IMG/VR virus record: IMGVR_UViG_3300031977_001241
Coordinates: 1-39,462 of that record
Source of the DNA: a virus
Strand: one strand, 5' to 3'
DNA length: 39,462 bases
Shown here: positions 1-39,462 of the stretch, piece by piece
Position numbering within the stretch: the first letter of the stretch is position 1
Layout of the letters: each line of letters starts with the position of its first letter
Translations under genes and position numbers: made by a program
The notes under the pieces: generated by a model
What the model was told of the DNA's origin: nothing
Database searches by the model: none
The model's input: only the letters and a program-made list of their open reading frames with translations

Positions 1-460
1 CTCTTACAAAGTCTATTGCGTTTTTGTAATATTCAGGTCTATGAATCTCACGACCACCGTTACCATCACCACCTAGAATATCAGTTCCTCGAAAATGAAT
101 ACCTACTGTGATAACATCATCTCTAAGTTTCTTTTTGTATTGATCCGAGATTTGTAAAAAATCTCTAGGATCTTGTTTTGTGACTCTCCAGAAAACATTA
201 TGAATTGCATACTCATCTACTTCATAATCTATATCTTTGCGAAAACTCATCGTAGGATTAGTAAGAATCTCTCTCCAAGATAGTTTAGTCTCTGGATTCT
301 CTGGTGACTTATGAGTTATGGTATTGGTGAAAAAACGTTGATCCTCCCACACGTTACATGAAACATCTTGCTTCTTCGATGCACCTAATTGAGCGAGAGT
401 ATTGTAGTGTAAAATTTTATTACCCATGCGACCACGGGTGATTTCATTTATTCTCAACAT
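1..460 (-). CDS. GT11-like (fucosyltransferase-type) glycosyltransferase, 3' part beyond window
   Basis: This reading frame is open to the left window edge, so only about 153 N-terminal residues are visible. I translated it by hand from ATG 460-458. It has two hallmarks of the GT11/O-fucosyltransferase superfamily: an N-terminal glycine/asparagine motif (RGRMGNKILHYNTLAQLG, compare GxGNQxFQYA) and the GDP-sugar-binding HxRxxD-type motif (IHFRGTD). The start overlaps the end of the upstream gene by 17 nt, so it belongs to the same glycan operon. GT11 enzymes usually transfer fucose from GDP-fucose. The true donor and acceptor are unknown, and the missing C-terminus prevents a domain check. Confidence 0.65.
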   Translation of the reverse strand, partial: MLRINEITRGRMGNKILHYNTLAQLGASKKQDVSCNVWEDQRFFTNTITHKSPENPETKLSWREILTNPTMSFRKDIDYEVDEYAIHNVFWRVTKQDPRDFLQISDQYKKKLRDDVITVGIHFRGTDILGGDGNGGREIHRPEYYKNAIDFVR

Positions 461-1382
461 AAGTGTTTTCTCTCAGATATTCTACAGAATCATTTTTGTA
501 TTCATCAAAGTCTTGTCTAGTGTGTTTTTGAAACGTTACACTATCGTAGTTATTTTCTCTCGTCTTGTCAATAACATATCTAAAGGACTCTTCTAAACTA
601 CTAAACTCCTCTGTCGTGTTGTCAATGACAGCCTCTGCTGGTAATCTATTTGTGCGAGAACCAAAGTTCATCTTAACTTTATGAAGATTACCTTTATAGG
701 CTAAGATTGAATTCAGAGGTCTACAAATTACACGATCACGGAAATGGGTTCTAGCGTAATTGAAATAAATTTCATATTCAGATGCTCTACCGTTAGCATC
801 ATGACTCTGATTATCAACGCTTAAATACTTATGATTGGTGATATCTAAGAATGCTTTCCAAAGAGGAGAGTCATGTTTAAGTTCAACGGTCTTTTTTAGT
901 TCAGTTAAGATGTCTCTAGAAAAGACCATGCTATGTGTGATACCAGACTTGTCATCAACTCGATTCAAACCAGGCACTAATTTTTTCATATGCTCATCAT
1001 ATGATGGATATTTTTCGTAACCAAAGTTGAAGTAGATCTTTCCAGACTCTTCTTCATAAAAATCAATCGGTCGTAAAAACATTGTATCCGAGTCAACAAT
1101 AAGATAATCATCTAATAAACCATCACAAGCCTCATGAGCGTAGAACTTTAATACCTGTTGATAATACCAAGTTGTTCTCCATCCTTCTCCGATGATATTC
1201 ACAACATCATCCAACGAAAACGGAAATGCACTTTCGGGAATCCACTCTGCTGAATCTGTCAACTTATCCTTTGATATAACATACACTTTGTTTACATTAA
1301 GAACATTCTTTCTTGCCTGTTCTATGCATAACTCTAAAGTCTCTGTGTCTTTGACATGCGTTGGTATAATTACATCAATCAT
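444..1382 (-). CDS. Glycosyltransferase-like protein (GT-A fold, DUF6492-type)
   Basis: The protein has 312 residues, no signal peptide and no membrane segment. It starts with a Rossmann-like strand (IDVIIPTH) and carries a DxD metal/nucleotide-sugar site in LIVDSDTMFLRPI, as in GT-A glycosyltransferases. The layout (IIPTH, then DSDTMFLRP, then a C-terminal helical part) resembles the DUF6492 family of putative sugar transferases. The ATG overlaps the upstream GT2 gene by 8 nt, and the next gene starts before this one stops. It likely acts in the cytoplasm on a glycan or virion acceptor. Substrate and linkage cannot be read from the sequence. Confidence 0.65.
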   Translation of the reverse strand: MIDVIIPTHVKDTETLELCIEQARKNVLNVNKVYVISKDKLTDSAEWIPESAFPFSLDDVVNIIGEGWRTTWYYQQVLKFYAHEACDGLLDDYLIVDSDTMFLRPIDFYEEESGKIYFNFGYEKYPSYDEHMKKLVPGLNRVDDKSGITHSMVFSRDILTELKKTVELKHDSPLWKAFLDITNHKYLSVDNQSHDANGRASEYEIYFNYARTHFRDRVICRPLNSILAYKGNLHKVKMNFGSRTNRLPAEAVIDNTTEEFSSLEESFRYVIDKTRENNYDSVTFQKHTRQDFDEYKNDSVEYLRENTYVENK

Positions 1383-2166
1383 CCGAGTCCTCCCACAACC
1401 ACTCAGGGTTTACTTCTTTTAGTTCCATGTTAGTCTCATCTCGACACTCTTCATGGTGCTTAATTCTATCTTGTAGATTGAACCCCATCGTATGAGATCT
1501 CATGACAGCATATTCCTCATCTTTTTTACCAGTCTTAAAGTGTTCTGTTATTTTACCATAATGCAAAATACCAGTTTCATTTGACTCACCATATACGCCT
1601 GGAACATTCACGGGTTCCATTGGTAGAATGTGGTGGTCTGTTCTGTGCTTATAGTCGAACCCATCCCTCCACTTCATTAAGAATCCTTTTTTCGATCCAC
1701 CACCTAGTCCATGAACAGCAGGACCGCAGAATGGATTGTAGTTGACTTCAACACCCTGAGATGTAGAAAACTTATCTACTCTGTAGTGACTCTCATCACC
1801 CCACAAATGCACGAAAGGTAACTTCCATAAATCAACCGAGTCATCTCTTTCATCAATAAAGTCAGGCATATTTCTAAACGGTATTTCATCCCCGTCCAAG
1901 AAGAGAACATAATCAGGATTGTGTGGTTTGATTGCTTGAATCGCTATGTTTTTTTGAACACCATCAGTTCTTGTTTTCCAGTCGTGTTCTACATTTACAT
2001 TCCATTCTACCTTATCGAATGACCTACAGATAGATTCTGTGTTGTCTGTGCTATGATCATCAACGATGATAATTTTATCACAAAAACGATTTAGAACATT
2101 GAGTGTTTTCTCTATGATCCACTCTTCATTTTTAATTCCAAGTGATGCGATGACTTTTTTCTTCAC
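1375..2166 (-). CDS. GT2-family glycosyltransferase
   Basis: The protein has 263 residues. The N-terminus is the standard GT2 nucleotide-binding pattern: KVIASLGIKNEEWIIEKTL, then IIIVDDHSTDNT, then the DxD box LFLDGDEI at about residue 91. This fits an inverting GT-A enzyme using a UDP-, GDP- or CMP-sugar. The start is a GTG overlapping the upstream stop as GTGA, with an AGGAG ribosome site about 8 nt upstream, so translation is probably coupled. It may act on glycan chains with its GT neighbours. Specificity is unknown. Confidence 0.8.
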   Translation of the reverse strand: MKKKVIASLGIKNEEWIIEKTLNVLNRFCDKIIIVDDHSTDNTESICRSFDKVEWNVNVEHDWKTRTDGVQKNIAIQAIKPHNPDYVLFLDGDEIPFRNMPDFIDERDDSVDLWKLPFVHLWGDESHYRVDKFSTSQGVEVNYNPFCGPAVHGLGGGSKKGFLMKWRDGFDYKHRTDHHILPMEPVNVPGVYGESNETGILHYGKITEHFKTGKKDEEYAVMRSHTMGFNLQDRIKHHEECRDETNMELKEVNPEWLWEDSDD

Positions 2167-3104
2167 AGTGAAATCTCCTCTAATTTACCAAAATCGTTAA
2201 ACATTTGAAACCCATACTTCTGTTCTATTTTTCTAACTTCTTCTCTCCAGTCCATGACAAATTGTATTCTTGTTTCGGGTCTAGGTTCACCGCCTCTATT
2301 CTTTACAACCCAACCATGAGGAAAGTCTCTCGTTTTAAATAGTCCATGTGTTCCACCCCATGACTTGTGATGTTGCCACGGTCTTGACATCAAGAAGTGA
2401 GCAAAGGACACTTTCTCTTTTACCTCACGATAATCTAAATCTAAGTATTCATCATTCTGACCCGACGCTCTATGAAACTGGTAGTTCCATAAGATGTCTA
2501 ACTTTTTAATTTCGAAGTCACCTGATTTACGAAGAAAGTCAGAATATTGATTGTATCCAGATCCTATCGCAGATAATACTTGTTGGTCATGAACTTTACC
2601 TCCATGATATCTTTCGTAAGCAATCGTAGACATTGGAGTATAGGCATTAATAAATTTTGTGTATAAATCTTTATTAACCATCTTCTCGTTGTTGAATAAA
2701 ATTACACCTGAGTTAAATTCGTTTTTTGTTTCAAGTTCTCTTGCAGCAATTTCAAGGTCATCATTGAGTAAACTAAGGTCTAATGTTTTATTACAATACA
2801 CATCAGCATCAATGAATATGCTATACTTATAACCCAAGTCATGAAGAAGTGCAGGAGCAGCACACCACCAAAAACTCTGAGAAGGCCAGTTTTGATTGTA
2901 TCTATCGAAAGTCTCTTTCAAATCAATTCTAAGTGTAGTGATATCAAAACGTTTTACCAGTTCGATTTCTTCGTCTGGTGCATCTGTAACAATGAAAGGT
3001 GTAAAATCATTTTTGTTACAAGCGATGTGCAACGCTACAATCATTTGGGGAATATATTTTTTATCTCCTGTGCAGAAGATTGCAACATCATTCCTGTTTA
3101 ACAT
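2163..3104 (-). CDS. GT8-like glycosyltransferase
   Basis: The protein is about 313 residues from the chosen start. It resembles GT8/glycogenin-like retaining transferases: an N-terminal strand (DVAIFCTGDKKYIPQM), a DxD motif in YSIFIDADVYC, and a downstream NSGVILFNN segment typical of the family. I prefer ATG 3104 to the one at 3113 because the GGGGAG ribosome site lies about 9 nt before 3104 but directly abuts 3113. It overlaps the end of the FkbM methyltransferase gene and is followed by the GT2 gene through a GTGA junction. Donor and acceptor are unknown. Confidence 0.7.
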   Translation of the reverse strand: MLNRNDVAIFCTGDKKYIPQMIVALHIACNKNDFTPFIVTDAPDEEIELVKRFDITTLRIDLKETFDRYNQNWPSQSFWWCAAPALLHDLGYKYSIFIDADVYCNKTLDLSLLNDDLEIAARELETKNEFNSGVILFNNEKMVNKDLYTKFINAYTPMSTIAYERYHGGKVHDQQVLSAIGSGYNQYSDFLRKSGDFEIKKLDILWNYQFHRASGQNDEYLDLDYREVKEKVSFAHFLMSRPWQHHKSWGGTHGLFKTRDFPHGWVVKNRGGEPRPETRIQFVMDWREEVRKIEQKYGFQMFNDFGKLEEISL

Positions 3105-3738
3105 AAAGAGCATCTCCCCATTTTTGATTACCTACCAGTTTTGTTTCCACACGTTGGAATCCCCACAGATCACCCAACAACTCGTCAAGGTCGCTCATCT
3201 GTACGCAGTCTTCATAGAGTTCATCGTTGTTTACTTCCGTGTAAATATAATCTACATCACACAATGTGTGTGCAGCACCTTTGAAAACTTCAAGTTCATA
3301 TCCCTGAACATCAATATTAATAAAGTTAAACTTACTGGTATCAACGTTGTGTTCAATAACAAACTTATCTAAAAAAGTCTGTCGAACGCTGATCTCTTCA
3401 TCAAATGTAATCTTTGGATAGAGTTCTAAATGCACCTTAGGTTTAAGTAAGGAACATGACATTGATTGATTTTCTGTCTCCACATAGAGCGTTTTATCAC
3501 CATCTCTGTGTCCGAGAGCGATGTTCTCCATATGAATATTCATACCATCGGTTTCTTGTGAGTCGATGTATTCTTTTAATTTTAAATAGTTAGGTCCGTA
3601 TGCTTCGAAGAAAATAATGTTGTTGATACACCACTTCTTGTATGATTCAAACTCTTGACCATGATGTGCGCCGATATGATACACACCTTTAATATTCAGG
3701 GAGTGCTTCCCTATTAAATCAGATAACTTCAACAACAT
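3088..3738 (-). CDS. FkbM-family SAM-dependent methyltransferase
   Basis: The protein has 216 residues. The pattern is that of FkbM/Methyltransf_21 enzymes: GVYHIGAHHGQE (SAM-binding motif I with the FkbM-type histidine), FFEAYGPN (acidic residue after strand 2), INIDVQGYELEVFKGA (the diagnostic DVQGxE segment) and a C-terminal YTEVNN. FkbM proteins O-methylate sugars or polyketides, and in polysaccharide loci they cap or decorate glycans. A GGGAG ribosome site sits 6 nt before the ATG, and the gene overlaps its upstream neighbour by 20 nt. Sugar O-methylation is inferred from the glycan context. Confidence 0.85.
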   Translation of the reverse strand: MLLKLSDLIGKHSLNIKGVYHIGAHHGQEFESYKKWCINNIIFFEAYGPNYLKLKEYIDSQETDGMNIHMENIALGHRDGDKTLYVETENQSMSCSLLKPKVHLELYPKITFDEEISVRQTFLDKFVIEHNVDTSKFNFINIDVQGYELEVFKGAAHTLCDVDYIYTEVNNDELYEDCVQMSDLDELLGDLWGFQRVETKLVGNQKWGDALYVKQE

Positions 3739-4543
3739 TTACTTCTCCCATCATTAATTTGAGTTGCTCGTCTGAGCATTCCCATTCACCTAAACCGATG
3801 TAGTCCTCAAACACATGTCTTATAATTGTAAAAGGATCTCCATTATCAAACTCAGTACCAAACACATCGGTGCAAACATTTGGACACCACAAAGTATGTA
3901 TGTTCTTTGACAGTAATGCTTGCATCCAACCGAACGTACCGAATCCTATTGCTAACTTCTTCGCACTTAAGATGATGCTAATGCTGGTTTTAAGATTTGT
4001 GTGTGATACATAAGAATTTTCATATTTGTCTAGTATTCCTTTTACGCAAGGATTTTTGTCATCCTCCGAGACAATAATAATCTTCTTCGGATTCGCTTCA
4101 CTGATAACCTTATCGTAAAATGTCATTGGGGGTTGAGCATAGTTTTTGTGTACCCACCCACCAAAAATATTACCGCTACGAATGTGAATCACTAAGTCAT
4201 CATCTGTTAAATTAATATCTTCATACTCTAAATGAGGATGAATATCCTGCTGTAATATTTCTCTACGAGTGTCATTACTAATCTCATGACCGTAACACTC
4301 GTCCTTGAAATAAAACTTACTCTCAAGTGTTTCGTTACATCCACCTCCGCTCGTATATGAAAAGTTCGGAAGTCGTGATAAAAATTGATAAGCCTCATCA
4401 CAGGTTCCCATATTCGGAAGCATGAGTAGTGACTTTGTATTCTTCGCTAAGTCAATAGCATTAGTAAGTTGTACGAGACTATTACCAAAATGTATAAATT
4501 TTGAAACCTGTAAGTTATAACCTTGCTTATCTAAAGAGTGCAT
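3719..4543 (-). CDS. Fucosyltransferase-like (GT-B/O-FucT superfamily) protein
   Basis: The protein has 274 residues. It contains an N-terminal GN motif (FIHFGNSLVQLTNAIDLA) similar to GT11 GxGNQ, a central VIHIRSGNIF that matches the position of the family's HxRxGD nucleotide-sugar motif, and a late IGFGTFGWMQALL comparable to the SxS/FGW segment that closes the active site. A clear AAGGAGG ribosome site lies 7 nt before the ATG. It is one of three proteins of this superfamily in the island. Activity is uncertain because HIRSGN replaces the usual HxRxxD. Confidence 0.55.
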   Translation of the reverse strand: MHSLDKQGYNLQVSKFIHFGNSLVQLTNAIDLAKNTKSLLMLPNMGTCDEAYQFLSRLPNFSYTSGGGCNETLESKFYFKDECYGHEISNDTRREILQQDIHPHLEYEDINLTDDDLVIHIRSGNIFGGWVHKNYAQPPMTFYDKVISEANPKKIIIVSEDDKNPCVKGILDKYENSYVSHTNLKTSISIILSAKKLAIGFGTFGWMQALLSKNIHTLWCPNVCTDVFGTEFDNGDPFTIIRHVFEDYIGLGEWECSDEQLKLMMGEVNVVEVI

Positions 4544-5618
4544 CTACTTCCTCCTTATCAATCGTATATCTTACAAGTTTACCTTGTGTTGACATGAAAC
4601 CCTCATGCACATACAAAGCAACCTTATCGTCCTCAACTCGAAACGATGCTACATGCGGGAAGTCCATATGACCATTCGTTTGACCTTCAAACAAACTACC
4701 CACCGTTCTCCAATTTTCACCATTGTCAGATATCATGATTTGAGTTTTAGTGTCATAGTAACGACGATTACTATCGGAGATGATTTCATTTTTAAAGTGT
4801 GGGGGGAAGGCGAGATACTTACTCGCGTAAGGTTTTGCACACATGAAGTATAAGTTACCATGATCAAAATCAAAAGATGGATCGGTTTTGATAAGTTTAG
4901 GCTTAGACCAGTTTACTAAATCTTTTGATCGTGAATACATCACATGACGGACACCAAGTTTTAGATTACCTCTCATGTATATAACGTAATCATCTTGGTT
5001 CCTGTCATAAAAAATACTTGGATGGGTATCGAACGCTAGACACTCCTCATACGGACTCTCACACTCTGTGAGTGTGCTGAATATTGGTTTGTCGTGATAC
5101 TCCGTCCACTCGATACCATTATGTGATTTAAATATGTAAAGACCATTTGCGTGTCTAGGGTGATAAAAGTCATCGTGAAATAGTAACTTAGTAAACTCAG
5201 GCCACACGGGATCTTTGAACTCCACCACATCTAAGTCACCACTAATCTCGCAGTCATTTAATTCACCGTACAGTGATGCTTGGTGTAAACCTAATGTCCA
5301 CGGAGTCTTTACCGATGCACGACCAACGTGGTATCCGCCCACTGCCTTGTATCGCTCATCATCAGGAGTATTCGGATTTGAATCATAAAAGACACTAAAG
5401 TTATGAGCGGATAGAGATTTCTTAATGATATTGTTATACAAAGGTTTGCGATAGCCTGCACCACTTCGTTGTGCATAGTGAACCTCTTTGGGTGTTTCCA
5501 TTTGGTAATAAATTTTATCTTCTACAACATGTGGATATTGACCAGCGAGTATGCCTTTACACTCTCTAGTCTTCTCTCTAAAATTTACTACTTCCTCACA
5601 GCGTGTTAGTGACTTCAC
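4527..5618 (-). CDS. Beta-propeller glycosidase-like protein (GH43/GH32-type fold)
   Basis: The protein has 363 residues without a signal peptide. It shows repeated blade-like segments of five-bladed beta-propeller glycosidases: FKSHNGIEWTEYHDKPI, FDTHPSIFYDRNQDDYVIY, MYSRSKDLVNWSKPKLI and IMISDNGENWRTVGSLF. The recurring 'SxDxxxW' pattern is typical of GH43/GH32/GH62-like and GH130-like proteins. The start is GTG in a GTGA junction with the upstream methyltransferase, preceded by GAGGAAG. A hydrolase or phosphorylase inside a biosynthetic cluster could trim a glycan, or the fold could be used only for sugar binding. I cannot assign catalytic acids. Confidence 0.55.
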   Translation of the reverse strand: MKSLTRCEEVVNFREKTRECKGILAGQYPHVVEDKIYYQMETPKEVHYAQRSGAGYRKPLYNNIIKKSLSAHNFSVFYDSNPNTPDDERYKAVGGYHVGRASVKTPWTLGLHQASLYGELNDCEISGDLDVVEFKDPVWPEFTKLLFHDDFYHPRHANGLYIFKSHNGIEWTEYHDKPIFSTLTECESPYEECLAFDTHPSIFYDRNQDDYVIYMRGNLKLGVRHVMYSRSKDLVNWSKPKLIKTDPSFDFDHGNLYFMCAKPYASKYLAFPPHFKNEIISDSNRRYYDTKTQIMISDNGENWRTVGSLFEGQTNGHMDFPHVASFRVEDDKVALYVHEGFMSTQGKLVRYTIDKEEVDALFR

Positions 5619-6394
5619 TTCTTCCTCATTCTATAAACTACAATTGCACCACTAGACTCATTCGTTACATAGTATTTATTCGCATTGTATAACCACTCAA
5701 GGAGATCATCAACTTTACTGTTATCCATATTTGCATCTCGTAGAGCGTTACGAAGTCTTTTATTAAAATCACGAATCATAGTATCACCAGAACCCCAGTC
5801 TTGGTGGATTGATTCATATTCTAAATCATAGTTGTTTTCATCACAGAACTTTTGCATATCAAATGGACATATGAAGTGTAAGTCTGTAAGTGACATTGGA
5901 ACGTTAAACAGTTTTGCAAGCGTCATCCAAACATACCCACGAGGATTTAAAAATGACGGTGAACTTGTGACGAAAAAACCACCGTCTTTTACTTTCGTAT
6001 CCATGATATTTTTAACTTCAGTCCACGGGTCATCTAAGTGTTCCATAACACCCTGCATCGTAACGATATCAAAAGACTCATCTAACTCTTTATAATCTTT
6101 ACAAACATACTCCGCATTTTTGTGTCCAAATTTTTCGTAAGCGTTTTTTATAGCCTCTTCACTATAATCCACACCGACAGAAACAAAAGCACCAGCCTCC
6201 GCGAGCATAGCGACCAGCATACCCTCACCGCATCCTATATCAAGCACTGACTTATCAGACAAAATACCATTAGTTTCTTTTAATACTCTACTAGCGAGAG
6301 CATGTGATTCTTCAAATACATTACATGTGAAGAAGTTATTTGATCCTCCCTTGAACACTTCATCATATTTATTTCTGAGGTCTTCGTTTCTCAT
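5615..6394 (-). CDS. Class I SAM-dependent methyltransferase
   Basis: The protein has 259 residues. It has the Methyltransf_11/UbiE-like core: VLDIGCGEGMLVAML (motif I), VGVDYSEEAI (motif II, acidic residue binding the SAM ribose), and FDIVTMQGVMEHLDDP (motif IV with a typical EHL). It is wedged between a GT and a beta-propeller protein with 4-nt ATGA and GTGA overlaps, so it probably methylates a sugar or glycan end. The substrate is unknown, and small-molecule methylation cannot be excluded. Confidence 0.8.
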   Translation of the reverse strand: MRNEDLRNKYDEVFKGGSNNFFTCNVFEESHALASRVLKETNGILSDKSVLDIGCGEGMLVAMLAEAGAFVSVGVDYSEEAIKNAYEKFGHKNAEYVCKDYKELDESFDIVTMQGVMEHLDDPWTEVKNIMDTKVKDGGFFVTSSPSFLNPRGYVWMTLAKLFNVPMSLTDLHFICPFDMQKFCDENNYDLEYESIHQDWGSGDTMIRDFNKRLRNALRDANMDNSKVDDLLEWLYNANKYYVTNESSGAIVVYRMRKK

Positions 6395-7113
6395 AATACT
6401 GGTTCATCTCCTGTGTATTTGGGTCGAATGTGACGTACAATAGACCTTGGATTCATTCTGTAGTTTGCTTTATCTCTAATTCTAAGTGACCATTCTAAAT
6501 CTTCGGACTGACTATATACCAAGGATTCATCTAAAGGATTCTCTTGCATAAACTTTTTCTTTGCAACCCAATAAGATCCTGAGATGTATGAGTATTTTGC
6601 AGCACTGGAGTCATCGTAGTCCATGAGTTGACGTTTTCTATAATTAGGATGATCCCACGATAACCAATCTCTAAATCTATTACCCCAGATGTCTTCAACA
6701 CGATTCATGCAGACATCCCACTCGTCACCAAACACCACAAAGTTTGCAAACCACCCAGGCATAAATGCGTGATAATCGTGGATGTAAACTACGTTTTCAT
6801 ATTTTGCTTGATCTGTAATCAAGTTTTTCTTTTTTGTAATCCAACCGCCTCTCTTGATTTGGTTTTCCTTACACCACTGCTCGTTACCAGCGAGTCCGCT
6901 GTCCTCATCAAAGGGAATATGTACGATGTCCTGTCTGTTATGAAGAGATCCTCCGTGTCTACCTTCTTTCACAACAGGTCCACCCACGATGATAATTTCG
7001 TATTCAGGTATATTTTGAGTGCGAATAGATTCGACTATGCATCGAATACGATCTTGCCATGCAAAACAAGTTTGCTCAGGTGGAGCAGTCGTAATACCAA
7101 AAGTAAATTTCAC
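6391..7113 (-). CDS. GT2-like glycosyltransferase
   Basis: The protein has 240 residues. The features are those of a GT-A transferase: FTFGITTAPPEQ at the N-terminus, YEIIIVGGP for strand 2, a VVYIHDYHAFMPGW segment in the DxD region (DYH instead of DxD), and a C-terminal SEDLEWSLRIRD resembling the ED/QxxRW acceptor-site helix. The start is GTG overlapping the upstream cytidylyltransferase stop as GTGA, with AAGGGA upstream. The degenerate DxD makes it less certain that it is metal-dependent or active. Confidence 0.6.
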   Translation of the reverse strand: MKFTFGITTAPPEQTCFAWQDRIRCIVESIRTQNIPEYEIIIVGGPVVKEGRHGGSLHNRQDIVHIPFDEDSGLAGNEQWCKENQIKRGGWITKKKNLITDQAKYENVVYIHDYHAFMPGWFANFVVFGDEWDVCMNRVEDIWGNRFRDWLSWDHPNYRKRQLMDYDDSSAAKYSYISGSYWVAKKKFMQENPLDESLVYSQSEDLEWSLRIRDKANYRMNPRSIVRHIRPKYTGDEPVL

Positions 7114-7775
7114 TGTAGTCCCTTATAAACGACTTCAGAAATTTTAAAGTCTAACTCAGTGTCGATGTCCATCGCTTCATGACAAGGAATATCCACAAAC
7201 ATTGGTTTTCTTCCGATCAAGTCTCCCTGCAACATAGTTTTTTTAGGAGTAATAATACCACCCCAACAAATACTAACCACTTCTGGTAACTCTTGACTGT
7301 TCGGTTGATTGCCTGGTTCATAGTTTAGAGGTTCGTAACCATAAGGTGTATTAATCCAAAGGTGGTGATTAATAGTATGACATGCTACAACACTCTCACT
7401 GGTTCCTTCGTTTTCGCTATGAAGATTTACTAAACGCTGATATGTTTCAGTTGACATCATAGGATAACATACACTCGCAGATAAAACATAATCTGTTTCA
7501 ATGGTTTTTGCTACATGCTTATACAACTCACTCGGTGTAGTCTCCGATGTTGCATATGCTTTATCTCGCAGAACGGTTCTACAACCACTCTCGATAGCAA
7601 TACCCAACATGTTTTGACAGTCAGAGTTTACAACAATCTCATGAATACCTTCGACCTCTTTCAGAGTCTTAATTTTATTCTCTAGCAGGTTTGTATCTGC
7701 AAACTCTCGAATATTTTTATTCTTACAGCGAACAGATCCACTACGAACCATAATTAAAGCGGTAATGTCAGACAT
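7110..7775 (-). CDS. CMP-sugar synthetase (acylneuraminate/Kdo-type cytidylyltransferase)
   Basis: The protein has 221 residues from the chosen ATG. It follows the NeuA/KdsB family: ALIMVRSGSVRCKNKNI is the CTP-binding N-terminal motif (RxGSxRxxxKNI), followed by EIVVNSDCQ, a LLRD-like TVLRDKAYATSE and a C-terminal CHEAMDIDTELDF with the metal-binding DID motif. The enzyme activates an acidic sugar (sialic, legionaminic, pseudaminic or Kdo type) as its CMP derivative. ATG 7775 has AAAGGA upstream and overlaps the SIS gene by 8 nt; longer in-frame starts lie inside that gene. The exact sugar is not determinable here. Confidence 0.85.
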   Translation of the reverse strand: MSDITALIMVRSGSVRCKNKNIREFADTNLLENKIKTLKEVEGIHEIVVNSDCQNMLGIAIESGCRTVLRDKAYATSETTPSELYKHVAKTIETDYVLSASVCYPMMSTETYQRLVNLHSENEGTSESVVACHTINHHLWINTPYGYEPLNYEPGNQPNSQELPEVVSICWGGIITPKKTMLQGDLIGRKPMFVDIPCHEAMDIDTELDFKISEVVYKGLQ

Positions 7776-8346
7776 GCTTGATTCCTTTCGTTCCGTACTT
7801 TCTATCATTCTCTGCTTTGATTGTTGGACACGCATGACCCGCACCATGAATCAATTCATAGAAAGACATAACAGATAAGATTTCATGGGAGTGAAAAAAG
7901 ATGTTATCAAAGCATATTTCGTTTATCGTGTCTCTATCTAATCTTGCTGACTTCACACCAGTAATGATCGTGGTATCAAACCCTTGATCATCAGCCCAAC
8001 GTAAAGCACCCAAGACATTAGCGGAGTTTCCTGAACCAGAGTATCCTAATACTAAGGTTTTTTTGTCTAAGTCAGCGTACGCTTCCAACCATCGCTCAAA
8101 GATATTTTCATAACCATGATCATTTGCAATTGAAGTCAGATGTGACTGACTGTCTAAACAATGCACTTTCTTATTTGTAAGTCGTGTAGCATCAGCAGCA
8201 CCATGACTTGCAACTGCCATGTTACCACCATTACCAATCATGTAGATTACTTCTGCCTCATTGAATTGTTTCTGTAGAGTTTTCCACTCTTCAGTCTCAA
8301 CTGCTTGAGACAACTTTTCTTCAAGTCCTTCAAATACTGTTAACAT
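7768..8346 (-). CDS. SIS-domain sugar-phosphate isomerase (GmhA-like)
   Basis: The protein has 192 residues. It matches sedoheptulose-7-phosphate isomerase/GmhA-like SIS proteins: VIYMIGNGGNMAVASHGAAD (phosphosugar-binding loop), LTSIANDHGYENIFERWL (compare GmhA LTxISNDxGYExVF) and LVLGYSGSGNSANVL (the SIS GxSGxS loop). It would make or bind a phosphorylated ketose or heptose upstream of an activated sugar. Its pairing with a cytidylyltransferase rather than an HddC-type guanylyltransferase is unusual. It is the first gene after a good sigma70-like promoter and has an AAAGGAG ribosome site, so it may head a transcript for the left part of the island. Confidence 0.8.
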   Translation of the reverse strand: MLTVFEGLEEKLSQAVETEEWKTLQKQFNEAEVIYMIGNGGNMAVASHGAADATRLTNKKVHCLDSQSHLTSIANDHGYENIFERWLEAYADLDKKTLVLGYSGSGNSANVLGALRWADDQGFDTTIITGVKSARLDRDTINEICFDNIFFHSHEILSVMSFYELIHGAGHACPTIKAENDRKYGTKGIKHV

Positions 8347-8359
8347 AAAAACTCCTTTC

Positions 8360-8953
8360 TCACATTATAGTAAGGTTTGGTTTTTCTTCAAATGGATAAG
8401 ACGATATTATGTAAAAATTCTTTTCTGGGTAAGAATCAAACATATGATTTAGATATTCGTATGTTCTCTCTAGATTGTGTCCGCTAATCTCTGTAAGTCT
8501 ACCCTGTGAATCGTATGTACCGTTGTCCCAGAGCCACTTGAGTGCGGGATCAAACTCTTCATTTTTGAAGTAATACATCTTTTCCATGTGCTGAAACAAA
8601 TCAAATCCTACAAGTGCGATGCTATCAACACTATCGTCGTGAACAAATAAATCAAAGGCTAGAATACCAGTCGATGGATCTAAGTCCTTATATGAAAAGT
8701 TTTCACGAATCGGAGTTTGACCACCAGTATCGATATGCTCACGAACACCGTATCTACTTATTTGCTCTTGAGTATATGGGGTGGATGTCCTATTTGAGAA
8801 GTCATAGTGTAAACGTGATCCTACTAGATGCTCGTAACCATCTATGAGGGGTCTACCACAACCTACAACGACATTAAACTTATCTATAAACTCCCTAGTG
8901 CAGCGACTTACGCTAGGGCCTTTTCCAAGTATTGCAACTGATTTCTTAGACAT
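8360..8953 (-). CDS. Sialyltransferase-like protein (GT29/GT42-like pattern)
   Basis: The protein has 197 residues. It begins with SVAILGKGPSVSRC and a following FNVVVGCGRPL, similar to the CMP-sialic-acid-binding start of sialyltransferases (GNGPS...). It also has PSTGILAFDLFV and IALVGFDLF, comparable to the GT29/GT42 'SSG..A...A...GF' segments. The start overlaps the GT17 gene by 46 nt, but a GAGGT ribosome site 9 nt upstream supports it. A CMP-sugar synthetase two genes downstream makes a CMP-sugar-using transferase plausible. The similarity is only pattern level, so the call is tentative. Confidence 0.45.
   Translation of the reverse strand: MSKKSVAILGKGPSVSRCTREFIDKFNVVVGCGRPLIDGYEHLVGSRLHYDFSNRTSTPYTQEQISRYGVREHIDTGGQTPIRENFSYKDLDPSTGILAFDLFVHDDSVDSIALVGFDLFQHMEKMYYFKNEEFDPALKWLWDNGTYDSQGRLTEISGHNLERTYEYLNHMFDSYPEKNFYIISSYPFEEKPNLTIM
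8364..8391 (-). promoter_or_regulatory. Sigma70-like promoter of the SIS/CMP-sugar operon
   Basis: On the minus strand TTGAAG (8391-8386), a 16-nt spacer and TATAAT (8369-8364) precede the SIS gene by about 18 nt. The sequence after the -10 (GTGAGAAAGGAG) includes the ribosome site. The -35 overlaps the end of the upstream gene. Confidence 0.65.
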
Positions 8954-9711
8954 TCAGGTATTACCTCATCATTATTATCAAGTTCACGAATTCTAAAGTC
9001 AACGTCAGGGTCAAACGGATACTCTTTGTTTGCAATCGCCTCTTCTAGAAGTTCTTTGTTTGCACAGAATCTATATCTCGGATGACTATAAGTATGTAGT
9101 TTGTAAACCATCTCCTCTGGAGTCATACACCAAGAAAAATGACAACCATGCTTACCAGGCAGTATAGGTCCAACGTCTCTCCAATTCGTAGGGTATTGAT
9201 CTTGGAACACCCAATATTTACTTGCGATGGGAGATGTAAAATCCTTACCCTCCCACAAATAATTTGTTTTATAGAAAAACTGATGTAGATTCAACCTGAC
9301 TAAATTCTGTCTACTGACAGTCTCTAAAATTTGTGGATACGCATCACGATAAATTATTTCATCAGCGTCAATTGAAATAATAATATCATCTCGGTCAAAC
9401 TCCATGTCAGTCATAAAAGAACTACGCATCACGGGTTCGTTGATTGAGTGGATAAGATCTTCTCTCTCGTATGCTTCAACAGCCTTATCACTCAAATCAG
9501 AAGGAAGGTAGATTACCTTATCCATAAATTCAGCAGGGAGTTGATCCTTTACTTCATCCCAAATGTAGTCTCTGGGTCTACCCGTATGAGTTCTATTATG
9601 TTCGCATATTATAAAACCATCAATATGATCATATGCCTCTAACAAATTCATAGCGAGGAACTTTACTTCATGCTCTACATAAAAGTATGTCTTCAAATAA
9701 ACTTTGCTCAT
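8908..9711 (-). CDS. GT17-like (beta-1,4-GlcNAc transferase type) glycosyltransferase
   Basis: The protein has 267 residues from ATG 9711. It resembles glycosyltransferase family 17: KVYLKTYFYVEHEVKFLAMN, DGFIICEHNRTHTGRPRDY (family-like 'vivEsn.THtG') and a DxD-type site IIISIDADEI. GT17 includes eukaryotic MGAT3 and many bacterial and phage members. The ATG overlaps the upstream stop as ATGA, which is why I prefer it to the in-frame start four codons earlier. Donor specificity in phage members is unknown. Confidence 0.75.
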   Translation of the reverse strand: MSKVYLKTYFYVEHEVKFLAMNLLEAYDHIDGFIICEHNRTHTGRPRDYIWDEVKDQLPAEFMDKVIYLPSDLSDKAVEAYEREDLIHSINEPVMRSSFMTDMEFDRDDIIISIDADEIIYRDAYPQILETVSRQNLVRLNLHQFFYKTNYLWEGKDFTSPIASKYWVFQDQYPTNWRDVGPILPGKHGCHFSWCMTPEEMVYKLHTYSHPRYRFCANKELLEEAIANKEYPFDPDVDFRIRELDNNDEVIPECLRNQLQYLEKALA

Positions 9712-10421
9712 ACTAGTCTCCATACATTGTAGTCTTCATCATTTGCGTCAGCAACTTTGCACCAGAAGACATCATTTTTAGATTTACGATAGTTAATCCA
9801 ATCTTTCGAGTGAATGATTGTTTTTTTGATACCTGTCATCCCTGCTACAATATTAAATGTAGATGGACTGGATATCATATGATCACAACGTGACATTTCT
9901 ATGAAGTCATTCTTGAACTTACTTCTGTCTGATGTGTTTTCGCCAAACTTGTAATCTTTACGATTGAATTCAAGACACTCGATAATCTCTGCGATTCTCC
10001 AAGAGTTTGGATCGTCGGTAAAAATATAGAATGTGTCAACACGATCCAATAATTCTACGATAGAGTTTTGGTAATATCCAACACGCTGACCAATATCGAC
10101 AGATTCAGGCATCCATGCATGAAAGTCGGTTTCACGAATATGAATTGAACAGGTTCTTTCGTATCTTTGAATATCAGACATTTTAAAAACGTCTCTGGTG
10201 CTTATGGTTTTGAATTCAAAGTATTCTGTTCCTAAGCAAAAAGGTAAGGCGTATTGATCTGTAGGTGTTTCCTTGTGAATTTCAAGATCAAAAACATCAC
10301 AGCCTTCCCACTCAGGACAACTAAATCCTACACCTAATTGATGAGCAAGTTGTCTCATGTTATTATAGTAAAGTGCCTTATTACCAAATCCGCACTCTGG
10401 AAACTCTGGGATTACGATCAT
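9708..10421 (-). CDS. GT11-like (fucosyltransferase-type) glycosyltransferase
   Basis: The protein has 237 residues from ATG 10421. It carries the GT11-type N-terminal motif (CGFGNKALYYNNMRQLA), a central HxRxxD motif in SIHIRETDFHAW and a C-terminal MISSPSTFNIVAGMTG resembling the family's 'SxSTFSWWAA' segment. The start is an ATGA junction with an AGGGTGG ribosome site. The usual reaction is fucose transfer from GDP-fucose, but no GDP-fucose synthesis gene is visible here, so the sugar would have to come from the host or from genes outside the window. Confidence 0.65.
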   Translation of the reverse strand: MIVIPEFPECGFGNKALYYNNMRQLAHQLGVGFSCPEWEGCDVFDLEIHKETPTDQYALPFCLGTEYFEFKTISTRDVFKMSDIQRYERTCSIHIRETDFHAWMPESVDIGQRVGYYQNSIVELLDRVDTFYIFTDDPNSWRIAEIIECLEFNRKDYKFGENTSDRSKFKNDFIEMSRCDHMISSPSTFNIVAGMTGIKKTIIHSKDWINYRKSKNDVFWCKVADANDEDYNVWRLV

Positions 10422-11104
10422 TGAGTGATCCACCCTAACTTAGAATAATGCTCGTAAAGTTTTTCTCTGTCTGGATTGTGGTGAGGAAGTTTCCATGATG
10501 CATGTTCATCAGATCCTAGCATGGGATTTGTGTCTCCCCAAACTTCGGGTTGATCGTGTGGTTGAGACGGAACGTAAGAGAATATGTCTCCGAAGATTTG
10601 TGCTGATGCACACAACTGTATATCCTCCCCAGTTGAAAAGGAAACTGTGGGTTCTTTCCACATGTAATGAATCCACTCCGTTTTGAAGAACCAACAGTGT
10701 CCCACGATGTCTGCTTTGACTGGGACTGGATTAGCAATACCATCGCAAATACCAACAGACCCTTTGTTACTACGATTACGACCGTTTGCACCACAAATGC
10801 AGTTTAGTTTTTTAGATGTGTTAACACAATGCTCCAACCATTTTGGTGCGGGGATTGTGTCATCATCAAAGATCGCTGTATATTCAGATGTAAATAAAAG
10901 AGGAAGAGTAAACCTACCGTGGTATTTACTATTCGTTGAGGACTGAACATGGTCCCACGATCCGTCTTGGTATTGACTTAGATCAATATGGTTTTCATTT
11001 TGATAAACAACGATTCTATCGATATCAGCAGTTTGCTTTTTAATCGCCTCCAACTGCTCTACGAAATTGTCACGTTTCCACACCGTCAGAACAACTGTAA
11101 TCAT
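10418..11104 (-). CDS. GT2-family glycosyltransferase
   Basis: The protein has 228 residues. It has a canonical GT2 start (MITVVLTVWKRDNFVEQLEA), IDRIVVYQN, and a metal site in YTAIFDDDTIPAPKWLEH (DDD, then the typical P..WLE). A TGEDIQLCASAQIFG helix fits the acceptor-side ED motif. An ATGA junction links it to both neighbours. It is predicted to be a soluble cytoplasmic enzyme with unknown donor and acceptor. Confidence 0.75.
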   Translation of the reverse strand: MITVVLTVWKRDNFVEQLEAIKKQTADIDRIVVYQNENHIDLSQYQDGSWDHVQSSTNSKYHGRFTLPLLFTSEYTAIFDDDTIPAPKWLEHCVNTSKKLNCICGANGRNRSNKGSVGICDGIANPVPVKADIVGHCWFFKTEWIHYMWKEPTVSFSTGEDIQLCASAQIFGDIFSYVPSQPHDQPEVWGDTNPMLGSDEHASWKLPHHNPDREKLYEHYSKLGWITQ

Positions 11105-11892
11105 ATTGACTCCACGATTCTTTTTGTTGTATCGTATGAGCCTTTACGAGAACAGTTTCGCTCATACCAATCTCTACCATTTTTCGACATCTCATTCCAC
11201 TGTGTAGAACTGACGTTGTTTACTATCGCTGCAACTTCATCGGGTGATGACGCATAGAAATAATGAACACCCTCTTCTAGTTTGTCATGGTATTCTAGTC
11301 CACAACCTTTTGTATAGATCGGCACTGTTCCCAGACCAAAATATTCTATTTCACGATTACACTTCGGACCATACCCAGGCAGAACAAGTCCGTAACGTGA
11401 GCGTGATACCTTGTTAAGATATTCGTCTTGTGTGTATGGATACTCGTACACGTTACCGATAGCAACAGGCATACTAAACTCTTCTATGCAAGTTGACCAG
11501 TCGTGAGTCATCCTGTTTTCATATTGTATAGGGTTTTCGATCTTACCGAGAAATATAGATTTTGTGTCTCTGTCATCGAAACTCTTAATACCCTCTTTGA
11601 TTTTAGATTCTAGTTTTCTAGGATGTCTTGACCAAAATATCCAAGGATGATTTTTTCCGATTGGAACGTTCCACGCTTGAGTGTTTGAGAACAAACCCTT
11701 GTTCCAAGTTTTGGGTAAGAAATCAAACCTTGCATACTCATACAACAAGACATCACCAACACCATCACCAGTCCAACAGAATCTGTCGTGACTATCTTCG
11801 ATCACTATGTAATTTGATTCATCCCACATTTCGATGAGTTCACGAAACGTGTCTCCCTTTGCGTGATTTCTCATAGTCACAAACAACTTCAT
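11101..11892 (-). CDS. Exostosin/GT47-like glycosyltransferase
   Basis: The protein has 263 residues from ATG 11892, which has a GGAGTG ribosome site and lies just after the upstream stop. The C-terminal half has a GT-B pattern: SRSRYGLVLPGYGPKCNREI followed by EYFGLGTVPIY. This corresponds to the exostosin-type segment 'S.F.l.p.G....r..Eal..G.iPV', with the conserved glutamate that binds the sugar nucleotide. No membrane anchor is present. The donor is unknown. Confidence 0.6.
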   Translation of the reverse strand: MKLFVTMRNHAKGDTFRELIEMWDESNYIVIEDSHDRFCWTGDGVGDVLLYEYARFDFLPKTWNKGLFSNTQAWNVPIGKNHPWIFWSRHPRKLESKIKEGIKSFDDRDTKSIFLGKIENPIQYENRMTHDWSTCIEEFSMPVAIGNVYEYPYTQDEYLNKVSRSRYGLVLPGYGPKCNREIEYFGLGTVPIYTKGCGLEYHDKLEEGVHYFYASSPDEVAAIVNNVSSTQWNEMSKNGRDWYERNCSRKGSYDTTKRIVESI

Positions 11893-11893
11893 T

Positions 11894-12772
11894 TTACACT
11901 CCATAAAAATCTTTTAAAACTTTATCATCAAGAGTTTCTTTGACTAGTCTCGCTGCATCACAATCCAACTCTAAAAACTTATTCAGCACCTCTCCTCTTG
12001 CATCACATGGTTGTCCTGCCCAGTCCGCTAGAGAACTTTCTTTTACTATAGAAAGAACTTTACGTTTTATCAAGTCTTTCTCTTCGTTTTTAAACAAAGA
12101 GTATGGTATGACTGAGTGTGGAAACGGTGCTTTTCTTTTCTGGTTATCGATAGGACAGTCTAGGAAGTTTGTCTCTAAAAACAAAGGAGACTGTTGTTGT
12201 ATAAATGTATGACTCAACATAAACTGATCTTGAGCCCAAGGCATATCCATTCTAGATTCATAATACTCTTTGAATGATTTAGGTTTGTGTTCAATCTTAC
12301 TAGGTTTAAACCCACAAAGACCTCCGAGGATATCACAACCCATTTCATGATAATGGTTTTCATGAGATCGCAGAGTCTGTATAGCAAACTTACTCTTTGC
12401 AAAATACGTCGTGGACACATACTCTTGATAATTTGGTATAGAATCAATGTCTCTCAAAAACACGCAGTCGTAGTTACCATCCCATATGGGAATCAGTCTC
12501 CACATCATCGGTTCAGATGTATTCGTAAATTTTAGATCTACTTCCTCGATAGTGATATCAAGTTTTTCTAATAATTTAAAAAGTGGATTGTAAGTTAGAC
12601 TATTATTGATGAATATTTTCATCTCGTAGTCTGGATATAATACTTTGTTGGTGATATACAACGCTGGTATGTTAAACCAATATCTTGTTTTATCTAAGTT
12701 ATGCTCGTCCCATGTTCTGTGAACATGAATATTGAACGGGTCGAAGAGACAGTATGATAAAACAGTTTTCAT
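11894..12772 (-). CDS. Putative glycosyltransferase with a DxD-type motif
   Basis: The protein has 292 residues. It contains a GT-A-like centre, DCVFLRDIDSIPN (RDIDS as the DxD site), followed by LGGLCGFKP, and the order of elements resembles capsular/GT32- or GT8-like transferases. The N-terminus (KTVLSYCLFDPFN) lacks the classical GT2 start. The gene starts with an ATGA overlap and ends 1 nt before the next start. Family assignment is uncertain; membership in the glycan operon is clear from the layout. Confidence 0.55.
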   Translation of the reverse strand: MKTVLSYCLFDPFNIHVHRTWDEHNLDKTRYWFNIPALYITNKVLYPDYEMKIFINNSLTYNPLFKLLEKLDITIEEVDLKFTNTSEPMMWRLIPIWDGNYDCVFLRDIDSIPNYQEYVSTTYFAKSKFAIQTLRSHENHYHEMGCDILGGLCGFKPSKIEHKPKSFKEYYESRMDMPWAQDQFMLSHTFIQQQSPLFLETNFLDCPIDNQKRKAPFPHSVIPYSLFKNEEKDLIKRKVLSIVKESSLADWAGQPCDARGEVLNKFLELDCDAARLVKETLDDKVLKDFYGV

Positions 12773-13443
12773 AAGTTAAAGTTCAGTGCTTTATTTCTGT
12801 GGAATATACTTCCATCTTTTTCGTACATTTGTGCGTTTTCATTTCTTGCGTGCAATTCATCAAAAGGCTGAGGTGTCCAATCATGTTTAGCAATACAGGT
12901 TTGACTAACCACTAATTTGTTAAGTAGCATCAAAACGTGTGTTTGTTCGGTGTCACAATATACAGAAGTATACTCTGGATTATAAATGTATCCAAACTTC
13001 TCATAAAAGTTCCATCCGATGATTGGTAGAGTCATAAGAGCATCATTACGAAGCCCGTCATGATACTTTATACCACCATCATAATTCGGTAGATGCTCTG
13101 CGAAGTCTGACATGATGATGTCATCATAGTTGTCTTGTTGTAGAACCATGTCATCGGATATGAGTAAGATTACGTCAGCCTTCTCTCCCTCAAGATCAGC
13201 GTTACATGCTTCGACCTTAGTTTTAGATTTTCCGTAATGATACACTAGGTCAATACCTTTGTCACGCAACGACTCAAGGTAACTTTTGATCTCATCGTTG
13301 TTCATTGTTTCATCGTCTAGATCCATCGAAATGACAAATCTCACCTCATGTTTACCTGAGGTTCGTGATGTATAATTATCTAAAATGTCCCTGAACTTCT
13401 CTGGTCTGTTGCGAGAAGGGAACTTCACAAGCAATTTTGACAT
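12769..13443 (-). CDS. Glycosyltransferase-like protein, first gene after regA
   Basis: The protein has 224 residues from ATG 13443, which lies 1 nt after the regA stop. The pattern is GT-A-like: LLVKFPSRNRPEKFRDIL, VRFVISMDLDD, then VILLISDDMVLQQDNYDD as the probable DxD-region acidic site. Such proteins occur in marine T4-like phages next to other sugar genes. It opens the island that replaces the gene 43 (DNA polymerase) position of T4. Catalytic function is inferred only. Confidence 0.55.
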   Translation of the reverse strand: MSKLLVKFPSRNRPEKFRDILDNYTSRTSGKHEVRFVISMDLDDETMNNDEIKSYLESLRDKGIDLVYHYGKSKTKVEACNADLEGEKADVILLISDDMVLQQDNYDDIIMSDFAEHLPNYDGGIKYHDGLRNDALMTLPIIGWNFYEKFGYIYNPEYTSVYCDTEQTHVLMLLNKLVVSQTCIAKHDWTPQPFDELHARNENAQMYEKDGSIFHRNKALNFNL

Positions 13444-13444
13444 A

Positions 13445-13852
13445 CTATTTCTTTCTGTTACCAATGTGATACTTTGGTATCAACTCCCAATCATCTTTAT
13501 CCTTAAATGGTAAAATTTTCATTTTACCTAAACTCACTTGTGGTTCTTCTACTTTATCTTCGTCCACAATATCAAGTAGACCCCACTCCTCCAGTAAACA
13601 GGCGATTGTGTTTCTTCGTCCTACATCTGTATTACTTATGTCAGACTCTAATCCATCCATCTCAAAAAGTTCTTTGAAATGCATGATCGCATATCTACCT
13701 TGTTTGTGCAAAATATGACACGATTGATATAAAATGTTTTCTTTTTTTGATGATACGCCGATTCTCGTAAGAGTCTCTTTCACTTTTAAAAAATCATCAT
13801 CTGTTTTAAGACGTATCTCAACACCCAATCCTTTAAATAAATTGTCGCTCAT
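13445..13852 (-). CDS. regA: RegA translational repressor
   Basis: The protein has 135 residues (T4 RegA has 122). It aligns strongly by eye with T4 RegA: FLKVKETLTRIGVSSKKENI, LYQSCHILHKQGRYAIMHFK, ELFEMDG, LEEWGLLDIV and a C-terminal LIPKYHIGN. RegA binds the start regions of phage mRNAs and represses translation of early replication genes, including the clamp and clamp-loader genes and its own. The gene follows gp62 as in T4, with a 39-nt gap holding a -10-like element and an AAGGA ribosome site. It has an extra N-terminal stretch and an acidic insert around residues 97-107. Confidence 0.95.
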   Translation of the reverse strand: MSDNLFKGLGVEIRLKTDDDFLKVKETLTRIGVSSKKENILYQSCHILHKQGRYAIMHFKELFEMDGLESDISNTDVGRRNTIACLLEEWGLLDIVDEDKVEEPQVSLGKMKILPFKDKDDWELIPKYHIGNRKK

Positions 13853-13870
13853 AAACTAATCCTTTCACAC

Positions 13871-13876
13871 ATTATG
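13871..13876 (-). promoter_or_regulatory. Possible -10 element upstream of regA
   Basis: CATAAT followed by GTGTGAAAGG lies about 20 nt before the regA start. The same -10-plus-GTGNGA layout occurs upstream of gp55 and the SIS gene. No good -35 is visible at 16-17 nt, so this is weak. Confidence 0.3.
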
Positions 13877-13891
13877 TAGAAGATTTAGTTT

Positions 13892-14269
13892 TTAGCCTCC
13901 TTCATTCATCTCTTGCTTCATATTTTCAATATCTTCATTACTCAAAACCCGTAAAGCCTCTTCAGCCTTACGGTTAGAGTAATTATAATACCGCTTTACA
14001 ACCTCAATATCATCGGGTTTCTCGTTCTTCAACCACTTACTAAACCGTTTTCTAGGTCTGATAGATAGTCTAAGATAATCATACTGAACACGTTCACTTA
14101 ACGAATGATTTACGTTCATTTCATTTGCATGAAATAACGTGTCGGGAAAGTAAGACAGACATCGATTTACGACAAAAGCAGGATATTGTTTGGATGCATG
14201 TTCAGCGTCCTCTGCAAAGATATCCTCTTTTGTGTAGTTGATTGAGTTTAGAAAATCACCTAGTTTCAT
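13892..14269 (-). CDS. gp62: Clamp loader small subunit gp62
   Basis: The protein has 125 residues, shorter than T4 gp62 (187) but similar to the compact gp62 of marine T4-like phages. Recognisable features are KLGDFLNSINYTKEDIF at the start, FVVNRCLSYFPDTLFHANEM in the middle and the basic RLSIRPRKRFSKWLK. With four gp44 subunits it forms the ATPase that loads gp45 on DNA. The start is a TAATG junction with the GroES-like gene. Synteny (gp45, gp44, inserted gene, gp62, regA) supports the call strongly. Confidence 0.9.
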   Translation of the reverse strand: MKLGDFLNSINYTKEDIFAEDAEHASKQYPAFVVNRCLSYFPDTLFHANEMNVNHSLSERVQYDYLRLSIRPRKRFSKWLKNEKPDDIEVVKRYYNYSNRKAEEALRVLSNEDIENMKQEMNEGG

Positions 14270-14568
14270 TAGTCCTCCACTACCGCGATTACAGCCTCTC
14301 TTCGAATAACATCATACTCTTTTGAGATACCGATTCGATTGCGTGCATCATAAATGATGGTGCTACCGATCTTATACTCTACGGGTGGAACATCTCCGTT
14401 TGGAAGGGGAAGACCACTACCCATACTAAGAATCTTAGTCTCTACGAAACTGCTGTCGAGCATCTGGTTTCTCTTGATGATAATACCAGCATCGGTGGTT
14501 TGCTCTTCGTTATAATCCACCTTCTCTACGAAAATATAATCCGCTTGTGCTTTTGGAATGTTACTCAT
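14269..14568 (-). CDS. GroES/gp31-like co-chaperonin
   Basis: The protein has 99 residues, the size of a GroES subunit. It has the GroES order of elements: an N-terminal strand ADYIFVEKVDYNEEQTTDAG (compare DRVIVKR...TAGGI) with the short mobile-loop region ending in GIIIKR, then ETKILSMGSGLPLPNGDVPP (compare 'GeVlAVGnGr...nG...p'), then VEYKIGSTIIYD and a C-terminal REAVIAVVED. T4 gp31 replaces GroES to let host GroEL fold gp23, and this protein is a candidate for that role. It sits between gp44 and gp62 with ATGA and TAATG overlaps, an unusual site. Confidence 0.8.
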   Translation of the reverse strand: MSNIPKAQADYIFVEKVDYNEEQTTDAGIIIKRNQMLDSSFVETKILSMGSGLPLPNGDVPPVEYKIGSTIIYDARNRIGISKEYDVIRREAVIAVVED

Positions 14569-15509
14569 TTGAATTGTGCCTCCATCATAATTTGAACTAA
14601 ACATGCTGTCATATTTATCTCTGCATCAGCAACGAACGCTGCTTTGTGTTGATAATCTGCAAGGATAAGTATAACAATAGGAATACTCTCTGGTGCAAGA
14701 TAATCATAAAGTGAGTCATAAATTTTTCTGAACAGTTCCGACTGATCGTTGTCAAGATTCGATACGACCCACTTACGAACACCGCTGAAATCTTTTTCTT
14801 TCATGCGGGTCATCAGATCTTTCACATCGATCTCACCGATCTGTGATAAGATACCGACATCAATTTTTCCTGAGACAGAGTAGCGTTGAAGTTCGTTCAC
14901 CACTCGTCTGAAGTCTGGAAAGTATTTAAGAATTAGATGTGCAAGAACTCGTTCTTCATACTCGACACCCTCAGTATCCAGAATGAACTTCACCCTATCC
15001 AAGAACTTCGCTGCTAACTTTGGTTTCTCCTTCGTTGGAATCTGAAACTCAACGTTTGTGCAACGAGAGTGAATCGGTTTAATAATTCTGTTTTTGTAAT
15101 TGCAAGTTAGTATAAAACGACAATTATCAGCAAATTCCTCAATCGCTCCTCTGAGAGCAGGCTGAATACTCTGTGCGTTAGAATAATCAAATTCATCTAG
15201 AATACAAACTTTCTTGTTACCATCCAGAGAAACGGAACTAGCGAAATCACGAATGGTGGTTCGAAGCGTATCGATGTTCCCGTTCTCTGAACAGTTGATA
15301 AGAATGTGATCACAACCCAACTCGTTGCACATAGCCTTTGCGATTGTAGTTTTACCGCAACCAGCACCACCACTGAGTAACAAGTTTTGTGATTCACCCG
15401 AAACAATCATATCTTTGAATGTATCTTTGATGTTCTCAGGGAGAATACATTCATCAACAGTTTGGGGTCGATACTTCTCTACCCACAAATAAGTTTCTTG
15501 ATTAGTCAT
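14565..15509 (-). CDS. gp44: Clamp loader large subunit gp44 (AAA+ ATPase)
   Basis: The protein has 314 residues from ATG 15509; a TTG nine codons earlier is less likely because it lies deeper inside gp45. It has the RFC/gp44 signatures: LWVEKYRPQTVDEC, Walker A LLSGGAGCGKTTIA, Walker B VCILDEFDYSN and the SRC motif IHSRCTNVEF carrying the arginine finger. It hydrolyses ATP to open and load the gp45 ring. It overlaps gp45 by 8 nt and the GroES-like gene by ATGA. Confidence 0.95.
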   Translation of the reverse strand: MTNQETYLWVEKYRPQTVDECILPENIKDTFKDMIVSGESQNLLLSGGAGCGKTTIAKAMCNELGCDHILINCSENGNIDTLRTTIRDFASSVSLDGNKKVCILDEFDYSNAQSIQPALRGAIEEFADNCRFILTCNYKNRIIKPIHSRCTNVEFQIPTKEKPKLAAKFLDRVKFILDTEGVEYEERVLAHLILKYFPDFRRVVNELQRYSVSGKIDVGILSQIGEIDVKDLMTRMKEKDFSGVRKWVVSNLDNDQSELFRKIYDSLYDYLAPESIPIVILILADYQHKAAFVADAEINMTACLVQIMMEAQFK

Positions 15510-16188
15510 GATATGATGAGTCGCTTTCCTGTGCAATATAATACTTAGTGTCCTGCTCCGTATGTGTGAACCGTGTTACAGTTTGAGAGCATACATCCAC
15601 AGTATAATCACCTGACAGAAGTTTCAAGTTTTCATTCTTGAGATAGAAAGAAAAAGTAGAGCCTGGTTTAGGATTAGTCCCGACCTCGACCGTGTAACTG
15701 TTTGTGGTGGGAGTCTTCTTATCAAGTGCGACGAGTTCAATTGTTCCTTCGTCACTCGACTTGATACAAAGGTCTGGAAGTTGAAGAACAGATGCAGACC
15801 TTTGAACTGATTCGAACACACTCTCCGTGAGTTTGAAACTAATCACTGGTTCAGGCATCTTGACCTCACGAGTGAGGGTGGTGAGAAGTCTTGGTTCTGA
15901 ATAGTAGTAAGAAACTTTACCACCACCTCTTCCAGAAATGATCATGGATTTTTCACCAAACTCAAATTCTGGATCTTCGAACAAACTAATTGTTCCTAGA
16001 AGTTTACTTAAGTCCCAGATACCAAACTCTACCTCGAAGTTTTCAGTAACGACAGATTCCGAAACAATATTCTTTGCAGGAGAAATCGTATTGATCACGT
16101 TACCTTCTTTGACCAACAGATTAGAGTTGATCTGAGAATAGTTTTTGAGAATAGCGAGTGTTTCTTTGGACAGTTTTGTTTTACTCAT
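15502..16188 (-). CDS. gp45: Sliding clamp gp45
   Basis: The protein has 228 residues (T4 gp45 has 228). Typical features are the start KLSKETLAILKNYSQINSNL, repeated clamp-fold strands, and the C-terminal strand LLSGDYTVDVCSQTVTRFTH. The trimeric ring tethers the DNA polymerase, and in T4 it also activates late transcription together with gp55 and gp33. It begins at a TAATG junction with the small basic gene upstream and is followed directly by gp44, the conserved T4 order. Confidence 0.93.
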   Translation of the reverse strand: MSKTKLSKETLAILKNYSQINSNLLVKEGNVINTISPAKNIVSESVVTENFEVEFGIWDLSKLLGTISLFEDPEFEFGEKSMIISGRGGGKVSYYYSEPRLLTTLTREVKMPEPVISFKLTESVFESVQRSASVLQLPDLCIKSSDEGTIELVALDKKTPTTNSYTVEVGTNPKPGSTFSFYLKNENLKLLSGDYTVDVCSQTVTRFTHTEQDTKYYIAQESDSSYHD

Positions 16189-16355
16189 TATACACCTTCC
16201 ATTCGATCCGTGAAATCTTCTGGATCGAAATAACCTTGTTTCAAATCTTTCATAATTTTACGAGAGTTGTGACGACTAGATCTTTTTTGTTTTCTTTTTT
16301 TCGACTTAGTTTTAAACTCTTTTTGTGCTTTTTCCTCTTTGTCATTCTTAGACAT
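16188..16355 (-). CDS. Small basic protein in the rpbA position
   Basis: A 55-residue frame starts at ATG 16355, 4 nt after the rnh stop, with GGAGA upstream of the start inside the rnh 3' end. It ends with a stop sharing one base with the gp45 start (TAATG). The product begins MSKNDKEEKAQKEFKTKSKK, is lysine/arginine-rich in its first 33 residues, and ends in an acidic tail (YFDPEDFTDRMEGV). No known family is recognised. T4 has rpbA just before gp45, but this protein is far shorter and shows no likeness to RpbA. A nucleic-acid-binding role is possible from the charge alone. Confidence 0.7.
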   Translation of the reverse strand: MSKNDKEEKAQKEFKTKSKKRKQKRSSRHNSRKIMKDLKQGYFDPEDFTDRMEGV

Positions 16356-16359
16356 GTTG

Positions 16360-17229
16360 TTAAAAATCTCCTATGCTGGACATCAAGTTTTTCAACTTGT
16401 TTTTAATAAAGTAGTCTAGGAGTTTGGAACGATCATTAACAATCATGTCCTTCTCAAACTCCTCTAAAATCAATGATTCATATTCATCTGGAATCTTAGT
16501 CATATCAATCATCGTTTGGTTTCTTTCGAAGTTAACTTTCCACGCATCATTATACGGATCATCGATTACTTCTTCAACTCTTTTTTTGCTACAAGGCTTT
16601 TGTCTTTTACCATCGATCATAAAAGTATCATCATCTGAGAGAACATTTGGAATACCATCTGACGAGTCGCCTTTGATAATGTGTTCCATCAAAAAACGTT
16701 GAGGGTCATCACAAACTAGAAATTGTTTCTTCATCAAACTATACTGTTCGACGTTGTTATATCTTTGGAGTTGTTGGAAGTCTTTATCGTTTGAAACGAT
16801 GAGAATCTTTTCGCTCGTATGATATTTGCGTGATAGGACTGCAATAATATCATCTGCCTCAACTCTATCGACAGAGAGACATTTGTAGGGAAAAGTTTCT
16901 CTAACCTCATTTCGAATGATATTCATGACACCAAAGACATCAGACCAATCGATTGCAGATTTATCTTGATTCTTTTTGCGATTCGCCTTGTAGTATTCAA
17001 AGCAATCTTTTCTCCAGCAGTTTGAGGTATCATCACAAATTACTAGATCACCATAAGTGTCACCAAACTTAGTCTTAACCATGCGGTATGTGTTTAGCAC
17101 AAGGTGACGTATAAAGTTCTCATCAATTTTTTGCTCTTGTTTTGCTACAGAAAAAATGTTTGCGATGAGAACTTGACTATTATCAAGAAGAATAATTTTG
17201 TTGCCTCTTTCAGAAAGTATCACCACCAT
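16360..17229 (-). CDS. rnh: RNase H / 5'-3' flap exonuclease
   Basis: The protein has 289 residues from ATG 17229 (T4 RNase H has 305). It has the FEN-1/5'-nuclease pattern with acidic metal-binding clusters: IILLDNSQVLIA, LVICDDTSNCWRKDCFEYYK, VEADDIIAVLS, ILIVSNDKDFQQL and IKGDSSDGIPNV. The enzyme removes RNA primers and adjacent DNA on the lagging strand. The start aligns with T4 RNase H, and longer in-frame starts would run far into the upstream gene. It overlaps that gene by 20 nt and has no clear ribosome site, so coupled translation is likely. Confidence 0.92.
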   Translation of the reverse strand: MVVILSERGNKIILLDNSQVLIANIFSVAKQEQKIDENFIRHLVLNTYRMVKTKFGDTYGDLVICDDTSNCWRKDCFEYYKANRKKNQDKSAIDWSDVFGVMNIIRNEVRETFPYKCLSVDRVEADDIIAVLSRKYHTSEKILIVSNDKDFQQLQRYNNVEQYSLMKKQFLVCDDPQRFLMEHIIKGDSSDGIPNVLSDDDTFMIDGKRQKPCSKKRVEEVIDDPYNDAWKVNFERNQTMIDMTKIPDEYESLILEEFEKDMIVNDRSKLLDYFIKNKLKNLMSSIGDF

Positions 17230-17734
17230 CGATGGTTTTATTTGGGTTGTCAACAGGTTTCCATTTATTGTTTGGATGAGTAGATTCAGGCACATATCCT
17301 GAAACTCTACCTGTTGCGATGTAACTATTACCCTCATAGTATACCACATCACCAAGTGAATAGATAGTATATTGTCCAGATTCGTCAAACATTTTAAAAT
17401 CTCCAACAACGTTGAAGCGATCTCTGTTATTTACCTCTTGAGTAAATCTTCTTCTGCCTCTTCTATCCCTTCTTAATACTGATCTATTTCTGTATAACGA
17501 AGTTCTATTAGACTGCACTCTCTGTCTCTGATGTAATTGACTCATCAGATTATAAATCTGAATCGCCTCAAATTTATTGAATCCTTCTGGTATGATGTAG
17601 TTTTCAATAAATTGTTTCGCAGTTGCAGAATCTCTAACAGCGCCTACTTGTACCGCAACCATTTTGGAGTAAGCAGACTGCCATCCACCACCACCCCAAG
17701 CGTAAGTTAAAAGTTGTGATATGTCGTAAACCAT
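17210..17734 (-). CDS. Unknown protein with arginine-rich linker and CBM5/12-like C-terminus
   Basis: The protein has 174 residues. The N-terminal 70 or so residues are not recognised (MVYDISQLLTYAWGGGGWQ). Residues of roughly 70-100 are very arginine-rich (NRSVLRRDRRGRRRF). The C-terminal part (YSLGDVVYYEGNSYIATG, then NNKWKPVD) resembles carbohydrate-binding modules of the CBM5/12 type ('GdxVxYxGxxYxA...P....W'). Such modules are common on phage tail proteins. Its place among replication genes argues against a simple virion role. The start is a TAATG junction. Function unknown. Confidence 0.6.
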   Translation of the reverse strand: MVYDISQLLTYAWGGGGWQSAYSKMVAVQVGAVRDSATAKQFIENYIIPEGFNKFEAIQIYNLMSQLHQRQRVQSNRTSLYRNRSVLRRDRRGRRRFTQEVNNRDRFNVVGDFKMFDESGQYTIYSLGDVVYYEGNSYIATGRVSGYVPESTHPNNKWKPVDNPNKTIDGGDTF

Positions 17735-18075
17735 TACTTTTTCTTCTTATCGTTCGTAAGTTTATAAACTCTATAAATCTCATCAATATGTATGTGAGCA
17801 TGATCTCTCATGTGCATACGATCTTCTCTCTCACGGTTAGACATGTACCAAAACTTCTTATCTACAATAAATTCGTCGATAACATCTTTCTTCCAACGTA
17901 GTTGAATTCTAAGATCTGTTCCTTTTAAGAAGGATGACCATTTATCATGATCTCCTGCTGTTTTGTAAACTTTAACAACGAAGTTGGAGTCGAGACTTTC
18001 TAACGACTGTGTTAGATAAGTCTCATATGACTCCGACTTCATATTCTTATACTTAAGCGGTAGTAACTTCGGCAT
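17734..18075 (-). CDS. Conserved-type hypothetical protein
   Basis: The protein has 113 residues if started at ATG 18075, inside the 3' end of glutamine synthetase; ATG 18042 (102 residues) is also possible. An AGAGG lies close before the first start. It is mostly charged with a DEFIVDKKFWYMSNREREDR segment and a lysine run at the C-terminus. There is no signal peptide, membrane segment or recognisable domain. The stop overlaps the next start as TAATG. Tight coupling suggests a real gene; no function is proposed. Confidence 0.65.
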   Translation of the reverse strand: MPKLLPLKYKNMKSESYETYLTQSLESLDSNFVVKVYKTAGDHDKWSSFLKGTDLRIQLRWKKDVIDEFIVDKKFWYMSNREREDRMHMRDHAHIHIDEIYRVYKLTNDKKKK

Positions 18076-19147
18076 TTTCCTCTACCTTAATGGTGTTCAG
18101 AATTGCAGCGTAAGCAAGATATGGGTCCATATTTGCTGCTGGTCTACGATCTTCCAAGTAACCTGCACCGTCATTTTTCACTGTGACGGGTGGAATACGA
18201 ATTGATGCAGACCTATCACTGACTCCATATGAGAAGTCTTCAATGGAAGATGTTTCATGCTTTCCTGTCAATCTACGTTCATTACCCACACCATAATCAC
18301 TGCTTGACATGAGTTCACCATGACCGTCTGCTAATTTTTCGCAGATCGTGTTCATGAGATCCATATCACCAGATCTCATAGAATGTGTTGAAAAGTTAAT
18401 GTGCGCCCCCGATCCGTTCCAATCTCCTTCGACAGGCTTAGGATCATAGTTGATACCGATCCCTCGACTCTCTGCAACACGCTGTAAGATATAACGTGAT
18501 ATCCAAAGACTGTCAGCAGCATCAATCGCATCCATTGGACCTAATTGATATTCCCATTGAGACTTCATTACCTCAGCATTGTTTCCTTCGTAAAAAAGAC
18601 CAATTTGTGAACACGCTTGAGCATGTTGCTCTACCACGAAACGTAATGGAGTTAAGTCACCACCAACACCGCAATAATAATCTCCTTGAGGTGCTGGATA
18701 TTCACCATGCTCACCCCACTCAGCAGGCCAGTTTTCTTTTGGATTCCATAAGACATATTCCTGCTCAACTGAGAAAATTGTCTTATCAGATTCTTTGTTA
18801 TTCGAAAAAGCGTCTCGTAAAATTGCACGATTGTTTGTTGCGTGAGGGTTACCATCCATATCATAAACTTCACACAATACAATGAATGATGGAATGGGTG
18901 ACTGAGGAGGAACGAATGGATTCTTAAAAACCTTCACAGGTTTCAGAGAAAGATCGCTATTTTCAGTCACCGCTTGATTGGTGCTTGATCCATCATAAGA
19001 CCACTCAGGTGCATGTTCAATGATGTTATCGATAGTCGGTGGAATCTGCGGATTTTCTGAGGGAATATTTACGTTCCGAGTTTTGGAGCGAATACCCACT
19101 GGTTCACAACCGTCCAACCAAACATACTCTAATTTTACTTGTCTCAT
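18053..19147 (-). CDS. glnII: Glutamine synthetase type II (eukaryote-type GSII)
   Basis: The protein has 364 residues, the usual GSII length and well short of bacterial GSI (about 470) or GSIII (about 700). All diagnostic blocks are present: EWSYDGSSTNQA (48-59), the metal-binding EQEYVLW (129-135), PAPQGDYYCGVGG (151-163), AEVMKSQWEYQLGP (191-204), GDWNGSGAHINFST (241-254), GNERRLTGKHE (288-298) and GYLEDRRPAANMDPY (329-343). The enzyme makes glutamine from glutamate, ammonia and ATP. The start is ATG 19147 in an ATGA overlap with the methyltransferase, after AGAAAGG. The frame is intact and all visible catalytic residues are kept, so activity is likely. Confidence 0.95.
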   Translation of the reverse strand: MRQVKLEYVWLDGCEPVGIRSKTRNVNIPSENPQIPPTIDNIIEHAPEWSYDGSSTNQAVTENSDLSLKPVKVFKNPFVPPQSPIPSFIVLCEVYDMDGNPHATNNRAILRDAFSNNKESDKTIFSVEQEYVLWNPKENWPAEWGEHGEYPAPQGDYYCGVGGDLTPLRFVVEQHAQACSQIGLFYEGNNAEVMKSQWEYQLGPMDAIDAADSLWISRYILQRVAESRGIGINYDPKPVEGDWNGSGAHINFSTHSMRSGDMDLMNTICEKLADGHGELMSSSDYGVGNERRLTGKHETSSIEDFSYGVSDRSASIRIPPVTVKNDGAGYLEDRRPAANMDPYLAYAAILNTIKVEENAEVTTA

Positions 19148-20730
19148 AAACAACCTTTCTTAAAAACGAGAACTGGTTCATATTTTACATACGTTCCATT
19201 TATTTTGCAATAGTTTTTACACTTAGGTTTTCCATTTTCGTCCAACCTATTTTGACCAGGCATTCCTTCGAGTGCCATCTTCAAAGTATATTTATACTCG
19301 ACACCCATAGATTCAAGTATATCAATACTATCTTTTTCTAAAGGCAGATATTTTTCTCCAACCTTAACATCAGCGATGTTCCACAATAAGTAACGGTTAG
19401 GCTTTAACCAAGTCACCGCTGTTTCTAAGGTCGGACGAAGAAAACCATCTCTCCACGATTCATATGATGAACCAAACTTTTTGTAACTTTGGTTTTCGTT
19501 TTCGCTGTATGCTTCACGATTAAAGTAGGGTGGGGATGTAAAAATAAGATCTATATCACCTTTATGTTTCTGAAACCCCAAATCGTGTTGGATTACCTCT
19601 GACCCCAAACAATAGATTTCATAAGTGTTAACAGGTCCGCAAAAAAATGTGTTTCCTCTATTGGTTTTGGTGTTGTAGAACTCAGCGATATCGGAGTATC
19701 TGTTGGTGCTGTCTGGAGAAAAGTTATCAACGTTAGGGTCAGTGCCGATGTAATGAATACTTCTGTCATCACGAACGGACATCGCTCCAAGAATCCTACC
19801 TCCCCAACCAGCGGACGGGTCATAAATTTTAATAACGTCCTGATCTTTGATATCATCTGTAAACCTTTCATATAGATACTTCGCTGTCATGGGTGGGAAG
19901 TTAACTGCTGGTTGAATATAACCAATACGAAACGCTGCAAATCCTTTTGGAAACACTCTGTTTCCCTCTTTGTATATGCGAACGTTATACACCTTATCAT
20001 CAGGCATATTATCTATATCAAATGTAGAGTAATGACGATACTCTAATCTTCCATTTCTTTGTAATTCTAAAACTTGATCTTTCGTTAAAGAAAGTGTGTT
20101 TGACTGGTCTACTTGATTATACCCAGTATTCATCCCTTCTTTGATTGCAACCTGTTCTAGAAAAAAGTTGTAACCATTGAAGATGATGCTCTGGTTATCG
20201 TAGAAAGTATTGACGAATGTGATACCGTCATCAACTGAGACTAACGCTGGTTTCACATTATTTTTGAAACAGGTGAGAGCGTGTAGATACATGGAGTCTC
20301 TGCGAAAGTGTCTCATGCATCCCTTAAACATTTTCTCCTCAAATCTATCCAACGCAAAAAGATCATAGATTGAATAACCATTATCTCTTTCTGTGTAATT
20401 GATTCTAGTTTTATACATGTTCGCAAACCACTGATCTGCCTCTGCACCTAATCTACTTTTATTGACAATGACATCATCAGGGATGTCAGACAATTCGTCA
20501 GAGTGTGTGAACTCGTGTATGGGATATGAGATCATTTTATTAAACTGATCTATGATTTCATCTTCAGTTTTTCCTTGTCTCGGTGGGACGTTTTGCTCAT
20601 CCCAAATATCAATCACAAGTTTTCTCATCTTTGAAACCCAAGATCGAAACTCATCTGGAGTCATGCACAGTAAGTCCTCGAACTTACAGTTAATATCAGA
20701 GTCTATGAGACTAGTGTTTTTCTCATACAT
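19144..20730 (-). CDS. DNA methyltransferase (TSPPY type, N4-C or N6-A)
   Basis: The protein has 528 residues. The SAM-binding motif DPSAGWGGR is at residues 304-312 and the catalytic TSPPYF at 398-403, followed by YRYLLWNIADVKVG-like strands. This is the order and sequence of amino-methyltransferases acting on exocyclic N4 of cytosine or N6 of adenine. The N-terminal 280 residues are not recognised and are larger than in simple phage orphan enzymes, so they may hold target recognition or another function. It starts with TAATG at the gp46 stop and ends with ATGA into GSII. No restriction enzyme is adjacent, so protection of phage DNA is the likeliest role. Confidence 0.8.
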   Translation of the reverse strand: MYEKNTSLIDSDINCKFEDLLCMTPDEFRSWVSKMRKLVIDIWDEQNVPPRQGKTEDEIIDQFNKMISYPIHEFTHSDELSDIPDDVIVNKSRLGAEADQWFANMYKTRINYTERDNGYSIYDLFALDRFEEKMFKGCMRHFRRDSMYLHALTCFKNNVKPALVSVDDGITFVNTFYDNQSIIFNGYNFFLEQVAIKEGMNTGYNQVDQSNTLSLTKDQVLELQRNGRLEYRHYSTFDIDNMPDDKVYNVRIYKEGNRVFPKGFAAFRIGYIQPAVNFPPMTAKYLYERFTDDIKDQDVIKIYDPSAGWGGRILGAMSVRDDRSIHYIGTDPNVDNFSPDSTNRYSDIAEFYNTKTNRGNTFFCGPVNTYEIYCLGSEVIQHDLGFQKHKGDIDLIFTSPPYFNREAYSENENQSYKKFGSSYESWRDGFLRPTLETAVTWLKPNRYLLWNIADVKVGEKYLPLEKDSIDILESMGVEYKYTLKMALEGMPGQNRLDENGKPKCKNYCKINGTYVKYEPVLVFKKGCL

Positions 20731-22445
20731 TACTTGATCCTACTAAAGTTGTTCTTTTTCATAAACACAAAGTGGTTGTGGAACTTATCAGCAAGATGAT
20801 CCGTCTTGTGACTAATCACAAAGATATTTGAATTACCGCTAGTGAATGTCTTAAGTAGTTTCATAAACTCTTCGGTTCCCGCTGCATCGAGACTTGAATC
20901 AAAAACCTCATCGAGAATCAACAAGTTACAACTTACGCTGTTTTTCAGTTTAGCAACTTCTCTCCATGCAAACAGAAGAGCAAGATCAATACGAAGTCTT
21001 TCACCCTCACTTAGATTGTAGTATGAGAAGTCATCACGGTATCTGCTTTTGATTTCTTCATTAAAGTTTTCATCGAGTGTAAACTTGCAAAAGAAGTCCA
21101 TCGCCTTCAAATACTTATTGATTAAATTATTCATGACAGGGAGATACTGTTTAATAATTCTTGCTTTGATGCCTGTATCTTTTAGCAGACTTTGAATAAT
21201 CTCAAGATGATTTTCATCAACAATAAATCTTTCTTTTTCTTTTGTTTGTTCCATGCCCTCATGAATCAACTTCTTCATTTCTACAATATCATCATCAAGT
21301 GTGTTCTCTTGACTCTGGTTTTGCTGTTTTCTCTTGAGCATCCCATCGATGTATGTTTGACAAGAATCTATCTTCGCCTGTTCGTATTGTTTCTCACCCA
21401 AGATTTGATTGATCGTTTGTTGTATTTCATCCTGATCATCTAGCCTCTTTTTTGTTTCGTCCATCTTCACTATCAACTTTTGTAGATTGTCTTCGTGTTC
21501 AGACTGTTTTGTTTTTTGGTTTGTAACAATCTGACACTTATGATCAACGCCTATATCTTGTCGGCACACTGGACATTGATCGTTCTGTGAAAAGAAGTCC
21601 ATATCCTTTTTGATATCGGAGAGTTTAGAGTTTATCTCTCGTCTTTCGAGTGACAGGTCGGACAAACTATTTTTATTTACGTCATGATCAACCAACTCAC
21701 CAATCAGATCTAGGTGCTTGTCCTCTAGATCTTTTATCCTATTTTTTGCGTCCTCTATTTCTTGTTTCTTTTGATCAATCTCGTCATCGATACTATCGAG
21801 ATTACTTTTTGCTTGGTCTTTGATCTTATCAATATATTCTTTTTTAGTTTCGATCTTTGTCTTTAGCATATCGATACTATTTTCTTTGTCCTTAATAATC
21901 TCACGAACAGCAGAAACCTTACCCTTCACCATGATGTTCATGATGGTAAATATATTAATATCCAACAAGTTTTCAACGATGTCTCTTCTATCTGTCGCAG
22001 ACAACTGCATGAAGGGAACATAGTTTGATGATCCCAAAACAACAATCTGACAGAAGGACTTGTAAGACATTTTAAGAATCTGTTCCTCTAGGATTCTCTG
22101 ATAGTCTTTTGCTTTAGCCTCTTGTGGTAGCAACTCTCCGTCAACATAGATGTCGAACACTTTTGGTTTCTGTCCTCGACGAACAAGATATGACTTAGGA
22201 CCAATAGAAAATTCTATCTCAACCACAGAGTCCTTTTCATTAATACTATTCACAAGTGTAGAAACGGTGATACCACGAAATGATTTACCAAACAAAGAGT
22301 ATGTCAATGCATCCAGAATCGTAGACTTACCAGCACCGTTCTCTCCCGTTATAAGGGTAAGACCGTGACGACACAAATCAACTTCTGTGAATGCATTTCC
22401 CGTTGAAAGAAAGTTCTTCCATCGAATCTTTGTAAATTTAATCAT
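20730..22445 (-). CDS. gp46: Recombination endonuclease subunit gp46 (Rad50/SbcC-like)
   Basis: The protein has 571 residues (T4 gp46 has 560). It shows Walker A GENGAGKST (34-42), a long coiled coil broken by the zinc-hook CPVC at 291-294, the ABC signature LSEGERLRIDLALLF, Walker B LLILDEVFDSSLD and the H-loop VISHK. With gp47 it resects DNA ends for recombination-dependent replication. The ATG overlaps the preceding stop as ATGA. Confidence 0.96.
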   Translation of the reverse strand: MIKFTKIRWKNFLSTGNAFTEVDLCRHGLTLITGENGAGKSTILDALTYSLFGKSFRGITVSTLVNSINEKDSVVEIEFSIGPKSYLVRRGQKPKVFDIYVDGELLPQEAKAKDYQRILEEQILKMSYKSFCQIVVLGSSNYVPFMQLSATDRRDIVENLLDINIFTIMNIMVKGKVSAVREIIKDKENSIDMLKTKIETKKEYIDKIKDQAKSNLDSIDDEIDQKKQEIEDAKNRIKDLEDKHLDLIGELVDHDVNKNSLSDLSLERREINSKLSDIKKDMDFFSQNDQCPVCRQDIGVDHKCQIVTNQKTKQSEHEDNLQKLIVKMDETKKRLDDQDEIQQTINQILGEKQYEQAKIDSCQTYIDGMLKRKQQNQSQENTLDDDIVEMKKLIHEGMEQTKEKERFIVDENHLEIIQSLLKDTGIKARIIKQYLPVMNNLINKYLKAMDFFCKFTLDENFNEEIKSRYRDDFSYYNLSEGERLRIDLALLFAWREVAKLKNSVSCNLLILDEVFDSSLDAAGTEEFMKLLKTFTSGNSNIFVISHKTDHLADKFHNHFVFMKKNNFSRIK

Positions 22446-22999
22446 ACTGTAACGCTAACTCCGTTCCACCAATGTGGAGTGGTTGTTTTCCATTTTGCAA
22501 AATACGCTTTCTCTCCATGATAATAATTACGATACGCTTGAACCGCATCACCCACAACCTTATATTGTTCAGGCATCGCTTGAGCAAACTCTGTCTGATG
22601 AATAGACAAAAGGTTATCGGGGTATGTATCAAGGAAGTACCGACACATAGATTCGCATGAATGTTTTTTCTCATAGCGTGTTGTGTATTCTTCGGTCAAC
22701 GCAACAGCGTGTCTCGCTAACCATCGGTAGTTTTCTTTTGATTGCATAATCCACTGTGTGCAGGGATGACCAACAAACGATGCTTTCCACAGTAGACCTT
22801 CTCTTGGTTCTTCTAGTCTCCATCGTTTTATACGACGAGGTTTTGCACCCTTCGACAAGTCTGTATATTCCTGCCCATCAAGAACACGATGTGCAGATGA
22901 CAACATCTGACATGACTCCACAATCATCTTAACGACATGCTTATCACATGAGTATTCCGCAGCCTTGATTGGATCATTATCTAAAACAAAAATGTTCAC
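22442..22999 (-). CDS. Conserved phage protein of the 'MNIFVLDxDP' family
   Basis: The protein has 185 residues and starts at GTG 22999 in a GTGA junction with gp47. Marine phages often carry this family; its marks here are NIFVLDNDPIKAAEYSCDKH, VVKMIVESCQML, GHPCTQWIMQSKENYRWL and a C-terminal YFAKWKTTTPHWW. It is sometimes annotated as a pyrimidine-dimer glycosylase, but I see no likeness to T4 DenV and do not assign that activity. Conserved His/Cys/Asp residues near the start suggest an enzyme. It lies between gp47 and gp46, so a DNA-related role is possible. Confidence 0.75.
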   Translation of the reverse strand: MNIFVLDNDPIKAAEYSCDKHVVKMIVESCQMLSSAHRVLDGQEYTDLSKGAKPRRIKRWRLEEPREGLLWKASFVGHPCTQWIMQSKENYRWLARHAVALTEEYTTRYEKKHSCESMCRYFLDTYPDNLLSIHQTEFAQAMPEQYKVVGDAVQAYRNYYHGEKAYFAKWKTTTPHWWNGVSVTV

Positions 23000-24027
23000 A
23001 GTGTTAAACTCTCCATATACAAATCACGAATCATTTTCTTGATTTTCTCTTTGTCGCCTTCGCACTTGAGAGAATCAACTTCATCTTGAATTAGTGTCAG
23101 TGTATCTTTTTTCATATCGATGTCAACCTTTTCTTGTTCAAGATCCTCTTCTTCGACAATCGTAAGGTTTGCGACTTGGGCGGTATACAGCCCTTCTAAG
23201 AACTTATCAAACTTAACTGGATCTTTCTTGCTCGATACAAATACCTTAACATATCGGTTTTCGTAACTAGAATAGAAAGACTCGCTGTAGGCTTTATCGT
23301 CCTCATACTTTAGTTTATGAAACATTCGACTTGGATTTTCGATGTATTCAAGTTCTCTTGTTTCTGTGTCTAGAACGTGAAAGCCTTTTGGTTCACCGTG
23401 ATCCGAGAATGTTATCTCGTAGTGAGTTCCAAGATAGTGTATATTGTCTCGACTTTGTTTACAGTGAAAGTGACCACTCAACACTTTCTCAAAACGCTTG
23501 AATAGTTGTGGGGACATTCCGCCTCTATGCTTTACGCCTCTTAAAACCTCATATCCGTCCAACTCCAAATGACCAACTAGTATCGGAGCATCCACTGTTT
23601 TGATGTAGTCTGTAAACTCCTCTGCGTTTTCTTTATTTACCCACGGTAACATGGCGATTCGTAACCCGTCAAACTCCAGTGTTTTAGGCTTCTCGTATAT
23701 GTTAAAGTCCTCGTAGAATAACTCACGCATCGAATTGATTCGGTTTGTATTTCTATAATACACATCATGATTACCTAAGATACAATGCAAATCAATGTTG
23801 CGATTTTTTAGAGGCTTTATAAAATGTTCTCGGACATGATTAAGAACGTTGAAGTTTACAAACTTTCGACGATCCATAAGATCACCAGCATGAAGAACTG
23901 TGGTGATGTTGTTCGCATCTAAGTAAGGGAAAAATGTATCGTTGAAAAACTCAGTAAAATAGTCAAGGAATAACTGAGAGTCTCCTCTCGCTCCCCAATG
24001 CGTGTCACTCAGTAGTGCTATTTTCAT
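22996..24027 (-). CDS. gp47: Recombination endonuclease subunit gp47 (Mre11/SbcD-like)
   Basis: The protein has 343 residues (T4 gp47 has 339). The calcineurin-like phosphoesterase motifs are complete: LLSDTHWGARGD (DxH), LHAGDLMDRRK (GDxxD), LGNHDVYY (GNHD), VGHLELDG and SGHFHCKQ (GHxH). It is the nuclease partner of gp46. It overlaps gp55 by 23 nt. The C-terminal 60 residues are acidic and helical and probably bind the gp46 coiled-coil base. Confidence 0.96.
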   Translation of the reverse strand: MKIALLSDTHWGARGDSQLFLDYFTEFFNDTFFPYLDANNITTVLHAGDLMDRRKFVNFNVLNHVREHFIKPLKNRNIDLHCILGNHDVYYRNTNRINSMRELFYEDFNIYEKPKTLEFDGLRIAMLPWVNKENAEEFTDYIKTVDAPILVGHLELDGYEVLRGVKHRGGMSPQLFKRFEKVLSGHFHCKQSRDNIHYLGTHYEITFSDHGEPKGFHVLDTETRELEYIENPSRMFHKLKYEDDKAYSESFYSSYENRYVKVFVSSKKDPVKFDKFLEGLYTAQVANLTIVEEEDLEQEKVDIDMKKDTLTLIQDEVDSLKCEGDKEKIKKMIRDLYMESLTL

Positions 24028-24535
24028 CTGCGTCCTTTTTCTTCTTTTTCTTCTTAGGTGTAAATCGTTCTATGTCAGAATCGGTTAGATTAAAATGCTG
24101 TTCAAGGCTTTTATCTTCAAAGTAATTTTCGGAATAATACTTTCGTAAAGATCCCTCTGAGTCTTCCATCTGAATTGTTTTAAACTTGATATAGTTTTGT
24201 TTCTTTTCTCTTTCGATTCTTCTCAGAAAAGCATAATACACAATCTGAGTAAAATATGAAAATGGATTTTTAGATTTTTCAGGGTTGAAGTTATGAGCGT
24301 ACATCAGACAGTTTTCAATACCATCGCCGATCATCTCATCCTTAAATGGATAGTTCATGAAGTTTGGTTTGTATGACAAGTGTTCCGCAATATCCAAAAA
24401 ACATTTACCAATATACTCAGTCACTGGTGGTCTTGGTTCCCCCATAGACTCTGCTTCTGTAATGTTGTCTTTCCACTCACACATCGCTTTGAAAAACTCT
24501 TTGTTATCGATGTATTGATTTTTTTTGCTGCTCAT
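24005..24535 (-). CDS. gp55: Late-transcription sigma factor gp55
   Basis: The protein has 176 residues (T4 gp55 has 185). It resembles a minimal sigma70 region 2: MIGDGIENCLMYAHNFNPEK and NPFSYFTQIVYYAFLRRIER are the conserved core-binding and promoter-melting helices. It directs host RNA polymerase to TATAAATA late promoters, several of which are visible before the capsid and tail genes here. A good ribosome site (AAGGA) precedes the ATG, and a sigma70-like promoter lies upstream, fitting early expression. The C-terminus has a run of seven lysines. Confidence 0.93.
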   Translation of the reverse strand: MSSKKNQYIDNKEFFKAMCEWKDNITEAESMGEPRPPVTEYIGKCFLDIAEHLSYKPNFMNYPFKDEMIGDGIENCLMYAHNFNPEKSKNPFSYFTQIVYYAFLRRIEREKKQNYIKFKTIQMEDSEGSLRKYYSENYFEDKSLEQHFNLTDSDIERFTPKKKKKKKDADENSTTE

Positions 24536-24557
24536 ATTTTTTTGTCCTTTTTATTCT

Positions 24558-24567
24558 TGACATGTCA
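24558..24567. repeat. Perfect 10-bp palindrome TGACATGTCA near the gp55 start site
   Basis: TGACATGTCA reads the same on both strands and lies just downstream of the -10 of the gp55 promoter. The wider arms CTTGACA (24556-24562) and TGTCAAG (24593-24599) form an inverted repeat enclosing the -10. This could be an operator or an RNA hairpin. Confidence 0.45.
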
Positions 24568-24570
24568 CAC

Positions 24571-24598
24571 ATCATATCACTAGACTTAATCTTGTCAA
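24571..24598 (-). promoter_or_regulatory. Sigma70-like promoter of gp55
   Basis: On the minus strand a consensus TTGACA (24598-24593), a 16-nt spacer and TATGAT (24576-24571) lie about 36 nt before the gp55 ATG. This is the best host-type promoter in the window and suggests early gp55 expression. Confidence 0.7.
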
Positions 24599-24616
24599 GG
24601 GGAAAGGGGGGTACAA

Positions 24617-25336
24617 TTAATCATCTTGTTCTTCTGAATCTTCTGAGTCTAATAAATCATTAGGATTCCAAGAGTAGTCGGTCCACTGAGTTCCAAAATC
24701 TTCACGATCAGTTTCGTTACTTGTATCTTTATCTGTGAACGTTCTCATACCAATGTCGTCATCATCGATCAAGTCCATGATATCGTCTGGATCTAAAAAG
24801 CCTTCTTCAATAAATTTTTTAATGATACTTGGTGGGAAGATCATGTTCATGACTACAAATTCTTTTTCTTTGTCTTTTTCTTTATTAGGCATACCAGAGA
24901 TTTGGTCTATGTTATCCATGTTGTCTTCAGAGAAGTCATCATCAAATTTTTCTCTCATCGACTGTAACATTTGCTGAATCTTTTGCTCTAAAGCCGCTTG
25001 TGCTTCATCCTCGGTCATATTATCAATTGCATCGTGTTGCATCTGAATCTTATCGTCTCTTTCCTTAGAGTCCTCATACAACCGAACCACATCATAGTCT
25101 GGTGACAAAAAACTAACAATAAAGTCTTTTGGGATTACGGTTTTAATTTGACTACTATGACGTAACCAATCCTTTAACACTGTGACCTCTTTTTTACGAC
25201 CAATAGGATCATGCACCATCATGTTTTGAAATTCATAGGGTCTTTCAACCGTAATGCTGTCTCTTTTCTGAGCAACAATCTTAGTTACGATTTCCTCTCC
25301 ACTTTTTAATTTTAACAGTCGGTAGTCTGAGTTCAT
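24617..25336 (-). CDS. Sm-like-fold phage protein with long acidic C-terminus
   Basis: The protein has 239 residues. The first 75 or so (YRLLKLKSGEEIVTKIVAQK, then ITVERPYEFQ) resemble an Sm/LSm-like small beta-barrel, as annotated for a protein at this position in marine T4-like phages. The rest is highly acidic (for example DPDDIMDLIDDDDIG and the end DSEDSEEQDD) and probably disordered. It follows uvsW with an ATGA overlap. An RNA- or protein-binding role has been suggested for the fold; nothing in the sequence proves it. Confidence 0.6.
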   Translation of the reverse strand: MNSDYRLLKLKSGEEIVTKIVAQKRDSITVERPYEFQNMMVHDPIGRKKEVTVLKDWLRHSSQIKTVIPKDFIVSFLSPDYDVVRLYEDSKERDDKIQMQHDAIDNMTEDEAQAALEQKIQQMLQSMREKFDDDFSEDNMDNIDQISGMPNKEKDKEKEFVVMNMIFPPSIIKKFIEEGFLDPDDIMDLIDDDDIGMRTFTDKDTSNETDREDFGTQWTDYSWNPNDLLDSEDSEEQDD

Positions 25337-26829
25337 GTGTTACCTTCCAAGTTCAGATTCTTATGTGTAAAATCAAACTTCTCTTTACTATATATCTTCA
25401 CTCTGTCCTGCATGTGACGATAGGTGTGGTTGACATACTTGAGATGTCTCAAATCATCGCTTATGTCAAACAGTTTTACTCTATCTTTCACATCAGACTT
25501 TCTTAGTCCTCTACCAATAGACTGCAATACACGAATAACGGATCTTGATGGTGAGGCGAAAATGATATTGTTTATATTCTTGATGTTAATACCTGTGGAG
25601 CAGGTTCCGTAGGATGCAATAAGTATCGAATCACGATCAACCGTGTCCACGAGTTTTCGAATATCTTCTCTCTGTGATACATCGGTCCCACCATGAATGA
25701 AGTGAATATCTTTATCGGGACAGTTGTTTTGAATCATTTCGTGAAGAGGGACACCGTGTTCTTTTACATAATTAAAAAGAAGCAAGGTGTTTCCCTTTAG
25801 TTTGCAGGACAAGTCAGTGATAAACTTATTTCTCGCCTCATTGTTGATGATCCACTTGATTTCATCAATATACTTTGCTCTTTTAGTTTCTTTCGTTGAC
25901 TCTTTACTATATCCCAAAACTAGGCAATCAATCTTTAGTCTAGACAATAAGTCTTTGTCCATGAGTTTTTTCGTGGTGGTAACATTCTTAACCAATCCAA
26001 ACAATCCCTCGATTACGAGTTTGTGAGTTTGTGATCCATCGAGTGTTCCCGTGGTTCCGATTCTATGATCACAATTTTTTAGTTTGGTCATGATACCTGT
26101 GAGTGATTTTGCCTTAAATAAGTGACACTCATCACCGAACACACAGTGAAAGTCCTTAAAATATTTTTCGTGTTCTCGATGAATACTCTGCCATGTGGAT
26201 ATTACAATCTTCTTATCTGTTGTTTTTTCTTGACCCGACATAATGTAGTGACAATTATCATCTACTGACCAATCACAGTTTTCAGCATAGTCTCGAAAGT
26301 CACTCATCATTTGAGAAACTAGTGAGGTAGTCGGAACGATAATTAGTATCTTTTTATCAGGCGGTAGACGATCAAGATAGTATCGCAACAAAGTGTAAAT
26401 GATCAAAGACTTACCTGACCCCGTAGGAGAGACGAGAAGGGTTCTCTGCTGCTCTAGAGCGTGCTTAATTGCAGAAATCTGATGTTCGTATGGATCGAAC
26501 GGAAGTTTTAGGTGTTCACGCATATACTTGAGCAAACTGTCATCAGATATAGTATGAGAAACGATCTCTAAGTTATTTTTGAGAGTATAGTTTCTCTCGT
26601 TTGCAAAATCAGCAAGATAATCAATTAACCCCCTATAGAAAGTTTGAGTGTGCATGTTGTATAATCTTATCTGACCGTCCCATACTTTATTCTTATAGGC
26701 GGGAGTGTATTGGTAGTTAGGAACTTTAAACGTAAAAAAGTCTGAGAGTTCTTTTGCAACAGATCTCTCACAGTCAACTTTTACATACACACTGTCGTAT
26801 GGTTTGATTGTAATAAGATTAGTTTCCAT
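25333..26829 (-). CDS. uvsW: UvsW RNA-DNA helicase/ATPase
   Basis: The protein has 498 residues (T4 UvsW has 503). It is an SF2 helicase with Walker A SPTGSGKS (134-141), a DExH box VFGDECHLFKA, motif III IGTTGTLDG, and motif VI QSIGRGLRKS. UvsW unwinds R-loops and branched recombination intermediates and shifts T4 from origin-driven to recombination-driven replication. It overlaps uvsY by 11 nt, the same uvsY-uvsW pairing as in T4. Confidence 0.95.
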   Translation of the reverse strand: METNLITIKPYDSVYVKVDCERSVAKELSDFFTFKVPNYQYTPAYKNKVWDGQIRLYNMHTQTFYRGLIDYLADFANERNYTLKNNLEIVSHTISDDSLLKYMREHLKLPFDPYEHQISAIKHALEQQRTLLVSPTGSGKSLIIYTLLRYYLDRLPPDKKILIIVPTTSLVSQMMSDFRDYAENCDWSVDDNCHYIMSGQEKTTDKKIVISTWQSIHREHEKYFKDFHCVFGDECHLFKAKSLTGIMTKLKNCDHRIGTTGTLDGSQTHKLVIEGLFGLVKNVTTTKKLMDKDLLSRLKIDCLVLGYSKESTKETKRAKYIDEIKWIINNEARNKFITDLSCKLKGNTLLLFNYVKEHGVPLHEMIQNNCPDKDIHFIHGGTDVSQREDIRKLVDTVDRDSILIASYGTCSTGINIKNINNIIFASPSRSVIRVLQSIGRGLRKSDVKDRVKLFDISDDLRHLKYVNHTYRHMQDRVKIYSKEKFDFTHKNLNLEGNT

Positions 26830-27253
26830 TCGTAAATTTTATCCAATCAATTGCAGATCGAATATACCACTGTCTATCAGACATTGTTTTTACGACAGAC
26901 TTTAGATATTCCACCTTTTCTTTTTGATACTCAACCTTATTTGTTAACTTAACAATCTCGTCATCTGACTCCAAAAACTTTTCTAAATCCTGTTTGAGTA
27001 TGTTCAAAGCAAAAGGTTCAAGATCTCTTTCCTCTAACTCTTCGTGACTCATCTTTCCTGTATAGTAAAGCCATTTTATCTTTCGGAGTATTCGTAACTC
27101 ACTTTCAGCCTTTGTAAGAATCAACTTCTCATCTAACAGAAAGTTTAAATACTTGTTATGAAGTTGTGGTGTTTTTAAAGCCTCAACATCTAATTCAGTT
27201 TTGTCAATTTCTAAGTCTTGCTGAACCATAGACTTCAACTCATCCAATAACAT
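26819..27253 (-). CDS. uvsY: UvsY recombination mediator
   Basis: The protein has 144 residues (T4 UvsY has 137). It is all-helical and highly charged, with the UvsY layout: an N-terminal MLLDELKSMVQQDLEIDKTE, a central ELRILRKIKWLYYTGKM matching the conserved 'kLdYYsGk' region, and a C-terminal SDRQWYIRSAIDWIKF. It loads UvsX recombinase on gp32-coated single strands. It is followed by uvsW and preceded by a sigma70-like promoter with AAAAGGAG as ribosome site. Confidence 0.88.
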   Translation of the reverse strand: MLLDELKSMVQQDLEIDKTELDVEALKTPQLHNKYLNFLLDEKLILTKAESELRILRKIKWLYYTGKMSHEELEERDLEPFALNILKQDLEKFLESDDEIVKLTNKVEYQKEKVEYLKSVVKTMSDRQWYIRSAIDWIKFTNGN

Positions 27254-27271
27254 ATAAACTCCTTTTGGTAG

Positions 27272-27299
27272 AGTTTACCCCATAACACCTTATTGTCAA
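27272..27299 (-). promoter_or_regulatory. Sigma70-like promoter of uvsY-uvsW
   Basis: TTGACA (27299-27294), a 16-nt spacer and TAAACT (27277-27272) lie about 20 nt before the uvsY ATG. The -35 is consensus; the -10 matches four of six positions. Confidence 0.5.
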
Positions 27300-27301
27300 G
27301 G

Positions 27302-27847
27302 TTATATCGGTTTTATCTCGTACGTCACAAACTTAAAAGATGCGTCTACAATGATAGGCTCTGTCTCACCAGTAGTGGAATCAAAATCTACGGACCCCAA
27401 TGACTCAGGTATTAACTCCTTGAATCTAATTGACCTTACGGGTCGATAGGCACTATTTACAATGATCAACTCAGCATCTGTGGTAAATCTTTCTCTACCC
27501 TCAAACTCTGTGGTGTCTTCTAGATTTGCACAACTTCTTAACCAATCATGAAGTTCAAGATAGTTATCCATATTTTCATCCACCAAAAAACTTATATTCA
27601 AATCACCAAAATTATATTTATCACCAGCCTTAAACGATCTAGCACCAAATCTAGTTGGTTGTTCAATCGCATTTAAGGAGAAGTCTGGTATATTCACACG
27701 CTGACAGAACCAAACCATATTCGGAGATTTATCCATGATAAATCTAAACGAGGTGTTCATTAGATAATTATTAGTCTTTGGTTGTCTCGTGCCTAAAGAT
27801 TGGTAATAATCTGGTATCGGTATTTGATTCTCAGCAGTGTATCCCAT
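27302..27847 (-). CDS. T4-like tail structural protein in the gp3 position
   Basis: The protein has 181 residues. It has a tail-tube-like pattern: SFRFIMDKSPNMVWFCQRVN, then IPDFSLNAIEQPTR, then NFGDLNISFLVDENMDNYLE, and a final ASFKFVTYEI strand. This family, related to gp19/gp54-like tube proteins, is common in marine T4-like phages. Its place between gp23 and uvsY is where T4-like phages usually have gp3, the tail completion protein, but I cannot show homology to gp3. The start is 3 nt after the PEP-CTERM gene stop and has no clear ribosome site. Confidence 0.65.
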   Translation of the reverse strand: MGYTAENQIPIPDYYQSLGTRQPKTNNYLMNTSFRFIMDKSPNMVWFCQRVNIPDFSLNAIEQPTRFGARSFKAGDKYNFGDLNISFLVDENMDNYLELHDWLRSCANLEDTTEFEGRERFTTDAELIIVNSAYRPVRSIRFKELIPESLGSVDFDSTTGETEPIIVDASFKFVTYEIKPI

Positions 27848-27850
27848 ACA

Positions 27851-28483
27851 TTATGTATATCGTTTTCTACCACGACCGATTAAAGACACACCTAACATCG
27901 TCAAGACGCTAGGCGCAGGAATAACCGTAAACTCTGGTACGACTGTAAAGAATATACCCGCATCACTTTCACCTTGAATTATGCCAGGACTTTCGATCCA
28001 AGAATCTGCGTAAGCGATCACAAACATCGTCGCAAATTCCCCAGGCTTTAAGCCTGAGGATTCCTCGTTTCCCTCAGTCCCCCAGTCCCAGTTATAGAGT
28101 CCTGTCTCATATGCAAAATTAACGTAGTCTGGATCGTTATAAAATTCATCAAATTGTTCTTCGAGTGGAGATGTTAGATAGCCTGGAATCGATAAAATCG
28201 AAAGTTCATCTGACTTTACACCAGTAAAAACATCAAAGTCTTCAATAGATGATTGTGACTCAGGACTGTTATGTAATGTGTAAGTGATAAGAATAGCGTT
28301 ATCAGGAACACCGACAAAATCTTGCTGATCATCCTCTGTGTATACAGCGGTTTCTACATATGCATTCCAACGTTCCCCGTAAACATCAGACTGAAAGTAT
28401 AGTTCTGGTTCACCGACGCCTGGTCCAGCAAGGTCAGCCATCGCAGATGTAGTTATAGCAAGTGCAAGTGTTCGTTTAAACAT
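27851..28483 (-). CDS. Secreted protein with PEP-CTERM-like sorting signal
   Basis: The protein has 210 residues. The N-terminus MFKRTLALAITTSAMA is a signal-peptide-like stretch. The last 24 residues (187-210) form a PEP-CTERM-like tail: a proline motif VIPAPS, a hydrophobic segment VLTMLGVSLIG, and a basic end RGRKR. In bacteria, exosortase cuts such tails to sort proteins to the surface or matrix. The IPAP variant is frequent in Planctomycetes. The middle is acidic and beta-rich with no named domain. A CATAAATA late-promoter-like site precedes it. A virion role or a remnant of host DNA are the alternatives. Confidence 0.75.
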   Translation of the reverse strand: MFKRTLALAITTSAMADLAGPGVGEPELYFQSDVYGERWNAYVETAVYTEDDQQDFVGVPDNAILITYTLHNSPESQSSIEDFDVFTGVKSDELSILSIPGYLTSPLEEQFDEFYNDPDYVNFAYETGLYNWDWGTEGNEESSGLKPGEFATMFVIAYADSWIESPGIIQGESDAGIFFTVVPEFTVIPAPSVLTMLGVSLIGRGRKRYT

Positions 28484-28512
28484 AATATTCCCCCAAGTAT
28501 TTAATTACTCAC

Positions 28513-28520
28513 TATTTATG
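28513..28520 (-). promoter_or_regulatory. Late-promoter-like CATAAATA upstream of the PEP-CTERM gene
   Basis: CATAAATA differs from TATAAATA at the first base and ends 30 nt before the ATG, just after the stop of the preceding gene. It suggests late transcription by gp55-programmed polymerase. Confidence 0.45.
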
Positions 28521-28523
28521 ATT

Positions 28524-29576
28524 TTAGCAATCTCCCCACTCCGCGAGGACTTTCAGGATTGCGTTAAATCCATTGTTAGTTTGCGGGTGGTACTTATATG
28601 CAGCAACGTCTCCAAGCACTTGTAACAAATCTTGGAAACCAACCAGACCATCTTCATTTAAATCAGAAGGGCAAGAGTTGTCGGGGTAGTAATTAACACT
28701 ATAAGGTGATGGATCACATGGATGATCGTTACCGCAAGCAAACCGTACCACACCACCAGAGGAAAAATAGTCTGGACCTGTAAACCGAGCGATGTGAAAT
28801 GAACCAGGCCACTTCTCACTTTCCCAGTCAACATCAGCGTTCCACTTGATTAGATCACCGTAGTCATTCTGTGATGGGGAAGAGCAACACACTTGAGATG
28901 GAATCTGACCTACAGGGAAAGGCTCCCAGAACTTCAACACGGGGGAATCCATCAGATCCTTGTGTTGTTGCTGTACCTGTGGGTACTTGTATTGTTGTGA
29001 GTTACCGTACTTCTTACCGAGCGGACCATGCAGAATCCAAGAGTCACACCATGCGTACTCAAGATCAACTAGATCAGCCGTCCGAGGACAGCATCCCTGC
29101 GGACCCGAAAACTCCCAGTTGATTGGAGTGAACTTCGCACCGAGATACATCCATCGCTGGTAGGGGTTAGATTGAATGCAGTCCCAGTAAGCGCCAGGGC
29201 TTGGACACTCAATCCCAGTATCTATAGTCCAGTAGTCAATACACTCTTGACAATTATCTAACCAAGGATAAAGATGATCGGGTCTGCGATTCTTGAACAT
29301 ATCACCTTCAATCGCCCAACCAAAGGAACGAGAAGGCGATTCATTTCCACGGGTGCAACCGATCATGTAGGGACGACGAGGATCACCATTTGGGTAAGAA
29401 AACTCTGGATCAAAACCAGTTTGAATATAAACATCGAACGTTCGACCGAATGGAGTAAGTCTACCAAGATCGTCGATCCACATCGCAACAGCATTAGGAT
29501 CGGATGGTGGACCAGACTCACTGGCAAAACTAAAAGAAGAAAGTGTGCAAACAACAAGTGTTAAAAAATGTCTCAT
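28524..29576 (-). CDS. Secreted cysteine-rich protein with dockerin/EF-hand-like C-terminus
   Basis: The protein has 350 residues. MRHFLTLVVCTLSSFSFA is a clear signal peptide with a likely cut after SFA. The mature part has 14 cysteines, including two CC pairs, which fits disulfides outside the cytoplasm, and is rich in Trp, Tyr and Pro. The tail (302-350) has the dockerin-like calcium loop DLNEDGLVGFQD, then LLQVLGDV, and a second helix ending in AILKVLAEWGDC; this 'CPxDLNxDGxV...DLLxVLxxWG' ending is common in Phycisphaerae-type Planctomycetes. The central domain is not recognised. A good AGGAGG ribosome site precedes the ATG. Confidence 0.78.
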   Translation of the reverse strand: MRHFLTLVVCTLSSFSFASESGPPSDPNAVAMWIDDLGRLTPFGRTFDVYIQTGFDPEFSYPNGDPRRPYMIGCTRGNESPSRSFGWAIEGDMFKNRRPDHLYPWLDNCQECIDYWTIDTGIECPSPGAYWDCIQSNPYQRWMYLGAKFTPINWEFSGPQGCCPRTADLVDLEYAWCDSWILHGPLGKKYGNSQQYKYPQVQQQHKDLMDSPVLKFWEPFPVGQIPSQVCCSSPSQNDYGDLIKWNADVDWESEKWPGSFHIARFTGPDYFSSGGVVRFACGNDHPCDPSPYSVNYYPDNSCPSDLNEDGLVGFQDLLQVLGDVAAYKYHPQTNNGFNAILKVLAEWGDC

Positions 29577-29596
29577 AATATAGACCTCCTGTTTAC

Positions 29597-29604
29597 TATG
29601 TATA
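29597..29604 (-). promoter_or_regulatory. Late-promoter-like TATACATA upstream of the dockerin-tail gene
   Basis: TATACATA differs from TATAAATA by one base and lies about 21 nt before the ATG, directly after the gp23 terminator. Transcription restarting here would make sense, but the match is imperfect. Confidence 0.4.
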
Positions 29605-29606
29605 CG

Positions 29607-29634
29607 AAAAGAGGGGGGTCAAAGACCCCCCTCT
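29607..29634 (-). terminator. Intrinsic terminator after gp23
   Basis: A perfect 10-bp GC-rich stem (GAGGGGGGTC / GACCCCCCTC, 11 bp with the outer A-T pair) with a 3-nt loop is followed on the minus strand by TTTT. It lies 27 nt past the gp23 stop and should end the late structural transcript. Confidence 0.9.
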
Positions 29635-29660
29635 CTTACTTCACTCGGAGTTTTTATCTA

Positions 29661-31088
29661 TTAGGTTCCAGAGTTACCGTGAAGGTTAAGAACTCTAAAG
29701 ATACGATAGTATTGGTTAGCACGGATGGTGAGTGTTTCACCGTCAGGCGTACCGTTCGCAGCACCAGTCGTCGTCACGAATGGGTTAGAAACCAGACCGT
29801 AACGAGTCTTGAATCCGATCTTGGGCTGGAAGGTGTTCTCACCGACTGCACGAACCATTTGCAACGGAACGTATGGGCAGTAGAACAATCCAGCATCATA
29901 CGGGTTCGTACCCTTATAACCGACACAGACGTAGTTAGTTGGTCTGTTGTTGGTAAAGGAAGTTGATGCTTCGGTAGCGAATGGGTCAATGTAGACTCTA
30001 AACTTACCGTTAAGAACACCTGCGAATGTGTTACCTGTATCGTCGATGTTCAGGTTAACATTCAGTGCAGGAGAGATGTTGAGGTATCCACCCATAGCAA
30101 GAGCAGATGCGGTATCAGCATCACAGATGATGACGTTACCTTTTCCTCTACGAGTTTGCTTGGCGATAACGTTTGCTTCGCGTTCGATTTGGAACATGAG
30201 TCCTCTCCAACGCTCTGCTGACCAACGACCGTCAGAGTCGGAGTCGAGGTCGTACATACCACCTTGACCAGTGCCAGGGTGACCAATCACAGGTGTAGCA
30301 CCAGTGTTGGCGTATGTCAGATCTTTTTGCTGGGCACCGAGTTTCGCAACACCGTAGATGGTGCGAATGATCTCGCGGTTGATTTCAGCAAGGATTTCCG
30401 TGCTGAGAATGTTAGCGAGTTCGGTTTCAGCGTCAAGACCGTGAACAGCACGCAAGTCTTGGGCGAGTTCGGTTGTGTATTCCGCTTTCAGGGCGCGAGT
30501 CTTCGCTGTGACAGAAGTTCGCTCGATGCTGAATGCCATCGAATTGAAAGCACTGTTTTCACCGAGTGCTTCAGCAGAGTCTCTGCTCATAGGACGACCG
30601 ATTGAGACATCACCTGCGGTAACACCTAATAATGGGTCGAAGTTAGCAGCAGCAGTAGCACCACCAGTACCACCGAAGTTACCTGCTTCTGCGAAGAGGG
30701 CTTCGTTGTTTCTGTCAGCACCGCTGAATTGAGACTTAAGTGCGAAGATAAGACCTGTTGGGGCGCTCATAGGCTGAACACCACAGACATCATATGCCAT
30801 CAGGTTAGGCATCGCACGACGAACGAGAGAGATCAGAATAGGATCATAACCACCGAGTGGTCTTTGTGACCCGTCTACACCTGCAAGACCACCAGAACCA
30901 GCATGGTTCAGTGAGTTAGGCGCTTCGTTCAGCGATTGCTCTCTAAGTGCTGATTCTTGATTCTCAAGAAGAGCAGCGGTAACTTTTCTTCTATAACCAT
31001 CTTCGATTTCAGGCATCGCTTGATGATCAAGAACTGGCGACCACTTCTCAGTAAGTTGGTCATAAGGTGTAACTCCGTTAAAATCCAT
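29661..31088 (-). CDS. gp23: Major capsid protein gp23
   Basis: The protein has 475 residues (T4 gp23 has 521). Marks of the family are the N-terminal propeptide region (ending near SLNEAPNSLNHAGS), PILISLVRRAMPNLMAYDVC, GVQPMSAPTGLIFALKSQ, the substrate-like AMAFSIE segment, and a C-terminal PLQMVRAVGENTFQPKIGFK. It builds the hexamers of the head; gp21 removes the N-terminal propeptide. The ribosome site AAAGGAGAT is strong, and a terminator follows. Confidence 0.97.
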   Translation of the reverse strand: MDFNGVTPYDQLTEKWSPVLDHQAMPEIEDGYRRKVTAALLENQESALREQSLNEAPNSLNHAGSGGLAGVDGSQRPLGGYDPILISLVRRAMPNLMAYDVCGVQPMSAPTGLIFALKSQFSGADRNNEALFAEAGNFGGTGGATAAANFDPLLGVTAGDVSIGRPMSRDSAEALGENSAFNSMAFSIERTSVTAKTRALKAEYTTELAQDLRAVHGLDAETELANILSTEILAEINREIIRTIYGVAKLGAQQKDLTYANTGATPVIGHPGTGQGGMYDLDSDSDGRWSAERWRGLMFQIEREANVIAKQTRRGKGNVIICDADTASALAMGGYLNISPALNVNLNIDDTGNTFAGVLNGKFRVYIDPFATEASTSFTNNRPTNYVCVGYKGTNPYDAGLFYCPYVPLQMVRAVGENTFQPKIGFKTRYGLVSNPFVTTTGAANGTPDGETLTIRANQYYRIFRVLNLHGNSGT

Positions 31089-31125
31089 TTCTATCTCCTT
31101 TGATATAGTTGTATACTACTCTTAA

Positions 31126-31133
31126 TAGTTATA
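31126..31133 (-). promoter_or_regulatory. Late-promoter-like TATAACTA upstream of gp23
   Basis: TATAACTA has one mismatch to TATAAATA and lies 38 nt before the gp23 ATG in a 57-nt gap. The position is like that of the exact late promoters of gp18 and gp22. Confidence 0.45.
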
Positions 31134-31145
31134 ATATTCTGTTTT

Positions 31146-32366
31146 TCAAGAAACCTTGTTGTCGTTTGCGGACTTAGCGACTCTAGTAAGTGCATCAGTG
31201 TACGCACTCATTAAACTAGTGTCAGAATTTTCGACTGAAGTAGACACTTCAGTATCCTCAGTCAAGACACCTTCCGAGAGGTAGTTGTCTTTAAGAACTT
31301 CGAGTTTATTACGGAAACTGTCTTCATCTGTAAACTCAAGGTTTTCAGACAGTGTTCTCATTTTTTCAGTATCCGTATCAACTAAGTCTTCAGTAACTTC
31401 AACAAAGATTTCATCTCTTGTTTTTTCTTCAACTGTTTGTTTCAGTTCGATGTTGTAGTTAAGTTCATCGTTGAGTTTTTCTTCTAAGTCAACAACAGTT
31501 TGTGCGAGGCTTTCCACCAAGTCATACTTCTCTTCGGGAACCTCGATGTAGTTCGATTCGAACAGACCTTTCAATCCACTCAAGAAGTTTTCTGCAACGT
31601 CAGCACGAATACCCGTTTCAATAGCGAGTTCGTTTTCTTGCATCCACTGTTCGACAACATAGGAGAGGTAGTCGTCAAGTTTTTCTGCAAGTTCTTTAGA
31701 CACTGCTTCTGTGTGTTCAGCGATTGCTTCTTCGTATTGAAGAGTCAATTCTTCTTCGACTTGTGCTGCTCTTTCATTCAACGCTGTTTCGAAGATGGTC
31801 AAAGCCTTAACCTTAAAATCTTCGGAGAGGTCTTCACCCGTAAAGAGTGCATCAACATGCTCCTTCATAGATCCGACATCACCAACGTTTCCTTGATTTT
31901 GAGGGATCTTACCAGCCTTAGCCTTAGATGGTTTTGTTTTAATGGTTGCTTGGTTCTTACCAGATGCGTTACCAACGGGTTTAGCAGTTTGAGGTTTCTT
32001 ACCCTCGGTATCCTGAGATTGTGCTTCATCGTCAACGACGGTTTCAGCCTCTTTCATCTTATGCATACCTGCATTCATCTTATGCTTACCTGCGTTCATT
32101 TTACCGTAGGTTGCATTTAACTTTTTCTTACCCATAGGATGCATGGCTTCTTCGACATCATCATCGTCGTCGTCATCCTCGTCATCCTCTTCTTTTTTCA
32201 TCTTCTTCTTATTACCGTGAGCCATTTCTTCGACTTCTTCGATATCAAGATCTTCAAAATCCTCGACAACGATTTCATCAACTTCGTCCTCGACGATATT
32301 ATTTTCGACTAAAGATTCTCCAGCGAGAATTCTTCTTGCGGTTTCAATTGGATCTAAATGTTCCAT
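31146..32366 (-). CDS. gp22: Prohead scaffold protein gp22
   Basis: The protein has 406 residues, longer than T4 gp22 (269). It is strongly acidic and helical, as expected for the scaffold core degraded by gp21. The first 75 residues include a run of aspartates, followed by a basic stretch with the tandem unit HKMNAG(M/K), then a low-complexity Lys/Gln linker, and finally long coiled-coil-like helices (for example ALNERAAQVEEELTLQYEEA). The last third resembles gp22 of marine T4-like phages. Position between gp21 and gp23 and an exact late promoter support the call. Confidence 0.88.
   Translation of the reverse strand: MEHLDPIETARRILAGESLVENNIVEDEVDEIVVEDFEDLDIEEVEEMAHGNKKKMKKEEDDEDDDDDDDVEEAMHPMGKKKLNATYGKMNAGKHKMNAGMHKMKEAETVVDDEAQSQDTEGKKPQTAKPVGNASGKNQATIKTKPSKAKAGKIPQNQGNVGDVGSMKEHVDALFTGEDLSEDFKVKALTIFETALNERAAQVEEELTLQYEEAIAEHTEAVSKELAEKLDDYLSYVVEQWMQENELAIETGIRADVAENFLSGLKGLFESNYIEVPEEKYDLVESLAQTVVDLEEKLNDELNYNIELKQTVEEKTRDEIFVEVTEDLVDTDTEKMRTLSENLEFTDEDSFRNKLEVLKDNYLSEGVLTEDTEVSTSVENSDTSLMSAYTDALTRVAKSANDNKVS
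32053..32094. repeat. Two tandem 21-bp units inside gp22
   Basis: Two adjacent 21-bp units (32053-32073 and 32074-32094) differ at two positions and encode seven residues each (pattern MNAG-HK). A weaker third unit follows. They sit between the acidic head and the linker of the scaffold. Confidence 0.7.
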
Positions 32367-32406
32367 CTTAGTGTCTCTCCTTTAAAGATTGTGGCTAAAG
32401 TCTCTC

Positions 32407-32414
32407 TATTTATA
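32407..32414 (-). promoter_or_regulatory. T4-type late promoter upstream of gp22
   Basis: An exact TATAAATA on the minus strand lies 41 nt before the gp22 ATG, in the gap after gp21. AAGGAGAG serves as ribosome site. Confidence 0.75.
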
Positions 32415-32417
32415 AAT

Positions 32418-33068
32418 TCACAGTTTTGAGATAAAGTCCGTCCATATCTCAAGTTTCTTTTCTTCGAGATCTGCTTTAGATGCAGACTCTATCTCTTTCT
32501 CATATTCAGCAATATGCTTTTCTTTGAGAATACCATTATCCCAAACCCACTCTCTACCTTCCATGATTCCTTCAACGAAGGCATTAGGAGCAGATGGATC
32601 AGCGACAATATCTACAGCGGCGAGCATGAAGTCTTTTTGAACTTCGTTTTCACCATCTTTGTTTTGTTTGAGTGAACCCATACCGCGAGATGAAACACCG
32701 AGTTTCGCACCCTCATCGATTAAGTTCTTAGCGATTTTACCCATAGGGGTTTCCATGATTTTCGCCTTACCATAAACGTTATCTCCGTCAGGACGAAGTT
32801 CTTTTATGATATGCGAAACTCTATCGAGATTTACAGTTGGTCCTTGTGGGTGATTTAGTTCACCCATCGCACGATTCTTACTCACATATTCTTTATTGTA
32901 TCGAGCAACCTCATTCATCAAGGTTTCTCTAGGATATACACGACCATTTCTGTTCTTAAGATTTGATTGCATAAAAACACCTTCAATAAAGTGTTCTCGA
33001 CCTTTACCTTCATCGATGGTTTCAGTCACAATCTGAATATCTTCGGTCATTTCTGTGATGAGTTTCAT
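32418..33068 (-). CDS. gp21: Prohead core protease gp21
   Basis: The protein has 216 residues (T4 gp21 has 212). It is a serine protease of the herpes-assemblin/gp21 type: the catalytic histidine is in MGELNHPQGPTV and the serine in GVSSRGMGSL. The start EHFIEGVFMQSNLKNRNGRV is typical. It cleaves the scaffold and the gp23 propeptide during head maturation. It starts in an ATGA overlap with the gene before it. Confidence 0.95.
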   Translation of the reverse strand: MKLITEMTEDIQIVTETIDEGKGREHFIEGVFMQSNLKNRNGRVYPRETLMNEVARYNKEYVSKNRAMGELNHPQGPTVNLDRVSHIIKELRPDGDNVYGKAKIMETPMGKIAKNLIDEGAKLGVSSRGMGSLKQNKDGENEVQKDFMLAAVDIVADPSAPNAFVEGIMEGREWVWDNGILKEKHIAEYEKEIESASKADLEEKKLEIWTDFISKL

Positions 33069-33604
33069 GCTGGTCTTACTCCTCTCTCACGTTGCTTTGC
33101 TTCTCTTTCTCTTTGTTTTTGTTTGCGTTCTCTTTCAGCGTCTCTGGTTTGTCTCTCTTTGTCTTGATAATAACGAGTCTTCATTCGTGATTGTTGCTCT
33201 GGACTAGCGCCTTTGAATTCAACATCACGAACACCGTACGTTTTCCTTCCACCACGTTGCATACCAGCAGATCTAGCACCAACTTGTTCATCCTGTTTTA
33301 CTGCTTTTGTTACGACTTTACGACGATTCTTCAGATACTTATCACTGCTATCAGAATCACCGTCATTATCAACGTCGTCGTCTTCTTGACCAACTGGGTC
33401 CATACCTTCACCATCGTCATCTTTATCTGTGACAGGTGCTTTCTTTTGTTCTTTTTTGGTTTCACCAAATACAGTAGGAGCGACCTCATCATACTTTTGT
33501 GCCATGAGTTCACTCAACTTTGCTTGAAGTAAGTTAACAGTCATGTTCCGTGCTTCCGTGGAATTACCATTAACAATATGATCTAAGATGTCTTTTGATA
33601 ACAT
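33065..33604 (-). CDS. Prohead core-type protein in the gp68 position, with calcium-loop motif
   Basis: The protein has 179 residues. A helical N-terminus (MLSKDILDHIVNGNSTEARN, then KYDEVAPTVFGE) is followed by a very acidic middle with a 12-residue EF-hand/thrombospondin-like loop DVDNDGDSDSSD (77-88) and YLKNRRK. The C-terminal 60 residues are a charged Arg/Lys/Glu helix. Between gp67 and gp21 T4 has gp68, a prohead core protein of 141 residues, but I see no direct sequence likeness. Helix plus charge fits a scaffold component. A possible late promoter (TCTAAATA) precedes it. Confidence 0.7.
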   Translation of the reverse strand: MLSKDILDHIVNGNSTEARNMTVNLLQAKLSELMAQKYDEVAPTVFGETKKEQKKAPVTDKDDDGEGMDPVGQEDDDVDNDGDSDSSDKYLKNRRKVVTKAVKQDEQVGARSAGMQRGGRKTYGVRDVEFKGASPEQQSRMKTRYYQDKERQTRDAERERKQKQREREAKQRERGVRPA

Positions 33605-33622
33605 AACTTCTCCCTTTTCTAC

Positions 33623-33630
33623 TATATTTA
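33623..33630 (-). promoter_or_regulatory. Late-promoter-like TCTAAATA upstream of the gp68-position gene
   Basis: TCTAAATA has one mismatch to TATAAATA and lies 19 nt before the ATG, in the 36-nt gap after gp67. The same short spacing is seen for gp19. Confidence 0.35.
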
Positions 33631-33640
33631 GAAAAAAAAA

Positions 33641-33820
33641 TTATTCTTCTTCGGTTTCTTGCTCTTGTTCGTTTTGTAAAATGTTTGATGTGATATCAAC
33701 GTGTCTTTGTGCTAGTTTATCAGCGATACGATCATTGACTTCTGTTTCAAAAGCCTGTTTAAACTCATCCTCATTACCAATTAAACTATACTGCAACATG
33801 TTACGAATATTATCGTTCAT
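33641..33820 (-). CDS. gp67: Prohead core protein gp67-like
   Basis: The protein has 59 residues from ATG 33820, chosen because GAGGAGGA lies upstream; an in-frame start 13 codons earlier would read through the gp20 3' end and the ribosome site. It begins MNDNIRNMLQYSLIGNEDEF, then EVNDRIADKLAQRHVDI and an all-acidic tail (QEQETEEE). Small size, acidic tail and its place between portal and protease match T4 gp67 (80 residues), a core component cleaved by gp21. It overlaps gp20 by 11 nt. Confidence 0.8.
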   Translation of the reverse strand: MNDNIRNMLQYSLIGNEDEFKQAFETEVNDRIADKLAQRHVDITSNILQNEQEQETEEE

Positions 33821-35357
33821 CTGGTTCCTCCTCATCATCACCACCAATAATGCCTGCATCAGTTTCAGACTTCATCTGCTTGTCCATTTCTTTAATTTCT
33901 TCATCAGTTTGCTTAAGAACGTTCTTTCTCACCCATTCAACTGAATAGTATTTACCAACAACATCATCCATGTCACGAAGAATTTCCATTCTTTCTTTCA
34001 ACATTTCTGTTTCTTTCAGTTCATGGAAGTAAGACTCTGTTTTGAATTTGAAACTAATATCTTGTGAGATAGAATCCCAATCCTCTTTCTTCATCACACC
34101 TCTAAGAATAAGTTGTGTTCGAAGAGTTTGTAATAATAAGTCTGCGAATCGGTTACGAAGTCGATCAATAAATCTAAAGAACTTAACTTCGTCTCTAGTG
34201 ATCTCAGCGGATCGACCCATATTGAAACCGTTTTCAGCATCAAGTCTTGACGGTGGAACGTTTAATGCACGATATAACTTTCGCATGAAGTATTCGACAT
34301 CCTCCATTTCACCCAAGTTTTGACCACCATCGAGTGATGTGATTTCTGTTCCACGACCACCCTCTCTTCGTGGTAACCAATAGTCCTCAAGTATGGATGA
34401 GTGTCTACGATCATCACGCATTTCACCTGTGTTTTGATCATAAGTAATCTTATTACGATACCGAGTCATCTGACTTCTCATATACTGCTCGGCTTTATCT
34501 TTTGGTAGGTTACCGACATCGATATAAAATACTCTACGCTCAGGCGCTCTTGACATTCTGTAAATGACAACAGAATCTTCGATCTGTCGAAGCATGTTCA
34601 ATGGACGAATCGCTTTACTTAAGTACCCAACGACTCGCTTATTTCCATATTCGATAAGACCAGAGTGACAGTAAATTATAGAATCAGGTGAGATCTTCAA
34701 TCCTGTTTGTGGAGTTGGTGTTAAAGAGTTCTTATCTGTTTCTTTATAGATGTAAAACTCTTCGACTCCCTTTATAACAGGAAAAGACCCTCCATTTTTT
34801 CTAACGGTGTCTTTCTCTACCTTTCTGACCTTATTGATCTTAAGAGGATCAATCGGTCTTAACTCTTTAATACCAAGTTTTGGGTTTGAGTCATCAATAA
34901 TAATATGGTAGTAAAGTTTGCTATCCACATACCAACGGCGAAATAAGTCATATGCTTTATTGTTAAAATCGTAAAGACTCAGCACTGTTTCAAATTCTTC
35001 TTGAACCTTATTCTTGATGTTGTCTGACAGTTTAACATTTTCAAGTATGAGTTCTACAGGTCTTTTTGATTCATCCATCACCAATGCATCATTTACGATG
35101 TCCGTGATTGCGATGTCAACCTCTGGATACATCGCCATCGCTCTGTATCTTTGTATAAGATCATACTCGTTTTTTACTTGCTCATCAAAGTTGACGTAGT
35201 GACCAAAAATACCACCCGCTTCAACGTTGATTGTACCATCATACGAATCGGGGGCGACGAAGGATAAACCTTCACCGCCCTCGGTATTCGAGTCTATAGG
35301 TTTCGGGGCTTCTCTACCTTTTCTTCCGATAGAGAAACCAAATAAGTCAATCGGCAT
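33810..35357 (-). CDS. gp20: Portal vertex protein gp20
   Basis: The protein has 515 residues (T4 gp20 has 524). Family marks include RYRAMAMYPEVDIAITDIVN, ELRPIDPLKINKVRKV, MLRQIEDSVVIYRMSRAPER (the conserved gp20 segment), RVFYIDVGNLPKDKAEQYM, and LNVPPSRLDAENGF. The dodecamer forms the DNA gate and starts head assembly. The C-terminus is acidic. It follows gp19 with a 15-nt gap and overlaps gp67. Confidence 0.97.
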   Translation of the reverse strand: MPIDLFGFSIGRKGREAPKPIDSNTEGGEGLSFVAPDSYDGTINVEAGGIFGHYVNFDEQVKNEYDLIQRYRAMAMYPEVDIAITDIVNDALVMDESKRPVELILENVKLSDNIKNKVQEEFETVLSLYDFNNKAYDLFRRWYVDSKLYYHIIIDDSNPKLGIKELRPIDPLKINKVRKVEKDTVRKNGGSFPVIKGVEEFYIYKETDKNSLTPTPQTGLKISPDSIIYCHSGLIEYGNKRVVGYLSKAIRPLNMLRQIEDSVVIYRMSRAPERRVFYIDVGNLPKDKAEQYMRSQMTRYRNKITYDQNTGEMRDDRRHSSILEDYWLPRREGGRGTEITSLDGGQNLGEMEDVEYFMRKLYRALNVPPSRLDAENGFNMGRSAEITRDEVKFFRFIDRLRNRFADLLLQTLRTQLILRGVMKKEDWDSISQDISFKFKTESYFHELKETEMLKERMEILRDMDDVVGKYYSVEWVRKNVLKQTDEEIKEMDKQMKSETDAGIIGGDDEEEPDER

Positions 35358-35372
35358 AATATAAATCCTTTA

Positions 35373-35897
35373 TTAGTCGTTAGACTTTTGAGAGGTCCAG
35401 TAATCATATTGAAGTGTTACTGTAAACTCCGCAAAGGTATCGACTGTTTCATAATTAAATTCAAGTGTTCCAACCTCGGTTGGGAAGCAGTTGATGAGTT
35501 GAATCCCTTGACCACCTGAGATTGAATCATCTTGCTGGAGAGCCTCGATGGTCCACGTTGGGAACAAAGCAGGTCCAGGCGTTGCACCTGTGATATTTTC
35601 ATGAGAGTTCAATTGGTTCATCCAACCAATGAAGTCCTCACGAATTCTGTTGTCAGCGTCTTGAACAACAGTAAGTGACCACTCAGCAAACGTTCTGTCG
35701 CCAGGTCTTTTAATTTTACGACCTTTGAACGGAACCTCGATAAAACCAATCGTCGATGCAGGGTATTGAGCAGACTTAATAAAGAAAGTTCTCTCAGTTT
35801 GATTCGTGCTTGAGCCTGGGATCTCACCTCTCACTTGGAAAAGTGTTGATCTTTGTCCCTGACCAAACGCTTGTGAAAACTCGTTAATTGTTGTCAT
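35373..35897 (-). CDS. gp19: Tail tube protein gp19
   Basis: The protein has 174 residues (T4 gp19 has 163). It begins with a short helical lead, then the tube fold: LFQVRGEIPGSS, KSAQYPASTIGFIEVPFKGR (the typical 'a..P....g.i.vp..gr'), RTFAEWSLTVVQDADNRIRE, and ending with FAEFTVTLQYDYW. It polymerises inside the sheath. A late promoter and an AAGGAAG ribosome site lie upstream. Confidence 0.94.
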   Translation of the reverse strand: MTTINEFSQAFGQGQRSTLFQVRGEIPGSSTNQTERTFFIKSAQYPASTIGFIEVPFKGRKIKRPGDRTFAEWSLTVVQDADNRIREDFIGWMNQLNSHENITGATPGPALFPTWTIEALQQDDSISGGQGIQLINCFPTEVGTLEFNYETVDTFAEFTVTLQYDYWTSQKSND

Positions 35898-35915
35898 TTA
35901 ATCTTCCTTTCTCTA

Positions 35916-35923
35916 TATTTATA
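35916..35923 (-). promoter_or_regulatory. T4-type late promoter upstream of gp19
   Basis: An exact TATAAATA lies 19 nt before the gp19 ATG in the 39-nt gap after gp18. The very short leader would leave only the ribosome site between start of transcription and ATG. Confidence 0.7.
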
Positions 35924-35936
35924 AGAGTTTTTGCCG

Positions 35937-37934
35937 TTATGTTACACTTTCGCTAAATGTAGCGTCTGATCTCAGGACACTGAAATTCAGGTTGATAAAG
36001 TTAACTGAACGCGCAGGTTTAATGAAGATATCAGCAACAAATCTATTTGAATCGATAACTTGTGTAGTGTTGTTTGTTTCATCACACACAACTCTGAAGT
36101 CATCAACTCCTCTTTCTGCTTTCACTCTACGCAAGAATGGTTCAACTGATGCGATGAAACTGCTTCGTGTAAATGCGTCATTGAACTCAAACAACTGGAA
36201 CTTCGCAGCAGTGGAGATTGCTTTCTCAAGAGAAATCATCAATCTACGCACGTTGATGCGATCTAATGCAGAACCTCTTCGTTGAAGTGTTTTATCTCCG
36301 AAGAGAACAGCACCTTCGCCTGGGAAAGATACAACAGGGTTGATTCCTAAGGCATAGAGTTTATCTCTAGCAGCCTTATTAGGATTGAATGCAAGATTTA
36401 CAACACCTTGCACTCGACCTCTATTGAAACCAGCAGGTGAGAAGAATGGTGCGGTGGTATTTTCGGTTCGAGCGACAATACCAGCAACATCAGCGTTCAA
36501 TGGGGTCCATCTCAGTCGGTCGTTATATGTGTCATACATTTGCTTCCAACCGCTGTCCATGACAGCGTAAGATGAGTTGAATCCCTGAGTGTTTCTGTAA
36601 GATGTGACTGCATCAGCACCAGAGAAACCCTGTAATGAACTTTGATATGAGATATCATTAAATTCAGTTCCAGCAGGAGACGATGGAGGAGAAATGAATG
36701 CAACGCAGTCTTTTCTTCTCTCTGCAATCTCAATCAGTTTCTTCGAGATCTGTCCTTCAGCAGCACCACCGATGAGTAAGTCAATATCCACCGAATCAGC
36801 ATCACCAAAGTGTTTCTCGTATGCTGCTTGAATCGCATACCTGTGTGGGTTTACGTCAGCATTGAAACTTGGGTTCGAACCCACACCCTCGTATGGGTAG
36901 GTAACACCAGCAGCAGCACCACCAGCAAGCGTAGCGTTGTACGCTTGATATCTTGGTCTACCATTACCTGTATTCACATCATCTTCGTTTGCGGTCACAC
37001 CCAGTGGTCCATACACAAAAGACGATGTTGGTGACCAAAGTGGATCACCACCACTAGCACCACCGAACTCTTTTTGTGCATTGAAGAGTGATCTATGAAC
37101 ACTTTCTTCAATTTGAATGTATTCAGAATTTGAATTGATATAGTCTTTGTAGTAAATACTTCTACCTGTTGAGTCATAAACGCCTCTCCAGAGAGAAAGA
37201 CCTTCAAATTTCTCAAGAACTGCACCAGTAACTCCAAAACCACCACTCGTTTCGTTATACAGTCCCAACTGATCAATCACAGCAAAGTGAACTTCATCTT
37301 GAGTTATTCCGCCCGTAAAGATACCATTATCAACAGATTCTTTAACTTTTGCAGTTGTAGTCGGAACATACGAGAATAAATTTGCTTCCGCTTGAGGATC
37401 AAAATTAGGAATATTCAAGGCAGTGCCAACACCACCACTAAATCCTAAATCATCAGAGTTTAAGTTTGTTTCGAATGGGTCGTTTCCTGCGGGGAAAACA
37501 ACAACCCTAAGACCGTTTCCTAAAACACCAGGCTCTTTTGCGGTCAGATTTGCTCGATCTGCCGTTGCGACTAAAAATCCACCACTAGTTCCTGCGCCAC
37601 AATATGCTTGTCCATTTTCCAGACTAGCAGCAGTCAGTCCACCAAATGCTCCAGCGTAGAATGCACCATCACTCTCATCAACTCTAACAACTTTCAATTT
37701 ATCACTGTAATTTAAGAAGTTTGCAGCAACAAACCAATCAACACCTCTTTCATCGGGTGATGGATTACCAAAAACTTCAGACAATGTTCTTTCGCTGTCA
37801 ATATCTACAATGGTATCGACTGGTCCTTTATCAAATCGACCAACAAATGCACCCGTCGTGGTTGCGATTTGTGGAATAATCGAACTAAGATCTCGTTCTG
37901 TGATTGTAACAGATGGGCTGATGCTAAATGGCAT
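35937..37934 (-). CDS. gp18: Tail sheath protein gp18
   Basis: The protein has 665 residues (T4 gp18 has 659). It starts with the sheath N-terminus SPSVTITERDLSSIIPQIAT and TTGAFVGRFDKGP; the C-terminal core shows VQGVVNLAFNPNKAARDKLY, PGEGAVLFGDKTLQ, SALDRINVRRLMISLEKAIS and FELN-like FQLFEFNDAFTRSSF. The middle, variable part is protease-resistant surface domain in T4. It is contractile. A late promoter lies 44 nt upstream. Confidence 0.97.
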   Translation of the reverse strand: MPFSISPSVTITERDLSSIIPQIATTTGAFVGRFDKGPVDTIVDIDSERTLSEVFGNPSPDERGVDWFVAANFLNYSDKLKVVRVDESDGAFYAGAFGGLTAASLENGQAYCGAGTSGGFLVATADRANLTAKEPGVLGNGLRVVVFPAGNDPFETNLNSDDLGFSGGVGTALNIPNFDPQAEANLFSYVPTTTAKVKESVDNGIFTGGITQDEVHFAVIDQLGLYNETSGGFGVTGAVLEKFEGLSLWRGVYDSTGRSIYYKDYINSNSEYIQIEESVHRSLFNAQKEFGGASGGDPLWSPTSSFVYGPLGVTANEDDVNTGNGRPRYQAYNATLAGGAAAGVTYPYEGVGSNPSFNADVNPHRYAIQAAYEKHFGDADSVDIDLLIGGAAEGQISKKLIEIAERRKDCVAFISPPSSPAGTEFNDISYQSSLQGFSGADAVTSYRNTQGFNSSYAVMDSGWKQMYDTYNDRLRWTPLNADVAGIVARTENTTAPFFSPAGFNRGRVQGVVNLAFNPNKAARDKLYALGINPVVSFPGEGAVLFGDKTLQRRGSALDRINVRRLMISLEKAISTAAKFQLFEFNDAFTRSSFIASVEPFLRRVKAERGVDDFRVVCDETNNTTQVIDSNRFVADIFIKPARSVNFINLNFSVLRSDATFSESVT

Positions 37935-37977
37935 TTTCTTCTCCTTTTAAGACTTCATCAATAGAAACGCTTCATGA

Positions 37978-37985
37978 TATTTATA
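37978..37985 (-). promoter_or_regulatory. T4-type late promoter upstream of gp18
   Basis: An exact TATAAATA lies 44 nt before the gp18 ATG in the 69-nt gap after gp17. AAAAGGAG is the ribosome site. Confidence 0.75.
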
Positions 37986-38003
37986 GTTTTGCTAATTTAG
38001 GAG

Positions 38004-39462
<1,459 letters not shown>

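Follow-up and report, generated by a model that had tools for sequence, protein, structure and literature searches.

A protein with a dockerin-like tail, common to unrelated phages, suggests a probable planctomycete host for a T4-like phage

The DNA analysed here (the window, 39,462 bases of an IMG/VR virus record) is a fragment of a T4-like phage, with nearly all coding on the minus strand. On balance, we favour the view that it belongs to a guild of phages that are unrelated to each other, infect planctomycetes (most likely of the class Phycisphaerae) and share the gene of a protein, DOC. In our best reading, DOC would be a surface protein that is made late and exported, and that has been exchanged between unrelated phages with Phycisphaerae-like planctomycetes as hosts; its function is inferred. 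The host is proposed by association, i.e., from the sharing of DOC between unrelated phages and from syntenic relatives of another DOC-carrying type.

The initial annotation had called the phage T4-like, and both family models and gene order confirmed it. The window encodes gp17, gp18, gp19, gp20, gp21, gp22, gp23, a tail protein at the position of gp3, uvsY, uvsW, gp47 and gp46, identified with models and by their order in HTVC008M and S-SSM7 (Table 1). It thus has the gp17-gp23 structural block as well as 46/47/uvsW in T4 order. Its gp23 is at best 55-57% identical to that of any isolate (pelagiphage HTVC008M, methylophage Melnitz, cyanophages); the isolates nearest to it, at this low identity, are marine. 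Kyanoviridae and related marine T4-like phages (HTVC008M, S-SSM7, P-SSM2) have the same core order and gp23 at 54-57% identity, but the window has an insert of two genes, encoding DOC and a second protein (PEP), between gp23 and gp3. At this place HTVC008M encodes an unrelated protein of 85 aa and S-SSM7 an unrelated one of 323 aa, and T4-like contigs whose gp23 identity is at most 81% have neither DOC nor PEP there. Beyond the left end of the window, the relative G010 (L261-L262) carries further sugar genes that read as a putative NeuB-like synthase, a cytidylyltransferase and a UDP-GlcNAc 2-epimerase. In a near-identical phage, the neck genes are preceded upstream by genes of Cys-rich proteins with GACC repeats; since another contig (L115) has this motif as well, it is not specific to the clade.

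Table 1. Positions of the features discussed in the text (in the window unless a contig is named).
Feature	Position	Strand	Remarks
Glycosyltransferase-, sugar- and methyltransferase-like gene block	2..13464	-	Read from ORFs; same order in relative G010
Type II glutamine synthetase (GSII)	18053..19153	-	NF041605 E 1.6e-104; PDB GSII E 3e-89; NGSGAH and ERRLTGKHET motifs intact
gp3-position tail completion / tail-tube-like protein	27302..27847	-	phrog_45 E 7.6e-31; gene order as in HTVC008M and S-SSM7
PEP, 210 aa	27851..28483	-	Signal peptide-like N-terminus, beta-sandwich body, PEP-CTERM-like tail VIPAPSVLTMLGVSLIGRGRKRYT
Late-promoter-like CATAAATA	28513..28520	-	37 nt upstream of PEP
DOC, 350 aa	28524..29576	-	Hydrophobic signal peptide-like N-terminus, predicted Ig-like body, 13 conserved Cys, one-loop dockerin-like tail ending WGDC
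Terminator-like hairpin between gp23 and DOC	29607..29637	-	-25.1 kcal/mol, z -5
gp23 major capsid protein	29661..31088	-	PF07068 E 5.5e-128
gp20 portal	33810..35357	-	phrog_213 E 2.5e-202
gp19 tail tube	35373..35897	-	phrog_45 E 2.7e-39
gp18 tail sheath	35937..37934	-	Between gp17 and gp19, as in HTVC008M and S-SSM7
gp17 terminase large subunit	38004..39461	-	phrog_2 E 2.7e-59; 5' end open
NWxxNYLDxPS...CPFA protein	G002 48378-48899; G004 18036-18611; G005 23682-24320; G007 42315-42851		170-210 aa
Tandem DOC paralogs	L082 4899-5984 and 5966-6994; L061 5664-6773 and 6766-7602		26-38% identical to DOC of the window
GACC-repeat proteins	L260 2182-10676		Near-identical phage
TerL in a class genome, 54% identical to those of Terminase_3-type phages	L222 / G294:C1:1835987-1837258		7.2-Mb genome

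We found at least 83 relatives of DOC in IMG/VR viral contigs. Long contigs whose DOC is 77-87% identical to that of the window have no other gene of note in common with it. The terminases on DOC contigs fall into four types (T4-like, T7-like, Terminase_3-type and a novel fourth type), with at most 23% identity or no similarity between types; DOC of these types is 77-86% identical. DOC adjoins structural or packaging genes in the window, as it does in those long contigs that were read. In other T4-like lineages the cassette of DOC (with its paralog) and PEP is placed differently, upstream of gp25 or next to an Hsp20-like gene, and DOC by itself lies between gp3 and uvsY. Phage types were labelled coarsely, by the protein clusters that contigs share; along the DOC tree these labels change 28 times, against a mean of 40 for shuffled labels and a possible minimum of 7. 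Hence, both inheritance within types and exchange between types occur. Since DOC is found, at about 80% identity, in several unrelated kinds of phages, some with relatives in planctomycete genomes, these phages probably have planctomycete hosts in common. Unrelated DOC-carrying phages also have in common a second protein, with the motif NWxxNYLDxPS...CPFA, that matched only phrog_28122 (unknown function). One of these phages (G007) has DOC split over both contig ends, so that its genome, of about 44 kb, is probably complete and circular.

The initial annotation had regarded the tails of both inserted proteins as typical of planctomycetes. Both proteins do have such tails, dockerin-like in DOC and PEP-CTERM-like in PEP, but a specificity of both for planctomycetes was not confirmed, since PEP-CTERM is also found in Cyanobacteria, Verrucomicrobia and Proteobacteria (PMC1569441) and is not diagnostic of the host alone. 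The tail of DOC has a single Ca-loop (DLNEDGxVGFxD) and a WG-x-C end in nearly all full-length relatives, with a few end variants, and fits the pattern of the GC-type dockerins (Ca-loop DxNxDGxVxxxD plus C-terminal W-G-x-C). It lacks the second of the two Ca-binding half-repeats as such: this half retains the helix and the WGxC, without the DxNxDG loop. The GC-type dockerin model (NF041540) did not match DOC of the window, and its best score, for the tail of a DOC paralog, was E 0.032 and 14.6 bits for a cut-off of 29 bits. Proteins anchored by this domain resemble DOC in being of an exported type with a C-terminal CPxDLNxDGxVGFxDLLxVL...WGxC, and are encoded many times over in genomes from the class to which a Phycisphaeraceae metagenome-assembled genome (MAG), discussed below, belongs. 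DOC differs from them by its sub-threshold score, the lost second Ca-loop, an insert between the half-repeats, and a phage-borne body that was not seen in cells.

Thirteen Cys are conserved in DOC, of which ten are invariant (66 of 66 sequences). The tail is slightly more conserved than the body, and the N-terminus is variable. Purifying selection is strong (dN/dS of 0.05-0.09 where dS could be measured; dS is otherwise high or saturated). The structural model, of moderate quality (pLDDT 74), predicts an Ig-like beta-sandwich; fold searches with it in PDB and BFVD gave nothing at E ≤ 0.001, the best Z being 4.9, for generic Ig-like or adhesin folds. Two contigs encode tandem DOC paralogs that bear this tail or a similar one.

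All 16 aligned relatives of PEP retain a tail built like PEP-CTERM ([VI]P-x-P, hydrophobic stretch, basic end); a signal peptide was judged by eye. The isolated tail of PEP matched PF07589 with E 0.016 and 15.7 bits, and relatives reached E 0.002 and 18.6 bits at best, all below the cut-off of 20.7 bits. PEP resembles PEP-CTERM sorting proteins (PF07589, TIGR02595) in its signal-like N-terminus, its beta-sandwich body (Ig-like in a model of pLDDT 68, also moderate, without clear known relative) and its tail, but has P-A-P instead of P-E-P, scores under the cut-off, and is encoded by a phage beside capsid genes. The idea that PEP might partner DOC as a cohesin was not supported, as cohesins appeared only among generic beta-sandwich fold matches. 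Because their tails score below curated cut-offs, neither DOC nor PEP is filed as a family member. Both tails are nevertheless real and, judged by their architecture, would act like sorting tails. Together with the signal-like N-termini and the 13 conserved Cys, these host-style tails imply export.

The place of the two genes after gp23 and the late-promoter-like motif before PEP suggest late expression. The motif TATAAATA is also found upstream of gp18, gp19 and gp22, and ATAAATA occurs nine times on the minus strand and never on the plus strand. DOC itself has no T4 late motif within 90 nt, and the terminator-like hairpin stands between it and gp23. We propose that DOC would be made late, exported through the host Sec machinery, folded with disulfides, and held outside the infected cell by its host-style dockerin-like tail, while PEP of the T4-like lineages would be anchored through its PEP-CTERM. 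DOC might then coat or mask the cell surface, such that further phages, including the cell's own progeny, would not adsorb (superinfection exclusion). Such masking would be a service usable by any phage of the same host. We regard it as the most likely role, in preference to adhesion and to effects on the matrix.

Adhesion is a possible, if doubtful, alternative. DOC would here be carried by the virion, with its Ig-like body or its dockerin-like tail binding the planctomycete surface or matrix, and serve as one adaptor for phages with different tails. Its location among structural genes, the predicted Ig-like fold, the tail being among the most conserved parts, and its presence in phages of different build all agree with this. 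The signal-like N-terminus and the 13 conserved Cys, on the other hand, favour export over assembly into virions in the cytoplasm.

The host was sought in cellular genomes. A profile of the DOC alignment was run against 84,980 species genomes, at limited sensitivity because the search relied on only two short patterns, and gave one confirmed locus, in the Phycisphaeraceae MAG and over the tail. Within the class of this MAG, 41 of 150 genomes encode the dockerin_GC family, frequently with tens of copies each; a sample across the phylum had it in 6 of 99 genomes, of which four belonged to the class sample as well. PEP-CTERM was present in 99 of 101 class genomes. The terminase of the G005-type DOC-carrying phages was at most 24% identical to any of the matches listed among 50,697 phage records, and 29-48% identical to seven genomes of the class. 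Class genomes encode relatives of the G005 type as syntenic TerL-portal-capsid blocks (27-46% identity): of six contigs read, five have portal or capsid genes after TerL in the same order, and two contigs have a matching serine recombinase. One contig, cut at the TerL end, runs on into chromosomal genes (sodium:solute symporter, MoxR, DUF58, BatA, ABC transporter), which is consistent with an integrated prophage. The block is rare in the phylum-wide sample (two partial matches, 32-35%). The G005-type relatives in planctomycete genomes had no DOC in the stretches read.

A TerL in a 7.2-Mb class genome is 54% identical to those of Terminase_3-type DOC-carrying phages, and was set aside for lack of synteny beyond TerL. 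The type II glutamine synthetase of the window has the GlnII fold and intact active-site motifs, with 349.7 bits for NF041605, below the equivalog cut-off of 500 bits. This enzyme, for which the initial annotation had proposed a gene tree, was uninformative on the host, because identities are alike for class genomes (44-48%) and for the nearest phage copies, which are from uncultured huge phages (44-45%). Missing cyanophage genes had also been taken as a clue; psbA is indeed absent from the window (the Synechococcus elongatus positive control was detected), but the absence does not inform on the host, since these are 39 kb of a genome with relatives of 140-250 kb.

It is unlikely that the host comes from a different Gram-negative phylum whose proteins bear both kinds of tails (dockerin-like and PEP-CTERM), e.g., Verrucomicrobiota or Bacteroidota. 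The occurrence of PEP-CTERM in several phyla (PMC1569441) and the sub-threshold dockerin tail would allow it, as would the fact that the search for G005-type blocks spanned planctomycete genomes only (the class and the phylum-wide sample). Yet, the scan across all species genomes confirmed only the Phycisphaeraceae MAG, and the syntenic blocks are in its class and rare across the phylum. The proposal of a T4-like phage of a planctomycete is therefore favoured by DOC in unrelated phage types, by the G005-type synteny and by the sole confirmed profile match, whereas the arguments from PEP-CTERM and from missing cyanophage genes were weak. Among the comparisons made, which covered part of the refuting evidence named in the initial annotation, nothing tied the phage to another phylum.

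The sharing of one gene has a parallel in psbA and other host-linked genes, which are common to unrelated cyanophages. Like these, DOC is kept by differently built phages, probably of the same hosts; unlike them, it is not metabolic and is without cellular homologue in the genomes searched. The parallel, along with the planctomycete-style sorting tails, could speak for an auxiliary role, in which DOC would modify the surface of the host or its biofilm matrix to the benefit of growth or of attachment to particles, and not in order to exclude phages. We think this quite unlikely, as the body of DOC was found in none of 397 class genomes (a search that had no positive control), in contrast to typical auxiliary genes of host origin; DOC is thus not an obvious host copy. 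Assembly chimerism, which might have placed one gene abundant in the data into many contigs, is scarcely credible and in practice refuted by the high divergence of synonymous sites; the consistent context of DOC within each phage type over many contigs and a GC content that tracks the contig also speak against it.

Few phages of planctomycetes are known, and we found no T4-like one in the literature searched. Phage-ZRK32 of Poriferisphaera heterotrophicis infects a marine planctomycete (eLife 2024, PMC10945688), as the phage of the window might. It differs in being chronic and of 21.9 kb, and the consulted portion of that report describes neither a T4-like phage nor DOC. More broadly, a single exported protein anchored by a host tail may have become a widespread late gene of unrelated phages (T4-like, T7-like and others) on one planctomycete group, i.e., a host-specific public-good gene using the host's own surface-sorting code, a proposition that could equally turn out right or wrong. 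If the favoured reading is true, DOC would be a marker by which existing metagenomes could be searched for planctomycete phages of numerous unrelated types, and phages would borrow the surface-sorting tails of their hosts. It would also raise the question of whether one exported phage protein can shield an infected cell from many unrelated phages.

Follow-up and report, generated by a model that had tools for sequence, protein, structure and literature searches.

An exchangeable type II glutamine synthetase gene in a replication-region slot of a T4-like phage clade

Why would a T4-like phage carry a type II glutamine synthetase (GSII) among its replication genes, and is the gene a working part of the phage? 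The question arose from an earlier note on one stretch of viral DNA (the window, a virus record of 39,462 bases analyzed at its full length), which had placed a glutamine synthetase (GS) gene of the expected GSII length at 18053-19147, tied by an ATGA overlap into the replication region. The coordinates were right; the strand, unstated there, is the minus strand, on which the frame is open from ATG at 19147 to the stop at 18053. The plus strand of the same interval encodes no protein, its frame being full of stops. With 364 aa the product falls in the range of GSII subunits (about 330–370 aa), and the overlap was seen in the sequence, where the same four bases hold the stop of the methyltransferase-like ORF and the start of GS. 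At its 3' end the gene shares 23 bases with the following ORF (Table 1).

Table 1. Features in and around the GS locus of the window.
Feature	Position	Strand	Basis
gp47 recombination nuclease subunit	22996..24027	-	
gp46 recombination nuclease subunit	20730..22445	-	
Methyltransferase-like protein, 528 aa, DPSAGWGGR and SPPY motifs	19144..20730	-	
ATGA overlap, methyltransferase-like ORF stop/GS start	19144..19147	-	sequence
Type II glutamine synthetase, 364 aa	18053..19147	-	profiles, residues, model, tree
113-aa ORF without assigned function, directly 3' of GS	17734..18075	-	
174-aa ORF without assigned function (ORF174)	17210..17734	-	
T4 RNase H-like 5'-3' exonuclease	16360..17409	-	
gp45 sliding clamp	15502..16188	-	
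gp44 clamp loader	14565..15536	-	
GroES-like co-chaperonin ORF	14269-14604	-	

Profile searches assigned the protein to the type II class (NCBIfam GlnII, 350 bits, E = 1.6e-104; type I profile, 88 bits, 4e-25; type III profile, 57 bits, 1.1e-15). Pfam Gln-synt_C was matched at 75 bits, above its cut-off of 24, and Gln-synt_N at 27.3 bits, under its cut-off of 33.4. The GlnII score (349.7) did not reach the 500-bit cut-off of the equivalog NF041605, which counts against the explanation favored below; because these 500 bits are a naming threshold, the gene was assigned to the GSII class but not to the equivalog, and a sub-threshold score is as expected of a divergent group. The best solved chain in PDB by sequence was a plant GSII (E = 3.5e-89), and in a tree with two type I rows as outgroup, a very long branch with support of 100 set off all GSII rows. 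Alignment to the Salmonella type I GS revealed that the type I adenylylation loop, with its motif NLYDLPP, is absent.

Residues were compared by alignment to maize GS and Salmonella type I GS, at positions that we take, from general knowledge of GS structures, to be catalytic or ligand-binding. Sixteen of these 17 positions (metal, nucleotide, glutamate and ammonium sites) are kept relative to the type I enzyme, and at the sole exception, R355, maize GSII likewise differs (Tyr). Among 122 viral GS, 14 key positions are invariant, with one sequence gapped at the last two. Comparison of the window GS with 84%-identical alleles gave dN of ~0.10 and dS of 1.4–1.5; the dN/dS of ~0.07 is approximate because dS is near saturation, and it points to strong purifying selection. 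The AlphaFold model of the GS (pLDDT 91.4, pTM 0.92) retrieved GSII structures in all 50 of the top PDB matches listed, with TM (query) of 0.80–0.87. The first of these, Streptomyces coelicolor GlnII (PDB 4bax, TM 0.87), resembles the phage protein in fold and active site, whereas its identity is 42% and it belongs to a cellular group apart from the T4-like phages in the tree. The earlier note had proposed a GSII with an intact active site and without type I adenylylation control: profile scores, the tree with its type I outgroup, residues and fold agree on the class, the kept residues and the modeled fold support an intact site, and the missing motif fits the lack of that control, by which a phage copy, as the note proposed, could bypass the nitrogen control of the host. 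The GS is real and, judged from residues and fold, probably active.

The gene lies among phage core genes, which confirms its proposed location in the gp46-to-gp45 replication region. The block around it runs gp47, gp46, methyltransferase-like ORF, GS, two ORFs, RNase H, gp45, gp44, gp62 and regA, and before gp47 the reading order is terminase, sheath, portal, prohead protease, scaffold, major head protein, UvsY, UvsW and gp55. A GroES-like ORF stands between gp44 and gp62, a placement kept in many relatives. Behind regA, genes for glycosyltransferases, methyltransferases and other products are clustered; the minus strand at 444-13464 holds ~17 genes, including glycosyltransferase, methyltransferase and cytidylyltransferase-like genes and others without assigned function, which suggests surface-sugar synthesis or modification. 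The head protein and terminase show 55–58% identity to those of T4-like phages of Pelagibacter, Methylophilales and Synechococcus, which is too distant for a host to be named, and no deposited phage is a near DNA match to the window. In other IMG/VR contigs (L001, L007 and L014) the gene is found again, whole or in part, at 99–100% with the same neighbors, and L002 carries an 84% GS allele. Because other contigs repeat the gene together with its neighbors, the window is not a chimera, and the earlier claim that it is no contaminating contig stands on these independent records.

Close relatives of the window GS were found at 16 IMG/VR loci, and a search with an alignment as query found at least 587 IMG/VR stretches with relatives. 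Cellular relatives in GTDB (Actinomycetota, Bacteroidota, Marinimicrobia, archaea and others) have ~44–47% identity. In the tree, 40 T4-like phage rows lie on one side of a branch from 34 others (bootstrap 100, SH-aLRT 97), and this branch was recovered in 99% of bootstrap trees. Rooting with type I GS was abandoned, the outgroup branch being too long (4.2 changes per column), and since the root of the tree is not known, a strict clade is not claimed for the T4-like GS. Only phage sequences make up the T4-like group, and every cellular, eukaryotic and other phage GSII sampled falls outside it. Some of the other phage GSII lie near Bacteroidota, and eukaryotic GSII are grouped by themselves, close to those of bacteria. 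The label "eukaryote-type" given earlier does no more than name a class and is misleading, as GSII is common among bacteria and archaea and the gene is no nearer to eukaryotes. On this sequence comparison, the window GS appears to belong to a long-separate phage GSII lineage and not to be a recent host capture. Recent and functionally neutral capture from the host would accord with the optional presence of the GS and the exchange of its alleles described below, but given a phage-only group, a best cellular identity of ~47% and a dN/dS near 0.07, we consider this a very remote prospect.

How regularly is the gene found at this place? When relatives were searched from GS, nearly all T4-like loci had the 528-aa methyltransferase adjoining GS. 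The reverse search, from the methyltransferase (a slot survey of the best 80 matches, not a random sample), yielded 53 loci that span gp46/47 to gp44/45, of which 25 have GS and 28 have none, so its presence varies among related phages, as that of a phage auxiliary metabolic gene would. The GS-less slots are empty or contain an NDP-sugar epimerase, a 370-aa family without assigned function, small CBM-like proteins or fiber-like genes (epimerase-like genes were seen, for example, at L205:1822-2820 and L229:7569-8471). Compared with the window, L002 has 94–99.9% nucleotide identity in gp46, the methyltransferase gene, gp45 and gp44, but only 78.7% in GS and 60% in ORF174, and this drop therefore indicates allele exchange. 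ORF174 is strongly divergent between near relatives (59–61% amino acid identity in L002–L004). The GS is an optional, exchangeable cargo of one T4-like clade, and its slot lies behind a conserved methyltransferase gene. GSII is therefore no curiosity: it recurs in this clade, is under selection and is exchanged. The slot between gp46 and gp45, behind the methyltransferase gene, gives a defined place at which to ask what phages gain from glutamine synthesis.

Other arrangements also occur: gene order is reversed in L118, L120, L122 and L126, and GS is located behind regA in L123 and beside ThyX in L115 and L124. Immediately upstream of GS, the four reversed loci have a PLP-dependent enzyme with a weak PALP match (L118:5198-5986; also L120, L122 and L126), which is possibly an ammonia-releasing partner.

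The 528-aa methyltransferase is a core gene of the phage clade and anchors the cargo slot. Known methylases match only the C-terminal half of the protein, its model is poor (pLDDT 61), and the fold search found it only SAM-dependent methyltransferase-like. The full-length protein was not found in deposited phages. Across distant relatives its identity is 58–69%, above that of the neighboring gp46 or gp45.

The DNA-methylase type of this neighbor, together with the sugar-modification genes near GS in the window, would suit a GS-like gamma-glutamyl ligase, which would join glutamate to an amine other than ammonium in making a wall, polyamine or DNA-modification product. The enzyme has nevertheless kept the equivalents of the ammonium-site residues D50, S53, Y179 and E327, and D52 and E298 are invariant among viral GS. 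The two genes also part company: an obligate methyltransferase–GS pair was ruled out by the 28 of 53 spanning loci with the methyltransferase alone, and other phages have GS without the methyltransferase. A ligase of this kind is accordingly unlikely.

We favor, with good though not full confidence, a competent GSII, an exchangeable metabolic gene that would make glutamine during phage DNA replication. As residues and fold predict, the enzyme would make glutamine from glutamate, ammonium and ATP; it would be expressed with the replication genes, may keep the glutamine pool high, and could act while the host GS is down-regulated or insufficient. The glutamine would then feed host enzymes of purine, CTP, amino-sugar and protein synthesis. 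Genes for P-II, asparagine synthase or glutamine amidotransferases were not present in 18 GS-bearing contigs, so any glutamine would be used by host enzymes, although this absence is weak evidence because most contigs are incomplete. Neither a glutamine riboswitch nor tRNAs were found in the window; the lack of a pathway tie, with no riboswitch in the window and no phage glutamine-using enzyme in the 18 contigs, counts against the favored explanation.

Unexpectedly, the GS ORF measures 465–509 aa in 37 loci (~26 distinct contigs), where an N-terminal domain is fused in frame (e.g., L012:5662-7092, L010:5508-6944 and L106:5629-7119, besides about 23 other contigs). The fused domain contains CGWC and a TP motif, and a proline-rich linker joins it to GS. 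Pfam Thioredoxin was matched by 20 of 20 fusion members scanned (best 9.2e-6, weak singly), and PDB thioredoxins match a profile of the domain. The 345–430 base gap before GS in many relatives was considered as a place for a small gene of its own, P-II for example; this was rejected, the gap being the in-frame N-terminal extension of GS itself. Of 80 loci, 51 had the thioredoxin-like domain without GS, and among the 80 fetched, no cellular locus carried it. In the GS tree, 17 of the 40 T4-like rows are fused, which needs at least three changes of state; the window GS and its closest kin have no thioredoxin-like domain. In the open literature searched, outside which most subscription journals lie, no description of a thioredoxin–GSII architecture was found.

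The presence of this domain in some relatives suggests regulation, and a mainly regulatory phage GS, which would titrate host nitrogen regulators or mix with the host GS, was considered. The fully conserved active site, the signs of strong purifying selection and the lack of a P-II gene in the 18 contigs all speak against such a role, which we regard as improbable. Chances are about even, in our judgment, that T4-like phages have a long-separate GSII lineage of their own in which the fusion of ~26 contigs makes a redox-linked GS, the window having the plain form. With the fusions in relatives, one could ask directly whether nitrogen assimilation in the infected cell is under redox control.

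The earlier note knew of no well-described GSII in a tailed phage, but novelty was not supported. The window GS is neither unique nor a first: hundreds of other phage sequences carry such genes, which have been on record since 2007. In the available part of their text, Yooseph et al. (2007; PMC1821046) describe a large viral group in the type II GS tree of Global Ocean Sampling data and count GS among the families to which abundant viral members were newly added. That group, from ocean samples, resembles the window GS as type II GS attributed to viruses, but it is treed with mimivirus and eukaryotes, and the T4-like context, the slot and the fusion are not described in that part. GS was also reported in 9 of 25 genomes of moraphages, which are large aquatic tailed phages (PMC12619734), although these are a separate large-phage lineage and the GS type is not stated in the portion of the paper available. 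Further reports include glnA in jumbo phages (PMC13037316) and a GS gene in Antarctic viruses (PMC10721903). Huge phages of 635–735 kb (LR756502, LR756501 and LR745206) have GSII 44–45% identical to the window GS along its full length, but these lie outside the T4-like group and have no methyltransferase partner. In a second phage group (L130–L169), GSII lies near portal and protease genes, and this layout recurs from contig to contig.
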